DNA of 63,523 bases from a virus. Under the pieces are notes generated by a model. That model was not told the origin of the DNA. It saw only the letters and a program-made list of their open reading frames with translations, and did no database searches. The stretch is taken from the IMG/VR virus record IMGVR_UViG_3300021170_000002, positions 1-63,523 of that record, one strand, 5' to 3'. The position numbers and the translations under genes were made by a program. This document shows, one piece after another, positions 1 to 63,523 of the stretch (position 1 is its first letter; each line of letters opens with the position of its first letter).

Positions 1-127
1 CACGGCCGAAGATCCTGGTGCTGGCCGCATCCGTAGGAGGCTTCGACTTGGCGACTACGTGCAAACTCCATCAGGCGACACGGGCATCGTGACGGGGCGA
101 GGAGGCACTGAGTCGCGCGTCGATAAG
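1..127. repeat. Terminal direct repeat, left copy (genome join)
   Basis: Bases 1-127 are identical to the last 127 bases of the window. A 127-base overlap of this kind is what a de Bruijn assembler leaves at the ends of a circular contig, and the coding frame entering here continues the frame that leaves at the right end. The repeat is therefore most likely a join, not a biological terminal repeat. Confidence 0.9.
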
Positions 128-901
128 GACAACGGCACGCAAGACTGGCACCAGCGCAACAAACTGCGTGACCCCAAGACTGGTGCGTACTACGAGGACA
201 ACGCAGAGGAAGGCCACGTGGAGGAAACGCCTGAGCAGAGGCGCGCGGAGCCACGCAACCGCATTCCGCGAGCGCCCCGGCGTGGCGACGTGGTGCAGAC
301 CAGCGATGACGAGATTGGCGAGGTGACTGCCGAGCCTGGTGCCGTCTTCCGGCGCAGCCCCCCGGCAGTCAGGATCGATGGGACGGATCAGTTTCGAGTT
401 CGCAGGGGCAGTTCCCTCCGCGATCCCAAGACCGGCGCGTACTATCAGGATCACGCCGAAGGCGACGTCGAAGAAGTACCGCCGCCGCACGTCGGGGAGC
501 GGGTGCGTACCCACTTTCCAGACGACCCTGGCGGCTGGCACGGCTTGGCCGGCACCGTGAGAGACGTTGTCACTGGACAGGGGATCGACCCGAGAGTGGC
601 TGTCGGATTTGACAAAGAACACCGTGGCCGGCTGGGGGCGACGTTCTTGTATCAGCAACTCCGCCCCGCCAACAACTACGACCGCGACGTGCGCGGCCTC
701 GCCGGTGACCTCGCCTCCACCCACGACGACCACCACGCCGCGAAGGATCTGGCCGGCGTCCTTCACGACGCGCTCCTCGACGCCGGCCACGACCACGAAG
801 CCAACCTCGTTTCGTCCGCCGACCACGACACCCTCATGAGCATCGCTCGTAGAATGGCGTGGCAGCACCCCGAGCAAAGACCCAAAGAGGACAAGCCATG
901 A
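1..901 (+). CDS. Protease/module polyprotein, C-terminal end
   Basis: This is the 3' end of the gene that begins at 59360; codons start at base 2. It encodes three more SH3/KOW-like units (G-D-x-V ... G-x-V pattern, near bases 45, 283 and 495). Two copies of the phrase LRDPKTGAYY follow the first and second units. The final roughly 60 residues (YDRDVRGLAGDLASTHDDHH and onward) resemble an alpha-helical segment also present near base 62080. A start at the GTG at base 59 would be an artefact of cutting the circle. The stop overlaps the next ATG (ATGA at 898-901), so it is co-translated with the scaffold gene. Confidence 0.85.
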   Translation, partial: TAEDPGAGRIRRRLRLGDYVQTPSGDTGIVTGRGGTESRVDKDNGTQDWHQRNKLRDPKTGAYYEDNAEEGHVEETPEQRRAEPRNRIPRAPRRGDVVQTSDDEIGEVTAEPGAVFRRSPPAVRIDGTDQFRVRRGSSLRDPKTGAYYQDHAEGDVEEVPPPHVGERVRTHFPDDPGGWHGLAGTVRDVVTGQGIDPRVAVGFDKEHRGRLGATFLYQQLRPANNYDRDVRGLAGDLASTHDDHHAAKDLAGVLHDALLDAGHDHEANLVSSADHDTLMSIARRMAWQHPEQRPKEDKP

Positions 902-1863
902 TCAACCCCGAAGAAATGGTCGAGAAATGTGCCGAGGAAGGCATGGACCCGGAGATTGCGAAGGGCATGTCACCCGAGCAACTCCAGGCCGTCCTCGTCG
1001 CTCTCGAAAAGAAGAAAAAGGACAAGGAAGACGATGACAACGACCCCAACCGCCGGCGTGACGAACCCTCCCCGATGGAGGAGGACGACGAAGAGAAGTG
1101 GCCCAAGCCGGCCAACGAGGAAGAACAGCAGCACTTCCGCGAGCGTGCCCGCAAGTACGCCGAGCGCGCGAAAAAATTCAGTTCCCTCTATGATCCTGAC
1201 GAGCCGGATCGTAACATGGGACAGGAACAGCGCCATCGCACGGACGGAGATCAGCAGCACCTCGACGACTCTCAGATGAGTAGGAGTCCGGTCAAGATGA
1301 GCGAACAACGAGACAGTTCTCGCAAACAGGGTGCCCAGCAGGGCGGCTACCTCGCCACCATCATCCGCGAGGAAGTGACCAGAGCCGTCAAGGCCGCGAC
1401 CGGAGCGCAGGCCGCGCAGGTCAACGAGGTCCGCAAATTCAACGAGGACACCGCCGCCACGGCGAAGAAGAACAACGTCGATGCCGTCATCGACGAACTG
1501 TCCCGCGCCGGCAAGCTCCCTCCCGCCGAGCGTGAGGCCGAGCGGCGTGGTCTGCTCCTGGCGGATCACGTCACCGTCCACAAGTTCAGCGAAGGCGGCA
1601 AGGAAGTGGCACGCACCGCTTACGAGGACCGCGTGGCGCAACTCCGCCGCCGCCCCTCTCTCTTCGCCGAGAAGATCGCCGGCAGACCCCAGACGGCTCA
1701 GGATCGCGACAGTCAGATTTCCGTCCTCAAGGGCGAGTTCGAGGCGTTCAGCGAGGACTTCCAGCGGGTCGGCATGACGGAGGAGAAGCTCATCAAGGGC
1801 TTCGAGATCGAGCGCGAGCGCAACCCGAAACTGACCGCCAAGGAATACCTGAACCAGCGCTGA
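898..1863 (+). CDS. Head scaffold-like protein
   Basis: 321 residues. The N-terminal third is extremely charged (runs of K, D, E and R around residues 40-110). The C-terminal 170 residues are predicted helical and end in a segment (FEIERERNPKLTAKEYLNQR) that resembles the C-terminal scaffold part of Mu gpI-type protease/scaffold proteins. The ATG at 898 overlaps the stop of the protease polyprotein and has an AGAGG-type ribosome site upstream, so it is preferred over the upstream in-frame start at 859. Position between protease and decoration/capsid genes supports a scaffold role. The function is inferred from composition and order. Confidence 0.6.
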   Translation: MINPEEMVEKCAEEGMDPEIAKGMSPEQLQAVLVALEKKKKDKEDDDNDPNRRRDEPSPMEEDDEEKWPKPANEEEQQHFRERARKYAERAKKFSSLYDPDEPDRNMGQEQRHRTDGDQQHLDDSQMSRSPVKMSEQRDSSRKQGAQQGGYLATIIREEVTRAVKAATGAQAAQVNEVRKFNEDTAATAKKNNVDAVIDELSRAGKLPPAEREAERRGLLLADHVTVHKFSEGGKEVARTAYEDRVAQLRRRPSLFAEKIAGRPQTAQDRDSQISVLKGEFEAFSEDFQRVGMTEEKLIKGFEIERERNPKLTAKEYLNQR

Positions 1864-1907
1864 TTCCGGCACCTGTCCCACAACCATAACCAACGGCAAC
1901 CCACCGC

Positions 1908-1921
1908 GAGAAAGGCGCGCT
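1908..1921 (+). promoter_or_regulatory. Leader motif shared by the two decoration genes, copy 1
   Basis: GAGAAAGGCGCGCT lies 26 bases before the ATG at 1947. The identical 14-mer, also preceded by a CCGCG element, lies 19 bases before the paralogous gene at 11047. It may be a late promoter element, a translation leader, or simply retained after gene duplication. Confidence 0.4.
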
Positions 1922-1946
1922 GGAACCGAAGTCGAGGTATCCTGCG

Positions 1947-3746
1947 ATGGCGAACGCGGCGGCTGGAACCAAAGTGCAATCGGCGACGACCCCCTGGGGT
2001 GACGACAAGATCAGACGGCCCTGCGAGGCAGGCAGCACCAACGCCACCACCTACGTCACCGGCGAGATGATCGGACTCAACGCCAACGGCAACGCCGTCC
2101 ACTGCGACGACACGGCTGGCGTGGTCTTCGACGGCATCATGGCCGACTCGCGGGACATCACGGTGGACAGCGCCGACCTCGCAGGCGACAAACATCTCTA
2201 CGTCGAGCGTCCCTTCCGCTTCATGATGTACATTGCCTCCACGTCCTACCCCCTCCTCACCGACGTCGGCAAGAAGGTCTACGCGCTGTACGACAATCAG
2301 GTGGCCTACTCGGGAACGGCCAACGCCATCTTCATCGGCTACGTCGATGAGGTGATCGACGCCACCACCGTCAGCATCCGGCCAGCCTACGGCAGCGTCC
2401 TCTCCTCCGCCACGTTCAACGGTCAGACGCTGACCTTCACCGGCACGACGGGCAACAACGTCATCGTCATCCCGGCTGCTGAAGCCAGCGCCCTGACCAT
2501 CACGGTCGGCAGCGCCAACTACTTCCAGATCGTCACCACGGCCGGCAGCGAACTGACGCAGGTTCTCGGCGTGGCTGCCACGGCCGTTACCAACACCGGC
2601 GGCGGCGTGCAGGTCACCGGCGGCATCGGCGGTGCGACCTCCGGCGCGGGTGGAACCGTGGTGATCGCCGGCGGTGCGGGAACGGCCGGCAACAGCGCCG
2701 GCGGCCTCGTCAGCCTCACCGGCGGAGCGGGCCAGGGTTCAGCCGCTGGTGGTGCCGCGAGCCTCGTGGGCGGCGTCGGAGGTGCCACGGGCGCGGGCGG
2801 CGTCGTTACCATCACTGGCGGCGCGGGCGGTGCGACCGGCGCGGGCGGGGCGGGTGCGGCCGTCAACGTCACGGGCGGAGCTGGCGGTGCCGGCACAGCG
2901 GCGGTGGGTGGGGCGACGACGATCACCGGCGGCGCAGGTGCCGGTACGTCGGCTGGCGGAGCGGCCGGCCTCATCGGTGGTACCGGTGGTGCGACGGGTG
3001 CGGGTGGTGCGGTCAGCGTGACCGGCGGGGCGGGTGGTGTCACCAGCGGCACCGGCGGCGCGGCGACGGTGACGGGCGGTGCGGGTACGGGCACCAACGC
3101 CATCGGTGGAGCGGCTGCGCTCATCGGTGGCCTTGGTATGGGCACGCAGGCAGGTGGTGCCATCGCCATCACCTCGGGAGCGGCTGGCGCGACCGGGGTT
3201 GCCGGGGCGGTGAACATCTCGGTCGGTGGTGCGACGGCGGGCAACGGCTCGGCCGTCACGATCACCGGCGGCGCTGGTGCGGGCGGCACGAACGCGGGTG
3301 GCAACGTCAACCTCGTGGGCGGCGCGGCGGTCAGCACCGGCATCCCAGGTGAGGTGCAGGTCAATGGCGTCGGCGGTCTGGGCGAGGTCAACTGGCAGCA
3401 GTTCCTGGCGGCCAACGTGCCGGTCAGCGGCACGTCTTACCCGGTGTACCTCGCCAACCGCGCCATGCGCGTCAAGGCCGTTCGCGTCGTCTGCTCCTCG
3501 ACGGCGACGGTCCCGACCGTGGACGTGATCAAGGACACCGGCACGACGGCTCCTGGCGGCGGCACGTCGGTCCTGACCGGCGCGATCAGTTTCAACACGA
3601 CGGCCAACACGGTCGTCGCCGGGACGCTCACCAGCACCATCGCCACGCTGACGCTGGCGGCGGGCGATCGCCTGAGTCTCAAGTGGGGCGGCACGGTCGG
3701 CAGTCTCACGGGGGCGTTGGTGAACATCCTGCTCGAACCCTGCTAA
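1947..3746 (+). CDS. Head decoration/fibre protein with glycine-rich repeats
   Basis: 599 residues in three parts. Residues 1-155 resemble capsid cement/decoration proteins (ATTYVTGEMIGLNANGNAV, then DVGKKVYALYDN). Residues about 217-473 are some 15 repeats of 16-17 residues of the form xVTxTGGAGGATGAGG. The last 110 residues form a beta-rich tail domain (SYPVYLANRAMRVKAVRVV ... LAAGDRLSLKWGG). The third part is clearly paralogous to that of the gene at 11047. Position between scaffold and major capsid genes supports an outer-capsid protein carrying a fibre. The repeats could fold as a polyglycine II bundle or a beta-roll; this is an inference. Confidence 0.65.
   Translation: MANAAAGTKVQSATTPWGDDKIRRPCEAGSTNATTYVTGEMIGLNANGNAVHCDDTAGVVFDGIMADSRDITVDSADLAGDKHLYVERPFRFMMYIASTSYPLLTDVGKKVYALYDNQVAYSGTANAIFIGYVDEVIDATTVSIRPAYGSVLSSATFNGQTLTFTGTTGNNVIVIPAAEASALTITVGSANYFQIVTTAGSELTQVLGVAATAVTNTGGGVQVTGGIGGATSGAGGTVVIAGGAGTAGNSAGGLVSLTGGAGQGSAAGGAASLVGGVGGATGAGGVVTITGGAGGATGAGGAGAAVNVTGGAGGAGTAAVGGATTITGGAGAGTSAGGAAGLIGGTGGATGAGGAVSVTGGAGGVTSGTGGAATVTGGAGTGTNAIGGAAALIGGLGMGTQAGGAIAITSGAAGATGVAGAVNISVGGATAGNGSAVTITGGAGAGGTNAGGNVNLVGGAAVSTGIPGEVQVNGVGGLGEVNWQQFLAANVPVSGTSYPVYLANRAMRVKAVRVVCSSTATVPTVDVIKDTGTTAPGGGTSVLTGAISFNTTANTVVAGTLTSTIATLTLAAGDRLSLKWGGTVGSLTGALVNILLEPC
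2598..3366 (+). repeat. Glycine-rich coding repeats
   Basis: About 15 imperfect units of 48-51 bases encode [VA]xxTGGAGGATGAGG-like segments. Codons vary between units, so the repeat is conserved mainly at the protein level. Both strands are stop-poor here, which creates long spurious antisense frames. Confidence 0.85.
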
Positions 3747-3758
3747 GGAGTCACTCAG

Positions 3759-4106
3759 GTGTCGCCGAAGCACAGGATTCAGCAACTCAGACGCCGCATC
3801 ATGGCCCAGGCGTTCGAGCCGGTACAGATCCCCGAAGAGGCCGTGTCGGAGAAAGTCATGGCGGAAGGCATTCAACTGGCGGAAGTGCAGGAGGAGATCC
3901 GCTCGCTCGAGCAGCAGCAGGCGTATGCCCGCCAGGTCGTCGAGCGCTGCGATGGAGCGCTTCAGGTGGCCCGCAACTGGCAGGAAAAGCTGATCAAGCG
4001 CGAGATGGCGAAGCGCGCCGAGGAAGAGGCGGCGAAGAAGGCGGAAGAAGCCTCGCTGCTTTCGACCGCCGGGTTGGAACCGGCCGAACTGGGAGGCGAG
4101 TCGTGA
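3759..4106 (+). CDS. Small coiled-coil head-region protein
   Basis: 115 residues, largely helical, with heptad-like Glu/Gln/Ala-rich sequence (residues 40-100) and a Lys/Glu/Ala tract. No family recognised. The GTG at 3759 follows AAGGAG at a good distance; an ATG at 3801 is an alternative start. It lies between the decoration protein and the major capsid gene and overlaps the next gene by GTGA, so it is probably a minor head or assembly protein. Confidence 0.7.
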   Translation: MSPKHRIQQLRRRIMAQAFEPVQIPEEAVSEKVMAEGIQLAEVQEEIRSLEQQQAYARQVVERCDGALQVARNWQEKLIKREMAKRAEEEAAKKAEEASLLSTAGLEPAELGGES

Positions 4107-4399
4107 AGACTCAGCAAGCCAGCCTGCAAGACTTCAGGGCCGGCGACAGGGCCATCCTCGTCGTGCGTGATGGCGGCCGTGGTGGGTTGGTCACCAAACT
4201 GAATTCCAAAGGTGGCAGCTTCAAGGCCGGAGACGAGGTTGTCGCGCTGATCACCAGCGTCGAGGGAGACACGATTTCCTTCTTGATTCCGTCTTTGCCT
4301 GACGCTGGTGAATTCGAGTGTTCGCGAGCTGTAGCGGCAGGGATTTGCGAACTCGATCCTGGCCGTTTTTCTTCGCCTCTGCTTCGCAAACTGACCTGA
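4103..4399 (+). CDS. Small head-region protein
   Basis: 98 residues beginning at a GTG that overlaps the preceding stop (GTGA). The middle is beta-rich with two G-D-x-[AV] motifs (RAGDRAILVV, KAGDEVVALI), suggesting a small SH3-like barrel. No family assigned. Position directly before the capsid gene suggests a capsid accessory protein. Confidence 0.6.
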   Translation: MKTQQASLQDFRAGDRAILVVRDGGRGGLVTKLNSKGGSFKAGDEVVALITSVEGDTISFLIPSLPDAGEFECSRAVAAGICELDPGRFSSPLLRKLT

Positions 4400-4408
4400 A
4401 CCGAAAAC

Positions 4409-4468
4409 CCGGTGCCGTAGGGAACGCGACCCGAAAAACCTGCCTTCCCTGGCAGGCAACGGCACCGG
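4409..4468 (+). promoter_or_regulatory. Nested stem-loop in the capsid gene leader
   Basis: A perfect 10-bp stem, CCGGTGCCGT at 4409-4418 with ACGGCACCGG at 4459-4468, encloses a second hairpin, CCTGCC at 4439-4444 with GGCAGG at 4451-4456. It sits 50 bases before the capsid ATG with no T-run, so a processing or translation-control element is more likely than a terminator. Confidence 0.6.
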
Positions 4469-4519
4469 ACAAACAAGGGATAACCGGCGGGGGCCGGTCA
4501 GGAGGCGTCAAACGCCACC

Positions 4520-5503
4520 ATGTCGATCGAGTCGAAAATCTCGGTGTTGACCGCCTCGCTACGTTCAGAATTCCAGATCGCCTACAAGGCGACGGCCGAG
4601 CCTGCGCCGTGGGAGCAGTTCACGCAGATCATCCCCTCCACGGCTCGCATCGAGCATTACACGTGGATGAGTCCGTCGCCCGGCATCGCGCAGTACCAGG
4701 GTCATCGCCGGTACGGCAAGATCGACACCGTCCGCTACGACGTCGAGAACCTTGAATTCGACGCCGGCTTCGAGATCCTCATGCGCGACATTCGCGACGA
4801 CCAGACCGGCGGCTACATGCTCAAGCCGAAGGAGCTGGCCGAGCGTGCGAAGAAGTTCCCCGGTCGCTGGGTCATCAAGAACGGCGTTGCCAAGGGTGCC
4901 ACGCAGACCTGCTTCGACGGCAGCAACTTCTTCGCCACGTCGCACAACATCGGCACCGGCAACAACCTGCTGACCTTCACCGCGACCAACGGGCCGTTCG
5001 GCAGCGACGGACTCACCTACAAGATCGCCGCGCTGTTCACCGGCGGCGCGCTGAAGCCCATCCTGTACCAGCAGCGTATGGGACCGGACTTCGAGACGAC
5101 GGGAGGCACGCCGCAGGCCAAGGAAGCGAAGATCGTGAGGTACTGGATCGACATGGAAGGGCAATCGGCCTACGGCTGGTGGTGGTTTGCCGTGCAAGAA
5201 ACCATCACGAACACTCCTTCGGTCGTCGATCTGGCGTTGGTGATGCGGAACATCTACGCCGCGTTCAGGAGTTTTCAGCTCCCGAAAAGTTTGAATTCCG
5301 AGGATGGAGAATATCCACTAGAGCAAGAGGTGTTCAACTCGTCGAACCTCGTTCTCGTGGGACCACCCTCTCTGGAACCGGTCTTCGACCAACTGTTCAA
5401 CGAAACTTGGTCGCCGCAACAGGTTGGCAGCAATACGGTTGCGACGACTAACCAGTGGAAGGGCAAGGGAAAATACATCCCGAGCAATTTCATGGGGACG
5501 TGA
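4520..5503 (+). CDS. Major capsid protein, Mu gpT type
   Basis: 327 residues. The block YDVENLEFDAGFEILMRDIR near residues 74-93, the segment TCFDGSNFFATSHNIGTGNN near 130-149, and the C-terminal pattern around LVLVGPPSLEPVFDQLF match the Mu-like major head subunit gpT family in order and length. It forms the icosahedral shell, assembled on the scaffold and matured by the protease encoded upstream. Followed by a promoter and an HNH gene. Confidence 0.88.
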   Translation: MSIESKISVLTASLRSEFQIAYKATAEPAPWEQFTQIIPSTARIEHYTWMSPSPGIAQYQGHRRYGKIDTVRYDVENLEFDAGFEILMRDIRDDQTGGYMLKPKELAERAKKFPGRWVIKNGVAKGATQTCFDGSNFFATSHNIGTGNNLLTFTATNGPFGSDGLTYKIAALFTGGALKPILYQQRMGPDFETTGGTPQAKEAKIVRYWIDMEGQSAYGWWWFAVQETITNTPSVVDLALVMRNIYAAFRSFQLPKSLNSEDGEYPLEQEVFNSSNLVLVGPPSLEPVFDQLFNETWSPQQVGSNTVATTNQWKGKGKYIPSNFMGT

Positions 5504-5530
5504 TTCCCGCGCCCGCGTCAACTTCCGAGG

Positions 5531-5559
5531 TTGTCATACTTCGGAGGATGTGGTACAAT
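5531..5559 (+). promoter_or_regulatory. Sigma70-type promoter for the first HNH gene
   Basis: TTGTCA at 5531-5536, a 17-base spacer, and TACAAT at 5554-5559. It points into the HNH gene. Confidence 0.75.
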
Positions 5560-5561
5560 GA

Positions 5562-5595
5562 ACAACGGCATGGCGAACCACCGCCATGCCGTTGT
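5562..5595 (+). promoter_or_regulatory. Perfect 14-bp hairpin in the HNH leader
   Basis: Arms 5562-5575 and 5582-5595 (core AACGGCATGGCG / CGCCATGCCGTT) with a 6-base loop begin two bases after the -10 box. A start about 7 bases after the -10 would trim the 5' arm, so the full hairpin forms only in read-through RNA from the capsid gene. No strong T-run follows. Confidence 0.7.
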
Positions 5596-5626
5596 CTTTC
5601 ATCACGCGCCTTTGGAGGAGGCACCG

Positions 5627-6661
5627 ATGACCGCTCCCATTCTACCTACCGACCCACGCTTCATCGACCTCACCGGCCAGCGCTTCGAGCGCTGGCTCGT
5701 GCTGGGTCTGTCTCGCAAGGAAGGCAAGGGCTACCTCTGGAACTGCCGCTGCGATTGCGGCACCGAGAAGGAAGTTCGCACGACCAGTCTGCGAGGTGGA
5801 GGTACGCGCAGCTGCGGCTGTCTGGCGCGCGAGGTTCTCAGAAAACCACGCAAGCGCGGCCTCGACAACTCGCGCACCATCGATCTTGCCGGCAAGAAGT
5901 TCTCTCGCTGGCTGGTCGAGTCCTTCCACGGCAAGACCACCGGGAAAACGACGTGGAACTGCGTCTGCGACTGCGGCAACAAGGGCGTCGTGGCTTCCTA
6001 TGACCTCCGCAACGCCAAGAGCCTCAGTTGTGGCTGCTTACAGAAGGAGACCGCCTCTCGGCCCTTGAAGACGGGAGGCAGGAGTCAGACGCCGCTGTAC
6101 AAGGTGTGGGCGAGCATGATCAACCGCTGCACCAATCCCAGGAACACCTCCTACAAAACCTATGGGGGGCGCGGCATCGGCGTATGCAAAGGTTGGAGTT
6201 CCGGCTTCCCCGCGTTCCTCGCAGACATGGGTGAGAGGCCGACCGACCAGCACCAGATCGACCGCATCGACAACCAGCGCGGTTACGACTGTGGCCACTG
6301 CGAGGACTGTGTCTCTCGCGGTGCGAAGGCCAACTGCCGTTGGGTAACGCCGGGAGAAAATTCCCGCAACCGGAAGTCCACTCGCATGCTGACCCACGAA
6401 GGCCGCACGCTTCCCCTCATCGACTGGGCCAACGAACTAGGAGTCTGCGCCGACACCATCCTCGCTCGCCTCGCCGCCGGATGGGACGTGAAGAAAACTC
6501 TCACCCAGAAGCCGCGATCCGGCGGACCTCGCAAGCGTGAAGTGGTGGTTTCGAGGGCGCTCAAGAAAGTGAGGAACGTGCGAGACGCTCTCGTCGCCAG
6601 CTTCGGCCTCGCCGAAGGCTCTTCCATCTTCGCCGAAGTTCTCACCCTCGCCTCCACCTGA
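5627..6661 (+). CDS. HNH homing-type endonuclease with two zinc ribbons
   Basis: 344 residues from the ATG at 5627, chosen because GGAGGAG lies just upstream. Two tandem units, each with a hydrophobic lead (RFERWLVL, KFSRWLVE) and a C-x-C-x-C-G ... C-G-C-L cysteine set, are typical zinc ribbons of phage HNH proteins. Then follows YKVWASMINRCTNPRNTSYK and the HNH core with QIDRIDNQRGY ... CRWVT. The C-terminal part contains a possible helix-turn-helix for DNA recognition. It has its own promoter and hairpin leader and sits beside the capsid gene, as homing endonucleases often do. It would nick or cut phage DNA to spread its own gene. Confidence 0.85.
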   Translation: MTAPILPTDPRFIDLTGQRFERWLVLGLSRKEGKGYLWNCRCDCGTEKEVRTTSLRGGGTRSCGCLAREVLRKPRKRGLDNSRTIDLAGKKFSRWLVESFHGKTTGKTTWNCVCDCGNKGVVASYDLRNAKSLSCGCLQKETASRPLKTGGRSQTPLYKVWASMINRCTNPRNTSYKTYGGRGIGVCKGWSSGFPAFLADMGERPTDQHQIDRIDNQRGYDCGHCEDCVSRGAKANCRWVTPGENSRNRKSTRMLTHEGRTLPLIDWANELGVCADTILARLAAGWDVKKTLTQKPRSGGPRKREVVVSRALKKVRNVRDALVASFGLAEGSSIFAEVLTLAST

Positions 6662-6667
6662 CGCCCC

Positions 6668-6696
6668 TTGCAATTATTCCAATCGTGCGATATCCT
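6668..6696 (+). promoter_or_regulatory. Sigma70-type promoter
   Basis: TTGCAA at 6668-6673, 17-base spacer, TATCCT at 6691-6696, with GTGGAGG and the ATG at 6717 just downstream. It probably drives the 6717-8282 accessory genes. Confidence 0.65.
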
Positions 6697-6716
6697 TCTG
6701 GTGGAGGAATCGCACC

Positions 6717-7127
6717 ATGCCACCGCCACCGACCTTGGCCGCCGAATCCCTCGACGCTCTTCGCGCCAGATATCCTCTTGCGCTCGAACACGTCTACGAC
6801 CAAGTGGCCATCGCCGCTCACGGCGGCATCCGGCCCGGCGAGGTCGCCGCCAACCTCTTCCTCTTCGAGGATGGGTTGTACCTCATCGTCAGCAGGGAAC
6901 GCGGCCCTGACGGTGAAATGATGATCCACTTCAGTGCCAGTTTCAAACAGGACTCCGCAATGGACTTGCAGCTGCGCGAGAGGCGGAAGGCCATCGGAGA
7001 TCGCGTCGGCCGCGAATGGCTGCGCTCGATCCCGGCGAGGTTTCGGGAACTCTCAGGGGACGACCGCGACGTGCAGTTCCTGGGTGTCTCGCAACAGGGG
7101 ATTCCTCACTGGTTGATCGAGGAATAG
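6717..7127 (+). CDS. Unknown protein
   Basis: 136 residues with an alternating hydrophobic/charged pattern (LFLFEDGLYLIVSRERGPDG near residues 48-67), suggesting a small alpha/beta fold. No motif recognised. It is the first gene after a promoter and sits directly before an XRE-like regulator, so it may be an accessory or host-interaction protein. Confidence 0.7.
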   Translation: MPPPPTLAAESLDALRARYPLALEHVYDQVAIAAHGGIRPGEVAANLFLFEDGLYLIVSRERGPDGEMMIHFSASFKQDSAMDLQLRERRKAIGDRVGREWLRSIPARFRELSGDDRDVQFLGVSQQGIPHWLIEE

Positions 7128-7129
7128 CG

Positions 7130-7372
7130 ATGACCGGACCCAAGGTAGCACCTCACGCCCCTGACGCTCCCCTCTGGGCGAAGCGCCTTCGTGAGTTGCG
7201 TCAGCAGAGCGGCGTCAGCGTCTCGAAACTGGCGAGCGACCTTCACGTCTCGGCGTCCTCGATGCGGCACTACGACGCCGGCACGCGCGTGCCCTCCTCC
7301 GTCCTGGCGGTGCGACTGGCGGCGTACTTCGGCGTCAGCGTGGAGAGCATCTTCGGAGAGGAGAAGTCATGA
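7130..7372 (+). CDS. XRE-family helix-turn-helix protein
   Basis: 80 residues. LWAKRLRELRQQSGVSVSKL, then helix-turn-helix residues around SASSMRHYDAGTRVPSSVLA and YFGVSVESIF form a Cro/C1-type DNA-binding domain. The ATG at 7130 follows the previous stop by two bases. A lone DNA-binding domain of this size is likely a repressor or modulator of nearby promoters; no clear operator was seen. Confidence 0.8.
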   Translation: MTGPKVAPHAPDAPLWAKRLRELRQQSGVSVSKLASDLHVSASSMRHYDAGTRVPSSVLAVRLAAYFGVSVESIFGEEKS

Positions 7373-7659
7373 GCGCTGAACCGCAGGGCATTCCTTTGAG
7401 CATCGGCGAGGCTCGTCTCGTCGCGAAGCAGATTCGCGAAACGAGAATCCTCCTTGGCCCAGGTCGCGAATACTGGGCGTGGGTGGTCGAGCAGTTGTGC
7501 GACCGCCTCGAGTCGGAGCGTGAGGAGTGTGCCAAACTGGTCGAGGAGGAACTGCCTGACGCCTGCACGTGCGACGACTGTAGCACCAGCGCCAGAGGGC
7601 CGCACCCGCTATTCGACGTGGAGAAGATCGCCGCCGCCATTCGTGCGAGGAAGCCATGA
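7369..7659 (+). CDS. Unknown small protein
   Basis: 96 residues, start overlapping the regulator's stop (ATGA). Charged helices surround a small cysteine cluster (C-T-C-D-D-C near residues 65-70) that could bind a metal. No family recognised. Translationally coupled to its neighbours. Confidence 0.65.
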   Translation: MSAEPQGIPLSIGEARLVAKQIRETRILLGPGREYWAWVVEQLCDRLESEREECAKLVEEELPDACTCDDCSTSARGPHPLFDVEKIAAAIRARKP

Positions 7660-8282
7660 CTCTCGCCGAAGCGCTGCTCACCACGATCCAGCGGTCAGGA
7701 GCCGAAGCGGTCGATTTCTACGCCTACGCTGACTTGCTCGAGGAAGAGGGCGATGAGGTTGTTGCGGCAGCGGTCAGGAACTGCGCGGATGTCGGCGCGC
7801 AGTTCTGGCACTGGAACGACGTAGAGTTCGAGGTCGAGTTGGAACTCGGCAAGTGGATGGCTCACGGCAAGGATCTGCTCGTGGCCTTCCCTGCCATCAA
7901 CCACGTCAGACTGACGGATAGATGGCCGCTGTACGAAGAATGGCAAGACGGGGACGAGACGGGGCATCGGTTCGTCTTGTTTAGTGAATCCGCTGCTAAC
8001 GTTACACCCGAGTATCTGTCGCGTCACGGACTACCGACGTCCGTCTTCAAGTCCATGCGATACCTGTGCAGTTCGCCTGGGGTACTCCCGTGCAACTACC
8101 AGAGCGGCAGAATGTGTAACTTCCTCGAGAAGAGGCACGCCCTCGCCGCGTTGTCCGCCGCGCTGATACTCGCCGTCACCATGCCGCTGCCGGCGGGGTG
8201 GCACCCTGCCGGCACCCTTCCGCCACTCGAAGCCATCGCAGGGGACCAGGCTGACTTCACCCCCACCGCGCCGGTACAATGA
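7656..8282 (+). CDS. TIGR02996-like repeat-companion protein
   Basis: 208 residues. Residues 1-41 (LLTTIQRSG ... FYAYADLLEEEGDEVVAAAV) match the planctomycete repeat-companion pattern, in which an acidic lead is followed by [VI]YADWLEE and a helical R/A stretch. The C-terminal third holds a hydrophobic stretch (ALAALSAALILAVTMPLPAG) that may be membrane-inserted. The role of this domain is not established; in Gemmata it occurs in many proteins. Start overlaps the previous stop. Confidence 0.6.
   Translation: MTLAEALLTTIQRSGAEAVDFYAYADLLEEEGDEVVAAAVRNCADVGAQFWHWNDVEFEVELELGKWMAHGKDLLVAFPAINHVRLTDRWPLYEEWQDGDETGHRFVLFSESAANVTPEYLSRHGLPTSVFKSMRYLCSSPGVLPCNYQSGRMCNFLEKRHALAALSAALILAVTMPLPAGWHPAGTLPPLEAIAGDQADFTPTAPVQ
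8251..8280 (+). promoter_or_regulatory. Candidate promoter
   Basis: CTGACT at 8251-8256, an 18-base spacer and TACAAT at 8275-8280 lie inside the end of the preceding gene and just before the gene at 8312. The -35 is weak; the -10 equals that of the HNH and terS promoters. Confidence 0.45.
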
Positions 8283-8311
8283 GACACAGCCAAACACCCG
8301 GAGTCCATCTC

Positions 8312-8650
8312 ATGTCCTGGCAACCAGCCAACGCCGAGCAATACTCGAAGTTCCGCCGCCCCGACGACTGCCGGCAGTGCGGCCAGCCCCTCATCGAGCG
8401 CGGTGGGGTGGTCTGCTGCTCCGTCTGCGGCCTGCCCGTGGAGCAGATGCACTCTCCCGAGCAGCAAGTGAGAAACGTGCAGGATCGCACCACGATCACG
8501 CAGGAAGGGTCGAGAGAGGTTCAGCCTCCCAGTGAGCCTGAGACGGCCATCGTCGATTCTGTAACCTCTCAGGAGCCTCGGAAGCCACACAAGAGGAAAC
8601 CGCGTCAGGAGGACGACTACACCACCTTGACCGAACTGACGGAGGGATGA
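8312..8650 (+). CDS. Zinc-ribbon protein
   Basis: 112 residues from the ATG at 8312, which has GGAG eight bases upstream (an ATG at 8279 lies on the -10 box and is unlikely). CRQCGQPLIERGGVVCCSVCG near residues 20-40 is a two-knuckle zinc ribbon. The C-terminal half is polar and probably disordered, with a basic patch (KPHKRKPRQ). No specific function can be given. Confidence 0.65.
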   Translation: MSWQPANAEQYSKFRRPDDCRQCGQPLIERGGVVCCSVCGLPVEQMHSPEQQVRNVQDRTTITQEGSREVQPPSEPETAIVDSVTSQEPRKPHKRKPRQEDDYTTLTELTEG

Positions 8651-8653
8651 CCC

Positions 8654-9100
8654 ATGCCCGCCGCCACCGCCGCACAGATCCACACCGCCCTCTCGGCGCT
8701 CCTGAAGATCGCCGACGAGACGACGATGGCGTCCTACTGGAACAGCATCTGCGCCGCCGCCGCGACGTTCGCACAGCAGGAAGTCCAGGGCCGCTTGTAC
8801 CGCCGTGGTCTGGCGATGGCGGACATTGCCAACTTCGATCGCCTGTACGAGGTGACGCTCGACCTGGGGTTGTGGAAGAGCGTCATGATGGGAGGGTTGT
8901 ACGCCCAGTTCGATCCCTCCGCGATGAAGGCTCTGGACCGGAGAGAGGATCTCGATACGATGCTGTTGTTCGTCAACGGCGTCTGGACGCAACCGCACGT
9001 CGGGCCGCATCTGGCCAGCACCGGGCCACTGATGCAGGGGTACGGCCAGTTCACGTACAACCCCGACGGCGACGACGTGGATCAGGGAATTCCGTGGTAG
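8654..9100 (+). CDS. Possible head-tail adaptor
   Basis: 148 residues, mainly helical (AAATFAQQEVQGRLYRRGLA, then a di-acidic/arginine helix around KALDRREDLD). Length and helical pattern are reminiscent of gp36/DUF1320-type adaptor proteins that close the portal, and it is followed at 10495 by another connector-sized gene. Recognition is weak and rests partly on position between head and tail modules. Confidence 0.45.
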   Translation: MPAATAAQIHTALSALLKIADETTMASYWNSICAAAATFAQQEVQGRLYRRGLAMADIANFDRLYEVTLDLGLWKSVMMGGLYAQFDPSAMKALDRREDLDTMLLFVNGVWTQPHVGPHLASTGPLMQGYGQFTYNPDGDDVDQGIPW

Positions 9101-9121
9101 GGGCGAACCGGAGAGAAAGAG

Positions 9122-9550
9122 ATGCTGGAAGTCAACGAGGCGCTCGCGATCACGCTCGAAACCATCGAAGAACTGAAGCAGGCTGGCGTGAGCGTCACTA
9201 CCAAAGTGCCCAGGTCGGTAGAGAAGGCTGGTGCCTTCCTTGCCGATCTGATTGCACGGTACGCACCGCCAGAGAGACTCTCGGTCGAGAAGTGGTTGCA
9301 CGTCACGTTCACCATCCGCAATCATCACGAGGCCGATCTGGTTTTCGAGGCCGCGAAGGGATTGTCGTGGCGCGGCATCCGCTTCGACTCAGGCGGCTTC
9401 AGCGGCTATCGAGACTGGGAACTGGACTGGTCGTTCCGCTGCGTCGAAGGGCCGGACAGCGATGCCGAGGCGAGCATGGAAGTCGTCGAAGACCTCATCA
9501 GGTCGCAGGGTCTGGGAAAAGTCGATGATGCTCCTTCTGGAGAGGAGTGA
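9122..9550 (+). CDS. Unknown protein
   Basis: 142 residues with a helical N-terminus and an alpha/beta C-terminal part containing a motif common in small phage accessory proteins (GIRFDSGGFSGYRDWELDWS, residues 84-103). GAGAAAGAG precedes the ATG. Function unknown. Confidence 0.65.
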   Translation: MLEVNEALAITLETIEELKQAGVSVTTKVPRSVEKAGAFLADLIARYAPPERLSVEKWLHVTFTIRNHHEADLVFEAAKGLSWRGIRFDSGGFSGYRDWELDWSFRCVEGPDSDAEASMEVVEDLIRSQGLGKVDDAPSGEE

Positions 9551-9572
9551 TTCTATACCTTTGGGTGAAATC

Positions 9573-9794
9573 ATGCCGCACGACATGCACGGTGAAGAGT
9601 TGAAGCCCGGTGACGAGGTCATCCTGCGCTGCAAGGTGGCGAGTCTGAGTTTGGGCGAGGACGACTGCAACGTGGATCTGGAGACGGTCCATCCCTGCTA
9701 CCCGGCCTCGTTCAAGAACCACTTCTTCGTCAACAGCAAGCAGGTCGAGAAGGTCGGTGTCGAGAATGGCCCTGACGAGGGCAACTCCCCTTGA
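9573..9794 (+). CDS. Unknown small SH3-like protein
   Basis: 73 residues from the ATG at 9573. ELKPGDEVILRCKVASLSLG near residues 9-28 is a G-D-x-V beta-barrel entry motif like those in the structural polyprotein. The start is uncertain because the frame stays open further upstream. Its stop overlaps the TTG start of the next gene. Confidence 0.5.
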   Translation: MPHDMHGEELKPGDEVILRCKVASLSLGEDDCNVDLETVHPCYPASFKNHFFVNSKQVEKVGVENGPDEGNSP

Positions 9795-10498
9795 ATGACG
9801 GCGAGGCGATTCTGGAGGCCATCAAGGCAGATCCCGCCGAGGATCTGCACAGGCTCATCTACGCCGATTGGCTCGAGGAGAACGACCACCCCGAGCGCGC
9901 CAGTTTCATCCGCCATCAGATCGCGGCGGCGAGGACTGGACAGGTCGATTGTCAGGAGAAACGGTGGTTCTCTGGATCGACTCCACCAGGGTATCTCGTC
10001 CGCTGCGGCGAGTGTGCATTCTGCCGCCCGATGATTGCCGCACAGACCATTCACAAGACACGTGGCCTGGAACTAATCGGCGACCTTCCATTCTCCTGTG
10101 CGCACGTCGCCAAGCATCCGTCTCTCGAAAAGGAGGAGGCACCAAACTGGTTCGTGCTGTACCTCTGGCGCGGCTTCGTCACTCACGTCACCTGCCCGAT
10201 GCATCATTGGCTCGATCACGGCGCGAGGTTGTGCGAACTGCACCCGGTCGAGAAGGTGGTGCCGTGCGACAGATTCCCACGCGAAGACTCACGCGATTTG
10301 TTCGGCTGGTGGAACGAGTCCATAAGCCAACACGACGATGAGTACGACGAGATCCCCGAGGAAGTCTGGAGGCTTCTCGACGGCGACAAGGAATTTCACA
10401 AAGGCTGGGTCTTCTTCGACTCCAGGCAGAAAGCCATCGACGCGCTCTCAGCGGCCCTGATCGAGTACGCCCGGCGACCGCAGGAGGCCACCCCATGA
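9791..10498 (+). CDS. TIGR02996 repeat-companion domain protein
   Basis: 235 residues, TTG start overlapping the previous stop. The N-terminal 45 residues (EAILEAIKADPAED, RLIYADWLEENDHPERASFI) fit the TIGR02996 domain closely. The rest has paired cysteines (CGECAFC near residues 75-81), conserved-looking tryptophans and histidines, and no recognised fold. Proteins opening this way are abundant in Gemmata-type planctomycetes, so this is strong host evidence. Molecular role unknown. Confidence 0.75.
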   Translation: MNDGEAILEAIKADPAEDLHRLIYADWLEENDHPERASFIRHQIAAARTGQVDCQEKRWFSGSTPPGYLVRCGECAFCRPMIAAQTIHKTRGLELIGDLPFSCAHVAKHPSLEKEEAPNWFVLYLWRGFVTHVTCPMHHWLDHGARLCELHPVEKVVPCDRFPREDSRDLFGWWNESISQHDDEYDEIPEEVWRLLDGDKEFHKGWVFFDSRQKAIDALSAALIEYARRPQEATP

Positions 10499-10971
10499 GC
10501 AGCCTCTACCAGACCATCCTGACCGCCATCCAGGCGAAGATCGGCCCGGTCGTAACTCCCCCATCAGCCGGGACGTGGAACGTCTACCTCTGTGCCGCAC
10601 CGAAACTCACCATGCAGCACGCCCTACCCGCGTGCCTGATCTCACCGCCCCGCGACCTTGCCGAGAAGATCAAGCGGCTGAACTTCAAGAACAGCCTGAC
10701 CAGCATCGAGCATCTGGTGTTCCTCGGCACCTTCGTGGACATGCAGGCTCAAGATCCCACGCAACTCTTCCGCCGTCTGAGCGTGCGCGAACTCATCCGC
10801 CTGAACCTGTGGGAGCCGCGTTCGCTGGGCATCGGCGTCGATTACGACGTCGAGTACGACCCCGAAGGCGTCGGGGGCGAACCGCCCGACAACCCCAACG
10901 CGATCGGCACCTGGCAGGCTTTTAAATACGTCGTGACCGCACCGAGGAGCGTTGCCACCAACGAGGGTTGA
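10495..10971 (+). CDS. Possible neck/tail completion protein
   Basis: 158 residues, start overlapping the previous stop. It begins with a short helix (SLYQTILTAIQAKIG), then beta strands and FRRLSVRELIRLNLWEP. Size and placement just before the second decoration gene and the tail genes resemble tail completion proteins. No firm family match. Confidence 0.45.
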   Translation: MSSLYQTILTAIQAKIGPVVTPPSAGTWNVYLCAAPKLTMQHALPACLISPPRDLAEKIKRLNFKNSLTSIEHLVFLGTFVDMQAQDPTQLFRRLSVRELIRLNLWEPRSLGIGVDYDVEYDPEGVGGEPPDNPNAIGTWQAFKYVVTAPRSVATNEG

Positions 10972-11014
10972 CGCTACACTCGACTACAGAAATCCAATTC
11001 ACCAACCCCCGCGT

Positions 11015-11028
11015 GAGAAAGGCGCGCT
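11015..11028 (+). promoter_or_regulatory. Leader motif shared by the two decoration genes, copy 2
   Basis: GAGAAAGGCGCGCT, identical to 1908-1921 and again preceded by CCGCG. The ATG at 11047 follows 19 bases later with GGAGG between. Confidence 0.4.
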
Positions 11029-11046
11029 CCGGTCGGAGGATGAGTC

Positions 11047-12513
11047 ATGAGCGTCGGCTCCTACGTCGCGTATCCTCCCCTGACCACCTATCGCGGCCTC
11101 AACCACGCCACCGGAGTCGCCACCGCTCTTGGCGATCTGCTCTACGTCAGCGATCCCGTCAACGGCCTCGTCTCCCCCGCCAGTCAGCTCGTCGATCAGG
11201 GCAACGCCGCACAGACCCAGCGCCTGTTCGCCAGTCTCTTCGCGGGAGTCGCCAACAGCACGCAAGGCGTCTCAGATGCCACGGCACGGCCGGCGAGCGT
11301 CCTGACCGATCAGATTTTCGACGCCTTCCCCTGTGTCAACTCGACCTTTCAGGTGGGCGACTTCGTCGCGCCGTCCTACAGCGCCGGCATCCTCAACACG
11401 CAATTGCTGGTGCGCGTGACGGATGCGAGTCTCGCCATCGGCGAGGTGTTGAGTGCCGCTGCGGTCGCCACGACCACGGTGCGCGTGCAGTTCACGAGTC
11501 GCACGCTCGACGGCCTCACCAGTAGCGCGCTGATGAACGCGACCGTCACCGCTCCCCCTGCCGCCGCTCTGACGGCCACCGGCGGGACGATGACCTACAC
11601 CGGTGGCGATGGCTGCTACAGCAGCACCAGCACGGCCAGCGCCGGCGGCCCCGTGGTCATCCGGGGCGGCTTTGGCGGTGCGACCACGACGGGCACGGCC
11701 GGGGCTTCGGGCACGACCACCATCGGCGGCGCGGCAGGCGTCAACGCCACCACGGGCACTCCGGGCGCGGGGGCGGCCACCATCGTCCAGGGCGGCGCGG
11801 GCGGTACGGCCACGGGCGCGAACGCGGGCGGCGCGGGTGGAGCGGTGACGATCACGGGCGGCTTCGGCGGCAACAAGACCACCACGGCGGCGGCCGCCGG
11901 CGGCGCGGGTGGCGTCATCACGATCACCGGAGGCGACGGCGGCGACACGGCCTCATCCGGATCGGACGCAGGTGGTGCTGGTGCGACCGTCACCATCCAG
12001 GGCGGCGAGGGCGGAGACGCCAGTGCTGGCACGGGCAACGGCGGCGCTGGCGGGAACATAAACCTCGTGCCGGGCCTGGGCGGCACGACCACGGGCGGAG
12101 CCGCCGGCGTTCCGGGTGAAGTGCAGATCAACAGCGCCGCTGGGTTGTTCCAGGCGGTCTACGCTCAGGGACCGGGGACGGTGCCGACGACCAGCACGTC
12201 CTACGTCTTCTTCATGGCCGACCGCGCCTATAGAATCAAGAACGTCTCCTGCATCGCCGCCACGGCCGGCGGTGCAGCCTCGACGGTGACGGTGACGAAG
12301 GACACCGGCACCAACGCCCCTGGCGGCGGAACGGCCGTGATCACCGCTCCGATGGCGCTGTCGGGTACGGCCAACACGAGGGTCGTGGGAACGCTGACCG
12401 GCACGCTGGCGACTCTGGCGCTGGCGGCGGGGGACAGACTCTCGACGACGTGGGCGGGGACGATCTCGCCTCTGGCTGGTGCCGTGGTGGTCTGCAATTT
12501 GGTCCCGATCTGA
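11047..12513 (+). CDS. Second decoration/fibre protein with glycine-rich repeats
   Basis: 488 residues with the same three-part plan as the gene at 1947. Residues 1-180 form a decoration-type domain, residues about 185-355 are glycine-rich repeats (GGAGGAVTITGGFGGN type), and the last 110 residues form the same beta-rich tail domain (SYVFFMADRAYRIKNVS ... LAAGDRLSTTWAG). The C-terminal domains of the two proteins align throughout, whereas the N-terminal domains differ. Two such proteins could occupy different sites on the virion or form hetero-oligomeric fibres. Confidence 0.65.
   Translation: MSVGSYVAYPPLTTYRGLNHATGVATALGDLLYVSDPVNGLVSPASQLVDQGNAAQTQRLFASLFAGVANSTQGVSDATARPASVLTDQIFDAFPCVNSTFQVGDFVAPSYSAGILNTQLLVRVTDASLAIGEVLSAAAVATTTVRVQFTSRTLDGLTSSALMNATVTAPPAAALTATGGTMTYTGGDGCYSSTSTASAGGPVVIRGGFGGATTTGTAGASGTTTIGGAAGVNATTGTPGAGAATIVQGGAGGTATGANAGGAGGAVTITGGFGGNKTTTAAAAGGAGGVITITGGDGGDTASSGSDAGGAGATVTIQGGEGGDASAGTGNGGAGGNINLVPGLGGTTTGGAAGVPGEVQINSAAGLFQAVYAQGPGTVPTTSTSYVFFMADRAYRIKNVSCIAATAGGAASTVTVTKDTGTNAPGGGTAVITAPMALSGTANTRVVGTLTGTLATLALAAGDRLSTTWAGTISPLAGAVVVCNLVPI
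11580..12120 (+). repeat. Glycine-rich coding repeats, second gene
   Basis: About ten imperfect units encoding VTITGGxGGxxxxGG. Same character as 2598-3366; the units are not identical at the DNA level. Confidence 0.8.
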
Positions 12514-12532
12514 GTCTCGAAAGGAGAGACGA

Positions 12533-12982
12533 ATGAGCGAACCTCTGTTCTCGGTTGGTGACGTGGTGCAGTTGAAATCTGGCGGGCCGGACATGACGGT
12601 TACGGGCATCTGTCAGGAACCCTGCGGTTGGAGCGTCGATTGCCAGTGGTACGACAAGTATTACCCCTCGCACTTTCCCACGGGATGCCTTGCGGAGTCG
12701 TCTCTGGTGCTGAGACTGCCTTTCGTGGGTGAAACTGGCCCGAGCGAGGCGAGTGGCGGCGAATCCCCGCCGCACAACCGCGTGAAGGAACTGCACGCCG
12801 GCCACAGGGTCTACGAGAAGCCACAACCGCCCGAAGGCATGGACTTCCGCGACGTACCCGGCATCATCACCACCCCTCTGAAGTGCTACCTCACCGAGGA
12901 ACAGCGCGTCGAGGTGAAGCAGATCCTGCTCGAGGAACTCGCTCGGCACGGCATCAGTTTCGGCAGTGGAGGTGGCCCGTGA
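12533..12982 (+). CDS. YodC-like (DUF2158) domain protein
   Basis: 149 residues from the ATG at 12533 (AAGGAGAG upstream). FSVGDVVQLKSGGPDMTVTG followed by CQWYDKYY is the hallmark of the YodC/DUF2158 fold, a small beta-barrel. A C-terminal part of about 85 residues ends with a helix (TEEQRVEVKQILLEELARHG). Function of the domain is unknown; an accessory gene among late genes. Confidence 0.75.
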   Translation: MSEPLFSVGDVVQLKSGGPDMTVTGICQEPCGWSVDCQWYDKYYPSHFPTGCLAESSLVLRLPFVGETGPSEASGGESPPHNRVKELHAGHRVYEKPQPPEGMDFRDVPGIITTPLKCYLTEEQRVEVKQILLEELARHGISFGSGGGP

Positions 12983-13239
12983 GCATGCAAACGCTGAGTT
13001 GGAAGGGCGGCAACGTCACCCTGTCCACGGGCGAGGCTCCTCTTCTGGACGAGAAGACCGGCACCTACGGGGAGCATGGCGACGTGGTCTTCCTCATCGG
13101 TGGTCTGGATGGTCATGAAGTCCTGCGCCTTTGCGGAGATGGCCGCATCCTCGTCAACGGCGAGCAGGTCGAAGAAGACAGGGATCTGGTCGAAGGATTC
13201 CGCACCTTCCTTCGAGCGGCGGGGATAGCACTACCATGA
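12979..13239 (+). CDS. Small unknown phage protein
   Basis: 86 residues with a GTG start overlapping the previous stop and a GGAGGTGG site upstream; an ATG at 12985 is an alternative. The C-terminal motif EVLRLCGDGRILVNGEQVEE followed by a helix is a pattern I have seen in many small phage and bacterial accessory proteins. No function known. Confidence 0.65.
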   Translation: MSMQTLSWKGGNVTLSTGEAPLLDEKTGTYGEHGDVVFLIGGLDGHEVLRLCGDGRILVNGEQVEEDRDLVEGFRTFLRAAGIALP

Positions 13240-13442
13240 GCGACCTCGAACTCGCCAGCAACGACGAACTCATCCACGAACTGCTGAAGCGCAGCACGTT
13301 CCGGGGCGTCGTCATCATGCAGCGCGAGAACTTCCGGGGGCCGGACAGTCACGAGTGGCGCTGGGCGGCGCGGAACTGCGACGTGATGATGGTACTGCGC
13401 GACATGATCGACAAGTTGCCCGGTGAGTTCTCCCAGGAGTAA
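13236..13442 (+). CDS. Small unknown phage protein
   Basis: 68 residues, ATGA overlap with the previous gene. SNDELIHELLKRSTFRGVVI at the N-terminus matches a recurrent small phage protein type with an LI-x-EL-x-x-RT-TF-x-GVV signature. Function unknown. Confidence 0.65.
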   Translation: MSDLELASNDELIHELLKRSTFRGVVIMQRENFRGPDSHEWRWAARNCDVMMVLRDMIDKLPGEFSQE

Positions 13443-13447
13443 TTCCG

Positions 13448-13852
13448 ATGGCGTTCTTCTCGGGCAAGCAAGGTTTCGTCTTGATGGCCGACGCTGTCAA
13501 CAGCGACCGGGGGATCGCCTGGGCGTTCTCCAAGTGGGAATGCAACGAGCGCACCAAGATTCTCCCCCGCAACAACTTCAAGAGCCTGGGCTTCGATCAG
13601 AACCTCGACGGTTTCACGGGCGCTGACGTGAAGCTCTCCGGTCCCTACGACACCTTCAACCCGATGTTCGTGCAGAGCGGTCAGGTCTACGCCGTGGCAC
13701 TGGGCATCGAGCCAACGGGGCCGACGCTCTTCTACCTCTTCTTCCGCGTCGAGAAGATCGAGATACAGAACGACGCCGAGGATGGGCCGATGTGGGTCGT
13801 CAGCGGCCCCTCTAACGGCATCTTCGACTCGCACGTTCCACAGGCAAGGTAA
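13448..13852 (+). CDS. Probable major tail (tube) protein
   Basis: 134 residues, beta-rich (GKQGFVLMADAVNSDRGIAW, VYAVALGIEPTGPTLFYLFF). It lies directly before the overlapping tail-assembly chaperone pair and the tape measure, which is the normal place of the tube protein in siphophages. The sequence alone is not diagnostic and the protein is short for a tube subunit. Confidence 0.5.
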   Translation: MAFFSGKQGFVLMADAVNSDRGIAWAFSKWECNERTKILPRNNFKSLGFDQNLDGFTGADVKLSGPYDTFNPMFVQSGQVYAVALGIEPTGPTLFYLFFRVEKIEIQNDAEDGPMWVVSGPSNGIFDSHVPQAR

Positions 13853-13855
13853 TTC

Positions 13856-14419
13856 ATGACCGCGACCGCCTCGACGATCCTGGGAAACGGTTCCGCTCCG
13901 CGCGAGATCACGCACGCGGGAAAGACCTATCGCGTCGGCAAGTTGACGCAGAAGGGCATGAGTGCGTTCTCCGACTGGCTCATCGACCGCGCCCGGCAGC
14001 GCGTCGTGGCCTTCTGCGGTGACGATCAGGTTCAGATGGCGAAGATGCTCGCGGAGCTTCGCGAAGACGCTCTGTCGGGCGTCTACGAGTTCCTCGAGCC
14101 GGTGGTTGCTGGCCGGCCCAAGCACATTCCCGAGACGCGCGTGATCGACGGCAAGGAAGTGTTGGGCCACAAGGTCGTCATCGAGGGGGGCGCTCTGAAC
14201 ACGCACCACGGCCGCATCCATCTGGCCGCGATCCTGTGCGGCTGCAACGACGACGAGGCGCTGTCCCTGCTGATCACCCATCCAGCCGAGATGAATCACC
14301 TGCTCGAGTTGGCCCTCGCCGAGAGTTTCCCCGAGACGAAGAGGGATCTGTGGGAGCCAGACGACCCAAACGCACCGGGGGCCAAAGCGCCCCAGCAGCC
14401 ACCCGAAAAGACCGCCTGA
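13856..14419 (+). CDS. Tail assembly chaperone (gpG-like)
   Basis: 187 residues, acidic and helical, with a Pro/Ala/Lys-rich end (GAKAPQQPPEKTA). The second frame overlaps its 3' end in the -1 phase, and the tape measure gene follows. This is the classic lambda G/GT layout. It would bind the tape measure during tail assembly. Confidence 0.7.
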   Translation: MTATASTILGNGSAPREITHAGKTYRVGKLTQKGMSAFSDWLIDRARQRVVAFCGDDQVQMAKMLAELREDALSGVYEFLEPVVAGRPKHIPETRVIDGKEVLGHKVVIEGGALNTHHGRIHLAAILCGCNDDEALSLLITHPAEMNHLLELALAESFPETKRDLWEPDDPNAPGAKAPQQPPEKTA

Positions 14420-14727
14420 AAGCACGACTTGCTCGCGCCGCCGAGATGGTTCAGGAATTCCACCTGACGCTCGATGAGTACGGCGACCTCACGGAGCGGC
14501 AGATCGTCGAGACGTACTACCACCCGCGCGACGACAAGTCAGGGGCCATCAAGAGATCCGCTCCCGAGAGAGTGCCCCTGACGTGCGAGCAGCAGGTCGC
14601 GCAGTACCTCCAGATCGCCGCGATGATGAACCAGCGCAAACCGGGTGCATTCCCTGACGCCGTGGTCGCGGCCAAGGTAGCCGAGATCCGCGCGTCCTAC
14701 GCGAAGACAACGGGAGACAAGGCGTGA
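14408..14727 (+). CDS. Tail chaperone -1 frameshift extension (gpT part of GT-like fusion)
   Basis: The -1 frame is open through the end of the upstream chaperone and encodes a basic helix (KDRLKARLARAAEM) and LTERQIVETYYHPRDDKSGA. The last overlap contains GAAAAG at 14405-14410, where AAG could re-pair with AAA in the -1 phase. The classic X-XXY-YYZ heptamer is not clear, so a separate start such as the ATG at 14446 cannot be excluded. If shifted, the product is a roughly 290-residue fusion. Confidence 0.6.
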
Positions 14728-15740
14728 ACCCGCTGGCACTGCTCTTGCAATCTCTTGGTCCGGTCGGCGTGGCGATGGGTGGCATCACCAGCGTCGTCAC
14801 CGAGGCCACGGCCGCGTTCGGGGCGCTGGGGTACACCATATCGTCCTTCGTGGGAGCGTTCGCTCCTGGGGCCGTTCTTGCCTTTCAGCAGAGCCTCTAC
14901 GACTTCAGCGCCGTCATCGGCTCGGCTCTGTTACCAGTCCTCAACGTCATGACGACCATCGTGCGCGGCGCAGCCGATGCGATCCTGCCTCTGATGACCT
15001 CACTGGCTCCCATCCTCGACCGCATAGCGGAAATCTTCAAGGGGCCGCTGATGGCCGGCGTGCGGCAGGCCGTCATGGTCTTCACGAACCTGCTGCCCAT
15101 CGTCGATTACCTCGTCACCGTCATGGAGGGTTGGAGCAGCGTCATGCAGGCCGTGCAAGCCATTTTCAGCGGCTTCATGAACCTGATCACGTCATGGATC
15201 GGCTCCTTCGCTGGACCGATCAAGTCGGCCGCCGAGTTCTTCAGAACCGCACTACAGAACCTCGCTCGCAGCGCCATCCTCGCCGCCGCTTCTCTGGCGA
15301 AATTACTCGGGGCCGACAGCTTCATCAAGGGCATGATTACGGCGCTCGGCGGCCTCGACAAACCCGGCAGCGCGACGGGGTTGGGCGCGGCGAGAAACGC
15401 TCAGATAACCGACGCGACCAGTTTCGGCAGAACCGTGGCGATAGCCGCCGTGACGGCTGCGGGCACTCCAGCGGTGAGTAAGGAAGACGCCTGGCGCGAG
15501 TCCATCTTGCAGGATCTCGACGCCCTGATGAATGGCCGCGATAGCATCATGGACACGCTGGCGAAATCTCTCGCGGCCCAACTCAGCATCGTCACCGCCA
15601 TCGCGGAATTCCTCGGTTTGAAGGACAAGGTCAAGCACGTCGCACCGCAGCCAGGTCCGGCACCCAGGCGAGGCGGCTCGACGCCGCCTCGCAGGCAGCG
15701 AGACGCCGTCGATGACTGGCTTCCTCGTGAGGAGGGCTGA
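14724..15740 (+). CDS. Tail tape measure protein
   Basis: 338 residues. The first 200 are strongly hydrophobic helices with Ala/Gly/Leu runs (TSVVTEATAAFGALGYTISS, LPVLNVMTTIVRGAADAILP), as in tape measure proteins. The C-terminal end is a basic, Pro/Arg-rich tail. At about 1.5 angstrom per residue it would set a tail of about 50 nm, short for a siphovirus. ATG overlaps the chaperone stop. Confidence 0.75.
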   Translation: MNPLALLLQSLGPVGVAMGGITSVVTEATAAFGALGYTISSFVGAFAPGAVLAFQQSLYDFSAVIGSALLPVLNVMTTIVRGAADAILPLMTSLAPILDRIAEIFKGPLMAGVRQAVMVFTNLLPIVDYLVTVMEGWSSVMQAVQAIFSGFMNLITSWIGSFAGPIKSAAEFFRTALQNLARSAILAAASLAKLLGADSFIKGMITALGGLDKPGSATGLGAARNAQITDATSFGRTVAIAAVTAAGTPAVSKEDAWRESILQDLDALMNGRDSIMDTLAKSLAAQLSIVTAIAEFLGLKDKVKHVAPQPGPAPRRGGSTPPRRQRDAVDDWLPREEG

Positions 15741-15743
15741 ACC

Positions 15744-16973
15744 GTGGCCGGCCTAACTCGAATCGCCGTCGAGCCGAAACTGGTTCTCTCCGCTGACCCC
15801 CTGGAAGCGGCCGACAGTCTTCAGCCGGGGAACTCTGGCGTGTCGCTCGAATACGCCAAGAACAAGGGGCTGTACTTCGTCAGCGGCAGCGAGATAAACG
15901 AGCAGATCCTCGGCATCGTCGGCAGCAACGCCGAGAGAACCGATGGCCGCATCCAGCGAAGTCTCCCCCGCTGCCATCCGCAGATGCCATTTCTGACCAT
16001 CGGCAGCATCAACGCGGTCGGGCACGGCAAACCGAGTATCGTCGGCGCGCTGGTCAACAAGGACTTCCAGCCGCCCCGGATGGCGGACAGTTTCGCGCTG
16101 TACCCCGAGTACCGCGTCGAGTGCGAGTTCGTGCAGCACGACTACCAGATGCTCGACGACTCGCAGATATACGTCCAGACCGATCGGACCTATGACCGGG
16201 GCGGCAACGAGATGACCGCCCTGTACGTCAACGAGTACGACCGCTTCATCACCGTCGATGAGAAGCACGACGCCAAGATCATCACGGCCACGCAGGGGCA
16301 ACTGAAGTTCGTCACCGGCAAAGGTCAGAAGGGCGGTGCATCGCCGCCTCATGGAGCGGCCTTCGCTGGCACGCCACGCATTCCCTTCCCTGAAACCATC
16401 CTGACGATCCTCTGGCATCAGGTGCCATACCGATACGTCGCGAGCCGTAACAGTTTCTTCAAGCGACTCGCCAACCACGTCAATCAGGCGTTCTGGGCCT
16501 TCGACAAGTACCAGTTCGACCCCGGCGAGTTACTGTACCTAGGCTTCAGCTACCGGCGCTGGACGCCGCCGTTTCCCAACTTCGACTTGAACCCGGCCCT
16601 CGGCCAGAATTCCCAGCGACTGGCGCTCGAAAAGTGGGTGGACGTGACCTTGACCTTCGCGGCCGTCACCACGCGCATCAACCCCGACCCGCCGCAGTTG
16701 CCCAACACCAACTGGATGCCGGTAGCAGCCGCCGGTCACAACCTGCTGCCGTGGTTCGGCCCACAGAACAGCGGCCTCGCTCCGGGTGCGAGGCCGTACT
16801 ATTACGTCTGTTCGTTCAATCCGGCTGCCGTGGATGACCCGAATTTCTGGGCACCGCTGTACGATAGCGCTTTGCTCCAGATGCTGTTCATGGACCCCGA
16901 CGTGGGCATCCTCGGACCTGGTGGCGTCGCACTCCCCAACCCAGCGCCCGTGAACCGTCTCCAGGGGCCATAG
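15744..16973 (+). CDS. Distal tail/hub-like protein
   Basis: 409 residues, GTG start three bases after the tape measure stop with GAGGAGGG upstream. Beta-rich and aromatic (LYLGFSYRRWTPPFPNFDLN, WAPLYDSALLQMLFMDPDVG). The gene after the tape measure usually encodes the distal tail or hub component; the sequence itself matches no family I can name. Confidence 0.5.
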   Translation: MAGLTRIAVEPKLVLSADPLEAADSLQPGNSGVSLEYAKNKGLYFVSGSEINEQILGIVGSNAERTDGRIQRSLPRCHPQMPFLTIGSINAVGHGKPSIVGALVNKDFQPPRMADSFALYPEYRVECEFVQHDYQMLDDSQIYVQTDRTYDRGGNEMTALYVNEYDRFITVDEKHDAKIITATQGQLKFVTGKGQKGGASPPHGAAFAGTPRIPFPETILTILWHQVPYRYVASRNSFFKRLANHVNQAFWAFDKYQFDPGELLYLGFSYRRWTPPFPNFDLNPALGQNSQRLALEKWVDVTLTFAAVTTRINPDPPQLPNTNWMPVAAAGHNLLPWFGPQNSGLAPGARPYYYVCSFNPAAVDDPNFWAPLYDSALLQMLFMDPDVGILGPGGVALPNPAPVNRLQGP

Positions 16974-16999
16974 CGCACCGAAGGAAAGCGTAAAGGACA

Positions 17000-19900
17000 A
17001 TGTTCGACACTCACCCCTGGGTCAGACTCGGCGAAGGGATCTTCCCCGCCAACGTCACCGCCAAGGACAACTCCAATCCCCTTGGCGAGTGGCGCTACGC
17101 CTGGACGGAGGAAGCCTTCCTGCCGGCCACGGGGGTCTACTCCGCCGCCTCTCCAGCGCGTCAAGGTACTGTCACGATCAACTACGCCACGGAGTTGTCA
17201 GGGCAGGAGATCACCGTCCCTTCGCTGGTGTGGATGCGACTCAAGGGCAACGTCGGCCAGCAGCAGGTCTACGAGTTCGTGGCCTCTGCTTCGTCCGGCG
17301 CGACCACGATCATCGGCACGACGCTGTATCCGCCACAGACGCCCGCACAGATCACCACCAACGTCAACGACTACGCGCCGCCTTCCAACACCACCATCAT
17401 CCGCATCAGCACCGACGCACCGCGTACCATCACCGGCATCGCCACGGTTCCCGACCGCTTCACCATCTGGCCGAACTTCGGCACGTCCACCGTGACGTTC
17501 ACCGACGAGGACACGGCTTCGGGCGCACTCAACCGCATCCGCAATCCCGGCGGCGTACCGATCACCCTCGATCCCGATGACGCGGTGATCTACTGGGACG
17601 ATCCCACGACGGGCCGGCAGCGCCTGATCAGCACGACGACCACCATCGAGCGGCCGACCTACCCGGCACAACTGACGACCAACACGAATAACCTCCCCGT
17701 GACGGCGCAGACGACCAGCACGGACCTCGACCTGTCCACGGACCTGACGCTCACGGGCTTCAAGAATCCCACCCGCCCGCCCACCAAACCGCACACCCTG
17801 CGGAACATTTCCACGAGCAACCTGACGCTGAGCAGCCGCAGCGGCTCGAGCGACGTCCCCTTCGAGATACCAGGCGACGACCCGACCACTTCATCGCTGC
17901 GACTGATGCCCGGCGAGCAGTTGACCACGACGCTCGACAAGGCCACCAGCCGCGAACGGATGCTGCACACGACGGGGCGCATCGCGAGGCCGCAGAACCT
18001 CACCATCTCCACCGATCAGAACCCCGTGCCGCGCAAGCCGGGGCGCGAGATGATCCGCTTCGCCACGACGGGGACGCCCAACCTGCGGAGCATGAAGGCC
18101 GGCCTCAACGGCGAGCCGGTCTTCATGGTCAACCAGGGACCGGGCAAGCCCGTCCTGCGGAACAACGACGGTCTGGCCGCCATCGGCGAGGCATTCGCCA
18201 CCTCGACGGGCGCGGACTGGAACATGGACATAGGGAAGATCGTCAAGTTGGTCTACGACGCCACGACGGCGGCGTGGCTGGCGCAGATCCCCGATCCCAG
18301 CACGCAGAACGTCGGCGGCTCCAAGTCCACGTTCGACACGGTGGCCTACGACAACACGACAGGGCTTTCGGTCAGTCTGAGCGGCACGACGGCCACGGTG
18401 GTCGCCCTGCCCGCGACGGCGAGCCAGGAAGGCGTGGTCAGCACGACGACGCAGACGTTCGCGGGCAACAAGACGTTCAACAATGGTCCGATCTTCTCGG
18501 GGTCCGGTTCGGGAACTGGCGTCGATCTGCGCTGGGTCGATGGAACTAGCCCTCTCGTCACGGGGAACCCGAAGTGCTGGCAGCAGCAGTTCTTCGACGG
18601 TAGTACGCACGTCGCGACAACCGAGATCAGTTACGACGAGACGAACAAGATCACTCGCTTCCTTCTGGAACCTCCAACGACGGCATCCTGGGTGGCACGA
18701 TACTGTGTATCGAACGCTTCGGGGGCGGTGTACGAAGGTGCGACCGGAACCGGCGGCGGCGGCGACACGGTCACAGGCGGCATCATCACGACGCTCGGAA
18801 CCGCTCCCGCCGCCGCCCTCGTCGTCGGCACGACGGCGGTTTCCGGCGCGGCCCTCAACCGCCTGCTCTACACCGACGGCTCGACGCTCCAATCCATCGC
18901 CGCGCCGACCAGCGGCCAGACCCTCATCGGCGGCTCGACGCCAGCCTTCCAGACCATCAGCGGCTCCGGCGCGACGATCACCATGAGCGCGGCCGGCGTC
19001 ATCACCATCAGCGCCATCGCCAACGCCAGCCTCGCCAACTCCTCCATCACCATCGGCGGAACGGTGACGGCGCTCGGTGGCTCGGTGCTGGGCAACGTCA
19101 CCAACGACGTGCAGACGAAGGCCAGCATCGTACCGAACACCGCGCCGGCGGCCGGGAAGATCCTCGTTGGTAACGCGGGAGGCACCGCCTACGCGCCCGT
19201 GGCCGTCAGCGGCTCCGGCGGCACGGTTACGCTCGGAAGCACCGGCGTCGTCACCCTGTCGGCCATCGCCAACGCGAGCCTCTCGAATTCCTCCGTGACC
19301 GTGACGGCCGGCACGGCGCTGACGGGCGGCGGCTCTGTCGCGCTGGGCAGCAGCATCACGCTGAATTTCTCGCCATCGGCCGACGTCACCTTCAACACGC
19401 ATAAGATCACCAGTTTGGCGACCGGCACCGCCGACACGGACGCGGTGAACGTCGGTCAGATGAACCTGGCGCTCGCTGCGCTCGCGCCCAAGAACGACGC
19501 GAAGGCAGCGACGGTCGCGCCGCTTGCGGCTTACACCTACGCCAACGGCTCGTCGGGCGTCGGTGCGACGATCACGCTGACCGTGGCGGCGGTCCTCGTC
19601 CTCGACGGCTATACCCCCGCGCTCAACGACCGCTTGCTCATCAAGAACGAAACGGGCGGCAACGCGCCGTACAACGGGTTGTACTACCTGAGTCAGGTTG
19701 GCGTGCTGGGCGTCACGCAGGCGGTCCTGACGCGCACCCTGGACTTCGATCAGCCCGGCGACGGAATCAATGGCGCATTGGTCGCGGTCCTCAACGGCAC
19801 GGTCAACGCGACGACGCTGTGGCTCTCCAGCGCGTCAGGCAGCATTACGTTTGGCACGACCAACATAACCTGGGTGCAGTTCACGGGCACCACCTATTCA

Positions 19901-20500
19901 GCCGACGAATCCACTCTTCACCTCGCCGGAACCACGTTCTCGATTTTAACGGCAGGCGTCAATACGTCTCAGATCGCCGCCGGGGCAGTCACCCTCGCCA
20001 AGATGGCGAACATGGCGACGTCCTCGCTCATCTACCGCAAGACGGCCGGCTCGGGCGCACCCGAGGTCAACACCCTCACCACCCTCAAAACCGACCTGGC
20101 GCTCACGTCCTCCGACGTTGGCCTCGGCAACGTCACCAACGACGTGCAGACCAAAGCCGCCATCGTCCCCAACACCGCTCCGGGGAGCGGGCAATTGCTC
20201 GTGGGCGGCACGCTGGGAGCCTACGTCGCGCGCACGCTCAACGGCGTCAACTGCTCCGCTCTCATCGACGCTTCCGGCAATTTCACGCTCTCGTTCGTGA
20301 CCAACGCCGCGCTGACGAACTCGTCCGTCACGGTCGATGGGCATACTCTGCCTCTGGGTGGCTCTCTCAACCTGTTGCCCAGCGCCCCACCGCCCGTCGC
20401 TGATCCGGCGAGAACCGACAGGCCCAGCAGCCTCGCCAACCTGCTCGCGAGTGGCTATCTTCCAACGGCGGCCCTCCATGCCGCGAGGGGATACCTTTAA
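17000..20500 (+). CDS. Large tail fibre protein
   Basis: 1166 residues, rich in Thr, Ser, Ala, Gly and Val. The N-terminus (THPWVRLGEGIFPANVTAKD) probably attaches to the tail tip. The C-terminal half contains repeated fibre modules: GNVTNDVQTKA[SA]IVPNTAP appears twice (near 19095 and 20130), and a block STLHLAGTTFSIL near 19910 recurs in the gene at 21186. Such repeats are typical of trimeric beta-structured fibres used in receptor recognition. Confidence 0.75.
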   Translation: MFDTHPWVRLGEGIFPANVTAKDNSNPLGEWRYAWTEEAFLPATGVYSAASPARQGTVTINYATELSGQEITVPSLVWMRLKGNVGQQQVYEFVASASSGATTIIGTTLYPPQTPAQITTNVNDYAPPSNTTIIRISTDAPRTITGIATVPDRFTIWPNFGTSTVTFTDEDTASGALNRIRNPGGVPITLDPDDAVIYWDDPTTGRQRLISTTTTIERPTYPAQLTTNTNNLPVTAQTTSTDLDLSTDLTLTGFKNPTRPPTKPHTLRNISTSNLTLSSRSGSSDVPFEIPGDDPTTSSLRLMPGEQLTTTLDKATSRERMLHTTGRIARPQNLTISTDQNPVPRKPGREMIRFATTGTPNLRSMKAGLNGEPVFMVNQGPGKPVLRNNDGLAAIGEAFATSTGADWNMDIGKIVKLVYDATTAAWLAQIPDPSTQNVGGSKSTFDTVAYDNTTGLSVSLSGTTATVVALPATASQEGVVSTTTQTFAGNKTFNNGPIFSGSGSGTGVDLRWVDGTSPLVTGNPKCWQQQFFDGSTHVATTEISYDETNKITRFLLEPPTTASWVARYCVSNASGAVYEGATGTGGGGDTVTGGIITTLGTAPAAALVVGTTAVSGAALNRLLYTDGSTLQSIAAPTSGQTLIGGSTPAFQTISGSGATITMSAAGVITISAIANASLANSSITIGGTVTALGGSVLGNVTNDVQTKASIVPNTAPAAGKILVGNAGGTAYAPVAVSGSGGTVTLGSTGVVTLSAIANASLSNSSVTVTAGTALTGGGSVALGSSITLNFSPSADVTFNTHKITSLATGTADTDAVNVGQMNLALAALAPKNDAKAATVAPLAAYTYANGSSGVGATITLTVAAVLVLDGYTPALNDRLLIKNETGGNAPYNGLYYLSQVGVLGVTQAVLTRTLDFDQPGDGINGALVAVLNGTVNATTLWLSSASGSITFGTTNITWVQFTGTTYSADESTLHLAGTTFSILTAGVNTSQIAAGAVTLAKMANMATSSLIYRKTAGSGAPEVNTLTTLKTDLALTSSDVGLGNVTNDVQTKAAIVPNTAPGSGQLLVGGTLGAYVARTLNGVNCSALIDASGNFTLSFVTNAALTNSSVTVDGHTLPLGGSLNLLPSAPPPVADPARTDRPSSLANLLASGYLPTAALHAARGYL

Positions 20501-21189
20501 TGTCCACGCAGCCCCAATTCGTGGCCTCCTATCGCAACACGTACACCCAGTACGTCAACGCCGGTGCCAAGGCGCAGGTCATCTGGCAGGCAGGATCGGC
20601 CGGTTCGCGCATCCACGCCATCCGCGCCACGCAGGACGACACAGGTACGGGCGTTCTCTCGCTCTACCGGGGTCGCATCCTCACCGATAACGCCCTGCCG
20701 TTCCCCAACGCACGAAGGCCGGTCGTCGGCAAGGCTCCCATCCTCGCCGCCACGAAGACGACCAACGACCACCTCGACCGCACCAACGGCTCGTTCGTGC
20801 AGGATGGTTGGGTCGCGGGGATGAACTGCGCCATCCTCGACTCGACGGACAACCCACAGAATCAGGTCATCGCGCACGTCACGACCGTCGTGGCGGCGAC
20901 GTTGACCTACACCGGCACTCCGCTGAACGCCACGGCCGCGACGATGGCGGCCTCGACCGTGCTGGCGCTGGTGAACCTGCTCGACGCGGCAACCCTCGTC
21001 GCCAGCGCGGGTACGTCCGGCGTGCCGGGAATGAACCTGTTCTCGACGACCAACGATCCCTCGCTCCTGGCGGCTCCCGATGGGTTCCTGATCCTTGGCC
21101 CCTACGAACTTCTGGTTGTCAACCTCGCCACGTTGCCTGCCGCCAATACGTCGGTGAACGTCACCGTGGACGGGGGGGAGTACGCTTGA
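20500..21189 (+). CDS. Tail structural protein, unknown
   Basis: 229 residues, beta-rich and Thr/Ala-rich (TVVAATLTYTGTPLNATAAT, GPYELLVVNLATLPAANTSV). The first base of its ATG is the last base of the fibre stop codon. It is probably part of the tail tip or fibre network; no family recognised. Confidence 0.55.
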   Translation: MSTQPQFVASYRNTYTQYVNAGAKAQVIWQAGSAGSRIHAIRATQDDTGTGVLSLYRGRILTDNALPFPNARRPVVGKAPILAATKTTNDHLDRTNGSFVQDGWVAGMNCAILDSTDNPQNQVIAHVTTVVAATLTYTGTPLNATAATMAASTVLALVNLLDAATLVASAGTSGVPGMNLFSTTNDPSLLAAPDGFLILGPYELLVVNLATLPAANTSVNVTVDGGEYA

Positions 21190-22292
21190 ACGACACGATC
21201 CTCTCTGACCTACCGCGCTGGAAGAACCTCCGGGGCGACGAATCGACGGTCCATCTGGCCGGTGAGACGTTCAGCGTCCTCGCCGCGCCGGCCGGGACGC
21301 TCACGGGGAACACGCTCGCCGCTGGCGTGACGGCGTCGAGCCTCACCAGTTTCGGCAACTCTCCTTCGTTCGTGACCCCCAACCTGGGGACTCCTTCGGC
21401 CGGAGTGCTGACCAACTGCACTGGCACGGCAGCGGGCCTGACCGCCGGCAACGTCACCACCAATGCCAACCTCACCGGCCCCGTCACCTCGGCCGGCAAC
21501 GCCACCACCATCGCCTACTTACCCGCCGGCATCATCCGAGGGCAGCGAGGTGGACTCGTCCTCTCCAACGACGGCGTGACGCCCAACACCATCCTCGACG
21601 TGGCCCTGGGTTGCTGCCGCGACTCGACGGATGCCTACTCACTGTACCTGTCGAGTGCCTGGACGAAGACGACGGCGACGTGGGCGAGCGGCACGGGCAA
21701 CGGCGGCCTCGACACGGGAACCATCGCGGCCTCGACGTGGTATCACGTCCACGTCGTCAGCAAGGCCGCTGGCGCGAATCCCGACGTGCTGTTCTCGCTC
21801 TCCGCGACCGCCCCGACCTTGCCCAGCACTTACACCCTCCGAAGGCGCATCGGTTCGTTCCTGACGGACGGCTCCTCCCACATTGTCGCCTTCGTTCAGC
21901 GGGGCAAGAAGTTCTTCTGGGCTTCCCCCGTCGCGGAGTTCACCCTGACCAACCCCGGTGTCGTGGCGCTGACCAAGACGCTCACCGGCATCCCGACAGG
22001 CGTGCGCTGCGAGGCGCTCCTGTCCGTCCAGGCGGGAGCATCGGTCAGTGCCGACAACCCTGGCGGCGTCTACCTGTCGGATCTGTCCACTACGGACGTG
22101 ACGCCCAGCGCATCCGTGTTTAGTTTCTACCAGTTCTCGGGTACGGCGGCCATCTTCCAACTGGGCGCTCAGTGCGTCGTCTGGACGAACACTAGCGCCC
22201 AGTTTCGCCTGCGTTGTCAGATCAGCACGGCGGGGACGGTGATTCGCGTGGCAACCGACGGGTGGTTCGATGACCTGGGCGACAACGACTAA
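21186..22292 (+). CDS. Second tail fibre / receptor-binding protein candidate
   Basis: 368 residues from a TTG that overlaps the previous stop; a longer in-frame reading upstream would overlap the preceding gene and is not supported. RGDESTVHLAGETFSVLAAP near residues 14-33 is homologous to a segment of the large fibre, followed by fibre-like repeats (LGTPSAGVLTNCTGTAAGLT). The C-terminal 240 residues are beta-rich and could be the receptor-binding head. Confidence 0.6.
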   Translation: MNDTILSDLPRWKNLRGDESTVHLAGETFSVLAAPAGTLTGNTLAAGVTASSLTSFGNSPSFVTPNLGTPSAGVLTNCTGTAAGLTAGNVTTNANLTGPVTSAGNATTIAYLPAGIIRGQRGGLVLSNDGVTPNTILDVALGCCRDSTDAYSLYLSSAWTKTTATWASGTGNGGLDTGTIAASTWYHVHVVSKAAGANPDVLFSLSATAPTLPSTYTLRRRIGSFLTDGSSHIVAFVQRGKKFFWASPVAEFTLTNPGVVALTKTLTGIPTGVRCEALLSVQAGASVSADNPGGVYLSDLSTTDVTPSASVFSFYQFSGTAAIFQLGAQCVVWTNTSAQFRLRCQISTAGTVIRVATDGWFDDLGDND

Positions 22293-22309
22293 CTACGAAA
22301 GGGCTTACG

Positions 22310-22837
22310 ATGACCGTGCAACTTCTTACTGACGTGGCCTTCAAGGAAGACGGCACGAGCAACGTCCTTCTGGGTCAGACGCTCGCCGATCGCGACGTCT
22401 GGCACTCCTTCGGCCTGTCGCAGGCCAACGCCAGCGACCCGGCGAAGCAGTCCGTCCAGGGACCGGGGACGTTCGACGTCTCATGCGTCGTCCACAATCA
22501 GGTCAAGCAGGGAGCGACCGCCTCGGTCGGACCTCCTGCCGCCGACACGGACTATCTCGCTTCCTCCGTGGCGCTGTTCTGCGATGGCGTCATGGTCGAA
22601 CACAGCCAGGTCGTCGGCTGCATCAGCAACCCCGACATGGTGGTCGCTCGTGGCATCAGCGTGCCGTGGCGCGTGCAGATCACCGACAGCGGAACCCACG
22701 TGTTCGAGGTGAAGGTCAAGTACGTGGTCGTCACGGCGGTACAGACGAACGTTCGTCCCGCCACGATCTATGACCGCGTCATCGTGGCGGGCAGCGAGTA
22801 CGGTGCTGACTGGCTGAGAGTAGACAAAGTGGCGTGA
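22310..22837 (+). CDS. Tail-region structural protein, unknown
   Basis: 175 residues, beta-rich with an immunoglobulin-like alternation (PWRVQITDSGTHVFEVKVKY near 118-137). Last gene of the rightward tail operon; a long inverted repeat follows. It could decorate fibres or bind sugars, but nothing in the sequence fixes its role. Confidence 0.55.
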   Translation: MTVQLLTDVAFKEDGTSNVLLGQTLADRDVWHSFGLSQANASDPAKQSVQGPGTFDVSCVVHNQVKQGATASVGPPAADTDYLASSVALFCDGVMVEHSQVVGCISNPDMVVARGISVPWRVQITDSGTHVFEVKVKYVVVTAVQTNVRPATIYDRVIVAGSEYGADWLRVDKVA

Positions 22838-22843
22838 CCGCGC

Positions 22844-22909
22844 CTCGTTCATTGGCTCTCACAGCCGCGCAGGATGGCCCCGAGCAGAGTGGTGAGAGCC
22901 AGGAACGAG
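22844..22909. terminator. Inverted repeat between converging genes
   Basis: CTCGTTC (22844-22850) and GGCTCTCAC (22854-22862) pair with GTGAGAGCC (22892-22900) and GAACGAG (22903-22909): 16 bp in two blocks around a 29-base gap. It lies where the rightward tail operon meets the leftward membrane genes and overlaps the small minus-strand gene. A bidirectional terminator is plausible, but there is no clear T-run. Confidence 0.45.
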
Positions 22910-22962
22910 ATCACGACCAGTACGCGCGACAGGACGAACCAAACGCCGGTCCAGAATTTCAC
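22849..22962 (-). CDS. 37-residue single-pass membrane protein
   Basis: GTG start overlapping the stop of the upstream minus-strand gene (GTGA). The sequence is KFWTGVWFVLSRVLVVISFL, then a hydrophobic ALTTLLGAILRG stretch, ending CESQ: one transmembrane helix with a short tail. The overlap indicates co-translation with the 142-residue protein. It could be a holin-like, spanin-like or superinfection-exclusion factor. Confidence 0.6.
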   Translation of the reverse strand: MKFWTGVWFVLSRVLVVISFLALTTLLGAILRGCESQ

Positions 22963-23387
22963 GTGACTCGCCCGATGAAGGTGCTGACCGCCTCGATGAC
23001 GCGATCGGCGGTCCAACCGTGGTAGTGCCCGACGACCAGCGCCGTCGCCACGTCCATGAGGCTCGTGACGTAGGGCACGACGCGACTCTTACTCGTCTTC
23101 AGCCAGGTCCGCAGCCCGCCGAGACGCTCGCTGAACTTCTGCCTCGCGAGGTAGGCACTCTCGATCGACCGCTTCCGCCCGACGAGGCTGATGACGGCGC
23201 TCTCGCGCTCCAGACGGCCGACGAGCGTTTCCTCCTGCCTGGGGTGCTTCTCGATACCCTTGGCGGCCTCGTCGCATTCGAGTCCAATGGTGACGAAGCG
23301 GTTCTCCAGGCGGCTTACGCGCCACTGGACGAGGCCGTGGAGGAGGGCCAGCAAGATGCGGATGAGGTAGTAGCAGACTGCGATCAT
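22959..23387 (-). CDS. Membrane-anchored helical protein
   Basis: 142 residues read leftward from the ATG at 23387, chosen because CGGAGA precedes it. Longer in-frame starts run antisense over the gene at 23541. An N-terminal hydrophobic helix (AVCYYLIRILLALLHGLVQW) is followed by a long charged helical region with coiled-coil character, then SLMDVATALVVGHYHGWTAD. No family recognised. One of few minus-strand genes, with a 37-residue membrane partner: candidate lysis or exclusion pair. Confidence 0.6.
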   Translation of the reverse strand: MIAVCYYLIRILLALLHGLVQWRVSRLENRFVTIGLECDEAAKGIEKHPRQEETLVGRLERESAVISLVGRKRSIESAYLARQKFSERLGGLRTWLKTSKSRVVPYVTSLMDVATALVVGHYHGWTADRVIEAVSTFIGRVT

Positions 23388-23487
23388 GGTCGTCTCCGAG
23401 AGGTGAAGAGTGGAGAGCGCACGGAAGTTGTACTGGTCGATGAGGACAGCGTCCAGTAGAATCCAGATTGCCTCTTCACTGTTCCGG

Positions 23488-23523
23488 CCTCTGGCGGTTT
23501 CACCCGGAGCCGCCAGGGGTTTT
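23488..23523 (+). terminator. Rightward intrinsic terminator
   Basis: A 10-bp stem (CCTCTGGCGG / CCGCCAGGGG, one G-U pair) around a 12-base loop is followed by TTTT. It would stop rightward read-through antisense to the minus-strand genes, upstream of the gene at 23541. Confidence 0.6.
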
Positions 23524-23540
23524 CCCCTGTCAGAACGACG

Positions 23541-24113
23541 ATGAGCGACTTCTTCGACGACCATCACCGAATCGCCGTCGCGCTCGAAAGCATCGCGGCG
23601 GACTTCCACAAACTCGTCGAACATGCGCTCGGAAGCATCACCGGCATCCGAGTAGAGCCGGGAACCCCAACCCCAAGAGGGCAGGCAATGGCAAAACCGA
23701 AAGTGAGCGTTCTGAAGATGGCGGCAGGCGCGGCAAAGGCAGCGCCTCCGAAGAAGATGGCGGCAGGTGCGGTGCCGGTTGATTTCGTTTTCGGCGACAA
23801 CCAGGACAGCACCTGCACGGTGTTCGCGACGAACAGCGCCGGGGACAAACTCTCGATCGACGGAGTCGCCACGCTCACCGTCAGCAGTTCTGATCCGCTC
23901 ACGGTCAGCGTCGATCCGCCGGTCGGGGCCACGTTCGTGATGCACGGGCTAAAACTGAGCGTGCCCGGCACGCCGGTCGAAATCACCGTCACGGCGACGT
24001 GGAATCCGCCGGCCACCGTTGGACCCTTCTCGTTTTCGCTGCCGGTGGACACGACCGCCGGGCCAGCCGGCGGGATCGTGGTGGTCCCTGGAACGCCGAC
24101 GACGCGGCCCTGA
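23541..24113 (+). CDS. Ig-like domain protein
   Basis: 190 residues. A helical N-terminus (HRIAVALESIAADFHKLVEH), a Lys/Ala-rich linker, then about 110 residues of beta structure with bacterial Ig-like character (FATNSAGDKLSIDGVATLTV, TPVEITVTATWNPPATVGPF). Probably a virion surface protein. It converges with the minus-strand HNH gene, with stops nearly touching. Confidence 0.6.
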   Translation: MSDFFDDHHRIAVALESIAADFHKLVEHALGSITGIRVEPGTPTPRGQAMAKPKVSVLKMAAGAAKAAPPKKMAAGAVPVDFVFGDNQDSTCTVFATNSAGDKLSIDGVATLTVSSSDPLTVSVDPPVGATFVMHGLKLSVPGTPVEITVTATWNPPATVGPFSFSLPVDTTAGPAGGIVVVPGTPTTRP

Positions 24114-24704
24114 TCAAACGACGTGCTTCCACGTCACGCCACGTACAACGTCTCTGACGGTTTCCGCATCTACTTCGAGACTTCTGGCGATGGCGTTCAT
24201 GCTCTCGCCAGAAGCGCGACGGCAGCGAATCTGATGGACTGATTCGCTGGTTAGTTTGCTGTTCGGCTTCTGCTCTCCCCGTGACTGGCGGCCCTTGGAG
24301 ACGCAGTCATCGTGGTTGTCCTGATCGGTGCCGACAAACAGATGTCCGGCATTGACGCAGGGAGGATTGTCGCAGCGATGGAGGACGAAGAGACCATCAG
24401 GGACGGGGCCGTTGGCGAGTTCCCAGGAGAGTCGATGAGCCAGAATCATGCCGCCACCTCTACCGCCTTTTCCAAGAACGCCATACCCAGCGTCATTGGT
24501 GGCTCCCGCCCAGAGGATGCAGCCAAGTGGAGTCTTGTTACCGAGTTGAGCGAAGAAGCGGTCAGCCAGCGGAGTACGCGGAAGAACTATGCAAGGCTTG
24601 GAGCAGAACAACCCCTTTCCGGCAGCGATCCGGCTCGGCTTCTGGTGGAACTCCCGGCCGCAGGTTCGACAGACGCAGTTGTTCGCGATAGACTGAGATG
24701 GCAT
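24114..24704 (-). CDS. HNH endonuclease (minus strand)
   Basis: 196 residues from the start at 24704, which has GGAGG upstream. Layout: zinc ribbon CRTCGREFHQKPSRI ... FCSKPC; then LGCILWAGATNDAGYGVL and AHRLSWELANGPVPDGLFVL-HRCDNPPCVNAGHLF with the HNH histidines; then a helix-turn-helix of the homing-endonuclease type (VHQIRCRRASGESMNAIARS). It has its own leftward promoter and hairpin and sits against transcription, a typical inserted selfish gene. Confidence 0.85.
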   Translation of the reverse strand: MPSQSIANNCVCRTCGREFHQKPSRIAAGKGLFCSKPCIVLPRTPLADRFFAQLGNKTPLGCILWAGATNDAGYGVLGKGGRGGGMILAHRLSWELANGPVPDGLFVLHRCDNPPCVNAGHLFVGTDQDNHDDCVSKGRQSRGEQKPNSKLTSESVHQIRCRRASGESMNAIARSLEVDAETVRDVVRGVTWKHVV

Positions 24705-24735
24705 TTCTGAGCCTCCAATCAAGGTTCAGGGTGCA

Positions 24736-24794
24736 GAGATGGACGTGCGGGTTACACGTCCATCTCATCGTACAACACGCCGGACAACCGGCAA
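24736..24794 (-). promoter_or_regulatory. Leftward promoter plus perfect 12-bp hairpin of the HNH gene
   Basis: Read on the minus strand: TTGCCG (24794-24789), 16-base spacer, TACGAT (24772-24767), then immediately GAGATGGACGTG / CACGTCCATCTC (arms 24766-24755 and 24747-24736) with a 7-base loop. Same order of elements as at the other HNH genes. Confidence 0.65.
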
Positions 24795-24837
24795 GAAGCA
24801 CCTGTCTGGAGTGGTGCGGGGCCGGCGGTCTGGGAGA

Positions 24838-24860
24838 GGGCCGGCCGGCCCGTTTTCTTT
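24838..24860 (+). terminator. Intrinsic terminator
   Basis: The palindrome GGGCCGGCCGGCCC (24838-24851) is followed by GTTTTCTTT. It separates the HNH leader region from the small membrane-protein cluster. Confidence 0.6.
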
Positions 24861-24900
24861 AGCGCACGAAGAAAGCGTAATGGCGGGTGAGGGTGAGGTG

Positions 24901-25311
24901 ATGGACGCAGCAGCGTGGACGATGATGATTGTGACCTGCGCGGGAGCGATTGCAGCGGCGGTCGTGTCCGTGATCAACGCTTTGCGCACCCCGCCCGGCG
25001 TCGTGACGGTCGAGAAGAAGGTGGATGACGTCCACACCATCGTCAACAACCAGCGGACGGCGATGATGGCGGAAATCGACACCCTCAAGGGCATGGTTCA
25101 CCGATTGGTCGGCGAGCGCGAGGACAAGGCGCGCGGCAAGACGCTGATGGAGACGGCCTCCGACGCCGCTGAAGGACTGCTCGACAAGGCGAAGGGCGTG
25201 GCCAAGGATCTGGAGGCAGGAGTCGAAGAAGTCGTACCCGACGTCCGGCCGAAAATGTACCCACCTGCCGGATGGGTGCCGCCACCTCGCCCGAAAGGTG
25301 AACAATCGTGA
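24901..25311 (+). CDS. Holin-like membrane protein with coiled coil
   Basis: 136 residues from the ATG at 24901 (GAGGG upstream; an in-frame ATG at 24880 is possible). An N-terminal transmembrane helix (MMIVTCAGAIAAAVVSVINA) precedes VEKKVDDVHTIVNNQRTAMM and a charged coiled coil, an arrangement common in phage lysis-region membrane proteins. The Pro-rich end overlaps the next gene (GTGA). First of several small membrane proteins, hence a lysis candidate; experimental role unknown. Confidence 0.55.
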   Translation: MDAAAWTMMIVTCAGAIAAAVVSVINALRTPPGVVTVEKKVDDVHTIVNNQRTAMMAEIDTLKGMVHRLVGEREDKARGKTLMETASDAAEGLLDKAKGVAKDLEAGVEEVVPDVRPKMYPPAGWVPPPRPKGEQS

Positions 25312-25463
25312 TCGTCACCGTACTCGTCATCCTGCTGATTCTCTTTTTGCTGGGTGGTGGTTGGGGTTATCGATCCGGCAATCCCTACGTCGGCGGCGGT
25401 GGAGGTTTGTTGGGGTTGGTCGTTCTCATCGTCCTCATTCTCTTGCTCCTCGGTCACATCTGA
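25308..25463 (+). CDS. DUF3309-like small hydrophobic protein
   Basis: 51 residues, GTG start overlapping the previous stop. Two hydrophobic helices (VTVLVILLILFLLGG and LLGLVVLIVLILLLLG) flank a glycine/aromatic loop (GGGWGYRSGNPYVGGGGG). The pattern matches DUF3309-type proteins found in many bacteria. A two-helix membrane protein in this cluster could act as a pinholin or be carried host-like cargo. Confidence 0.65.
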   Translation: MIVTVLVILLILFLLGGGWGYRSGNPYVGGGGGLLGLVVLIVLILLLLGHI

Positions 25464-25526
25464 TGAGGAGCCGGTAACACTCTCTCGAAAGGAGGTGCCC
25501 AGTGCCTGCTGGGATGATATTTCTGG

Positions 25527-25676
25527 ATGCTCATGATCTTCGTCGCGGTCTTCGGCGGACTCTACGGGTACGGTCCTGAGCCGTATCGCCGTGGCTTCTT
25601 CAGCGGGTTCGGAATCGTCCTCTTCCTCCTGCTGTTCCTGCTCGGCTGGAAACTGTTCGGGTTCGTCGTCACGTGA
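25527..25676 (+). CDS. Small membrane protein
   Basis: 49 residues: a short N-terminal hydrophobic stretch, YGYGPEPYRRGFF in the loop, then IVLFLLLFLLGWKLFGFVV as a transmembrane helix. ATG at 25527 (alternative 25533); the ribosome site is weak (GGGA). The same frame continues after its TGA with a coherent soluble domain (see next entry). Confidence 0.55.
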   Translation: MLMIFVAVFGGLYGYGPEPYRRGFFSGFGIVLFLLLFLLGWKLFGFVVT

Positions 25677-25882
25677 GGGGATGCCCCACCTGACCCCTTC
25701 CCGGTCGGCTCCTGGCTCGCCATCAGCCAGGACGACTTCGCGCCGGCCCTGATCACGTTCGAGGCGGACGGCACGTTCCGCACAGGCCAGCGCAAGGGGC
25801 GCTGGCGGTTGGTGGACGACGAGGCGAGACTGACGCCGGAAGACGATGGCGGCGGTTACTGGTTGCTCTGGGAGGTGCCATG
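25677..25882 (+). other. Start-less reading frame with a lipocalin-like segment
   Basis: The frame after the TGA at 25674 encodes DPFPVGSWLAISQDDFAPAL, ITFEADGTFRTGQRKGRWRL and YWLLWEVP, which look like a small ligand-binding beta domain. No ATG, GTG or TTG occurs ahead of this domain. Possibilities are UGA read-through giving a membrane-anchored fusion, a non-canonical start, or a decayed gene. The stop overlaps the next ATG, as for real genes here. Confidence 0.4.
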
Positions 25883-25993
25883 ACGGAGCGCATGAAAGAG
25901 GTCGATCGCATCGTAACGGGATTCGTCCTGTACGCGGCCGTCTTCGCGAGTGGCGTGACGTTCGGCATGTTGCTCTATCTGTTACACCATTGA
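25880..25993 (+). CDS. 37-residue membrane protein
   Basis: MTERMKEVDRIVTG then a transmembrane helix FVLYAAVFASGVTFGMLLYL, ending LHH. GGAGGTG lies directly before the ATG, which overlaps the preceding stop. Member of the small membrane-protein cluster; role unknown. Confidence 0.6.
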   Translation: MTERMKEVDRIVTGFVLYAAVFASGVTFGMLLYLLHH

Positions 25994-26007
25994 CCCTGGA
26001 GGTTCCC

Positions 26008-26175
26008 TTGACGCCGCAGGAGCGAGTCAGGTTGGCACTCAGGCTCCGCGAATTGTGGTGGCAGCATGGAGCGCCTCTCATGGGAGAAGACGGTCTGGTT
26101 CCGGCTGATTTCATCAACCGATCCGACGTGATGGAGATTCTCGTTGCCCTCGATCCGGCTCTGCCGAAGCCTTGA
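26008..26175 (+). CDS. Small helical protein
   Basis: 55 residues from a TTG with GGAGG six bases upstream. PQERVRLALRLRELWWQHGA then a helix ending SDVMEILVALDPAL. Soluble, no family recognised. Confidence 0.55.
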   Translation: MTPQERVRLALRLRELWWQHGAPLMGEDGLVPADFINRSDVMEILVALDPALPKP

Positions 26176-26211
26176 CAACGAACAACGTCGCCCGCATTGG
26201 AGGTTCTTATC

Positions 26212-27324
26212 GTGACGGAACAAGCATGCGCTCCCAAGCGCCATCCCGTACTCCTGAAACCGCACGGCCGCAAGAAGGCCGCAGCACCCTTGCCGAGCGA
26301 ACCACCGCTTCCCATCTGGCCCTCGTTCACCGGCACCAGTACGTTCGCCGGCACCTCGCCCTCGGGCAAGGTCAACGTCTGGTACGACGCCACCCTCGGC
26401 GATCCCTGCCTCGCTAACGCACAGGCGCTCGTCGCCGACGCCGACCGCATCGTAGCGTTCAACGACGGGATCTTCGGCAGCGTTGGTGGCAGCACCAACG
26501 TCATCATCTTCGCGCTCGGCGGCAACACCGATGGAACGGGCGGCGCGGATCACATGGGTTGCGACTACTCACTCGGCCCCAACATCGAGGTCTGCGCGGC
26601 CTTCGGGCAGGATGCTCGCGTGAGTGCGCTGTACGAGGCCGAGTTGAGCGAGTGCAGCATGGGCGGGATGCTGTGCGGCAACAGCACGGGCGAGGCGCTG
26701 TCGCGCTGGTGTTCGATGGTCGTGAGCAACGACGCACTGAAGGACTTCGCCAGCGCGCCGGTGTGGGACGCCGACGGCCGCGCGAACTGGGTGGACACGA
26801 CCGAGCCGACCGATCAGAACTACGACTCCATCGGGGCAGGGATGGCCTTCCTGTCGTGGCTCCAGTCGAAGGGTTCGACGCTCGCTCAGATCGCGCAGGC
26901 GATGGTCGGGCTGGGCGACAGTGGCACGCTGGCGCAGTTGTACGAGAAACTGGGCTACGGTGCGGCCTCCGCTGCCTGGACTGACTTCACGGCGGCACTG
27001 GCTACCCTGACTACCCTGACTGCCCCGATCACCAGCGACGATCCGTTCGGCGGTGCGGCCCCTCCACCTCCGCCTCCGCCTCCACCGCCGCCACTGGTGA
27101 GCAAGTGGGACTACTGGCTCTCCATCGACCAGATGACCGGAGCGCCGTCGATCGCGCTACAGGCACCCGCCGGGTCGTTCGCGGCAGCGCCAGCTCTGCA
27201 CGCGAACTGGGCCGTGCTGATCCCGCTGGCGCTGAAACTGCTCATGGACGCCAGCAATCCCGGCACGCAGTTGTTGACCATCGAAGCGGACGTGGCGGCC
27301 ATTGTGAAGTCGCTGCGAGGTTGA
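26212..27324 (+). CDS. Unknown protein with peptidase-like features
   Basis: 370 residues from the GTG at 26212 (GGAGG eight bases upstream; a TTG at 26197 is less likely). After a basic/proline-rich lead, residues about 40-270 form an alpha/beta domain (VNVWYDATLGDPCLANAQAL, NVIIFALGGNTDGTGGADHM, YEAELSECSMGGMLCGNSTG, EALSRWCSMVV). It recalls bacterial proteins with a degenerate metallopeptidase layout, but I see no intact HExxH. A polyproline hinge (11 prolines) leads to a C-terminal domain of about 85 residues. It might be an unusual host-envelope enzyme. Confidence 0.5.
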   Translation: MTEQACAPKRHPVLLKPHGRKKAAAPLPSEPPLPIWPSFTGTSTFAGTSPSGKVNVWYDATLGDPCLANAQALVADADRIVAFNDGIFGSVGGSTNVIIFALGGNTDGTGGADHMGCDYSLGPNIEVCAAFGQDARVSALYEAELSECSMGGMLCGNSTGEALSRWCSMVVSNDALKDFASAPVWDADGRANWVDTTEPTDQNYDSIGAGMAFLSWLQSKGSTLAQIAQAMVGLGDSGTLAQLYEKLGYGAASAAWTDFTAALATLTTLTAPITSDDPFGGAAPPPPPPPPPPPLVSKWDYWLSIDQMTGAPSIALQAPAGSFAAAPALHANWAVLIPLALKLLMDASNPGTQLLTIEADVAAIVKSLRG

Positions 27325-27337
27325 CCTTCAGCAAGAC

Positions 27338-27507
27338 CCGGACTTGTTGTCCGGCGCGGCACGGCCTGGAAGGTGTAATCGTGCCGGGAGGCCGCTCCGA
27401 GACGCCGGGTCTGCGGAGCGGCACCGAAATTCGAGGAGAGCAACCCTTGGGGTTGTACGCTCGGCAGTGGGAGCCGGCGGGGCTGTTCCGGCCTCGCCGG
27501 CTCTTTT
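27338..27507 (+). ncRNA. Candidate structured RNA: five hairpins ending in a terminator
   Basis: Five consecutive perfect hairpins: CCGGAC/GTCCGG (27338, 27349), GGCACG/CGTGCC (27358, 27380), GCCGCTCCG/CGGAGCGGC (27391, 27414), CAACCC/GGGTTG (27441, 27450) and GAGCCGGCG/CGCCGGCTC (27471, 27495), the last followed by TTTT. No good reading frame covers the region. It may be a small RNA or a processed 3' untranslated region of the gene at 26212. Confidence 0.5.
27471..27507 (+). terminator. Intrinsic terminator
   Basis: Perfect 9-bp stem GAGCCGGCG / CGCCGGCTC, 15-base loop, then TTTT. Confidence 0.75.
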
Positions 27508-27595
27508 CGCACGATGCGCGCAATGCGGCTTCTACGTAGATTACGAGTTCACCTTAACCGCATTTTCTTGCGACAGTTTGTCTGAGGAGTACGTC

Positions 27596-28420
27596 ATGCC
27601 TGTGAACGCCGACGTCGAGGTTCTGGCCGTCACCACCAATCCCGTGACGGTCGGCGTGGATTTCGGCGCGACCTTCCGCGTCACCAACACCGGCAGCATC
27701 CCCCTTGACCCAGCGGTCAACTTCAAGCTCGGAAGTCAAGACCCCCAGGATACGACGCAGTGGGGGCTGAACCGTGTCGCGCTGCCGCAGGCGATCCAAC
27801 CCGGCGGGCAGCTCCAGTTCGACGCCGTGGGGTTCATCCCCCAGAAGCCCGGCGCGTTCCAGTTCGCCTGGCGGATCGTGCAGGAGGGGATCGCCTGGGG
27901 TGGAACCATCAAGCAGTCGATCCTCCTGAGCGTCAACCAGGGCACGGGGCCACCTCCAGCGCCCACGCCAACGCCCAACCCATCCGGCCTCATCACAGCG
28001 CCACAGGACGTCTCGAAATGGCCGGCTCAGTACCTCTCGGGAGGGCTGGCCTCCATCTTCATCCTGAACACGGGTCCGTTCCTGGCCGACGTCAACCCGC
28101 CCGTCCAGTACAGCGCCAGTTTCAAGAACGACACCACTCGCACGATCACCCTCTACAAGGTCATGGACTGGCTCGGCGTGGACTTGAACGGCCAGATGGA
28201 CACGCAAATCTACGCCATCAGGGCCAGCGACCAGAGCTTCATCTTCCTGTCGCCGTCGGACCACTACGCGAACGGTTCTCGGGGCAACTTCCGCTATCAC
28301 GACTTCCCGCAGGGAATCACTCTCGCCCCCAACGACAGCGTGACTCTGGCGTGGTTCGCCAGAGGCTTCTCACGTGGGGTCCACGCCCACTACCAGACCG
28401 TGTTGTACTACCAGGGTTGA
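27596..28420 (+). CDS. NBR1-type Ig-like domain protein
   Basis: 274 residues from the ATG at 27596 (GAGGAG upstream). Residues 18-115 (TFRVTNTGSIPLDPAVNFKL ... LNRVALPQAIQPGGQLQFDA) follow the NBR1/Ig-like 'next to BRCA1' fold pattern often found in secreted or virion adhesion proteins. A Pro/Thr linker (PPPAPTPTPNPSG) leads to a second beta domain with aromatic residues and a C-terminal HAHYQTVLYYQG. Likely a surface or lysis-associated protein; no catalytic motif seen. Confidence 0.6.
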   Translation: MPVNADVEVLAVTTNPVTVGVDFGATFRVTNTGSIPLDPAVNFKLGSQDPQDTTQWGLNRVALPQAIQPGGQLQFDAVGFIPQKPGAFQFAWRIVQEGIAWGGTIKQSILLSVNQGTGPPPAPTPTPNPSGLITAPQDVSKWPAQYLSGGLASIFILNTGPFLADVNPPVQYSASFKNDTTRTITLYKVMDWLGVDLNGQMDTQIYAIRASDQSFIFLSPSDHYANGSRGNFRYHDFPQGITLAPNDSVTLAWFARGFSRGVHAHYQTVLYYQG

Positions 28421-28471
28421 CGCCGGAACCGCCACGTGGTAGATCACCTCCGCCTCTTTCGTCTGTTCCGG

Positions 28472-28511
28472 CGCTCCGGGCGTTCTTCCGAGGAATGCTC
28501 GGGGCGTTTTT
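28472..28511 (+). terminator. Strong intrinsic terminator
   Basis: A 14-bp stem, CGCTCCGGGCGTTC paired with GAATGCTCGGGGCG (three G-U pairs), a 7-base loop and TTTTT. It ends the late region after the Ig-like gene. Confidence 0.8.
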
Positions 28512-28621
28512 CGCGCGCTGGGAAATTCTCGGAATTCCTGAATGATCGCACGCGCGACCAGCGTATAGGAATAATAGAGGGGTCTCCCCGACGCCTCAGA
28601 TCCAAGAGGAGATCGACCAGC

Positions 28622-28813
28622 ATGTCTTGCACCAATTTCATCGACAACCTGTTCTCACGACCACCGCTGCCTCCCGTGCCGCTCTGCGAGTGCGGCAGTG
28701 GCGCACCCGCCGAGTACCGCATCAGCACCGGCTACAATCGCCGGCCCACGTCCCGCATGGTGTGCGAGGCGTGCTACCTCGACCAGCGCGACTACGAAGA
28801 CTCCCAGAGGTGA
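28622..28813 (+). CDS. Small zinc-ribbon protein
   Basis: 63 residues. CECGSG near residue 23 and CEACYLDQRD near 50 give a C-x-C ... C-x-x-C metal site. AGAGGAG precedes the ATG. It is the first gene of the early-type operon after the terminator at 28472. Confidence 0.65.
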   Translation: MSCTNFIDNLFSRPPLPPVPLCECGSGAPAEYRISTGYNRRPTSRMVCEACYLDQRDYEDSQR

Positions 28814-28816
28814 AAA

Positions 28817-28954
28817 ATGCGTCCCGCGACGAAGTTCACGCCGGGCGAGTGGAAGACTGTGAAGCCCGGCCACGGCCACGAGACGCCGCACGCGGTACAG
28901 GAGTGGATCGCGGCGCACTACCCCACACCCGAAGGAGAGGGGCAAGAACCATGA
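28817..28954 (+). CDS. Unknown 45-residue protein
   Basis: ATG shortly after AGAGGTG; RPATKFTPGEWKTVKPGHGH, then HAVQEWIAAHYPTPEGEG. Its stop overlaps the MazG-like start (ATGA), indicating translational coupling. No family recognised. Confidence 0.6.
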   Translation: MRPATKFTPGEWKTVKPGHGHETPHAVQEWIAAHYPTPEGEGQEP

Positions 28955-29295
28955 TCGATCTATCCACGCCGCTCGGGACCGAGACGCAGCGATCGATAGC
29001 GCGCTGGGCAGAGGAGACGTTCGGGCCGGCCTCGAGTAACGCGCGCGTCGCCGCCAGAGCGAACGAGGAGATGGCCGAACTCCTGCGAGCGCTGACGGCA
29101 AACGACAACCACCCCAAGGCGGCCGAAGAAATCGCCGACGTGGTCATCGTCCTGTGCCGGTTGTGCGACCGCCTCGACCGCGACTTGGGAGCCGACGTCA
29201 CCTCGAAGATGGCCGTCAACCGATCCCGAATCTGGACGCGCGACGGCAGCGGGCACGGCTACCACCAGCGCGCCAAGCAGGAGATCCCCGAATGA
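28951..29295 (+). CDS. MazG-like nucleotide pyrophosphohydrolase
   Basis: 114 residues. ANEEMAELLRAL and HPKAAEEIADVVIVLCRLCD carry the E-E-x-x-E and E-E-x-x-D metal-binding pattern of MazG-type all-alpha NTP pyrophosphatases. Phage MazG proteins hydrolyse (d)NTPs or alarmones and may tune host metabolism during infection. Start and stop both overlap neighbours. Confidence 0.75.
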   Translation: MIDLSTPLGTETQRSIARWAEETFGPASSNARVAARANEEMAELLRALTANDNHPKAAEEIADVVIVLCRLCDRLDRDLGADVTSKMAVNRSRIWTRDGSGHGYHQRAKQEIPE

Positions 29296-29531
29296 GTTGT
29301 CCCACCTGTGACCACACCCTCGACGGCATCGGCCACGGCATGTTCCACTGTCCTCGATGCGGCACGCTTGTGTCGCACCCGAGACTCTTGCTCGTCGTTC
29401 CGTCTCTCATTTCGCGCTGCCGGCGATTCTCGCATGAATGTCTCGCACAGGTGCCGCTGTTACACGATCGCTGGAAATCCATCGGCATCGCGGAGTCCAT
29501 CGACGTTCCTGAAGCGCGAGGAGAAGTCTGA
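29292..29531 (+). CDS. Zinc-ribbon protein
   Basis: 79 residues opening MSCPTCDHTLDGIGHGMFHC-PRCGTL, a canonical C-x-x-C ... C-x-x-C ribbon. The remainder is a hydrophobic/basic helix and a polar tail. The type recurs in planctomycete-associated phage sequences; it may bind nucleic acid. Confidence 0.7.
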   Translation: MSCPTCDHTLDGIGHGMFHCPRCGTLVSHPRLLLVVPSLISRCRRFSHECLAQVPLLHDRWKSIGIAESIDVPEARGEV

Positions 29532-29920
29532 TGGAATCATGGAGAACCGTCTGGCGCAAGGCAGTTGCCCCCTTGATGCCGCATAAAGGTCTTGTAGCGC
29601 TGCGAGACGCCCTTCTCGCGGATGACCCGTCGCTGTTGCAGGGTGCCACTACCTCGCCGCCGCCGCTGGCCTGCGTGCAGGATTGGGACGTGGAGGCGGC
29701 TTGTCTGGTCGGCTTCTGCGGCTGGAAGAATGGCCTGAAGACTGTTGGCGAGGTCGAGGAGTTCTTCGCGAAGTGCTGCTACAAAATCGACCAGACGCTC
29801 TGCGAGCCAGCGGGATGCCGATGGTTCCTGAACTTCTGGGATGAAACTCCACGGCATGAGTTGATCCAACTTCTTCTTCCCGAGGTCGAGTTAGCGCTTG
29901 CGGAAGGAGAACCATCGTGA
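29531..29920 (+). CDS. Unknown family seen in planctomycete-type genomes
   Basis: 129 residues. GLVALRDALLADDPSLLQGA, TTSPPPLACVQDWDVEAACL and GEVEEFFAKCCYKIDQTLCE ... RWFLNFWDETPR look highly conserved (motif CVQDW, then CGW, then the FLN-W-x-x-x-TPR segment). I recognise the pattern from hypothetical proteins of this host group but know no function. The ATG overlaps the preceding stop by one base. Confidence 0.65.
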   Translation: MESWRTVWRKAVAPLMPHKGLVALRDALLADDPSLLQGATTSPPPLACVQDWDVEAACLVGFCGWKNGLKTVGEVEEFFAKCCYKIDQTLCEPAGCRWFLNFWDETPRHELIQLLLPEVELALAEGEPS

Positions 29921-30336
29921 TCACCACCTTCAGCGAATTCGCGCAGACCCTGTCCGACGCCCTCGTCAAGGCCAACTGGACGTACACCCTCTTCGAGGGC
30001 AAGCCGCACTGGACGCACCAAAGCGGCCTCGAAGTGATCCTCGCCGCGGGCCACAGCGTCCACCTGCACCAGGGCGAGGATCGCACCACCCTCACCACGC
30101 GCAAGCACAACGCCGTCAGGGCGGCGCAGGACGTGGCGGAGCAGGTCGCCGGCCACCTCCGCAGACTGACCGTGCGGACGCGCGTCTGTTCGTGGTGCCA
30201 CCACGCGAACGAGGCCGAGAAGCCCGGCCCGATGAAGTGTCATTACTGCGGCCATCGCTGCGACGTGTCGCGGATAAACTGCGATTGCCTCGTCTGCAAG
30301 GCGCTGGCGAACGAGGCATATCCGAGGAAGGAGTGA
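29917..30336 (+). CDS. Zinc-ribbon protein
   Basis: 139 residues, ATGA overlap. An alpha/beta N-terminal part (FSEFAQTLSDALVKANWTYT) is followed by CSWCHHANEAEKPGPMKCHYC-GHRCDV and CDCLVC: four cysteine pairs in 45 residues, probably two zinc sites. Nucleic-acid binding is likely but unproven. Confidence 0.65.
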   Translation: MITTFSEFAQTLSDALVKANWTYTLFEGKPHWTHQSGLEVILAAGHSVHLHQGEDRTTLTTRKHNAVRAAQDVAEQVAGHLRRLTVRTRVCSWCHHANEAEKPGPMKCHYCGHRCDVSRINCDCLVCKALANEAYPRKE

Positions 30337-30340
30337 GACG

Positions 30341-30670
30341 ATGAAGTGTGCTGATTGCCGTGGAAGAGGCAAGGTGGATGTTCGCTGTTTCGGTTGGAAC
30401 GGCTCGGAGTACCACGACAAAACGTGCGAGGCGTGCAAGGGGACCGGAGAGTGCGAGCAGAAGTACGCCTATACTTTCTCGCTCTGGCCCGACGAAAATG
30501 GCACCTTCCACGAAGGACTCTTCGACGTATTCCGCCTGCTCCAGACGCGCGTCGAGATGGCGTTCACCGAGGAGGGATTCCGCGACTTTCGCGCGAAGAT
30601 GAACCTCGACGGATTCACGCTCCGAGCAGTCGTTCGAGTACCCCAGATCGAACCGGAGGAGGTTGCCTGA
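30341..30670 (+). CDS. DnaJ-type zinc-finger protein
   Basis: 109 residues. MKCADCRGRGKVDVRC and CEACKGTGECEQK are two C-x-x-C-x-G-x-G-type knuckles as in the cysteine-rich region of DnaJ. No J domain is present. The C-terminal part is mixed alpha/beta. Possibly a small chaperone-like or regulatory protein. Confidence 0.65.
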   Translation: MKCADCRGRGKVDVRCFGWNGSEYHDKTCEACKGTGECEQKYAYTFSLWPDENGTFHEGLFDVFRLLQTRVEMAFTEEGFRDFRAKMNLDGFTLRAVVRVPQIEPEEVA

Positions 30671-30845
30671 TCCACCGTGCGAGATGGAGGCGGCAGAGCC
30701 GATGGGGCCGCTGGTGCAAACAGCGGTTTCCGCTTGTGAAGTAGCGGATAAAGGCTCGTGGCGTCTCGACTGAACGGAGCCTCGCCAAGGGCCGAGTTCC
30801 GCCAGATTAGGTCAAGGTCTGGCACCACACACGAAGGAGTAGACG
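30671..30845 (+). promoter_or_regulatory. Hairpin-rich intergenic segment
   Basis: No gene. It contains CCGCT/AGCGG (near 30730-30747), a CGGAG...CTCG stem near 30775-30800, and GCCAGA/TCTGGC at 30811-30833. GAAGGAG before the ATG at 30846 is the ribosome site. No convincing promoter was identified. Confidence 0.4.
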
Positions 30846-30980
30846 ATGCAAGAGAAACTGCAACTGACCGGCCTTTTCCGCGACGACGCGGCAACGCCGG
30901 AAGGTAAGTATCTGGTCAAGCGCCGCGACGGCTCAGTCGTCGAATGGCCGCGGAGCAGATCGCCGGCCACGTCCGGCTGA
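30846..30980 (+). CDS. Truncated member of a small phage protein family
   Basis: 44 residues: LTGLFRDDAATPEGKYLVKR-RDGSVVEWP. The GKYLVKRRDG phrase heads a longer family I have seen in phages, in which W-P is followed by about 40 further residues; here the frame ends after a short Arg/Ser tail. It may be a decayed copy interrupted by the structured region downstream. Confidence 0.5.
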   Translation: MQEKLQLTGLFRDDAATPEGKYLVKRRDGSVVEWPRSRSPATSG

Positions 30981-30990
30981 GAATGCAACC

Positions 30991-31410
30991 GGGGCAGATC
31001 GCCCCGTGAAAACACGAGAGAGCAACTTCGCCGGCCGTTCCATGACGGCCTCATGGAGGCGAGGTATCCCGCACCCCCTTCGCGTGCGGTGTAGAAAGCC
31101 GGGGTGACAGCCTGGAACGAGACGGGCACCGCTGCTGGCCTGAGCAGGCCGAGAGCGTACTCTGGGATCTAGCGGCACCCGGAGCGGCCAGCAGCCAAAC
31201 CACGCAAGCCGGTCAGGGAGCGTCTTCGGCATCAGGCGACGGTCGAAGGCGCTTGCCGGCTGGGACTCTTGGACCGCCAGTTGTCAACGCCCGTACCTTG
31301 TTGGTACGTGGCTGATGGCGGCCTGACCGGCTGCACCATACACCACCAGCGGACAGCCCTTTCTTCATGGGGCATAGTGGACGAGGGCAGCGCCAGGGCG
31401 TTCCTGGCGC
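30991..31410 (+). ncRNA. Candidate large structured RNA (459-base gene-free gap 30981-31439)
   Basis: Eight perfect stems lie in a row: GGGGC/GCCCC (30991, 31001), CGTG/CACG with AAAA loop (31005), GGCCGT/ACGGCC (31033, 31045), CCGCAC/GTGCGG (31069, 31084), GCTGCTGGCC/GGCCAGCAGC (31131, 31186), GCAAGC/GCTTGC (31204, 31251), CGTACC/GGTACG (31292, 31303) and GCGCCAGG/CCTGGCGC (31390, 31403). No supported gene lies here. TTGTCA-N18-TACGTG near 31281-31310 could be a promoter. No known RNA class recognised. Confidence 0.5.
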
Positions 31411-31439
31411 GTCCGCTGGTGGCCAATCAGGAGGATGCC

Positions 31440-31769
31440 GTGGCGATCTACGTCGATAAGTTGCGCGATTGGGGTTGGCGTCTCGGACCATCGTGCCACC
31501 TCATTACCGATGGCACGAACGAGGAACTACACGCCTTTGCGGCGTCCATCGGCCTGCGCCGCGAGTGGTTTCAACAATCGTCTTCTTGGCCGCACTACGA
31601 CCTGACGGCCAGCCGGCGACTCGCCGCCATCGAGTCTGGGGCCGTGGAACTGGAGGATCGTCCCTTCCACGAAATTCTGAGGCTCTGGCGCAACGTCGCC
31701 ATCGCTCGGCTGAAGGCCGCGAAAGACGAGCAGGAGCGAGAGAAGATCCGCGCCGACCTCTACCGCTGA
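31440..31769 (+). CDS. DUF4031 family protein
   Basis: 109 residues from a GTG with AGGAGG upstream; the frame is open further upstream but that part overlaps the hairpin region and lacks similarity. AIYVDKLRDWGWRLGPSCHL, ELHAFAASIGLRREWFQQ, WPHYDLTASRRLAAIESGAV match DUF4031, a short family common in phages and actinobacteria. Biochemical role unknown. Confidence 0.8.
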   Translation: MAIYVDKLRDWGWRLGPSCHLITDGTNEELHAFAASIGLRREWFQQSSSWPHYDLTASRRLAAIESGAVELEDRPFHEILRLWRNVAIARLKAAKDEQEREKIRADLYR

Positions 31770-31782
31770 TGGAGTCTGAGCC

Positions 31783-31962
31783 ATGTTCGTGACCACCTTG
31801 CACACCCGCGAAGGACTGCGGCTGATCCTGCCGGACAAGAGCGAGATCCTCGTTTTGATCGTGGACGCGGCACAGGGTAAGGCGCGGCTGGGCATCGAGG
31901 CGGACAAGAGCGTCGTCATCCGCCGCGAGGAAGCATCGCCCAAACCGGAGGAGTCGAAGTGA
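31783..31962 (+). CDS. CsrA-like RNA-binding regulator
   Basis: 59 residues, the normal CsrA length. REGLRLILPDKSEILVLIVD, GKARLGIEADKSVVIRREEA parallels the CsrA order of strands and the C-terminal RxGI-x-A-x-K-x-V-x-[VI]-x-REE core. The strongly conserved N-terminal LTRK motif is replaced (MFVTTLHTREG). CsrA dimers bind GGA motifs near ribosome sites, so a phage copy could retune host or phage translation. Coupled to the next gene by GTGA. Confidence 0.7.
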   Translation: MFVTTLHTREGLRLILPDKSEILVLIVDAAQGKARLGIEADKSVVIRREEASPKPEESK

Positions 31963-32288
31963 ACGCCCTCGAATGCTCCACTGTCATCCTGATCGACGCG
32001 CGCGGCGTCTGCACGGTGGAGATCGCCGATAGCGAAGGCGAGGTGCATTCGTACTCCATCGCCCCGGCCGCGCCGGGCTTCGACGCCTGGGCTTGCACCC
32101 TGACCCGCCTCGATGGTGAAGGGGAATCGCCCTACCGCGTCTCGCTGAACCTGACCGGCTCGTGGCGCTGTGCCTGTGGAGACGCCGTCTATCGCGCTCG
32201 CAAGGCGCGGCGGTTCTGTAAACACGAAAAGGCGGTCGCGCCCATCTACAACCTGCTCCGAAGACTCTTACCCGAGGACGCCAGATGA
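31959..32288 (+). CDS. SWIM-type zinc-finger-like protein
   Basis: 109 residues, GTG start overlapping the csrA-like stop. The C-terminal half has YRVSLNLTGSWRCACGDAVY followed by FCKHEKA: a C-x-C ... C-x-H metal site as in SWIM fingers. Located directly before the ERF gene, so probably a nucleic-acid-associated protein of the replication module. Confidence 0.65.
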   Translation: MNALECSTVILIDARGVCTVEIADSEGEVHSYSIAPAAPGFDAWACTLTRLDGEGESPYRVSLNLTGSWRCACGDAVYRARKARRFCKHEKAVAPIYNLLRRLLPEDAR

Positions 32289-33091
32289 AGAAGTCCGAAT
32301 CCATCGCCAACCTCGCCAAGGCGCTCAGTGCCGCACAGGGCGAGATCAAGAATCCCACCAAGGACTCGTCAGCAGACACCGGCAAGTACAGATACGGCTA
32401 TCTCAGCCTGCCGGCGCTGCGCGAGGCCATCACGCCCATCCTGGCGAAGCACGGCCTGTCCGTCGTGCAGTCGGCCGGCAGCGGCGAGCGAGGCCCGGTC
32501 GTGACCACGCTCCTGATGCACCTCTCGGGGGAGTGGATCGAGAGCGATCCGCTGGCGATTCCTGTCGGAAAATCCGACGCGCAGGGCTGCGGAAGCGCGA
32601 TCAGTTACGCCCGCCGCTATGCCCTCGAAGCCATGTTCAGTCTCGCCGCCGAAGACGACGATGGCTCTGCCGCGAGCCAACCGGCACCAAGGCAAGCGGT
32701 CGCCGCGACGAAGGTTGCACCGTCGCCCGAACTGACGAGGCTGAAGGAGTTCGACGCGGCGATGACCGCCGAAGGCTTCAGCGCCCCCCTCGACCGCCTC
32801 CGCGCTGCTGGCCGGATAGCCGAACACCTGGGCTTCGACCGCAAGAAATCGACGACGTGGAGTCCGCAGCTCTGGCAGGAGATCGAGGAACAGAACGTCA
32901 AGTTCGAGCGAACCAGCCTTCAGAACCTCGTCGCTAGTCTCCTCGACGCCAAGGGCGAGACGCCCGACCGCATGCTGGCCTGGCTGAAGGCCAAACCCGG
33001 CACCAGCCTCGCCATGCTCGACGTGGCCGATCTGCGGGAGGTCGTCGCGCGGCTGCGACCCCTGCCCGACGTGGCCGCCGCGAAGGCGTGA
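32285..33091 (+). CDS. ERF-family single-strand annealing protein
   Basis: 268 residues. SIANLAKALSAAQGEIKNPT, YLSLPALREAITPILAKHGL, LLMHLSGEWIESDPLAIPVG, GSAISYARRYALEAMFSLAA match the ERF core in order (residues 5-125). A variable acidic/Ala linker and a helical C-terminal region follow. ERF proteins anneal complementary single strands in phage recombination and genome circularisation. ATGA overlap with the upstream gene. Confidence 0.85.
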   Translation: MKKSESIANLAKALSAAQGEIKNPTKDSSADTGKYRYGYLSLPALREAITPILAKHGLSVVQSAGSGERGPVVTTLLMHLSGEWIESDPLAIPVGKSDAQGCGSAISYARRYALEAMFSLAAEDDDGSAASQPAPRQAVAATKVAPSPELTRLKEFDAAMTAEGFSAPLDRLRAAGRIAEHLGFDRKKSTTWSPQLWQEIEEQNVKFERTSLQNLVASLLDAKGETPDRMLAWLKAKPGTSLAMLDVADLREVVARLRPLPDVAAAKA

Positions 33092-33101
33092 GGAGGCACC
33101 A

Positions 33102-33290
33102 ATGGATGACTTCGAGAAGTGGATGAAGCAGACGTTTCGGCGTGCGAAGCAGCACGTACTCACCGCCGACCACAACGTCTACTTCGGCCAGAATCAATTC
33201 GCCACCATCCTCACGGCCGAGCAGGCACGCCGCCTCGCCGAACACCTGCTCGCTTTGGCGTCGGCCAATGGCCTCGTGGAGGAGGGTTGA
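33102..33290 (+). CDS. Small unknown protein
   Basis: 62 residues. DDFEKWMKQTFRRAKQHVLT then FATILTAEQARRLAEHLLAL: two helices around a short strand. GAGGAG precedes the ATG. Adjacent to ERF; function unknown. Confidence 0.6.
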   Translation: MDDFEKWMKQTFRRAKQHVLTADHNVYFGQNQFATILTAEQARRLAEHLLALASANGLVEEG

Positions 33291-33574
33291 GAATTCCGAA
33301 GATTTCGTGAAATTCCTCCTTGCCGCTTTCACGCGGCAGGGTAGAACAGATCGAGCCGCTTAGTACCCGGCAATCGACCCCGCCTCGAACACCTTTCGCG
33401 GTCCCTCGTGGGGACTCCTCTTGGGATGGAATTACGGCAGAGCGGGGGGCCGGCCATCGGTACGACCAGGGGAGTCCCACCAGGGGCCGCGATTTCGTTT
33501 CGCCCCACCTTCACCACTTCGGCTCGCCGCATGAGGCAGCGAGCGCGGAGAGACTATGCGCCCGGAATCAGGTC
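33291..33574 (+). promoter_or_regulatory. Intergenic region with nested hairpins
   Basis: 284 bases without a gene. TGCCGC/GCGGCA with a TTTCAC loop lies near 33334, overlapping a weak TTGCCG-N16-TAGAAC promoter. GTCCC/GGGAC lies near 33401. GGGACTCC (33411-33418) pairs with GGAGTCCC (33471-33478) around a GC-rich 52-base interior. It may hold an operon promoter, a structured leader, or part of an origin. Confidence 0.4.
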
Positions 33575-33784
33575 ATGAGCGAAAGTTGTCCGAAGTGCGG
33601 ACCCGTCGATCCGTACTTGCGCTGGAAAACGCTGGTTGACGGCCGACTCGCCATCGAGGCCAGTTGCCCCTCGTGCAAGCGCTGGCTGAAATGGGCGGCG
33701 CAGACCCTCGACAACGTCGAGCAGGCGAACCACGCGATCACCGAGACGCCCCAGCAGACAGAGTTGTTTGGAGGCCAACCATGA
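33575..33784 (+). CDS. Zinc-ribbon protein next to primase
   Basis: 69 residues. ESCPKCGPVDPYLRWK ... CPSCKRWLKWAAQTL is a two-knuckle ribbon typical of small phage proteins beside primases. The stop overlaps the primase start (ATGA). Ribosome site weak. Confidence 0.65.
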   Translation: MSESCPKCGPVDPYLRWKTLVDGRLAIEASCPSCKRWLKWAAQTLDNVEQANHAITETPQQTELFGGQP

Positions 33785-34803
33785 CGCAGGAAGCCCGCGC
33801 CTGGCGCGAAGCCGCCGGCTTGCTCGCCGACCTGTTCCTCGAGCGGTTCTTCAACCGCTTGGATTGCAGCGGAGCCTACACTCCGTTGGCGCAGAGGGGT
33901 AAGCCGAAGACCGGCGATCCCACCCACAACGTCCCGGCGAGTTACACCAGCAAGCACCCCGTCGATGCCGCGCGACTCGCCAGACACCTTCGCGGCCTGC
34001 GCCCCGAAGACGTGATCGGCGCGCACACGACCAGCACGGAGAATACCTGCAAGTGGGGCGCGTTCGACGTTGACCGCCACGACGACGAGACGGACCCGCG
34101 CAAAACCCTCGCCACCGCGCAGGCTTTGCGCCGCGATGCGATCCAGAGAGGTTTCCGGCCACTACTACTGCACAGCAACGGCAAGGGCGGCTACCACCTC
34201 TTCCTGTTCTTCGCGGCCCCGGTGCCCTGCCGCGATCTGTTCCGACTCCTGGCGCAAATGGCGAAGGCGGCGGACTTCGCCGGCGAGCATTTCCCCAAAC
34301 AACCCGCCGTGAAGGTAGGCGGTTACGGGAACTGGCTCCGTTGCCCAGGCCGGCACCACACGCGCGAATTCTGGTGCGAGGCGTTCGACGGCGAAGCATG
34401 GCTTGCCGGCGCTGCCTGCGTCAACTGTGTTCGTGCCTGCCTTACCTGCCCTGATGACCCCGCTCTCGTGCCGGCGACGAAGGCCGACCTGCCGACGCCG
34501 ATCCACGTGCGGCCTTCCGTCGCCCGTCGCCCTTGCGCCAGTCTCCACGAACGAATTGCCCGCTATGCCGCGCGTCTGCCCAGCCTCGAAGCCGGCCAGG
34601 GGCGCAATCGCACCGCCTTCGCGTTTGCCGCGTTCCTCGGTCGAGACGTGAACTTATCCGACGCCGATGCTCTGGCGTGGCTCGCTGGCTGGGATTCCGG
34701 CAACCGGCCTCCGCTGGGCGAAGGCCGTCTCGCCGAAGTTCTTCGCTGCGCCCACGCCTACGGTGCCCACGCCTACGGATCTGGGTTGAGGGCCAAGTCA
34801 TGA
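33781..34803 (+). CDS. AEP-type (archaeo-eukaryotic) primase
   Basis: 340 residues. GAFDVDRHDDE near residue 92 supplies the D-x-D metal motif, LLLHSNGKGGYHLFLFFAAP near 128-147 the S-x-G-x-G-x-H nucleotide motif, and VKVGGYGNWLRCPGRHH near 178-194 the third motif of AEP primases of the TOTE/phage type. A cysteine cluster (CVNCVRACLTC) near 218-228 and a helical C-terminal domain follow. It would synthesise replication primers together with the adjacent DUF3987 protein. ATGA overlaps on both sides. Confidence 0.8.
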   Translation: MTQEARAWREAAGLLADLFLERFFNRLDCSGAYTPLAQRGKPKTGDPTHNVPASYTSKHPVDAARLARHLRGLRPEDVIGAHTTSTENTCKWGAFDVDRHDDETDPRKTLATAQALRRDAIQRGFRPLLLHSNGKGGYHLFLFFAAPVPCRDLFRLLAQMAKAADFAGEHFPKQPAVKVGGYGNWLRCPGRHHTREFWCEAFDGEAWLAGAACVNCVRACLTCPDDPALVPATKADLPTPIHVRPSVARRPCASLHERIARYAARLPSLEAGQGRNRTAFAFAAFLGRDVNLSDADALAWLAGWDSGNRPPLGEGRLAEVLRCAHAYGAHAYGSGLRAKS

Positions 34804-36287
34804 CCGCAGACGAAGCACGAACAGCCATCAACGGAGCCAAGACCGTCCAGACTCCCCTTGCGCCTTACGTTCCCCTCGCTCTCACGGAGTCCTACGCGGC
34901 GTTCCCCACGGATCGCCTGCCCAACGCCGTTCGTCGTCTCGTCGAGGACGGTGCCTCCGCGCTGGGATGCGATCCTGCCTTCATCGCGCTGCCGGCGCTG
35001 GCCGCGTGCGCGGCGGCGATCGGCAACAGTCGCGCGCTCAAGCTCAAGCGGACGTGGTGCGAACACTCGATCCTCTGGACGGCTCCGGTCGGCGAATCGG
35101 GCACCCTCAAGACGCCGGCCTATCGCCTCGCCATCGCCCCGCTTCACTCGATCCAGCGCGACTGGATCGAGCGCCACAAACTGGAGACGGCGCGCTTTCA
35201 GAACCTCGAAGCCAGCGAGGACGAGCCGCCCCCCGTCAAGCCCGTCCTGCGCCGACTGATCTGCTCCGACGTGACCATCGAGAAACTGGCCGAAGTTCTC
35301 GAAGACAACCCGCGCGGCGTGCTGATCGCTCGCGACGAATTGTCCGGCTGGTTCGCCAGTTTCAGCCGCTACAAGGGTAAGGCCGGCGGCTCGGACGTGC
35401 CCAACTACCTCGAGTTGTACTCCTGCGGCAACGTGACCTACGACCGCAAGACCGGGGACCGGCCCCTCGTCGTTGTCGATGACGCGATGGCGAGCATCAC
35501 GGGCAACATACAACCCGGCATCCTCGCCCGCTGTCTGACGCAGGAGTATCACGACAGCGGCCTTGCGGCCCGCATTCTCATGGCGATGCCGCCGCGCCTC
35601 ACGAAGCGCTGGAGCGAGGCGGACGTCAGCGATGAGACGTCGGCGGATTACCGCTCCCTGATCGAGCAACTCGCCAATCTGGAGATGCACTCCTTCAAGG
35701 ACCGTAAGGGACCGGATCGGCTCGAACTGACCCCAGGTGCGCGCACGGCCTGGATCGGCTGGTACGACTCCTGGGCCGTTGTCCAGGCCGAAGCCGACGA
35801 CGAGCAGCAGGCAGCTTACTCGAAGATCGAGGCCGTCGCCGCCCGGATCGCTCTGGTGCATCACGTCGCGTCCGAAGTGCAATTCGGGCGACCAGCGTTG
35901 AGCAAGGTGCCCCTCACCAGCATGGAGTGCGGAATCGACCTCGCGCGCTGGTTTGCCCGCGAAGTCCGGCGCATCTACGCCATCCTCAAGGAGACGGAAG
36001 GCCAGAAGCAGACGCGCAAGTTGTGCGAGTGGGTGCAAGCCAGAGGAGGCGCTTTCGCACGCGACCTCCAGCGCCGTTCACCGTCCCGTTACACGACCGC
36101 CGAGTCGGCCGACGCCGAACTCAACCTCTTGGTGGAGATGGGACTTGCGCGATGGGAGATAGTGCCAAGCACCGAGAAGGGAGGGAGGCCGACCCGAAGA
36201 TGCATCCTGACCGACAAAACTACTACTGACACCTCTGACAAAACTGACAAAACTGACGATACTGACAATACTGACAGAGCTTCGTAG
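34800..36287 (+). CDS. DUF3987 (primase-helicase-like ATPase) protein
   Basis: 495 residues from the ATG overlapping the primase stop. FIALPALAACAAAIGNSRAL, ILWTAPVGESGTLKTPAYRL (modified P-loop region, GESGTLKT), GVLIARDELSGWFASFSRYK and NIQPGILARCLTQEYHDSGL-AARIL follow the DUF3987 family. Partner of the AEP primase, probably the helicase/loader function. The C-terminus is TDKTTTDTSDKTDKTDDTDN, encoded by tandem 9-bp repeats that form the left arm of a large inverted repeat. Confidence 0.82.
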   Translation: MTADEARTAINGAKTVQTPLAPYVPLALTESYAAFPTDRLPNAVRRLVEDGASALGCDPAFIALPALAACAAAIGNSRALKLKRTWCEHSILWTAPVGESGTLKTPAYRLAIAPLHSIQRDWIERHKLETARFQNLEASEDEPPPVKPVLRRLICSDVTIEKLAEVLEDNPRGVLIARDELSGWFASFSRYKGKAGGSDVPNYLELYSCGNVTYDRKTGDRPLVVVDDAMASITGNIQPGILARCLTQEYHDSGLAARILMAMPPRLTKRWSEADVSDETSADYRSLIEQLANLEMHSFKDRKGPDRLELTPGARTAWIGWYDSWAVVQAEADDEQQAAYSKIEAVAARIALVHHVASEVQFGRPALSKVPLTSMECGIDLARWFAREVRRIYAILKETEGQKQTRKLCEWVQARGGAFARDLQRRSPSRYTTAESADAELNLLVEMGLARWEIVPSTEKGGRPTRRCILTDKTTTDTSDKTDKTDDTDNTDRAS

Positions 36288-36346
36288 GGTTGCGTCTGTT
36301 CTGTCTGTTCTGTCAGTTTTGTCAGTTTTGTCAGAGGTGTCAGTAG
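36223..36346. repeat. 35-bp perfect inverted repeat of 9-bp iteron-like units
   Basis: Arms 36223-36257 and 36312-36346 are perfectly complementary, separated by 54 bases that continue the pattern imperfectly. The left arm is a tandem array of nnnnCTGAC units (period 9); the right arm is GTCAGnnnn units. The array begins inside the DUF3987 gene, runs past its stop and ends before the next gene. Possible origin, protein-binding array or strong transcription pause; no T-run. Confidence 0.85.
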
Positions 36347-36356
36347 AGGTAGAAAC

Positions 36357-36554
36357 GTGGAAGACAACAGAATGTTCACCAGATACCTGATGATGGTAGA
36401 CAAACTGTGCGAACAGCCGCTCCTGCCCCTCGGCCTCGACGGCGCGATCGGCGTGCATGCGCCAGACTGCCCCATCCTTCGCGGCCGGCCGTGCGCTTGC
36501 CGGATGGAGCGAAACTGCTCTCTACCACGCCTTCCCAAGAGCGCCATGAGGTGA
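36357..36554 (+). CDS. Unknown small protein
   Basis: 65 residues from a GTG after GAGG; an ATG at 36372 is an alternative. LMMVDKLCEQPLLPLGLDGA, then cysteine pairs CPILRGRPCACR. Possible metal binding. No family recognised. Confidence 0.45.
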   Translation: MEDNRMFTRYLMMVDKLCEQPLLPLGLDGAIGVHAPDCPILRGRPCACRMERNCSLPRLPKSAMR

Positions 36555-36558
36555 ACTG

Positions 36559-37068
36559 ATGAAAGCGATCAGTCTTTGGCAGCCCTGGGCGAGCCTCGTC
36601 GCTCACGGCCACAAGAAAATCGAGACGCGCTCGTGGAGATGTCCCTTGCAGCCAGGAACGCTGCTCGCCATCCATGCCGCGAAGAGGTGGAACAGTGAAC
36701 TCGCCATCCTTTCCTCCACGATTCCCTTCGTCGATGCACTGAAGGGTATCGCTACCTACGGCGGTCGAGGATGGCCGAACCTGCCGTCCGGCGTCATCGT
36801 CGCCGTCGTGCGATTCGCCGAGTGCATCACCACGACGGAAGCCCTGATGCGCCCTCGCCTCGTTACGAACTGGGAAGGCCATTTCGGCAACTATGGAGGC
36901 GGTCGGTTCGCGTGGATCTTCGACCGCATCCTCCGTATCGACGAGCCGGTTCGAGAACCGGGGAGGCAGAGCATCTGGGAATGGAAGCCGCCCGATTCGC
37001 TCACCGACGCGATCAGCGACCTGACTGAGAGGCCGACTCATGGTCTGGACTGCCTGGCTCAAAGTTAA
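36559..37068 (+). CDS. ASCH-domain protein
   Basis: 169 residues. MKAISLWQPWASLVAHGHKK-IETRSW at the start is the signature of ASCH proteins, followed by LLAIHAAKRW and GVIVAVVRFAECI, the remaining strands of the beta-barrel. ASCH domains bind RNA or modified nucleosides; phage copies are widespread but little characterised. Confidence 0.85.
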   Translation: MKAISLWQPWASLVAHGHKKIETRSWRCPLQPGTLLAIHAAKRWNSELAILSSTIPFVDALKGIATYGGRGWPNLPSGVIVAVVRFAECITTTEALMRPRLVTNWEGHFGNYGGGRFAWIFDRILRIDEPVREPGRQSIWEWKPPDSLTDAISDLTERPTHGLDCLAQS

Positions 37069-37213
37069 CTCCGGCGACTGGCAGCGCGTCCTGATGGCCC
37101 CGACCGAGCGCGAGTGCTGGCGCAGACTGTTGGCCCTGCCGAAGGCCGGCCAGAACGTCGAGATGCTGTGCAACACCGGGAAGCATCCAGACCACAGGAG
37201 GAAACCGCGATGA
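37040..37213 (+). CDS. Small phage protein (template of the chimera tail)
   Basis: 57 residues overlapping the ASCH gene end by 29 bases. VWTAWLKVNSGDWQRVLMAP, TERECWRRLLALPKAGQNVE, ending CNTGKHPDHRRKPR. The last 51 bases (37163-37213) recur with five differences at 37473-37523. Pattern resembles a small phage family with a C-W recognition helix; function unknown. Confidence 0.6.
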   Translation: MVWTAWLKVNSGDWQRVLMAPTERECWRRLLALPKAGQNVEMLCNTGKHPDHRRKPR

Positions 37214-37401
37214 CCCCCTTCCCCGACCTGACGCTGACCGAAGCAGATGCCTTTGCGTCGCGCGAGGGCGAAACCGCCCTCGCCTGGGAGCGCTTCGATC
37301 GCTGGCTGCGCTGGTGGCGTGAGAACAACGAGGACGATGAGCGCGACGACCTGGCTCTCATCGACTTCTACGCGGAATGGTCAAAGGAGAACGACACGTG
37401 A
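37210..37401 (+). CDS. Unknown acidic protein
   Basis: 63 residues, ATGA overlap. TLTEADAFASREGETALAWE, RFDRWLRWWRENNEDDERDD: acidic helices rich in Trp. Stop overlaps the next GTG. No function assigned. Confidence 0.6.
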   Translation: MTPFPDLTLTEADAFASREGETALAWERFDRWLRWWRENNEDDERDDLALIDFYAEWSKENDT

Positions 37402-37523
37402 GTCAGATCACCGTCCGAAACGTCGTGTCGAGGCGCACGCAGGAAGGACTCGTGGAGATCCTCCACGACGACATGCTCTGCAACACGGGGAAGCACCCGG
37501 ACCACAGGAGGAAACCACGATGA
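37398..37523 (+). CDS. Chimeric mini-ORF (recombination product)
   Basis: 41 residues. The first 24 (SQITVRNVVSRRTQEGLVEI and on) are identical in DNA to the start of the gene at 38023; the last 17 (MLCNTGKHPDHRRKPR) repeat the end of the gene at 37040. It keeps start and stop overlaps with both neighbours and so stays translatable. Probably a scar of non-homologous recombination, with doubtful function. Confidence 0.55.
   Translation: MSQITVRNVVSRRTQEGLVEILHDDMLCNTGKHPDHRRKPR
37399..37471 (+). repeat. 73-bp direct repeat, copy 1
   Basis: Identical over 73 bases to 38024-38096. It forms the 5' part of the chimeric ORF. Confidence 0.9.
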
Positions 37524-38026
37524 ACCTGAAGATCATCAGCGGCGGTCAAACCGGCGTCGATCAAGCCGCCCTGAGAGCGGCGAGGACGTGCGGCCTCGAA
37601 ACGGGAGGCTGGGCACCGCACGGATGGTTGACCGAGGCCGGCCCTGCGCCGTGGCTCGCTGAGTACGGCCTGCACCAGCACGACGAATCTGGCTCTCCAG
37701 CGTTCCTCTATCGCGCACGAACCGAGGCGAACGTCATGGCCGCCGCTGGCTGTGTGTGGTTTGGCAACCCGCACTCGCCGGGCGGCAAACTCACTCTCGG
37801 CCTATGCGGCAGCGCCGCCTACATCCCCCAGTACGTCGTCATGGACGCCTCGACGCCGAAGGACGTGGCGAACTGGATTTTCGGCTACCTGCTCGATGGT
37901 GAGCCGGAAGACGCTACCATCGTCGCCTTGATCGCCGGCAACAGGGAGTCGAGCAACCCCGGCATCGGCGCGAAGGTCGAGACGTTTCTCGTCGAGGTGT
38001 TTCGTCTGCTGAAGGAGATGAAATGA
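37520..38026 (+). CDS. Putative molybdenum-carrier-like / Rossmann-fold protein
   Basis: 168 residues. LKIISGGQTGVDQAALRAAR, GGWAPHGWLTEAG, FLYRARTEANVMAAAGCVWF match the family annotated as putative molybdenum carrier (SGGQTGVD motif, related to LOG/DprA-like Rossmann proteins). Real substrate unknown; phage copies are probably nucleotide-binding. ATGA overlaps on both sides; AGGAGG precedes the ATG. Confidence 0.75.
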   Translation: MNLKIISGGQTGVDQAALRAARTCGLETGGWAPHGWLTEAGPAPWLAEYGLHQHDESGSPAFLYRARTEANVMAAAGCVWFGNPHSPGGKLTLGLCGSAAYIPQYVVMDASTPKDVANWIFGYLLDGEPEDATIVALIAGNRESSNPGIGAKVETFLVEVFRLLKEMK

Positions 38027-38286
38027 GTCAGATCACCGTCCGAAACGTCGTGTCGAGGCGCACGCAGGAAGGACTCGTGGAGATCCTCCACGACGAAGTC
38101 CTGATCGGCCAACTCGAACCCGAAAACGCCCGTCAACTCGCTGGACAGATCCACGAGTGCGCCGCCGTGGCCGAGACGGAGGCGATGCTCGTGGCGTTCC
38201 TCATGCGGCGCGTGAAACTGACACTCGAACAGGCCGTGCAAGTCCTCGCCGACTTCCGCACTCAGAGAGAGCAGGTGAAGACATGA
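38023..38286 (+). CDS. Unknown small protein
   Basis: 87 residues. SQITVRNVVSRRTQEGLVEI then LEPENARQLAGQIHECAAVA and a C-terminal helix. Its 5' end is duplicated at 37399. No family recognised. Confidence 0.65.
   Translation: MSQITVRNVVSRRTQEGLVEILHDEVLIGQLEPENARQLAGQIHECAAVAETEAMLVAFLMRRVKLTLEQAVQVLADFRTQREQVKT
38024..38096 (+). repeat. 73-bp direct repeat, copy 2
   Basis: Second copy, at the start of the intact gene at 38023. Perfect identity suggests a recent event. Confidence 0.9.
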
Positions 38287-38624
38287 ACGAGCAAGAGAAA
38301 CCGCCCTTCGCGCAATGGTGTATCATCGAGCTGCTCGGGCACGTCCGCCTCGGCGGCTTCGTGTCCGAGGTGACGATGTTCGGGGCGGCCTTGTGCCGCA
38401 TCGACGTACCCGATCCCAATGGCGAAGGCTTCGCCCTGACGCAGTTCGTCGGCGCGGCCGCGATCTACCGCCTGACGCCGTGCAGCGAGGAAGCGGCGCG
38501 AGCCGTCGCAGCCGCCAACCAACCGCGGCCCGTGAGCGTCTACGAGATGCCGAAACTCGTGAAGAAGGAAGAGGGCTGGGGCGACGCGGACGACCGGGAC
38601 GACGACGAGGCGTGGAAGCCATGA
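38283..38624 (+). CDS. Unknown conserved phage protein
   Basis: 113 residues. FAQWCIIELLGHVRLGGFVS, CRIDVPDPNGEGFALTQFVG, AAIYRLTPCSEEAARAVAA match a recurrent small phage protein with a W-C-x-[VI]-E-L-x-G-H-V-R-x-x-G signature, probably a beta-barrel. Function unknown. ATGA overlap. Confidence 0.7.
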   Translation: MNEQEKPPFAQWCIIELLGHVRLGGFVSEVTMFGAALCRIDVPDPNGEGFALTQFVGAAAIYRLTPCSEEAARAVAAANQPRPVSVYEMPKLVKKEEGWGDADDRDDDEAWKP

Positions 38625-38821
38625 GCGTCCCCGCCAACGCCGACAAGTACGCCGACTTCATCCTCGCCGAGAAACTGCTCGACGAACTTCGCTCGACTCT
38701 CTTCGCCGCCATCGAGGAAGGCCGTGCATGGCGTTTGCACCTCGGCCCTGTCAACGGGGAAGATCCCCGTGCGGGGATCAAGATTTGCGGATGGATCGCC
38801 CCAGCGAAGGAGCAGACGTGA
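38621..38821 (+). CDS. Unknown small protein
   Basis: 66 residues, ATGA overlap with the previous gene. SVPANADKYADFILAEKLLD then RAWRLHLGPVNGEDPRAGIK. Helical N-terminus, short beta C-terminus. No assignment. Confidence 0.55.
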   Translation: MSVPANADKYADFILAEKLLDELRSTLFAAIEEGRAWRLHLGPVNGEDPRAGIKICGWIAPAKEQT

Positions 38822-39093
38822 GTGAATTCGACCGCCTCGTTCAGCGCGTCACGATTCTGGAAAGCCAGGTTCGATTCCTCGTTTCGGGTGATCGCGAAGA
38901 CCTGCCCGTTGCCCCGATGCCCGATTTCCTGACCTCCCAGCAGATCGCCGACAAACTGGGCGTCAGCCCCCGAACGGTCTGGCGCATGGTCGAGAAGGGA
39001 TCGCTGCCTCAGCCGATTCGCTACAACCGAAAACTCGTTCGCTGGCGTATCAGCGACGTCGAGAAGTACCTCGGAACCAAGGAAGCATCATGA
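38818..39093 (+). CDS. AlpA/MerR-type helix-turn-helix protein
   Basis: 91 residues, GTG start overlapping the previous stop. A short coiled coil (FDRLVQRVTILESQVRFLVS) precedes DFLTSQQIADKLGVSPRTVW-RMVEKGSLPQPIRYN ... WRISDVEKYL, the winged-helix pattern of excisionase/AlpA regulators. With no integrase present, a transcription regulator is more likely than an excisionase. Confidence 0.78.
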   Translation: MSEFDRLVQRVTILESQVRFLVSGDREDLPVAPMPDFLTSQQIADKLGVSPRTVWRMVEKGSLPQPIRYNRKLVRWRISDVEKYLGTKEAS

Positions 39094-39563
39094 CCCTACC
39101 CCTCTGTGCCCGCTGCAAACAACCCGTGCCCGTCGAGGCCGACCCCTCCGACGTGGTGCTGCACGCCGACTGCAACCGTGCGGCTCACGACGAAGCCATC
39201 GCCCGACTGAGTCGCCGACGTTCCCTCGTGGAGCAGTTCAGGGCCAGCGACAAGCCCATCCACGCGCGGCACCGCATCGCACTCGAACAGCGAAGAGCCG
39301 AACGTCTCCAGCCATCCGAAGAGCCTGTGCCGGCTCCTCCCCTTGTCTCACGCAACCCAACGCCGCAGGTGATCTTCCTGGCGAGGATCATCCGCCAGCA
39401 CGGGCCGCAGACGTGCAAAGACCTCGCACGCTGGTCTGGCCGTGACCGAGCCGACGTGGACCGCACGCTGCTGGCGAACCCGCACCTGTTCGTCCACGAG
39501 GCTGATGGCTGGCACCTGACCAGTGAGGGATTCCGGATTTCCGGAAAAGAGGAAAATTCCTGA
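39090..39563 (+). CDS. Zinc-ribbon and winged-helix protein
   Basis: 157 residues. CARCKQPVPVEADPSDVVLH ... C at the N-terminus is a partial ribbon. A basic helix follows, and the C-terminal 65 residues (IFLARIIRQHGPQTCKDLAR-WSGRDRADVDRTLLANPHLF) look like a winged helix ending in a glutamate/lysine tail. Likely a DNA-binding accessory factor. Confidence 0.6.
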   Translation: MTLPLCARCKQPVPVEADPSDVVLHADCNRAAHDEAIARLSRRRSLVEQFRASDKPIHARHRIALEQRRAERLQPSEEPVPAPPLVSRNPTPQVIFLARIIRQHGPQTCKDLARWSGRDRADVDRTLLANPHLFVHEADGWHLTSEGFRISGKEENS

Positions 39564-39702
39564 ATCCTTTCGCTCTCTCGCGCGTCTGAGCCTGTAGTCC
39601 GTCGTGGGACAGCATGAAAGCATACGCCACCAGCACACCGACTCGCGGCCCTGTCAGCGGCTGCTCTGGGGGATGGAACAAAGCCTGTGGCGGGCTAGGC
39701 CA

Positions 39703-39752
39703 TCGACACGAACCCCAGGAGCGGCCCCTGACGGGGTTGGCGAGTTTTTTTT
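39703..39752 (+). terminator. Intrinsic terminator with eight T residues
   Basis: AACCCC (39711-39716) pairs with GGGGTT (39733-39738), with an inner AGG/CCT and outer TCG/CGA, followed by T8 at 39745-39752. It ends the upstream operon. The 140 bases before it (39564-39702) have no convincing gene and may be a 3' untranslated region or small RNA. Confidence 0.8.
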
Positions 39753-39791
39753 CGTGGAGATCCGCAAATTACGAAGTACAAGGCTCCGATC

Positions 39792-40595
39792 ATGGTCGCC
39801 TATGGTGGCGGGGTCAACTCCACGGCTCTACTGGTCGGCATGGTCGAGCGCGGTGCGGTTCCTGATGCGATTCTCTTTGCGGACACCGGCGGCGAGAAGC
39901 CAGAGACGTATGCTTACGTCGCATCCTTCTCGCGTTGGCTGCACGACCACGGGTTCCCCTCCATTGTCACCGTCCGCAACGACGGGATGTACAAGACGCT
40001 GGAAAACAACTGCCTCCAGACGAAGACGCTGCCAAGCATCGCCTTCGGGCACAAAACCTGCTCCGAGAAGTACAAACAGCGTCCCCAGCACAAATGGGTG
40101 AAGGCGTGGAAGCCCGCCCAGGAGTGCTGGGCGGCCGGCGGCCGGGTGATCAAGCTCATCGGCTATGGTGCTGACGAGATCCACCGCGCCGGCATCAAGC
40201 ACGATGACTTCTACGTCTGTGTCTATCTGCTCATCGAGTGGGGGTGGGGGCGCGACGAGTGCATCGAGGCCATCGAGCGAAACGGACTCACCACACCCAT
40301 CAAGAGTGCCTGCTTCTACTGTCCCTCTTCGACCAAGAGCGAAGTCGTCTGGCTCGCGAACAACCACCCCGACCTGATGGCGCGGGCGCTGGAGATGGAG
40401 CGGGCCGCTTTGGAGTCCGGCAAACTCCAAAGCGTCCTCGGCCTCGGCAGGCGCTTCGCCTGGGAGAAGGTCATCGAGCAGGATCGCAGACAGATGAAGA
40501 TGTTCCCGCTCCCTTGCGCGGAGGAAGAGGGGCCATCGTGCCTGTGTCTCTCGCCGGTCGAGTCTGGCCGAGGCATCGACTCTGAAGACGAGTAA
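39792..40595 (+). CDS. PAPS reductase-like PP-loop ATPase
   Basis: 267 residues. VAYGGGVNSTALLVGMVERG at the N-terminus is a modified PP-loop, then DAILFADTGGEKPETYAYV, and CFYCPSSTKSEVVWLA with a C-x-x-C near residue 175. The family includes phosphoadenosine-phosphosulfate reductases, DndC and phage proteins that adenylate a substrate for sulfur or nucleotide modification. No DndABDE or BREX partner is present, so the substrate is open. Confidence 0.75.
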   Translation: MVAYGGGVNSTALLVGMVERGAVPDAILFADTGGEKPETYAYVASFSRWLHDHGFPSIVTVRNDGMYKTLENNCLQTKTLPSIAFGHKTCSEKYKQRPQHKWVKAWKPAQECWAAGGRVIKLIGYGADEIHRAGIKHDDFYVCVYLLIEWGWGRDECIEAIERNGLTTPIKSACFYCPSSTKSEVVWLANNHPDLMARALEMERAALESGKLQSVLGLGRRFAWEKVIEQDRRQMKMFPLPCAEEEGPSCLCLSPVESGRGIDSEDE

Positions 40596-40621
40596 TGACC
40601 CGAACCGAAAGGAACCATCCA

Positions 40622-41173
40622 ATGCCCGACAAACCTCTCTCCCCGCTGGGCGAGATCCACGCCCGACGGCGCGCCGCGAAAGCAGGCCGCCACCTGACGC
40701 CTCACGAGGAGCAACTCTGCGAAAGAGCAGCCTCGCGGAGCGAGTCGAACCACGAAGTCCCCTTGATCGGCCCCAAGGTGGTCGTCCTCGGCAGCGACGT
40801 CCCTCCTGCCGCTTCTGCCCCGACGGCGCACAAGTGCGGCCACGTCATCCCCCTGGCACACCTCGCAGGCCAGCCCTGTGCTGAGTGCATCACCGCCAAC
40901 CGCAAGGCCCGCCGCGAGCGCAAGAAGGCGAGGCAGACGCACCCCGAACAGGGCCATCAGGAAAAGGGCCGCTTGCCGGACCTGAGCGCCTTCGCGGTCT
41001 GGTACAGCGCGTTCTCGAAGCAGTGGACGGGCACCCTCGAAGTCATCGAAGGCGACGGCCCGGTTCGCCGCTTCGAGGCGTCGGCCAGTGGGGTGTTCGA
41101 CCTTTTGCGGCGATTAGATCACCTGTACCGCGAATCGCTGAAGGAGAAGCCATGCACGACGGAATCCACGTGA
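40622..41173 (+). CDS. Unknown protein with zinc-binding centre
   Basis: 183 residues from the ATG at 40622 (AAAGGA eight bases upstream). Basic N-terminus, HKCGHVIPLAHLAGQPCAEC as a likely zinc site near residues 70-90, followed by a very basic helix (RKARRERKKARQ) and an alpha/beta end. Probably nucleic-acid binding. Confidence 0.6.
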   Translation: MPDKPLSPLGEIHARRRAAKAGRHLTPHEEQLCERAASRSESNHEVPLIGPKVVVLGSDVPPAASAPTAHKCGHVIPLAHLAGQPCAECITANRKARRERKKARQTHPEQGHQEKGRLPDLSAFAVWYSAFSKQWTGTLEVIEGDGPVRRFEASASGVFDLLRRLDHLYRESLKEKPCTTEST

Positions 41174-41346
41174 TCCGCACCAGACGCCTCGTCTTGATCT
41201 TCGACGAGCGTGAGCAGCAGGCCACCATCACCGGCCGGCGCTCGACCAGTGGCTCCGAGGCGCTGGACGTGCAGTCCACGACGATCAGTCTGGCGCGGCT
41301 CGAAGAGATCCTCGTCGAGGCGCTGTTCGCGAAGGAAGCCAAATGA
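41152..41346 (+). CDS. Small unknown protein
   Basis: 64 residues overlapping the previous gene by 22 bases. HVIRTRRLVLIFDEREQQAT, then a C-terminal helix (LARLEEILVEALFAKEAK). GGAGA precedes the ATG. Its stop overlaps the sigma-factor start. Confidence 0.55.
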   Translation: MHDGIHVIRTRRLVLIFDEREQQATITGRRSTSGSEALDVQSTTISLARLEEILVEALFAKEAK

Positions 41347-41909
41347 AATCCTGGCAACGTCCGGTGCCCAACGAGGCCGCTCTCCTGGCACCTCTGCTGC
41401 CCTTGGCTCGCAACCTCGCCCGGTCCTTCGCTCTGCGGATCGGTAAACGTCACGACCTCGACGTCTTCGAGGCCGATGCGCTGTTGGCCCTGGTGGAGGC
41501 CATCAGGACGTACCGATCCGACAAGGGTTGCTCGCTGCGGACCTGGGCCTACCGCGTCGTCCGTAGACGCCTCCTCGACGAAAGCCGCAGCCGCCAACCC
41601 AGGGGCGCTCGCCGGCAGAGGACCGAGCATTTCATCCCCGACACGGTGCATCTCAGTGCCCTTGCCGGCGAGAAGGAATCCAGGGTCGAACCTGCTGACG
41701 ATTGGGACCGCCTTGCCGTCGTCGATGACCGCGACGAACTGGAACCTGTGCTGCGGGCGCTCTCCCCACGAGAGCGCCGCTTCGTGGAAGCCTACTATCT
41801 CGACGGTCTGCTCCAGGCGGAGATAGCCCTCCGCGAAGGAGTGCATCACACGCTCGTCAGTCGCGTGCTGAAAGAGGTCATGCGGAAGTGGAAAGGAGAG
41901 ACGACGTGA
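41343..41909 (+). CDS. Sigma70-family RNA polymerase sigma factor
   Basis: 188 residues. Region 2: LARNLARSFALRIGKRHDLD, FEADALLALVEAIRTYRSDK-GCSLRTWAYRVVRRRLLDES (about residues 22-82). Region 4: LRALSPRERRFVEAYYLDGL-LQAEIALREGVHHTLVSRVL (about 139-178). It is compact, like sporulation/phage sigma factors lacking regions 1 and 3. It could direct host polymerase to late phage promoters. ATGA overlap. Confidence 0.82.
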   Translation: MKSWQRPVPNEAALLAPLLPLARNLARSFALRIGKRHDLDVFEADALLALVEAIRTYRSDKGCSLRTWAYRVVRRRLLDESRSRQPRGARRQRTEHFIPDTVHLSALAGEKESRVEPADDWDRLAVVDDRDELEPVLRALSPRERRFVEAYYLDGLLQAEIALREGVHHTLVSRVLKEVMRKWKGETT

Positions 41910-42328
41910 TCCGCCTCTCAAAGACTCAATTAGTCGCCCTCACGCAGTCCAACGCCCAGACGACTGCCCGGCCACGCTCGCCCAGGCTGCGCCAGAAGCG
42001 TAAGAAACCCCTCCAGAGCGAAGCGGCCCTCAAGACAGAGGTACTGGCCTACCTCACGCGGCAGTCGATCTGGCACCAGCGCCTGAACGCAGGAACGCAG
42101 TTCGTAGCAGGCCGGCGGATCGAACTGTGCGCTCCTGGGACGGCTGATCTGCTGATCATCCACGACGGCCGAGCAATCTTCTGCGAACTCAAAACCTCCA
42201 CAGGCCGCCTCCGGGCGACCCAGAAAGTGTGGCGCGAGCGAGTCGAGAAGGCTGGCGCGACGTATCTCGTGATCCGCTCCTTGGATGACCTGATCGAGCA
42301 ACTGACCACTCTGGGAGTCATCACGTGA
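41906..42328 (+). CDS. VRR-NUC nuclease
   Basis: 140 residues, GTG start overlapping the sigma stop with AAAGGAGAG upstream. SEAALKTEVLAYLTRQSIWH, APGTADLLIIHDGRAIFCEL-KTSTGRLRATQKVWRERVEK contains the catalytic D ... E-x-K set, the Q and the V-x-R-x-L end of VRR-NUC enzymes. In phages these cut branched DNA in recombination and packaging. Confidence 0.85.
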   Translation: MIRLSKTQLVALTQSNAQTTARPRSPRLRQKRKKPLQSEAALKTEVLAYLTRQSIWHQRLNAGTQFVAGRRIELCAPGTADLLIIHDGRAIFCELKTSTGRLRATQKVWRERVEKAGATYLVIRSLDDLIEQLTTLGVIT

Positions 42329-42561
42329 AGACCTTCCACAAGTGCGCCTGCGGCCGGAACATCCGCAGTGTGAAGAACGACCAGTGCTGCATCTGCCGTG
42401 GTCGCAATCAGGAGCGCGACAGCCGCCTCACCCCTGAGCAGGCCGCCTACCACGAGAGTCGCATCCTCGCCGAACAACAGCGCGTGCAGGCCGAGCTGTC
42501 GCGGCTCGTCGAGGCCGGCGCGGAGAAGCGAGCAACACCAGCACAGAGGAGGAAGCGATGA
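42325..42561 (+). CDS. Zinc-ribbon protein
   Basis: 78 residues, GTG overlap. CACGRNIRSVKNDQCCICRG forms a compact ribbon, followed by a long charged helix. Adjacent to nuclease and methylase; probably DNA binding. Confidence 0.6.
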   Translation: MKTFHKCACGRNIRSVKNDQCCICRGRNQERDSRLTPEQAAYHESRILAEQQRVQAELSRLVEAGAEKRATPAQRRKR

Positions 42562-43610
42562 GCGCAGCCGCCGTCCTGCGTGGAGAGAAGCCCTGGCACG
42601 TCGAGCAGGCCGATTGCCTCGACTTCCTTCGGACACTTCCCGAAGACAGCGTGGATCTGCTCTTTTGCAGCCCGCCATACCAAGATGCCCGCATCTACCA
42701 CGAGAAGGGCCAGAAGACGGGAATCGCCCGTGGCCCTGACGAGTGGGTGGCTTGGATGCTCGAGGTGTGCGAGGCGGCCAGTCGCGTCTGTTGTGGCCTG
42801 TGCGCCTGCGTGGTCGAAGGCCGCACCAAAGCCTACCGCTACTCCTGCACGCCGTTTTTGCTGCTGGCGGATCTGCACAGGCGGGGTTTCAACCTCCGCA
42901 AGCCGCCGATCTACCGTCGCGTGGGCATCCCTGGCTCTGGTGGCCCTGACTGGCTGCGCAACGACTACGAGCCGATTATCTGCTTCACCCGAAAGGGTAA
43001 ACTGCCGTGGAGCGATCCAGTGGCATGCGGCCATCCTCCGCTCTACGGACCAGGCGGCGAGATGAGCAACCGGACACAAACGGGGAGAAGGGTAAACCAG
43101 TGGGGCGGCACCGAGACTTCTGGAGGCAACCGCAGGCAGGATGGATCACGTCAAAGGACTGGCAGTCCATCGCATGAATTCGACACAGAATACGACGATC
43201 CTGAACAGACGCTCATCCCTGGAGCGGAGGCACCGTCGGCCGAGCCTTCGCGCAACTTCACGATCACCCGAGAACGTGCTGGGATGCACTCGCAGACGCA
43301 GCCTTACGCGCCGCCGGTCCTCGCCAATCCCGGCAACGTCATCGACGCCATTGTCGGCGGTGGCACGATGGGCAGCGCTCTCTGTCACGAGAACGAAGCT
43401 CCCTTTCCTGAGTCGCTTGCCGAGTTCTTCGTCCTGACCTTCTGCCCGCCCGGAGGCATCGTCTGTGACCCCTTTGTGGGATCTGGTACGACGGCAGCGG
43501 TTGCCCTGCGGAATGGTCGCCGCGCCATCGCCTGCGACCTGCGGCAGAGTCAGGTCGAGTTGTCGTGCAAGCGCATCAGTGCCGAGACGCCCTCGCTCTT
43601 CGGAGAATGA
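42558..43610 (+). CDS. DNA methyltransferase (N4/N6 type)
   Basis: 350 residues. VDLLFCSPPYQDARIY near residues 34-49 holds the S-P-P-Y catalytic motif, which favours N4-cytosine. CDPFVGSGTTAAVALRNGRR-AIACDL near residues 302-327 is the AdoMet-binding motif. The target-recognition region lies between them (beta-class order). No cognate endonuclease lies nearby, so it probably protects phage DNA or regulates genes. Confidence 0.85.
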   Translation: MSAAAVLRGEKPWHVEQADCLDFLRTLPEDSVDLLFCSPPYQDARIYHEKGQKTGIARGPDEWVAWMLEVCEAASRVCCGLCACVVEGRTKAYRYSCTPFLLLADLHRRGFNLRKPPIYRRVGIPGSGGPDWLRNDYEPIICFTRKGKLPWSDPVACGHPPLYGPGGEMSNRTQTGRRVNQWGGTETSGGNRRQDGSRQRTGSPSHEFDTEYDDPEQTLIPGAEAPSAEPSRNFTITRERAGMHSQTQPYAPPVLANPGNVIDAIVGGGTMGSALCHENEAPFPESLAEFFVLTFCPPGGIVCDPFVGSGTTAAVALRNGRRAIACDLRQSQVELSCKRISAETPSLFGE

Positions 43611-43613
43611 CTC

Positions 43614-44090
43614 ATGAGCCGTACCACCATCCTCGAATCCATCCTCGCCGAACGCGAGAGGCAAGACTCCCTTTGGGGAGGCGCTGAACACGACGACAAG
43701 CACGAGGTCCGCGACTGGATCGTCATTCTGGCGCGCCATCTGGGTCTCGCTTGCTACGACGGCTCGCCTTCCGACGTCTGCCACAAGACCGAGGCGACCG
43801 GCAAGTACGATCCGGCGCGCTACCGCCGTGAGTTGATCCGGTTGGCCGCCGTCGCCGTGGCCGCTCTGGAGGCCGAGGAACGCAGGAGTGGCCGATCGCG
43901 CTGGCAAGGACTCGCCAACGACCTCGGCACGCCGATCCTCGTTCTGACGCGCGAGAACCGGATCACGACCGGCGTGAGCGATTGCCTGCCCTATGCCGTC
44001 GAGGAGCGCGACTACAAGGAGGACGCCTGGGAGCGGAAGAACTACGACCTTCGCATCGAACCGAGCGAGGTGAAACCAAATGTCCTTTGA
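43614..44090 (+). CDS. Unknown phage protein with MazG-like helix signature
   Basis: 158 residues. ILAERERQDSLWGGAEHDDK-H ... DWIVILARHLG, RRELIRLAAVAVAALEAEER follow a common phage protein pattern sometimes linked to nucleotide hydrolases. The C-terminal 50 residues are unrelated and overlap the ThyX start by 11 bases. Function uncertain. Confidence 0.6.
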   Translation: MSRTTILESILAERERQDSLWGGAEHDDKHEVRDWIVILARHLGLACYDGSPSDVCHKTEATGKYDPARYRRELIRLAAVAVAALEAEERRSGRSRWQGLANDLGTPILVLTRENRITTGVSDCLPYAVEERDYKEDAWERKNYDLRIEPSEVKPNVL

Positions 44091-44889
44091 ATGCCGCGTC
44101 GAAGCCGACTCCATCTCTCCCGATGGGGTCAGGCTCATCACGTTCGTCGTGACCTTCCCGAGATTCATCCTCGCCGAGGTCAACACCCATCGCATGCTGT
44201 CGCGCAACAGCGCCAGCAGCAGGGCCATTCCAGTTGAGAAACGCATTGCCGCTGTGAAGGTCGATCCTTTCGTCCCCAGCGCCTTCGGCGCGAACCAAAA
44301 GGGGATGCAGGCAGGCGAGTTGCTCGAAGATCAGGAGGCCGCACGCGCCGTCTGGCTGAACGAGGCCGCACGCGCCGTCTGCGGTGCCGGTGCCCTCGCT
44401 CAGTTGGGTGTTCACAAGCAACTCGCCAACCGACTGCTCGAACCTTTCTCGTGGCATACCGCCGTGATCAGTGCGACCGACTGGGCGAACTTCTTCGCCT
44501 TGCGCTGCCACCCCGATGCACAGCCCGAATTCCAGACCATCGCCGGCATGATGCGAGAGGCGTTCATCGCCTCTCGACCAGAACTGCTACGCCGGGGCGA
44601 GTGGCACCTTCCCTTCACGACCGAGGCCGAGCGGCGCGAACATTCGTTTGACTGGAGGAAGATCAGTGCTGGCCGCTGCTGCCGCGTGTCCTACCTGACG
44701 CACGACGGGAAGCGTGACCCCTTCGCGGACCTGAACCTTGCCGAGCGACTGATTGCCGCCACGCCGAAGCATGCTTCCCCCTTCGAGCATCAGGCCACGC
44801 CGATGACGCCCGCTGACGTTCAGCGCGGTAATTTCCGTGGCTGGCGTCAGTTTCGCCACGAGATACCAAATGAGAGCACAAAGGGTTGA
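44080..44889 (+). CDS. thyX: Flavin-dependent thymidylate synthase
   Basis: 269 residues. AEVNTHRMLSRNSASSRAIP near residues 32-51 is a phage form of the ThyX RHR-x7-S motif. HKQLANRLLEPFSWHTAVIS and FFALRCHPDAQPEFQTIAGM are further conserved blocks, and the segment near residues 200-245 completes the fold. It makes dTMP from dUMP using FAD, NADPH and methylene-folate, supplying phage DNA synthesis. Confidence 0.85.
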   Translation: MSFECRVEADSISPDGVRLITFVVTFPRFILAEVNTHRMLSRNSASSRAIPVEKRIAAVKVDPFVPSAFGANQKGMQAGELLEDQEAARAVWLNEAARAVCGAGALAQLGVHKQLANRLLEPFSWHTAVISATDWANFFALRCHPDAQPEFQTIAGMMREAFIASRPELLRRGEWHLPFTTEAERREHSFDWRKISAGRCCRVSYLTHDGKRDPFADLNLAERLIAATPKHASPFEHQATPMTPADVQRGNFRGWRQFRHEIPNESTKG

Positions 44890-44893
44890 AACC

Positions 44894-45490
44894 ATGACAG
44901 ACGCCGCGATGATCTGCTGGCTGCGCGAAAACCGCGACGTGGAGTCCGATCACGGCTCGGACGATTACGCCGCCGTCTTCGCTGAGATAGCCGACCGCCT
45001 CGAAGCCCTGACCACGCCGCCGGACAGACCGCCCGTGAGCGCGGCGAGGGAGGCGGAGTTGCGAGAGCATTGCCGTGGGTTGTTGCGCTGCACCTACTTG
45101 GCTGCATCGGAACAGGCTGCTCTCGACCTGCTCGCTCTCCTCGACTACCACGCCACCCGCGCCCGCCTGGCCGAATCCGTCGCCGCTGACTTGTGCAGCG
45201 ACAACGAGGCGCTGGTGCAGGTGGGCGTGGCGAAGGTGGTGTCTGCCATTCAACAATTCGTCGCTTCCCTCCGGCAGGGAAGCGACGAGGCGGCACGCCT
45301 TGCGTTTACTCTGGGTGGACTCACGCAGCGACTCGTGGCGGAGCGCCCCGCCGACCTGCCGCCGCATCTGAAGACGATACAAAAGCAGCAGAAACAAGAG
45401 GAGGCTTTGCGACTGGTGATCGTCTCGCTCGAAAGCGCTCGAACTGAAGATGCCGTGCGGATAGCCAAGGAAGCGCTCGGCGACAACTGA
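44894..45490 (+). CDS. Unknown helical protein
   Basis: 198 residues from the ATG at 44894. Helical throughout (YAAVFAEIADRLEALTTPPD, AALDLLALLDYHATRARLAE, LKTIQKQQKQEEALRLVIVS). No family recognised. Followed by the HNH leader. Confidence 0.65.
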   Translation: MTDAAMICWLRENRDVESDHGSDDYAAVFAEIADRLEALTTPPDRPPVSAAREAELREHCRGLLRCTYLAASEQAALDLLALLDYHATRARLAESVAADLCSDNEALVQVGVAKVVSAIQQFVASLRQGSDEAARLAFTLGGLTQRLVAERPADLPPHLKTIQKQQKQEEALRLVIVSLESARTEDAVRIAKEALGDN

Positions 45491-45516
45491 GGTATGGATT
45501 TGTTGGTGCCGTTCAG

Positions 45517-45562
45517 TAGAATGAACGAGTCCGAACAGGTGCGACTAACACCTGACGGACTC
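45517..45562 (+). promoter_or_regulatory. HNH leader: -10 box plus hairpin
   Basis: TAGAAT at 45517-45522 with a poor -35, then GAGTCCG/CGGACTC (45527, 45556) and CAGGTG/CACCTG (45536, 45549) forming a 13-bp hairpin with a small bulge. Same layout as the other HNH leaders; ATGAaCGAGTC is shared with 47063-47073 apart from one base. Confidence 0.6.
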
Positions 45563-45592
45563 TACACCATCAGCCTGCTGAGAGGCATGATC

Positions 45593-46150
45593 ATGTCCGA
45601 GCAATCTACCTCCGCACCTGTCCCTGAACAAGTCGAGTATCGTGATCTGGCGGTGCTTGGTCTGCCAGGTTATCGCGTCGGCAGCGATGGTTCGGTCTGG
45701 ACTTCCAAGTCGGGTGGCTCTCACCGTCGTCATGCTGGCACCTGGCGACTGAAGGCGCTGTGGAAGACTGGGAAGGGTTATTTACAAGTCAGCCTTCAGG
45801 ACATAAACCTGCATCCAGTTCCGCTTCCATTCTTGGTGCATCGTCTCGTTCTTTCCGCGTTCGTCGGCCCTTGTCCAGAAGGATGCATCACGCGCCATTT
45901 GGATGACGACCGCACGAACAACCACCTCACGAATCTTCGATGGGGGACTCAGGTAGAGAACGTGCAAGATGCTCGTCGCAATGGGCGGCGACACAGCAAG
46001 GTGTCAGAACAAGACGTGTTAGAAATCCGTCGCCGCGCGTCTTCCGGCGAGTCAAAAAGGAAACTAGCCTCTTCCTTCAACCTGAGTTACAAGCATCTGT
46101 GTAAAATCGCGAGAGGTGCGAATTGGCCTGCCCTCGAAGAAAATCCTTGA
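45593..46150 (+). CDS. HNH endonuclease with NUMOD4-like domain
   Basis: 185 residues from the ATG at 45593 (TGAGAGG seven bases upstream). YRDLAVLGLPGYRVGSDGSV is a NUMOD4-type lead, then LVHRLVLSAFVGPCPEGCIT-RHLDDDRTNNHLTNLRWGTQ is the HNH core with its two histidines and N. The C-terminal helix-turn-helix (VLEIRRRASSGESKRKLASS) is shared with the other HNH proteins. It lies just downstream of thyX and one gene. Confidence 0.85.
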   Translation: MSEQSTSAPVPEQVEYRDLAVLGLPGYRVGSDGSVWTSKSGGSHRRHAGTWRLKALWKTGKGYLQVSLQDINLHPVPLPFLVHRLVLSAFVGPCPEGCITRHLDDDRTNNHLTNLRWGTQVENVQDARRNGRRHSKVSEQDVLEIRRRASSGESKRKLASSFNLSYKHLCKIARGANWPALEENP

Positions 46151-46296
46151 AGTCGCTGGAGCGCCTGCGGCGGCTGGAGATGAAGATGGATGAGATCAGC
46201 AGGCTCGTAGATCCGCGCGGTGGGAACGTCATGAACTGGTTGCCGACCATCGAGAAGGTGCTGAAGATCGCGCGCGAAGCACTGGAGCAGTCATGA
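46147..46296 (+). CDS. Small helical protein
   Basis: 49 residues from a TTG overlapping the HNH stop. KSLERLRRLEMKMDEISRLV, then MNWLPTIEKVLKIAREALEQ. Its stop overlaps the next ATG (ATGA). It may be a short regulatory or structural helix protein; start uncertain. Confidence 0.45.
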   Translation: MKSLERLRRLEMKMDEISRLVDPRGGNVMNWLPTIEKVLKIAREALEQS

Positions 46297-47006
46297 CCGA
46301 GCAAGAATTCTTGACCCTCGAAGACCCCTCCACGCTACTCGCATGGGCCACGGGTGCGATCCGGGGCAGCACGACGCCTCATCCCCTGCCTGACGGCTAC
46401 AGGGCGATGAACGAGCGGAAGTTGCGGTTGTTCGCGTGTGCGTGTATCAGGCGCTACTGGGATGGTTTGTCGGCACTGGCGAGGAACGCAGTCATCGTCG
46501 GAGAACAGTTCGCTGATGGGCTGGCGTCCGTGGATGAACTCCTCGCCGTAGAGAAGTCTTTGCCGCGCCCCCTTCACGGCGCTGAATTGTCTGCCTCGTA
46601 CTGCGTATGGCCTGAAGCGCATTACGCCGCTCGCGCGATGTTGCGGGCGCTCTTTGACCACGAAAACGAATCGACCGTCAGACGCGAGGTCACCAGCATT
46701 GCATGCGCGAAAATCCTGCGTGAGATCGTCGGCAACCCCTTCCGGCCCGTCAAGGTGCGCGTTCCGGCTTTCGTACTCCCCGGCGGTCTAACAAGCCGCA
46801 CGATGACCGCACCACCCTGGCTCACGCCGCAAGTCCTCTCGCTCGCGACGGCCGCTTACTCAGGAGAATGGACGGCTCTTGGCCCGCTGTCTGACGCGCT
46901 CGAAGAAACAGGTTGCGATTCGACCGACCTGTTGGAGCATCTGCGCTCAGTCGGGCCACACGTCAAAGGATGTTGGGCAGTCGATCTTATTCTCGGTAAA
47001 TCTTGA
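46293..47006 (+). CDS. Gemmataceae-type family protein
   Basis: 237 residues. MTEQEFLTLEDPSTLLAWAT, NERKLRLFACACIRRYWDGL, GEQFADGLASVDELLAVEKS, LREIVGNPFRPV, LSDALEETGCDSTDLLEHLR, GPHVKGCWAVDLILGKS reproduce, block by block, a large hypothetical family I know from Gemmata-like planctomycetes. Function unknown. Presence of the whole family pattern in a phage argues for gene exchange with such a host. Confidence 0.78.
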   Translation: MTEQEFLTLEDPSTLLAWATGAIRGSTTPHPLPDGYRAMNERKLRLFACACIRRYWDGLSALARNAVIVGEQFADGLASVDELLAVEKSLPRPLHGAELSASYCVWPEAHYAARAMLRALFDHENESTVRREVTSIACAKILREIVGNPFRPVKVRVPAFVLPGGLTSRTMTAPPWLTPQVLSLATAAYSGEWTALGPLSDALEETGCDSTDLLEHLRSVGPHVKGCWAVDLILGKS

Positions 47007-47035
47007 ATACCAAATAGTTTGCGATGCAACCGACG

Positions 47036-47102
47036 TTGTATGAAATGGGCCGTTTGGATAGGATGAGCGAGTCGGCTGGCGCTGTGAACGCCGCGCCGAC
47101 TC
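47036..47102 (+). promoter_or_regulatory. HNH leader: promoter plus hairpin
   Basis: TTGTAT (47036-47041), 17-base spacer, TAGGAT (47059-47064), then GAGTCGG/CCGACTC (47069, 47096) with inner GGCG/CGCC (47078, 47089). Same arrangement as at 5531, 24794 and 45517. Confidence 0.65.
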
Positions 47103-47137
47103 TGACCACAAGTTTCCTGCCTGAACAGGAGCAACTC

Positions 47138-47686
47138 ATGGCTACTTCTGAGACTAAGTCCGCGCGACTACCCTTTCAACCCCGCCCCGGCTGCGATGAC
47201 CTGCTGTCCGTCCTCCTGCTCTGGCGACTGGCTGAACGAGTCGTCGCTCGCGAGAGCGGGTGTTGGGAGTGGACCGGAGCGACGACCGGACGCGGGTACG
47301 GCAGCATCAAGGCAACGACGCCGCACACGGGTAAGGTGGACTACGTTCACCGTCTCGTCTGCGTCTTGTGCGTCGGTGAGATTCCAACCGGCCAACAAGC
47401 TCTTCACCGGTGTGACAACCCGGCCTGTTGCCGGCCTGAACACCTCTTCATTGGCACCCAGAAAGATAACGTCGCGGACATGGACGCCAAGAAGCGTCGT
47501 CGAGTTGTTTCCCCTCCGGGTGAGGACGCTGGTGCTTCCAAGTTGACGGAGGAGCAGGTCATGGAGATCAGAAGTCGTGCGGCAGCGGGTGAATGCACCG
47601 ATGGAAAGATGGCCCGTGAGTACCGCATCCACCATGCAACCCTTCGTCGCATCGTCACTCGCAAAACGTGGAAGCACGTCTCATGA
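47138..47686 (+). CDS. HNH endonuclease
   Basis: 182 residues from the ATG at 47138 (AGGAG upstream). RVVARESGCWEWTGATTGRG, VHRLVCVLCVGEIPTGQQAL-HRCDNPACCRPEHLFIGTQK-DN is the HNH core with C-D-N-x-x-C-C zinc residues. The C-terminal helix-turn-helix EEQVMEIRSRAAAGECTDGK resembles that of the minus-strand HNH protein. Stand-alone homing endonuclease. Confidence 0.85.
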   Translation: MATSETKSARLPFQPRPGCDDLLSVLLLWRLAERVVARESGCWEWTGATTGRGYGSIKATTPHTGKVDYVHRLVCVLCVGEIPTGQQALHRCDNPACCRPEHLFIGTQKDNVADMDAKKRRRVVSPPGEDAGASKLTEEQVMEIRSRAAAGECTDGKMAREYRIHHATLRRIVTRKTWKHVS

Positions 47687-47727
47687 ACGAGCAACAGTGG
47701 GTATCCCTGCTGGGCAAGGAGTAATTC

Positions 47728-47925
47728 ATGGCGAAGCAGTTCATCACGCAACCCAACCGCGTCGTATCCCTCGACGTGATACACGAGGCCGGCAAGAATC
47801 GCCTCGTTGTCGAGGTCGAGTCCGGCGAGCCGTTCACCGAGGAAGAAGTACGCCAGGTCGTCGAGGCTGTCCGGGCGACCGGCGTGAAGGTCGAAGGCTG
47901 GAGCGTACCGGAGAACGGAGCGTAA
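47728..47925 (+). CDS. Small unknown protein
   Basis: 65 residues after AAGGAG. VVSLDVIHEAGKNRLVVEVE, EEEVRQVVEAVRATGVKVEG: a compact beta-alpha fold. It lies before the operator-controlled gene at 48019. Function unknown. Confidence 0.6.
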   Translation: MAKQFITQPNRVVSLDVIHEAGKNRLVVEVESGEPFTEEEVRQVVEAVRATGVKVEGWSVPENGA

Positions 47926-47954
47926 GCACGGCACGCCACGCCACGAGAGCAGGC

Positions 47955-47997
47955 TTGACTTCCCGCCACGTCGCCGCCATAATCCTAGTCGTACTAG
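47955..47997 (+). promoter_or_regulatory. Promoter with palindromic operator
   Basis: TTGACT (47955-47960), 17-base spacer, CATAAT (47978-47983), then the palindrome CTAGTCGTACTAG at 47985-47997, which covers the expected start site. The same palindrome type lies in the promoter at 48269. Likely autoregulation by the gene at 48019. Confidence 0.75.
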
Positions 47998-48018
47998 TAA
48001 ACAACGGAGGTGGTGCCG

Positions 48019-48252
48019 ATGGCGAAGAACGCGCGCAAGCGCCCGACCGGCGGAGGTGCGGCTGACCTCCGGCGACGGGGCAAGAAAGCCCTGCTCGTGC
48101 CCCTGACGCCCGAGGTGCTGGAGTTGGTGCATCTCGCCGCCGCCGCCGCGCCGCGCATGCCGGCGAACCAGCTTGCCGCTCTCGCCATCGAGGCGGCGGC
48201 TCTGGACAAACTCGCCAGAAATGGAATCGCACCGCCTGAAAAATCCGAATAA
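48019..48252 (+). CDS. Putative ribbon-helix-helix-type regulator
   Basis: 77 residues from the ATG at 48019 (GGAGGTG upstream). A basic N-terminus (KNARKRPTGGGAADLRRRGK), then KALLVPLTPEVLELVHLAAA and a second helix ending LAALAIEAAALDKLARNG. One strand and two helices suit a MetJ/Arc-type DNA-binding fold. Flanking palindromes 47985-47997 and 48275-48289 are its presumed operators. Confidence 0.6.
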   Translation: MAKNARKRPTGGGAADLRRRGKKALLVPLTPEVLELVHLAAAAAPRMPANQLAALAIEAAALDKLARNGIAPPEKSE

Positions 48253-48268
48253 TTCCTTGTCACGGTCC

Positions 48269-48296
48269 TTGACACCTAGTCAGACTAGGTTATAAT
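48269..48296 (+). promoter_or_regulatory. Consensus promoter with operator in the spacer
   Basis: TTGACA (48269-48274), 16-base spacer, TATAAT (48291-48296), both perfect consensus. The spacer is almost filled by the perfect palindrome CCTAGTCAGACTAGG (48275-48289), so a bound repressor would block polymerase. Confidence 0.85.
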
Positions 48297-48357
48297 GGAG
48301 GTAGAGGAAACACGAGGCCGCCACGAGCGGCCCGCACCGAACCCAGGAGAACGAAAG

Positions 48358-48597
48358 ATGACCGCTACCACCGTCAAGATTCGCGGTATCCAGTCCAGTT
48401 TCAGCGGCCCCTCGTTCGGGCCGACCTACCACGTCATCGAAAAGGGTGGCCGCTGGGGCCGCAATGGGCACACGCTCTACAGCGGCACCGACTTCGCCAA
48501 AGCCGAGAAGGCTTACCGCCGCGCTGGCGGCGACGACGAGGCCGAGATCCAGCAGGCTATCGACGACGCGGAACGCTACGACCGCCGCACCCGCTGA
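48358..48597 (+). CDS. Small unknown protein under the repressed promoter
   Basis: 79 residues from the ATG at 48358 (AGGAGA upstream; the ATG at 48295 lies on the -10 box and is excluded). VKIRGIQSSFSGPSFGPTYH, KGGRWGRNGHTLYSGTDFAK then acidic helices. First gene of a probable immediate-early unit. No family recognised. Confidence 0.65.
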   Translation: MTATTVKIRGIQSSFSGPSFGPTYHVIEKGGRWGRNGHTLYSGTDFAKAEKAYRRAGGDDEAEIQQAIDDAERYDRRTR

Positions 48598-48667
48598 TCC
48601 GCTCCTTCGCCCCGCCCCCGCTTTCCCACGATGACCCGCACCCTTCGCCCCAGGAGGATACCGCATC

Positions 48668-48952
48668 GTGTTGATTCGCATCGTCGCCAACCGCAAGACG
48701 AGCAAGGCAAAGGTTGGTCTGGGAGACAGTGACGTTTCTAGGCCGGTCGAGTTGTTCGACGCCGTCATGCGCGGCTTCGGCGATCTACGGCGGCGCTGCC
48801 GCAACCGCTCGCCTTACTGGGTTAAAGTCTATGCCGTCGGTCAGGAACGCGACTGGCTGCTCGCCGCGTTCCTGACCACCGACACCCCCGAAGAGATCGA
48901 TAATCGCTGCGGTCAGGTGTTCGGCCAAATCCACGTCCTTGCTGTTCGATGA
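48668..48952 (+). CDS. Unknown protein
   Basis: 94 residues from GTG (AGGAGG upstream). MLIRIVANRKTSKAKVGLGD, RNRSPYWVKVYAVGQERDWL, ending IHVLAVR; an alpha/beta fold. Function unknown. Confidence 0.6.
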   Translation: MLIRIVANRKTSKAKVGLGDSDVSRPVELFDAVMRGFGDLRRRCRNRSPYWVKVYAVGQERDWLLAAFLTTDTPEEIDNRCGQVFGQIHVLAVR

Positions 48953-48984
48953 GTCGCCCTGCTTCGCCCCCTGGAGCCCCCGCA

Positions 48985-49197
48985 ATGACCGCATCCGAGC
49001 ATCGCTATCTGAACGCCCGCTGGCACCGGGTCACGAACGACCCGGTGACCACCGAAAGACGTGTGCAGGTTTACGACGAAGTGACTGGCGACCACGGCTA
49101 CGCGGACGTTCGCTGGGTCGCCAGTCACGTCCGTCTCGGTGTCGTCCGCGACTGCGACACGGACGCAATCATCGACCCCAACCCCACCTACGCCTAA
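48985..49197 (+). CDS. Unknown small protein
   Basis: 70 residues from the ATG at 48985 (TGGAG upstream); an ATG at 48949 overlapping the previous stop would add 12 low-complexity residues. YLNARWHRVTNDPVTTERRV, VYDEVTGDHGYADVRWVASH. No family recognised. Confidence 0.55.
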   Translation: MTASEHRYLNARWHRVTNDPVTTERRVQVYDEVTGDHGYADVRWVASHVRLGVVRDCDTDAIIDPNPTYA

Positions 49198-49227
49198 CCC
49201 ACGGCCGAAATCGCCCAGGAGAATTCC

Positions 49228-49968
49228 ATGACCGCAACCGAATCTCTGTCCGCCGCCGAACAGTCCCTCATCAGCGTCATCCGCGCCGCCACCGACGCGC
49301 TGCAGCAGACCGCGACCGACGACCTCGACGCCGCCCTGCGCGACTTCGAGGCCGCCCGTCAGGCCGCACTCGCTCGCCTCAGCCGCGCCGCCGTGAGTGT
49401 CCGCGTCGATTTCCAGCACCTCGCCACGGACACGCAGGAGATCACCCGCGACCTCGCCGCCGACCTTTTCGGCGCGCCAGCGAAGGCCACGCCCGTCGAA
49501 CCTTCGTCCGAAGCCAAGGCCGCTCCCGTCGCGCCGGCCGCGCCGCTGACCGCACAGGACTTCGTCCGCCGCGAACTGCCGGGCTTCCTCGAGCCGGCCC
49601 CTGAACCGTTGCTTGGCGTTCCCGCCGCCAACGGTCAGCAGTCTGCCTCGCCATCGCGGCAAGCCGTCGCCGATGGCTACAATCCGGAACCATGTCCCTC
49701 GTGCGGCGCGTACAAGTTCATTCGCTCTGGAGGGCAGCACGCCTGCGAGGCGTGCGGACTACGAAGCGCGCCCGAAGTCGTCAGCGTGGCCGCCAATGGC
49801 CCGTGCATCCGCCTGACCGAGCCGCAGAGTGAAGCGCCTGCTGAGGCTCCAGCGAGCCAGCAGACCGCACAGAGCGATCCCGACACCGAAGAGGCCAAGG
49901 CCATGCGTGCAGCCGCGAACGTCTCGCCCGGCCGCACGAGCCGCAACGGCCGCAAGAAGAAGTCCTGA
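49228..49968 (+). CDS. Unknown protein with zinc ribbon and disordered tail
   Basis: 246 residues. N-terminal helices (SLSAAEQSLISVIRAATDAL), an Ala/Pro-rich linker, CPSCGAYKFIRSGGQHACEACG near residues 157-178, then a long polar tail ending in a basic patch (GRTSRNGRKKKS). The basic end and ribbon suggest nucleic-acid binding. Confidence 0.6.
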   Translation: MTATESLSAAEQSLISVIRAATDALQQTATDDLDAALRDFEAARQAALARLSRAAVSVRVDFQHLATDTQEITRDLAADLFGAPAKATPVEPSSEAKAAPVAPAAPLTAQDFVRRELPGFLEPAPEPLLGVPAANGQQSASPSRQAVADGYNPEPCPSCGAYKFIRSGGQHACEACGLRSAPEVVSVAANGPCIRLTEPQSEAPAEAPASQQTAQSDPDTEEAKAMRAAANVSPGRTSRNGRKKKS

Positions 49969-50010
49969 ACCCACTGGCCGGTTCGCCCCCGGCCGCGAAG
50001 GAGAGCTGTC

Positions 50011-50400
50011 ATGAGGCGTAAGAAGAACCACCCACCGGACTTCTCCATGCGTCCTTCACGCCTGTTGCCCCGTCCGTCTCTGCTGGAGATGAAAGATCCC
50101 CTCGCGACCAAAGAGCGGCACTTCTCGCGGCTGTCTTACGCCAGGAAGCACGCCGACAAATTGCTCGCGTGGTGTGAGGCCAACGGCGTTCGTATCTCGA
50201 CGTCGATCGACGTGAAGGTCTGGAAGTTCACGAAGGGCAGGGCATGGGCTGTGTGGTCGCCATCGACGGCGCGTCTGGCTATAACCCACGATACCCGGCT
50301 CTACCGCTGCTCGTGGGGTAAAGCACACGAGTACGAGCAGGTCATCGCCGCCCTCACTCCTGTTTTTGGCACTGAGGTGATGCGATGGTTGCGTACTTGA
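50011..50400 (+). CDS. Unknown protein
   Basis: 129 residues. Basic N-terminus (RRKKNHPPDFSMRPSRLLPR), then SYARKHADKLLAWCEANGVR, VKVWKFTKGRAWAVWSPSTA. Overlaps the next gene by 16 bases. No recognised family. Confidence 0.55.
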   Translation: MRRKKNHPPDFSMRPSRLLPRPSLLEMKDPLATKERHFSRLSYARKHADKLLAWCEANGVRISTSIDVKVWKFTKGRAWAVWSPSTARLAITHDTRLYRCSWGKAHEYEQVIAALTPVFGTEVMRWLRT

Positions 50401-50597
50401 ACCTTCACGGAAGATCCGGCGTCATCGCCTACGTCGCCGGCCCGGACTTCATCGACGTCACCTTCCGAGGAGGCAGAGTTTACAAGTACAGTCACGCCTC
50501 CTGCGGTAAGGCCACCGTCACTCACATGATTGCCCTGGCGAAGGCCGGACGGGGGTTGGCGACTTTTATTTCACAGCAGAAGCCCGCCCATGTTTGA
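50385..50597 (+). CDS. KTSC-like small protein
   Basis: 70 residues. GRSGVIAYVAGPDFIDVTFR, GGRVYKYSHASCGKATVTHM then GRGLATFISQQKPAHV match the KTSC-type pattern (a strand pair with Y-x-Y and an F-x-Q end). Reported in many phages; role unknown. Last gene before the packaging module. Confidence 0.65.
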   Translation: MVAYLNLHGRSGVIAYVAGPDFIDVTFRGGRVYKYSHASCGKATVTHMIALAKAGRGLATFISQQKPAHV

Positions 50598-50712
50598 AAG
50601 CGTCCTTGCCCCCTACCACCCTCTTCTCTCTCTTGTGAGAACCCTCTCTCAGAGGGCGCGGTTCCACCTGCGCTCCTCCTTCGTCGCAGCGGCCACCAAC
50701 GAAGAGTGGCAC

Positions 50713-50742
50713 TCGACGTTGCTGGCTGGCGGTTGGTACAAT
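50713..50742 (+). promoter_or_regulatory. Candidate terS promoter, nearly leaderless
   Basis: TCGACG (50713-50718), 18-base spacer, TACAAT (50737-50742). The ATG at 50750 lies seven bases past the -10 box, so a transcript from here would have almost no leader. No Shine-Dalgarno sequence is seen between them. Confidence 0.5.
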
Positions 50743-50749
50743 CCCTGTC

Positions 50750-51310
50750 ATGGCGAAGAAACGCAAAACAAGTACGACTCCTAAAAAAAGGTCCGCTCCG
50801 GACTGGACCGAGAGGTTCCTCGCTGCTCTGCGCCAGAGTGCCAACATCAGCTACAGTGCGATGATGTCGGGGACCAACCGAACGGCGGTCTACCACCGGC
50901 GCGACAACGACAAGGCGTTCGCCGATGCGATGAAGGATGCCTTGGAGGACTCCGTCGAGAAGTTGGAACTCGAAGCTCGACGGCGCGCTCACGACGGTCT
51001 GAACCGCCTCAAGTTCCACCAGGGCCAGCCGATCATGGTCCCTGTTTTCGGCCCTGATCGTCAGCCGCTTCTGACCGAGAATGGCGAGCCGGTTCTCGTG
51101 CCCTACGTCGAACACGAGTATAGCGACACGCTGATGATCTTCCTTCTCAAAGCCCACCGCCCCGAGAAGTACCGCGACAACTACAAGGTCGAACTCAGCG
51201 GTGTAGGTGGCGGTCCTGTCGAGATCCTCGAAGTCTGCCGCACCGCCTCGGGCGCGAGATCCCTGATCGAGGAGATCGATGATGACGACGAAGAAACCGA
51301 AGAGGCGTAA
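50750..51310 (+). CDS. terS: Terminase small subunit
   Basis: 186 residues. A basic N-terminus, then helix-turn-helix WTERFLAALRQSANISYSAM ... AVYHRRDNDKAFADAMKDAL, a variable middle with two beta hairpins (VPVFGPDRQPLLTENGEPVL), and YSDTLMIFLLKAHRPEKYRD, the segment typical of phage small terminase-like proteins. Acidic C-terminus. It recognises packaging sites and recruits TerL; overlaps terL by 32 bases. Confidence 0.8.
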   Translation: MAKKRKTSTTPKKRSAPDWTERFLAALRQSANISYSAMMSGTNRTAVYHRRDNDKAFADAMKDALEDSVEKLELEARRRAHDGLNRLKFHQGQPIMVPVFGPDRQPLLTENGEPVLVPYVEHEYSDTLMIFLLKAHRPEKYRDNYKVELSGVGGGPVEILEVCRTASGARSLIEEIDDDDEETEEA

Positions 51311-54029
51311 GGCAAAACTGAACCTGCACCCCGGTCAGCAGAAGGCGTGGGACAGCACCAAGCGCATCGTCGCCATCATCTCGGGAGTCCGCGCGGGCAA
51401 GGCACTCGCCCTCGACACCCCCATCCCGACGCCAGGTGGCTTCGTACCGATGGGCGATCTTGTTGTTGGTGACGAGGTATTCGACCGTCGGGGGAGAACC
51501 TGTCGCGTCACCTATGCGTTTCCCGTCATGACCGGGCGGAAGTGTTACCGCATCACCTTCGATGATGGCACCTCCGTCGTGGCTGATGCCGAACATCGGT
51601 GGGTGACGCAGACCTACCGCCAGAGGAAGAATCAAGCACGCCGCCAGCCAGTCTCTTCGTGGTCTGATGATCGCCCTCAGTGCAGGCCAGCGGCTGATGA
51701 ATCAGTCGTCACCACCGAAGAGATTCGCTCTTCGTTGCTGGCGCGAGAGGGCAGGCAGACCAACCACTCGATCGACGTCTGCGATCCCGTTCATACTCCC
51801 GGCCGGTCGCTACCGATCCCGCCTTACACCCTCGGCCTTTGGCTCGGGGATGGCCACTCTTCTTGTGCCGTGCTGACGACTGCTGATCCAGAGATCCTCA
51901 CTCACGTCCTTGCGGAAGGGATTACCGTGGGTGCCCCCAAGGATGGCAACGCCGGCAAGGCCAGAACGCATACGCTGGGGGCCGTCAGAACGAACGTCCG
52001 CTGGGACGCGGCTAGAATCGAGTCGGCCCTCTCTCTCTACCACTCTGGTAAGAACGTGGCCGAAGTTGCCGATCTGGTGGGTCGCGGCGATAGGGGGCGC
52101 GTCAGGCGGATTCTGAAAGAAGCCGGTGTCGCGGTAGAGAAGAGGCCGCAAAGAATTTCGCACCGAAAACGCTCGGCCAACGGCGCTTTCTTGCCGGGTG
52201 GTTTGGTGCGGCCGACTCCTCCCGATAGGAATGCCAGTTTGCAAGCTATCCTTCGCCGTGAAGGACTCTTGAACAACAAACACGTCCCTGAAGCCTACCT
52301 CTGGGCCTCCGCCGAAGATCGCCTTTCGTTGCTGCAAGGCTTGATGGACAGCGATGGGTTCTGCGCGGAGAAGGGGGCGTGCGAGTTCTCCAACACCAAT
52401 GAAGGCATCAGCCATGCCGTCCTGCATCTTCTATCGAGTTTGGGTATCAAGGCGAGTATCGCCAAGAAGATACCCACGCTATACGGGAAGCCTCAACGGC
52501 CGTGTTATCGCGTCACCTTCACGACCGATCTGCCCGTCTTCAGGCTGAAACGGAAACTCGAACGCCTCGGCACTTCTCCCAAGTCTTGCGTTCGCCGGCG
52601 ATTCGTCGTTGCCGTCGATGAAGTTCCTTCGGTCCCTGTCCGCTGCATCGCGGTCGATTCTCCCGACCATACCTATCTCTGTACGCGGTCGTTCGTGCCG
52701 ACGCACAACACGAGTTTCGGGCCTCCCTGGCTCGAGCGAGAGATGAAAAGGTGCGGCCCCGGCGACTATCTTGCCGTCGCGCCGACCTTTCCGCTTCTCG
52801 ACAACGGCATCCGCCCTGAGATCGAAAATCTCTTCGGCCGGCTCCGACAACTCGGCAGCGGGACGCAGCGCCAGTTTTCCATCTCCGAAGACGGCTATCG
52901 TCGCCTCTGGCCGGATCATAGCGAACCGCGCCCTTGCCGCATCATCTATGGCCACGCTCAGAACCCCGACAGCCTTGCCGCCCTTCGCGCGAAAGCAGCA
53001 TGGTGTGACGAAGCAGGGCAAGCCGCGTTCAAGCTGGAGAGCTACGAGGAAGTGCAGCGCCGCGTCTCCTTCGACGTGGGCCGCATCCTCCTCACCACCA
53101 CGGTCTACAACCTCGGTTGGCTGAAGCAGCAAATCTGGGATAAGTGGGAGCAGTCCGGTTGCAACCACCCCGAGATCGACGTGATCAACTTCCGCTCTAT
53201 CGACAACCCCGCCTTCCCCCCGGAGGAGTACCACCGCGCCTTCCGCGAGTTGCCGATGTGGAAGGCCATCATGTTCTTCGATGGCAAGCCGACGCGCCCC
53301 GCCGGCGTCATCTACGACCTGTTCGATCCCAAGCGCCACTGCGTCCCTCGGCACCTGCTACCCGGCGACTGGCCCCGCTTCGCTGGCCTGGACTTCGGCG
53401 CGGTCAACACCGCCGCTGTCTACTCCGCCCAGGAACGCGACCGCGCCAGTGGTGTGCCAACCGGCCGCTTCATCGTCTACCGTGAGTACCCCGATCGGAA
53501 GTTCCTCCCCGGCAAGCGAGAGGCTTCGGCACACACCGTTCGCATGCTGGAGGGGGAGTCCTCCACGCCGCTGTTCATCGGCGGCTCGCATAGCGAGGAC
53601 GACTGGCGCGACAAGTTCCGCGCCGCTGGTCTGCCCGTAGCCGAGCCGCCCGTCAATGCCGTCGAGGTGCAGATCGACGCCGTCTATGGACTCATCGCCG
53701 CCGGCAACCTGATCGTCATGGACGACTGCATCGGCCTGCTCGACCAACTCGCCACCTACTCGCGCGTTCTCGACGCACGAGGCGAACCGACCGAGGAGAT
53801 AGAAAACGACGCGGCTTTCCACATGTGTGCAGCGCTCAGATATTTGTGCGTCTGGCTGGTCAAGGGTGGCCTGGCCGGCTTCCGTGCCACGCGCAGCACG
53901 GAGCGGTCGTATCAGGACTTCCCTCCCGGCACGTTCGCGGAGGAAGAGGTGATCGACGTGGAGCGCAAGCGCCGCCGGCCTGAACGCGACCGCACTGGTG
54001 GCGAGTTCGGCTTGCCGATAGAATGGTGA
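51279..54029 (+). CDS. terL: Terminase large subunit with in-frame intein
   Basis: 916 residues as encoded; removal of the 436-residue intein leaves a 480-residue TerL. After splicing the Walker A reads SGVRAGKTSFGP. YLAVAPTFPLLDNGI and the Walker B / DEAG segment (AWCDEAGQAAFKLES near residue 575) follow, then LLTTTVYNLGWLK as coupling motif. LDFGAVNTAAVYSA near 704 and a later acidic pair form the RNase H-like nuclease. ATG at 51279 or 51282, both after GGAG. It packages phage DNA into the prohead; function requires splicing. Confidence 0.9.
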   Translation: MMTTKKPKRRKAKLNLHPGQQKAWDSTKRIVAIISGVRAGKALALDTPIPTPGGFVPMGDLVVGDEVFDRRGRTCRVTYAFPVMTGRKCYRITFDDGTSVVADAEHRWVTQTYRQRKNQARRQPVSSWSDDRPQCRPAADESVVTTEEIRSSLLAREGRQTNHSIDVCDPVHTPGRSLPIPPYTLGLWLGDGHSSCAVLTTADPEILTHVLAEGITVGAPKDGNAGKARTHTLGAVRTNVRWDAARIESALSLYHSGKNVAEVADLVGRGDRGRVRRILKEAGVAVEKRPQRISHRKRSANGAFLPGGLVRPTPPDRNASLQAILRREGLLNNKHVPEAYLWASAEDRLSLLQGLMDSDGFCAEKGACEFSNTNEGISHAVLHLLSSLGIKASIAKKIPTLYGKPQRPCYRVTFTTDLPVFRLKRKLERLGTSPKSCVRRRFVVAVDEVPSVPVRCIAVDSPDHTYLCTRSFVPTHNTSFGPPWLEREMKRCGPGDYLAVAPTFPLLDNGIRPEIENLFGRLRQLGSGTQRQFSISEDGYRRLWPDHSEPRPCRIIYGHAQNPDSLAALRAKAAWCDEAGQAAFKLESYEEVQRRVSFDVGRILLTTTVYNLGWLKQQIWDKWEQSGCNHPEIDVINFRSIDNPAFPPEEYHRAFRELPMWKAIMFFDGKPTRPAGVIYDLFDPKRHCVPRHLLPGDWPRFAGLDFGAVNTAAVYSAQERDRASGVPTGRFIVYREYPDRKFLPGKREASAHTVRMLEGESSTPLFIGGSHSEDDWRDKFRAAGLPVAEPPVNAVEVQIDAVYGLIAAGNLIVMDDCIGLLDQLATYSRVLDARGEPTEEIENDAAFHMCAALRYLCVWLVKGGLAGFRATRSTERSYQDFPPGTFAEEEVIDVERKRRRPERDRTGGEFGLPIEW
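51402..52709 (+). mobile_element. Class 3 intein with LAGLIDADG endonuclease inside terL
   Basis: 436 residues inserted between Lys and Thr of the Walker A. The first residue is Ala (ALALDTPIPTPGG), not Cys or Ser. Class 3 triad present: Trp in block B (DAEHRWVT, intein residue 67), Cys in block F (VRCIAVDSPD, residue 415), Thr in block G (VPTHN, residue 434); the next residue is Thr. The endonuclease has two DOD motifs (LGLWLGDGHSS, LLQGLMDSDGF) and a helix-turn-helix between them. It appears able to splice and home. Confidence 0.88.
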
Positions 54030-54032
54030 AAC

Positions 54033-54167
54033 ATGAACGTCTTTGTGATCACGACCGCTGATGTAACGCCCAGCGAATACCGTTTCTGGTGCTGTACGGA
54101 TACGGCGTGGCTTCATGAGCAGTGGCCCCTGACCTTCACCACCTTCAGCGTGGAGAACGTCGGATGA
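54033..54167 (+). CDS. Unknown 44-residue protein
   Basis: ATG three bases after the terL stop. NVFVITTADVTPSEYRFWCC then WLHEQWPLTFTTFSVENVG: a small beta-type peptide. Stop overlaps the next ATG (ATGA). Confidence 0.5.
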   Translation: MNVFVITTADVTPSEYRFWCCTDTAWLHEQWPLTFTTFSVENVG

Positions 54168-54295
54168 AACACCACGAAGAAACCACCGTGTTCTGGTCGC
54201 TGCTCCGCTGCTGGAGCAAGATGGCGCAGGCCGCTCTGGTCGTCGGCCTCGGTGCTTACGTCTTCACCAAGGTTGCCTGCTGGCTGTTGAGGTGA
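54164..54295 (+). CDS. Small membrane protein
   Basis: 43 residues: soluble N-terminus (KHHEETTVFWSLLRCWSKMA) and a transmembrane segment ALVVGLGAYVFTKVACWLLR. Its last 20 bases are repeated at the end of the gene at 54299. Function unknown. Confidence 0.55.
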   Translation: MKHHEETTVFWSLLRCWSKMAQAALVVGLGAYVFTKVACWLLR

Positions 54296-54298
54296 ATC

Positions 54299-54532
54299 AT
54301 GCGAAGCGAGATTCCAGTCGTGCAGTTCAACTGCCGCAAACTCACCCCTGAGCAAGAGGCGGAACTCCTGGCTGCTCTAAAGCAACACAGGAGCGAACAG
54401 TTCATCCTTGTGCCCGAGCCTCCGGTCTTCATACCGCCGACTCGCTGGACTCAGGTTATCGTGGTGAGCGCCATCTCTGCATTCGCGGTCAGTGCCATCA
54501 CGTCGGCACTGGCCTGCTGGCTGTTGAGGTGA
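54299..54532 (+). CDS. Small tail-anchored membrane protein
   Basis: 77 residues. CRKLTPEQEAELLAALKQHR, PPVFIPPTRWTQVIVVSAIS then a C-terminal transmembrane helix ending ACWLLR. The 3'-terminal 20 bases match the preceding gene exactly (54276-54295), suggesting local duplication of a membrane tail. Confidence 0.55.
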   Translation: MRSEIPVVQFNCRKLTPEQEAELLAALKQHRSEQFILVPEPPVFIPPTRWTQVIVVSAISAFAVSAITSALACWLLR

Positions 54533-54608
54533 TACAAAAACGGGGCGCGACGAGCAGCCTTGATGCCCGCCGGCCCCTGATGACCCCACAGGAAAGGACT
54601 GCGAAGTC

Positions 54609-55043
54609 ATGTCTCAGCATCCTACGGAAAACCCCGAAGAGCGTGAAGATCAGCGTTTCGGCGGCGTCTTTACCACGCCCCTTGATGGTAGTTTCAGCGT
54701 GGGTGATCTGGTTGGCCTGAATGAGCAAGGGCAGGCCACGGTCATGCCTCTCACCGTGACGAATTCAGAAACTGTTCCACCTATCATCAACACCGGCTCG
54801 TCGCAACCTCTGCCTATCACCTTCAGCCCTGAAATGTGGAAGGCGGTCGAGGAGGTCGTCGATCGCCGGCTGTCGGTTCTGATCGACCTGTTCCACGTCG
54901 ATCAGGAAGAACTGCCCCTCATCCGCGCCGTCTTGCAGGGCGATGTGACGGCGCGTCTTGCGCTAGCGGATCTGTGTGAGGAAAGAGGCCAACAACAGCG
55001 AGCCGACCGCATCCGGCATCCTCTGGTGGAGGTGAAGTCGTGA
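54609..55043 (+). CDS. Unknown protein with C-terminal repeat-companion motif
   Basis: 144 residues. Acidic N-terminus, a beta segment (DLVGLNEQGQATVMPLTVTN), a helix (EMWKAVEEVVDRRLSVLIDL), and PLIRAVLQGDVTARLALADL-CEERGQQQRADRIR, which matches the TIGR02996 helix pair in degenerate form (ALADLCEERG for YADWLEERG). Confidence 0.6.
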   Translation: MSQHPTENPEEREDQRFGGVFTTPLDGSFSVGDLVGLNEQGQATVMPLTVTNSETVPPIINTGSSQPLPITFSPEMWKAVEEVVDRRLSVLIDLFHVDQEELPLIRAVLQGDVTARLALADLCEERGQQQRADRIRHPLVEVKS

Positions 55044-55177
55044 CGGATCTGATTACCTTCTTCGTCATCCTGGCGGTCGTCGCGGTCTTGCAGGCTGGTG
55101 GCTTTTGGATCGAGAGTGTCCTGTTCATCATCGGGGCCATTGTTGCCCGTCTCTTCATCCTGTGGAGATCCCGATGA
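55040..55177 (+). CDS. Small two-helix membrane protein
   Basis: 45 residues, GTG start overlapping the previous stop. LITFFVILAVVAVLQAGGFW and VLFIIGAIVARLFILWRSR are two hydrophobic helices. Holin-like in size, but far from the other lysis candidates. Confidence 0.55.
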   Translation: MTDLITFFVILAVVAVLQAGGFWIESVLFIIGAIVARLFILWRSR

Positions 55178-55392
55178 CCACCCGCCTAAAAGCCTTCGTC
55201 GTCACCCTGAACGCTGACATCCGCGAGGACGACGCCGAGAGCATCCGCACGGCGCTGCTCATGGTCAAGCACGTCGCCTCGGTCGAGCCGTTGTCGGCCA
55301 ACCTCGAAGACCACACCGCCCGCATGCGCGTCCGCGCCGAGTTGGCGAAGAAACTCTGGAAACTGTGCGACGAGATCCTGAAGGGAGAGTGA
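55174..55392 (+). CDS. Small conserved phage protein
   Basis: 72 residues, ATGA overlap. LKAFVVTLNADIREDDAESI-RTALLMVKHVASVEPLSANL is a recurrent small phage protein pattern (D-D-A-E-x-[IV], then V-A-S-V-x-P), probably a ferredoxin-like fold. Function unknown. Confidence 0.7.
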   Translation: MTTRLKAFVVTLNADIREDDAESIRTALLMVKHVASVEPLSANLEDHTARMRVRAELAKKLWKLCDEILKGE

Positions 55393-55393
55393 C

Positions 55394-55732
55394 GTGGGCG
55401 ACTGGTATGAAGAGAATGTCGAGAAGGGTGTCCGTGACGTGGTCAAACATCTGCGTGACAATGGCGTCAACACGGTTTGTTCTTGTCACCACGACATGAC
55501 TATCGAGTGTGCCTTTACCGTCGATGGCGAAATCCAGCGAATTCATGATTTGCTCTTCAATTATCTACACGGGCACGGCGAGTCTATCGACTACGTGCTG
55601 AAGATAGAACACTGCGTTCATGGCGGTTATCACGTCTACACGACGCTTTGTATAGAGTTGAAAAGACCAAAGGTGCCATACCCACCCTCGTTAGTTGATC
55701 AGCAGAATCAGGGCCGCTCTTTAGGAGGCTGA
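55394..55732 (+). CDS. Conserved phage protein of unknown function
   Basis: 112 residues from GTG. DWYEENVEKGVRDVVKHLRD-NGVNTVCSCHHDMTIEC, then IHDLLFNYLHGHGESIDYVL: matches a widespread phage family with a C-S-C-x-H-x-M motif. Probably metal binding. Confidence 0.7.
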   Translation: MGDWYEENVEKGVRDVVKHLRDNGVNTVCSCHHDMTIECAFTVDGEIQRIHDLLFNYLHGHGESIDYVLKIEHCVHGGYHVYTTLCIELKRPKVPYPPSLVDQQNQGRSLGG

Positions 55733-55733
55733 C

Positions 55734-56111
55734 GTGAACGACCTCGACTCGCTGACCGCTTCTCTCAAAGAGAACCCCACCGATCCCGTCACCATCCAGG
55801 CTCTTGCTGAGTGGCTCGAGGAACGCGGTGGAAACCCTGTGCAACTGCGCGCCTTGATGATCGACGCGCCGACCATGCTGGTGTTGTCCTACCCGGCCGA
55901 CCGTGACCCTGCTTCTCGCGTTGCGTACAAGCGGAACCTCGAGGATCTCGGCGCGAGGATTGCTCAGTTCTTCTTCGAGCATACCGGCCACCCCGTCGAA
56001 TTCGCGGTGGTTCCTTCCGACGTCGGCATCCGCCAGATCAGGGTCAGTTTGGAGATCGAGAAGGCTATCCTCGGTAAGTCGCCTCCAAGCCCCATCGAGC
56101 AAGATGGTTGA
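55734..56111 (+). CDS. TIGR02996-like protein
   Basis: 125 residues from GTG with TTAGGAGG upstream. SLTASLKENPTDPVTIQALA-EWLEERGGNPVQLRALMI fits the repeat-companion pattern with Y-A-D replaced by L-A-E. The C-terminal part is alpha/beta (LEDLGARIAQFFFEHTGHPV). It lies immediately before the portal gene, whose extension has related segments. Confidence 0.65.
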   Translation: MNDLDSLTASLKENPTDPVTIQALAEWLEERGGNPVQLRALMIDAPTMLVLSYPADRDPASRVAYKRNLEDLGARIAQFFFEHTGHPVEFAVVPSDVGIRQIRVSLEIEKAILGKSPPSPIEQDG

Positions 56112-56143
56112 CCCCAACCGCCTGACTCGCCACAATAGTCCGC

Positions 56144-59100
56144 ATGACGCCTGCGGCCAACGACCCCTGGGCCTTCCGGGTGGACACGACGCAACCCCTC
56201 GTCGTGCAACCCTACGACAACTCGTCGAACCCCCACCGCACCTCCACCTCCGACGATCTGCCCCAGCGCGACGATCCCCGCGAGCGGCGCGAGAAGGTTC
56301 GCTCTGGCCCCTTCGGCGTCCAGCTCCCCTGGTTCCTACCCTATTTCGATGACCAGCAGACCATCTCCGAAAACGCCGCGATGCGCCTGGCGTATCGCAA
56401 GATGCTCAATGATCCGAACGTGAAGGCAGCACTGTACGGCAAGATCGGAGCCGTCCAGGGACTCGACCTGAAGATCATCCCCTCCAACCGCAAGGACAAG
56501 CACGCGCAGGAGCTGGCCGAGTTGGTGCAGTGGAACCTCACGCAGGCCGTCAAGGACGGCTGGCCGGGCATCGTCTGGACGATCCTCGTCCACGGCCTCA
56601 TCGACGGCTACTCGATCAGCGAGAAGGTCTGGAGCAGGCGTGAGGGCGGCAAGTTCAGCGGCGCGTACTTCATGCGCGCCCTGAAGCCCAAGGATACCGG
56701 CCACGACGTCGTTCCCGTGACCGACGAGTTCCGCAACGTCACGGCTATCCGCACGCTGCGCTACAACCCCGGCCTCGACTTCCATCCAAGCAACTTCATC
56801 ATCTATCGCCACCTGCCGCTGTTCGACACCGCGACGGGGCAGAGCGACTTCCGTGGTGCATACAGCACGTACTGGATGCTGGACGTCGCCCGTAAACTCC
56901 GCGCCATGGGTATCGAGAAGCGGGCGATGCCGGTCATCATCGGGCACTACCAGAATGCCCAGGACCGCCCCGCCGTCGAGGATGCTCTCAGCCTCATCAA
57001 GACGCAGAACTGGATCGCTCTGCCCGAGCAGGTCCGCACGGAAGTCCTGAACCTCGCCGGGGCTGGCGACAGCATCCTCACCAGCGCCATGCGCGACCTC
57101 GCGGAGGACATATTCCTGGCGATCGCCGGTGCGACGTTGCAGGCCCGCCAGGGCGACGTGAACAACGCCCGTGGTTCCAGCGCCGAGCATCGCAACACGG
57201 CGGATCTGTTCATCCGGTATCTTGCTCAGCGCCTCGAAAGCCTGCTCAACGACGAGGAAGAAGGCTTCATCAAGGAACTGTGCGATCTCAACGCTCCCGG
57301 CGTGCAGGAGTATCCGAAAGCTGCCTTGCAGGCCGTGGACGAGAAGGATCACCAGGCGCGCATCAAGACGTACTACACCGGCTGGGAGATGGGCATGAAC
57401 TTCAGCCGGCAGGCGATGAACGACGAGTTCGGCTTCCAGCCTCCCGACGTGGACGATCCCGACGACACGCTGGGCAGCAAGGCCGATCAGGAAGCGCAGG
57501 TGGCCGCCGCCACGCTAGCCGCGCCCAAGGGCCACGTGGGCGACGTGGGCGGACCTGCCGATCCCGAGCAGGAGGTGCCGCCTGGACCGCCGGATCAGCC
57601 GCCTCCTTCGGGGCCGGGGGGAGCGCAGGAGATGGCGGAAGACTACGTCCCACAGGAAGGCGACCGTGTTACCATTCATCACCCTGGCGGCACCTACCAC
57701 GGTCGATCCGGTACGGTCGCAGGAAGCGCTTCACAGGGTACGCTTGCGTCATGGCATTACGTTGACGTGGACCGCGATCCGAAAATGAGCGGCCATCAGA
57801 ACACGCTTGGGATGCGCGTCCCGGTTAGAACTGACCGCCTTCGCCGCATGGCCGAAGACGACCAGACCGGCAAGGCACCATCGGCGTCGTCGCAGAGGCA
57901 GCCTGAACCGGAACAGACGGCTTCGCCTGCGCCGATACAGCGACCGACTCAATCACCGAAGTACGCGATGCGGACGCCGAGTTACGACCCGCACGGCGAT
58001 CCGAAAACTTCCGCATGGGCGGCTCAACCACCGACGCGAGCCGATTACGAACAGGACGTGGAGGAGATTACCCGGTCGCTTGCCGAGCGATATCGGGAAT
58101 CGGCCTATGATCATATGCTTCATCAGGGTGAAGTTCCTGATCTGGATGAGGATGACCATGACGGGTTGGAAGAAGTGTCGAACAGTGTTGATGCGTTGGC
58201 GAGGGAGTGGGCAGAGGGTGACGTGCGTGATCGACATTACGACGAACACGTCTTCGGTCATCTGCCTGTTCACTACCTGAACCGCGATCCCGACTTCACG
58301 CATCTCTATCAGTCGCTGAAGGAAGATCCGACCGACACAGACTCTCAGGCGGCGATGAACGACTGGCTCGAGGAACATGGCCTCGACCGCTTCAAGTTCT
58401 ACTTCGACGACGACGAGGATCATCCCCGCGCCCGGCCCTTCGGTGAATTCCTCCACCCCAAAGAAGACCTGCGCCAGGCTCCCATCCACACCGGCAGCGG
58501 CGTCGATCGTCGGGGCCAGCGCTACGAGACGGCGCTAGGTAAGCGTACCAGCGTGCCGCCGTGGGCGAAGCCTGCCCCGTCAGAATCTCGCTTTCCTCCG
58601 GTGCGCTCGGACACACCGTTCGAGTTGATGCTCGAGGAAGACGAGTTCGCGGAGGGCAATCCGCCCGAAACTGTCTCCACCCTGCAACCTCGCCCCCAGA
58701 CTCCGCCTCTGCGCGGCAGTCTGCCCCTCATCCACCCCGAGTTGCTGGCCCTCACACGCGCCGCCTCCTCCCATAGCCAAAAGAACCTCCGCGACCGCCA
58801 CGTCGCCCAGCACGCCCTTGCCGACTGGTACGAGGATCACGGCCAAGGGCACCTGCTCGAGGACCGGCACAACCATCCATCTCAGGCCACTCCCCGGCAT
58901 CTAATGGCCGCCAATCACGCGCACACCCAATCGGCGTGGGAGCGCGAGCGATTGATGCACGAAGTGCTGGGCCTGCATCCCGACACGCTTCACGATCACC
59001 TGGCCGACGCCTTCGAGAATGGCCGTCCTCTGCACGCCACCCTCGACCCGGAGCAACCCGAAGAGCATCGTCTCGGCGAGTACCTCCAGACGCATTACCC

Positions 59101-59320
59101 CGACCTGGGCGTCGAGTGGCGTGAAGGCGGGCACCCGCGCAACTGGAGGTTCGGGCGCTACCCGGAGGGTGACGACTACTTCCAGAACTACTACCCGACG
59201 TTCCCGCCGAGTCTCAGGCGCGGCACGGGAACGAAGGGCGATCCTGTCGAGGAGTTCGGCGAGGAAGCCACCGTGAGCATCCTCACAGCGCGGCCGAAGC
59301 GGTTCACTTACGAGGGCTGA
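56144..59320 (+). CDS. Portal protein (Mu gp29/DUF935 type) with long C-terminal extension
   Basis: 1058 residues. Residues 35-440 follow the DUF935 portal core (MRLAYRKMLNDPNVKAALYG, IVWTILVHGLIDGYSISEKV, LARLESLL-type helix near 365, YYTGWEMGMNF). The extra 600 residues are unusual: EMAEDYVPQEGDRVTIHHPG starts an SH3/KOW-like module near residue 497; DPTDTDSQAAMNDWLEEHGL near 725 and HVAQHALADWYEDHGQG near 886 are TIGR02996-like. These modules recur in the neighbouring polyprotein. The core forms the dodecameric DNA gate; the extension may line the capsid interior. Confidence 0.82.
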   Translation: MTPAANDPWAFRVDTTQPLVVQPYDNSSNPHRTSTSDDLPQRDDPRERREKVRSGPFGVQLPWFLPYFDDQQTISENAAMRLAYRKMLNDPNVKAALYGKIGAVQGLDLKIIPSNRKDKHAQELAELVQWNLTQAVKDGWPGIVWTILVHGLIDGYSISEKVWSRREGGKFSGAYFMRALKPKDTGHDVVPVTDEFRNVTAIRTLRYNPGLDFHPSNFIIYRHLPLFDTATGQSDFRGAYSTYWMLDVARKLRAMGIEKRAMPVIIGHYQNAQDRPAVEDALSLIKTQNWIALPEQVRTEVLNLAGAGDSILTSAMRDLAEDIFLAIAGATLQARQGDVNNARGSSAEHRNTADLFIRYLAQRLESLLNDEEEGFIKELCDLNAPGVQEYPKAALQAVDEKDHQARIKTYYTGWEMGMNFSRQAMNDEFGFQPPDVDDPDDTLGSKADQEAQVAAATLAAPKGHVGDVGGPADPEQEVPPGPPDQPPPSGPGGAQEMAEDYVPQEGDRVTIHHPGGTYHGRSGTVAGSASQGTLASWHYVDVDRDPKMSGHQNTLGMRVPVRTDRLRRMAEDDQTGKAPSASSQRQPEPEQTASPAPIQRPTQSPKYAMRTPSYDPHGDPKTSAWAAQPPTRADYEQDVEEITRSLAERYRESAYDHMLHQGEVPDLDEDDHDGLEEVSNSVDALAREWAEGDVRDRHYDEHVFGHLPVHYLNRDPDFTHLYQSLKEDPTDTDSQAAMNDWLEEHGLDRFKFYFDDDEDHPRARPFGEFLHPKEDLRQAPIHTGSGVDRRGQRYETALGKRTSVPPWAKPAPSESRFPPVRSDTPFELMLEEDEFAEGNPPETVSTLQPRPQTPPLRGSLPLIHPELLALTRAASSHSQKNLRDRHVAQHALADWYEDHGQGHLLEDRHNHPSQATPRHLMAANHAHTQSAWERERLMHEVLGLHPDTLHDHLADAFENGRPLHATLDPEQPEEHRLGEYLQTHYPDLGVEWREGGHPRNWRFGRYPEGDDYFQNYYPTFPPSLRRGTGTKGDPVEEFGEEATVSILTARPKRFTYEG

Positions 59321-59359
59321 GACTGGACAAATACTCCTTGTTTCGATAAGGTGCGCGAC

Positions 59360-62300
59360 ATGAGCGAGTCATCCGACTATCAGCTTTCCAACGTCGAAAT
59401 ATTCGCGACCGGTGTGGAGCGTCAGAAGAACTACACCGATGCCGACCTCCGCGACGTCGTGCGCAACTTCGATCTCTTCTCCTCTCCTGATGCGCCGAAG
59501 GTCTACCTTCACGTCCCCGTCGTCATCGGGCACGACGAGGAGCAGGAAGGCCACCTCGAAGAGTACCTCAAGCGCACCGACCTGCCAGCGGCTGGATGGG
59601 TCTGCGCCCTGCGGACGAAGCCAGGAAAACTTCTGGCGGATTTCGACTACGTCGCGCCCGAGATGGCCGAGTTGTTCCGCACGAAAAAATTTCGGATGTT
59701 CTCAGCTGAGGTGTACGACGCGGTCCCTGCCGGTTTGCCCGGTGGCTACGGCAAGATGCTGCGCCGGGTCGCTGCTCTGGGCGCGGAGATCCCGCAGGTC
59801 AAGGGTCTCGCCGAAGCTCCCATGCCCGAGCGCATGAGCGAGGGTGCCGTGCGTCTGGTGGTGCCGGTGCGGTACGTCGGGCGGATGCGGTTGCCGGGGG
59901 GCGTGTGGGCGGCGTTCAGCGAGGTGGCGTGCATGGCGGAGCGGAGGGTGCCACAAGCCGGCGAGAGGGTGAACGTTGGGGTCAACGCGCGTCCTGGGAG
60001 GATCGTTGGCCCGCCTGAAGTACAAGAGGAAGAGCATGGAAGTTCTCTCATCAGTGGTTTGGGAGGACGTCCAGACGCGGTTCGTGGTTCACGCAACGAC
60101 CGTATCAAGGACGATAGCGGCCAGCGCTACGGGGATTACGCGGAGCAACCGCTGCGCGTCGGTTATCAGGCTGTCGTCCACAATCCTGAGTCAGTACACC
60201 ACGGACGGCAGGGTGAAGTGGTTGGTCTTTCACAAGGGCACATTCAACTCGACATGCCGGCCACCAATGATCGTGGTCCGATGACGACGTGGATAGGCAG
60301 GAGGTTCGTCCGCCGCGTCAAGGCTGCACCGATGGCCGAAGGCGATGGCGGCCCCGGCGAGGGTGCGTCGAGCAACGAGGCGAGGCACCGACAGCGGAAC
60401 AGGGCAAGGTGGCAGGAGGATGGGCCATATCCCATTCACGAAGAAGGTAACAGACAGCGAACCGATGCCGAAGATGATTCGATGCTGCAACAGCAGGGGC
60501 GTGTTCGTAATCCGCCTTTACCCGGCCAGTGGCGACAAGGTCCGGGCGAGGACGAGCAGTACGCGGAGCAACCCTACGTCCCCCAGGTCGGTCACCGCGT
60601 CACGCTGCACGCGCCAGGGATGCCCTATCATGGCCGTGGCGGCACGGTGCGGCAGGCGGGACAGGAGAACTCCTTCGTCCACTTCCACGGCGATTCGTCC
60701 AGCGGGGCGCGCGAACACGAAGCGGTCATCCCCAACGAGAGCCTTCGCCGCGCTGCCGTGCCCAACGCCGAAGACGAGCCACCGAAGAAGCAACCTCCCA
60801 AGGACAAGGCCGATCGCCGTCTCCGCAGCCCTCGACCTGACACCCGAGCCACGAGCATCAACGAGCAGTCACAAACGACGGACGCCGAGCAGGACTTCGA
60901 GTCCATGCAAGGGATTCATCCCGGCCACTGGCGCGGTCACGTCGAAGGCAAAAAACCACAGCGCAAGCAACCGCCAGCGACCCCCGAAGAGCGACGGCAG
61001 CGAAGTCCCAGGCTACGACCGGCCCCAGGTGAGAACAGGACGCGCACCGATGCCGAGAACGATGGTGTCCTTGATCTGCTCCGGCCTGTTGCTGATCATC
61101 CCGGCCACTGGCGCGACGGTCCTCCCTACGAGGGTTACGCTGAAGTTCCCCTCTCCGAAGAAGCGCGCGGCCTGTTGCAAGAGATCCTCGACAACCCCGA
61201 AGCCGCTGGTGAACTGACGCCCTTGCTCGTGGAGTTGTTCCAGCACGAAGGCCAGCACGAAGCAGCCGAGGCGCTGGAAGACGCCCCCCCTGAGACGGTG
61301 GTTGCGATCGCGAAGCGATTGCTGGGTGAGCAGATGGCCGAGTGCCCCGGTCCCGATGGCAAGAAGCGCCCCAAGCGGCGGCCACGCAAGCACGGTGAGG
61401 ATGAGATGGCCGAGCGTCATCCTGACGTGGGCCAGACGGTTAGCGACGAAGAGGGCGATGCAGTCATAGAGCGCCGAGGCCATCTCGGCGGTGAGCCAGC
61501 CTCCCTCGTCCGAAGGCCACAGACTGGCATGGGCGACGTGTTGCAGGATCGGCAGGTGCGCGACGAGAAAGGTAAACGCTTCGGCCAGTACGCCGAGGAT
61601 GACCCCGATCCGCGCGACGACCGCCGCAAGCGCCATCCCAGCCCCAGCGGGCCGTTCTGGGCGCGGGAGTTCGACGAGGCTTGCGTACCGAAGGAAAGCG
61701 TAATGGCCGAGGATAGACGCCCCAGAGCAGGTGATCGCGTTACCATCGATCTGCCCGGTCATCAGCACCACGGCCGAAGCGGCACGATCTTTGCTTCTGG
61801 GCCATTCGAAGAGACTCACGGGCATGCCTTCATCTCTCTGGATGCAGACCCAAAAAGAGATCCCACTGGCGTGAGGCGTGGTGGCAGGGCAATCGTGCCG
61901 GAAGACAGGCTGATCTATCATGGTCCCCCCAACTCCGAGATGGCTGAAGGCAAGACTCCCTCCTCGAGCGACGAGTTCGAGTCGCGCCTGTCCGCCGCCT
62001 CGGCCGCTCCCGAACAGCACCCCGAGGCCATCCCCTATCAGACGAAGCCTCTGCATCCCGAGATCGAAGGACTCCTGGGCGACGTGATCGACAACCAGCA
62101 CGACCACGAGGCGGTCGGCGATCTTCGTCGCGTCCTGCACGACGCCATGCTCGACCACGGCCGCACGGATCTGGCGCAGCACCTGCGAAGCACGGGCCGG
62201 CGCGGCACGGTGGCGATGGCGCATCATCTGCTGGGCGTCGGGGAGATGGGCGAGGACGATGAGCCACCGAAGAAGCAGCCACCGGCCACCCCTGAAGAGA

Positions 62301-63523
62301 GGAGACGCCGAAGCCAACAGCCGTCTCCAACGTGGGAAGAAGCGCCTCGCCCTTTGACGGATGCGGAGCAGGATTGGGGTGACGTGACCGACCCGGCGGC
62401 ACATCCCGGCCACTGGCGTCACCATGCCGAAGACGAACCTGAAGGCGAGCCGACTCCGCCCCAGAGACTCCAGCGCGGCGCTCGCGTCGTGACCCAGCAG
62501 GGCGACAAGGGCCGCATCACGCGCACGCGCCCCGGCCACGTACAGATGCGTCCCGAGGGCAGCGTGCGGGGCAGGCAGCGCATCGACCAGCCTGAGACGC
62601 TGGTGGACGAGAAGAACCGCCAGGGCTTCGAGTTCGCCGAAGAGGAACCCACCAACAACGTCCGCCGTCCTGCCCCCGGCGCTGGTCTTGGTGGCTACCT
62701 GATTCCACAGCGCCTACCGAGCGAGATGGCGGGAGGACACAGAAGTTCGCTCCCCGAACGTGAGGTTCCCGGCGGCGGCGTCCTCGACCTGCACGATGCG
62801 CCGCCGCTTCCGCCGGCCAAACCACGACCATCGTATGCCGCAAGCGCCCAGATTCCGTGGAACCACCTGATCGATGAGCGGACGCCACGAGGCCAGCAGC
62901 AGATCGCGGCGTTCCAGCATGGTTTGGATGAGTTGCACGGCGACGACGAGACGCAGGCCATACTCGACGAGATGGAGTGGGGCCATCGGCCGCACCGGCA
63001 GATCAACGTCGCTCCGGGGCAGGAGATGGCGGAGGTGCCGCTGAAGGTCGGCGATAGGGCGGTCTATCACCGTCCAGGGCACGGCTGGCATGGGCGCGGC
63101 GGAACCATCGAGCGCATCGTTCCCCGAGAGGATGGTGACTATGCCCACTTCCGGTTCGAGCAAGACCCCGAACAAGGTCCGGCCGGTGAAGCCGGTGAAG
63201 AACCGCCTCGTCTGTTTCGCACCGACAGTCTTCGCCGCGCTCCCGTTTCTAAGCACACCGAGCGCCCCTTCGCCAACGTCTCTGCCGACAAGGCTCGTCG
63301 CATGCTCCACGACGGCACGGCACAGGGGCACGCGCTGACGGAGAAGCAGAGAGGGGCGCTGGGGGCGAGAGCGAGTGGGTACGCCGAAGGCGATCCCACG
63401 GCCGAAGATCCTGGTGCTGGCCGCATCCGTAGGAGGCTTCGACTTGGCGACTACGTGCAAACTCCATCAGGCGACACGGGCATCGTGACGGGGCGAGGAG
63501 GCACTGAGTCGCGCGTCGATAAG
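59360..63523 (+). CDS. Mu gpI-like protease fused to a modular polyprotein (N-terminal part)
   Basis: Reads without a stop from the ATG at 59360 to the window end and continues to 901 across the join: 1645 residues in all. Residues 1-155 (YTDADLRDVVRNFDLFS, VVIGHDEEQEGHLEEYLKRT, GWVCALRTKPGKLLADFDYV, FRMFSAEVYDAVPAGLPGGY) fit the Mu gpI maturation protease. The rest is a chain of SH3/KOW-like units (near 59957, 60155, 60586, 61726, 62471, 63040, 63442) separated by disordered linkers with MAE/YAE and HPGHWR motifs. Confidence 0.82.
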   Translation, partial: MSESSDYQLSNVEIFATGVERQKNYTDADLRDVVRNFDLFSSPDAPKVYLHVPVVIGHDEEQEGHLEEYLKRTDLPAAGWVCALRTKPGKLLADFDYVAPEMAELFRTKKFRMFSAEVYDAVPAGLPGGYGKMLRRVAALGAEIPQVKGLAEAPMPERMSEGAVRLVVPVRYVGRMRLPGGVWAAFSEVACMAERRVPQAGERVNVGVNARPGRIVGPPEVQEEEHGSSLISGLGGRPDAVRGSRNDRIKDDSGQRYGDYAEQPLRVGYQAVVHNPESVHHGRQGEVVGLSQGHIQLDMPATNDRGPMTTWIGRRFVRRVKAAPMAEGDGGPGEGASSNEARHRQRNRARWQEDGPYPIHEEGNRQRTDAEDDSMLQQQGRVRNPPLPGQWRQGPGEDEQYAEQPYVPQVGHRVTLHAPGMPYHGRGGTVRQAGQENSFVHFHGDSSSGAREHEAVIPNESLRRAAVPNAEDEPPKKQPPKDKADRRLRSPRPDTRATSINEQSQTTDAEQDFESMQGIHPGHWRGHVEGKKPQRKQPPATPEERRQRSPRLRPAPGENRTRTDAENDGVLDLLRPVADHPGHWRDGPPYEGYAEVPLSEEARGLLQEILDNPEAAGELTPLLVELFQHEGQHEAAEALEDAPPETVVAIAKRLLGEQMAECPGPDGKKRPKRRPRKHGEDEMAERHPDVGQTVSDEEGDAVIERRGHLGGEPASLVRRPQTGMGDVLQDRQVRDEKGKRFGQYAEDDPDPRDDRRKRHPSPSGPFWAREFDEACVPKESVMAEDRRPRAGDRVTIDLPGHQHHGRSGTIFASGPFEETHGHAFISLDADPKRDPTGVRRGGRAIVPEDRLIYHGPPNSEMAEGKTPSSSDEFESRLSAASAAPEQHPEAIPYQTKPLHPEIEGLLGDVIDNQHDHEAVGDLRRVLHDAMLDHGRTDLAQHLRSTGRRGTVAMAHHLLGVGEMGEDDEPPKKQPPATPEERRRRSQQPSPTWEEAPRPLTDAEQDWGDVTDPAAHPGHWRHHAEDEPEGEPTPPQRLQRGARVVTQQGDKGRITRTRPGHVQMRPEGSVRGRQRIDQPETLVDEKNRQGFEFAEEEPTNNVRRPAPGAGLGGYLIPQRLPSEMAGGHRSSLPEREVPGGGVLDLHDAPPLPPAKPRPSYAASAQIPWNHLIDERTPRGQQQIAAFQHGLDELHGDDETQAILDEMEWGHRPHRQINVAPGQEMAEVPLKVGDRAVYHRPGHGWHGRGGTIERIVPREDGDYAHFRFEQDPEQGPAGEAGEEPPRLFRTDSLRRAPVSKHTERPFANVSADKARRMLHDGTAQGHALTEKQRGALGARASGYAEGDPTAEDPGAGRIRRRLRLGDYVQTPSGDTGIVTGRGGTESRVDK
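63397..63523. repeat. Terminal direct repeat, right copy (genome join)
   Basis: Second copy of the 127-base overlap at bases 1-127. Removing one copy gives a circle of 63,396 bp. The protease/module reading frame runs through it without a stop. Confidence 0.9.

Follow-up and report, generated by a model that had tools for sequence, protein, structure and literature searches.

A Mu-type head protease joined to a long chain of small modules: a likely self-processed head polyprotein in an uncultured phage

Results

A long gene between portal and major head protein

The window, i.e. the whole stretch of 63,523 nt analysed here, derives from an uncultured phage, whose host is probably a planctomycete. 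Between the Portal_Mu gene (56144-59320) and a Mu-like_gpT gene, it encodes across its joined ends a 1645-residue product comprising a protease domain and a chain of ~1450 amino acids with about twenty small modules, followed by a scaffold gene (Table 1).

Table 1. Features of the head gene region, in window coordinates
Feature	Position	Strand	Evidence or remark
Mu-type portal core, aa 1-470	56144..57553	+	Portal_Mu E=2.7e-37
Portal C-terminal extension, four sites (E at aa 499, 571, 691, 837)	57554..59320	+	
Class-1 SH3/KOW-like module in portal extension, MAE site either side	57641..57856	+	39-42% identical to module J
1645-aa predicted polyprotein ORF	59360-63396 joined to 1-901	+	4938 nt, 1645 codons, single stop, terminal
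Mu-type head maturation protease domain, aa 1-188, FSE site at end	59360..59923	+	phrog_976
FSE (aa 186-188), then V-A-C-M-A-E: candidate autocleavage sites	59915..59941	+	FSE then M kept in relatives
Module A, class 2, ends DYAE (aa 262)	59924..60145	+	
Module B, class 1 SH3/KOW-like, ends PMAE (aa 327)	60146..60340	+	
Module C, peptide class TDAE.D...PGxWR, ends QYAE (aa 403)	60341..60568	+	
Module D, class 1, weaker site NAE (aa 471)	60569..60772	+	
Module E, two PPKKQPP...HPGHWR peptides, weaker HVE aa 530, ends GYAE (aa 595)	60773..61144	+	
Module F, helical class, ends QMAE (aa 661)	61145..61342	+	
Linker G, basic, ends EMAE (aa 685)	61343..61414	+	
Module H, class 2, ends QYAE (aa 746)	61415..61597	+	
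Linker I, ends VMAE (aa 784)	61598..61711	+	
Module J, class 1, ends EMAE (aa 863)	61712..61948	+	AlphaFold2, Foldseek
Module K, helical, weaker site EMGE (aa 965)	61949..62254	+	
Module L, peptide class, weaker site HAE (aa 1024)	62255..62431	+	
Module M, class 2, ends FAE (aa 1094)	62432..62641	+	
Linkers N and O, end EMAE (aa 1225)	62642..63034	+	
Module P, class 1, ends GYAE (aa 1343)	63035..63388	+	
Module Q, first part	63389..63523	+	final 127 bases = terminal overlap with 1-127
Module Q, remainder, class 2, weaker site NAE (aa 1415)	1..208	+	vs R E=7e-13
Module R, class 2, weaker site HAE (aa 1499)	209..460	+	
Module S, class-1 and helical parts, including the stop of the polyprotein ORF	461..901	+	
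Separate scaffold gene, five [FYMW][AS]E sites	898..1863	+	ATG 898, ATGA overlap with polyprotein stop
Major head protein, Mu gpT-like (context)	4520..5503	+	PF10124 E=9.5e-32

The terminal overlap of the window is exact and 127 bases long, and the frame described in the sequence-only reading as open through this overlap proved to be uninterrupted. The GC content is lowest at codon position 2 in all 200-codon blocks of the frame, which fits a single continuous coding frame. Moreover, homologous modules lie on either side of the join, as seen from the match of the join-spanning Q to R and from those of K and D to S, the latter with E-values of 3e-9 and 3e-5, respectively. Thus, the join is real. 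A chance open frame in GC-rich DNA, or a chimeric join, could be suspected given that the window has a GC content of 63.5% with long spurious ORFs on both strands, that the overlap has the length of an assembler k-mer and that a codon-usage score does not separate the frames. However, same-frame modules that are homologous at the protein level on both sides of the join, the profile match of the protease, the foldable module J and the constant GC minimum at position 2 speak against it. This explanation is therefore strongly disfavoured and, in our estimate, very improbable.

The protease domain and a putative internal start

As the sequence-only reading had suspected, the chain starts with a Mu gpI-like protease: residues 8-154 match the profile phrog_976 (Mu gpI-type head-maturation protease) with E=3e-24, and the domain is 34-44% identical to the proteases of relatives. 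In the alignment with these relatives (A2) H58, S115 and F186-S187-E188 are invariant; His58 and Ser115 are the candidate catalytic residues. FSE followed by M is likewise conserved, and most relatives contain a GAGG-like sequence in the same codons. In the window, GAGG overlaps the codons of the FSE region upstream of the ATG at 59933 (M192), an arrangement resembling a Z-type internal start with its ribosome-binding site. We rejected the idea that the MAE tripeptides in general are genuine starts of fused genes, since YAE, FAE and WAE fill equivalent places and relatives have F and Y. M192, with GAGG kept upstream, is the sole exception among these start candidates.

Two module classes, helical modules and peptides

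The sequence-only reading had proposed about ten SH3/KOW-like units of one pattern. This count was roughly right, yet two classes had been mixed. The HGRxGT[VI] unit that defines class 1 is clear in modules D, J and P and looser in B and S, with one further copy in the portal tail. The class-2 units A, H, M, Q and R share a looser pattern, GD-x-V...D(E/P)K-G-x-Y...AE. The chain also comprises three helical modules (F, K and S) and four PPKKQPP...HPGHWR peptides.

The AlphaFold2 model of module J (pLDDT 77.9, pTM 0.65) consists of five strands, with low confidence for the C-terminal residues 74-79 (SEMAE), and Foldseek matched it with a probability of 1.0 to NusG, PsaE and CAP-Gly (E 2e-3 to 3e-2). 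These results support an SH3/KOW-like fold, i.e. a small five-stranded barrel, for the five class-1 copies in the chain. For the five class-2 units an SH3 fold could not be demonstrated, the model obtained (pLDDT 68.7, four short strands, no fold match) being too weak for a decision either way. The helical modules did not match any NCBIfam entry. Their assignment to TIGR02996 was unsupported (hhalign probability of 0.8% against TIGR02996 segments of the window), and PDB profile matches of the helical alignment to estrogen-related receptor and SecA were weak and taken as chance. Pfam and NCBIfam searches of the chain returned zero domains, and neither a polyvalent nor a catalytic domain was recognised. 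The predicted pieces are mostly smaller than 13 kDa, and the whole chain has a pI of 5.9 and a charge of about -43. Of the three roles that had been suggested for the modules, DNA binding is thus the least supported.

When the polyprotein was compared with phages by tblastn, the protease region alone matched, among the matches listed. IMG/VR scans with the alignment of module J and the portal module and with the C-terminal 299 amino acids revealed no homologue of the chain; an alignment of six modules contained no stretch conserved enough to scan with. A genome-contig search gave one match only, in a remote Paracoccus locus. Likewise, a profile search for the modules in seven relative records, performed without a positive control, found none. 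These relatives carry other domains with FAE sites, such as LPD1 (large polyvalent protein-associated domain 1) in L005 (E=9.7e-16), and their long portal-side ORFs contain LPD1 and KTSC domains. A 1136-aa open frame in G007 turned out to be an upstream frame preceding an ordinary protease-scaffold gene.

A recurring tripeptide at module boundaries

Among 6,859 tripeptide patterns, [F/Y/M/W]-A-E is the most over-represented in the window proteins (17 versus 1.1 expected). The pattern [FYMW][AS]E occurs 17 times in the whole polyprotein ORF (1.28 expected), the strongest result among the window ORFs, and 15 times downstream of the protease (1.05 expected; maximum of 7 in 5000 shuffles), figures to be read with the provision that both the Poisson and the shuffle test treat residues as independent, and that duplicated modules inherit sites together. 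[FYMW]AE terminates unrelated module classes, with differing synonymous codons, and several boundaries show weak matches only (NAE, HVE, HAE and EMGE). The P3 residue is often M in the window and mostly F and Y in relatives.

An unbiased scan of the protease-scaffold ORFs of six relatives yielded [FY]-S-E as the top pattern (25 versus 0.88 expected), although no ORF of L004 and L007 was outstanding in the per-ORF test. The scans of B3, KP12 and phiSHP3, which are distant Mu-like phages, were again headed by F-[AS]-E or its acidic variant, and that of Mu by L-[ST]-A / L-S-A. The T4 protease cuts after L/I-X-E and that of phiKZ after S/A-X-E (PMC9026906), and the cleavage motif of SPN3US is AXE (PMC10052503). 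Judged from its distribution, [F/Y/M/W]-[A/S]-E is probably the recognition site of the protease of the chain itself.

The portal shows a corresponding distribution. Its core lacks [FYMW][AS]E (0.40 expected), whereas its tail contains four (0.68 expected), resulting in a modest enrichment for the whole protein (p=0.026). The motif is likewise present in the portal tails of B3 (aa 400), KP12 (410), phiSHP3 (424) and five relatives. The sole LSA of Mu gp29 lies at position 431 of 512, and the final 124 residues of this protein are absent from the virion structure, for which protease I is held responsible (PMC11915804). We do not claim cleavage of the major head protein, since the N-terminal region of gpT-type proteins shows no F/Y version of the motif and the relative L007 has K for E.

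The chain occupies the protease-scaffold junction

In relatives, the protease is fused to a scaffold domain; in the window, ~1450 amino acids lie exactly at that junction. The chain itself contains no scaffold domain, and an in-frame protease-scaffold fusion is absent from the window. Instead, the scaffold domain is encoded in another frame by the adjoining gene, the C-terminal part of whose product aligns with the C-terminus of the protease-scaffold ORFs of relatives. Thus, a protease of the phrog_976 family resides here in a different gene architecture. The scaffold contains five sites (0.48 expected), and scaffold sites recur at aligned positions. The insertions at this one point form a series from none or little (L005, L007 and L009) via a short spacer with F-[AS]-D sites (L001 and L004) to the ~1450 amino acids of the window. 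A programmed -1 frameshift into the scaffold was dismissed, since the overlap, read by eye, holds no in-frame slippery heptamer; AGAGGA upstream and re-initiation at ATGA would fit its translation better.

Taken together, three features absent from the sequence-only reading, namely the recurring [FYMW]AE sites, the presence of both module and sites in the portal tail as well, and the displacement of the scaffold, turn a mere chain of modules into a likely self-processed polyprotein.

Discussion

We consider it likely that the 1645-residue product is a head-assembly polyprotein cut by its own Mu-type head protease. The protease, fused at the scaffold-domain point of relatives to SH3/KOW-like, small helical and disordered-looking modules, would probably assemble with the chain inside the procapsid, together with the separate scaffold and the portal. 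By cutting after E it would free itself, trim the portal tail, fragment the scaffold and release the modules. The conserved putative internal start at M192, like that of gene Z within I of Mu, may provide extra copies of the chain without protease. As a best guess, and the least certain step, the folded modules would then remain in the head as internal proteins, with the linkers being lost. Of this scheme, the frame, the protease family, the fold of class 1, the repetition of modules, the enrichment of sites and the point of insertion are established here, whereas cleavage, its timing, the internal start and what becomes of the pieces are inferred.

The closest systems are Mu I/Z, B3 ORF36/36Z and phiSHP3 orf32/33, which belong to the same protease family (phrog_976). 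This group shares with the window the gene order portal, protease, scaffold and gpT-type head protein, a probable internal start after the protease, and recurring short sites in the protease tail and the portal tail. However, in Mu and the relatives the scaffold directly follows the protease (361-603 aa in the ORFs read), and the recurring tripeptide of Mu is LSA rather than F-[AS]-E. The T4 prohead core (gp21 protease, gp22/gp67/gp68 and IPI-III) resembles the window in its motif ending in E, its many procapsid substrates and its small proteins of similar size, but employs one gene per protein and internal proteins with an N-terminal targeting peptide, whereas the modules are here joined to the protease. 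phiKZ and SPN3US (gp175, gp245) likewise use a short motif ending in E and contain large amounts of packaged protein, which for the window is a proposal only; their genes are separate, and their protease, of MEROPS family S80, is related to T4 gp21. Finally, phage polyvalent proteins are multidomain proteins made beside portal/MuF genes and predicted to be packaged, and have been likened by the authors to viral polyproteins (PMC5512222). They resemble the chain in having many domains per polypeptide, and relative L005 has one of their domains. In contrast to them, the chain is fused to the head maturation protease itself and repeats one small fold with intervening sites, and no polyvalent domain was recognised in it.

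Could the chain remain uncut and serve as a multivalent tether, its SH3/KOW-like repeats linking portal, scaffold and capsid and [FYMW]AE being an inherited linker? The modules are repeated and one also occurs in the portal tail, so the tripeptide could travel with copied linkers. Yet it also ends unrelated module classes and tops the scans of independent protease-scaffold proteins without these modules, which renders the tether improbable. If the chain is cut, the modules might represent a giant cleavable scaffold, reduced to pieces of 3-16 kDa that exit before packaging, with nothing injected. The chain sits at the scaffold position next to the scaffold gene, is net acidic, would yield mostly small pieces and has no recognised catalytic domain; moreover, the core proteins of T4 are cut to fragments that mostly leave the head (PMC9026906). 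Against this stand the conserved-domain scaffold already encoded apart, the folded and divergent domains that would be superfluous in a throwaway filler, and the long portal-side ORFs of relatives, which with their LPD1 and KTSC domains are not pure scaffold. We regard such a disposable core as quite plausible, while leaning slightly against it.

The fate preferred in our explanation, in which folded modules are packaged as internal proteins and travel with the DNA into the host, as is also predicted for phage polyvalent proteins, falls, taken by itself, just short of an even chance. It is consistent with lineage-specific cargo, as relatives carry other domains with FAE sites in place of the modules, and with the internal proteins of T4, which are 8-20 kDa in size and poorly conserved and which, after targeting to the core and trimming by gp21, are ejected into the host (PMC9026906). 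However, no enzyme or inhibitor domain is recognisable in the chain, which is acidic whereas T4-type internal proteins are described as basic, and the absence of the modules from relatives derives from the search without positive control. A cargo polyprotein in the style of RNA viruses, in which the head protease releases ~20 packaged and injected proteins at sites shared with portal and scaffold, is conceivable but rather doubtful.

In tailed phages, scaffold, protease and internal head proteins usually have genes of their own, or protease and scaffold form a short fusion. In the window, a protease is combined with a long chain of small domains and likely cutting sites in most joints, an arrangement familiar above all from RNA viruses. 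From these sites we derive a rule that can be tested, by which the Mu-like head proteases examined would cut after F-[A/S]-E and that of Mu itself near L-S-A. The rule predicts sites in the portal tail and scaffold and, for Mu, permits a direct comparison with the missing portal C-terminus. This single gene may provide, besides the protease, about twenty small proteins for the head interior; the presence of the modules in virions would show that one gene of a tailed phage can supply many small head proteins.

Frame and neighbourhood of the probable polyprotein

The ends of the window overlap exactly by 127 bases, and the polyprotein frame crosses this join with 1645 codons and no internal stop. 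Because the GC content of the window is 63.5%, long chance frames occur on both strands, and the polyprotein frame could not be told from other frames by a codon-usage score. In every block of this frame, codon position 2 is the GC minimum of the three positions; moreover, modules on both sides of the join proved homologous as proteins in this frame when the pieces were compared with each other. Amino acids 8-154 match phrog_976, a head maturation protease family (E=3e-24). Set against the usual gene order of Mu-like phages, the neighbourhood has a Mu-type portal (Portal_Mu, E=2.7e-37) and a terminase with a LAGLIDADG insert upstream of the polyprotein, and a gpT-type head protein downstream.

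Features of the window, its relatives and Mu
Record	Position	Feature
Window	59360 through join to 901	Probable polyprotein
Window	Modules B, D, J, P, S; one copy in portal tail	Class 1
Window	Modules A, H, M, Q, R	Class 2
Window	Modules F, K, end of S	Helical class, by appearance only
Window	Modules C, E (two), L	Peptide class; TDAE.D and HPGHWR motifs
Window	51279-54029	Terminase large subunit; LAGLIDADG/homing-endonuclease region, probably an intein, splits two terminase parts
Window	9791-10498	TIGR02996 above curated cut-off
Window	7656-8282; 54609-55043; 58301-58381	Weaker TIGR02996 matches, one in portal tail
Window	1947-3746; 11047-12513	Glycine-rich repetitive ORFs; C-termini alike (GDRLS...W.GT), by eye only
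Window	5531-6661	Repeated CxCxCG cysteine motifs, by eye only
L001	3149-5590	Portal; long C-terminal extension, MuF-like by eye, YAE and FAE at joints; Pfam gives Portal_Mu only
L005; L007; L009	2-4981; 4021-6969; 1062-4844	Long ORFs; FAE sites, then EDW or EW...GGKF-type segments; LPD1 in one, KTSC in one
Mu (L014; also L015)	3057-4142 (L014)	gpI; LSA is top recurring tripeptide, five after protease domain
Mu		Portal gp29; single LSA, at 431 of 512

The TIGR02996 domains suggest a Gemmata-like planctomycete as host, to which we take the family's name and known distribution to point.

Modules of the chain

The pieces obtained by splitting the chain at [FYMH]AE-type positions fell into four classes when compared with each other. 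The class 1 model is a five-stranded barrel (pLDDT 77.9, pTM 0.65), with the site in its low-confidence C-terminus. Foldseek retrieved NusG, PsaE, CAP-Gly and KOW-type ribosomal proteins (probability 1.0, best E 2e-3), and a profile search ranked PsaE first, albeit weakly (E=0.011). The class 2 model was weaker (pLDDT 68.7, four short strands) and matched no known fold. Outside the window, no homologue of the module chain turned up in seven relative records or in two IMG/VR scans.

A recurring site in head proteins

After residue 155 the polyprotein contains 15 [FYMW][AS]E sites; 1.05 are expected, and 5000 shuffles gave at most 7. These statistics, like those below, assume independent residues. 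The portal has none in its core and four in its tail. When each ORF of the window and its few relatives was tested, the outliers were mainly head-assembly proteins: the polyprotein (17 versus 1.28) and scaffold ORF (5 versus 0.48) of the window, the protease-scaffold ORFs of L001, L002, L005 and L009, and a Mu_F-like ORF of L002. The remaining ORFs lie about 1.5-2x above expectation in most records, and no ORF was singled out in L004 and L007.

When 6,859 class patterns were scanned without bias, [FYMW]-A-E ranked first for the window and [FY]-S-E for the relatives. The top pattern is F-[AS]-E or an acidic variant of it in the distant Mu-like phages B3, KP12 and phiSHP3, and L-[ST]-A / L-S-A in Mu; single-phage p-values are modest against ~22,000 patterns here, and the weight lies in recurrence across phages. 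The portal tails of the phages compared also carry the motif. LSA is a candidate Mu protease site. The last 124 portal residues are absent from the Mu virion structure, a loss that the authors of the structure attribute to protease I (PMC11915804), and head proteases of T4 and phiKZ (PMC9026906) and of SPN3US (PMC10052503) cleave behind short motifs whose last residue is E.

Position and fate of the chain

In L001, L002, L004, L005, L007 and L009, protease and scaffold region form one ORF. The scaffold ORF of the window can be aligned with this region in all six (by BLAST in L001, L004, L007 and L009). L008/G007 has the same layout. The scaffold region begins at or close after an FSE site and its methionine in L005, L007 and L009, and after a short spacer bearing F-[AS]-D sites in L001 and L004. 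In the window, about 1450 residues occupy the junction, followed by a restart at ATG 898 (MINPEEM), which overlaps the polyprotein stop as ATGA. In most relatives, and in the window ahead of M192, a GAGG-like sequence overlaps the FSE codons 5′ of the methionine, an arrangement similar to that at the internal start of Mu Z.

With the layout of RNA-virus polyproteins as comparison, the best-supported reading of these sequences is that the chain would be a polyprotein cut by the head protease that it carries, as the procapsid matures. Packaging of the pieces in the head has a little under an even chance: the cargo is lineage-specific, the domains are folded, and in relatives, portal-side ORFs that contain FAE sites also encode an LPD1 or a KTSC domain. 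That the pieces instead form a disposable core is a serious possibility, if on balance doubtful, and is consistent with the scaffold position of the chain, its acidity (charge -43, pI 5.9) and the small fragments.
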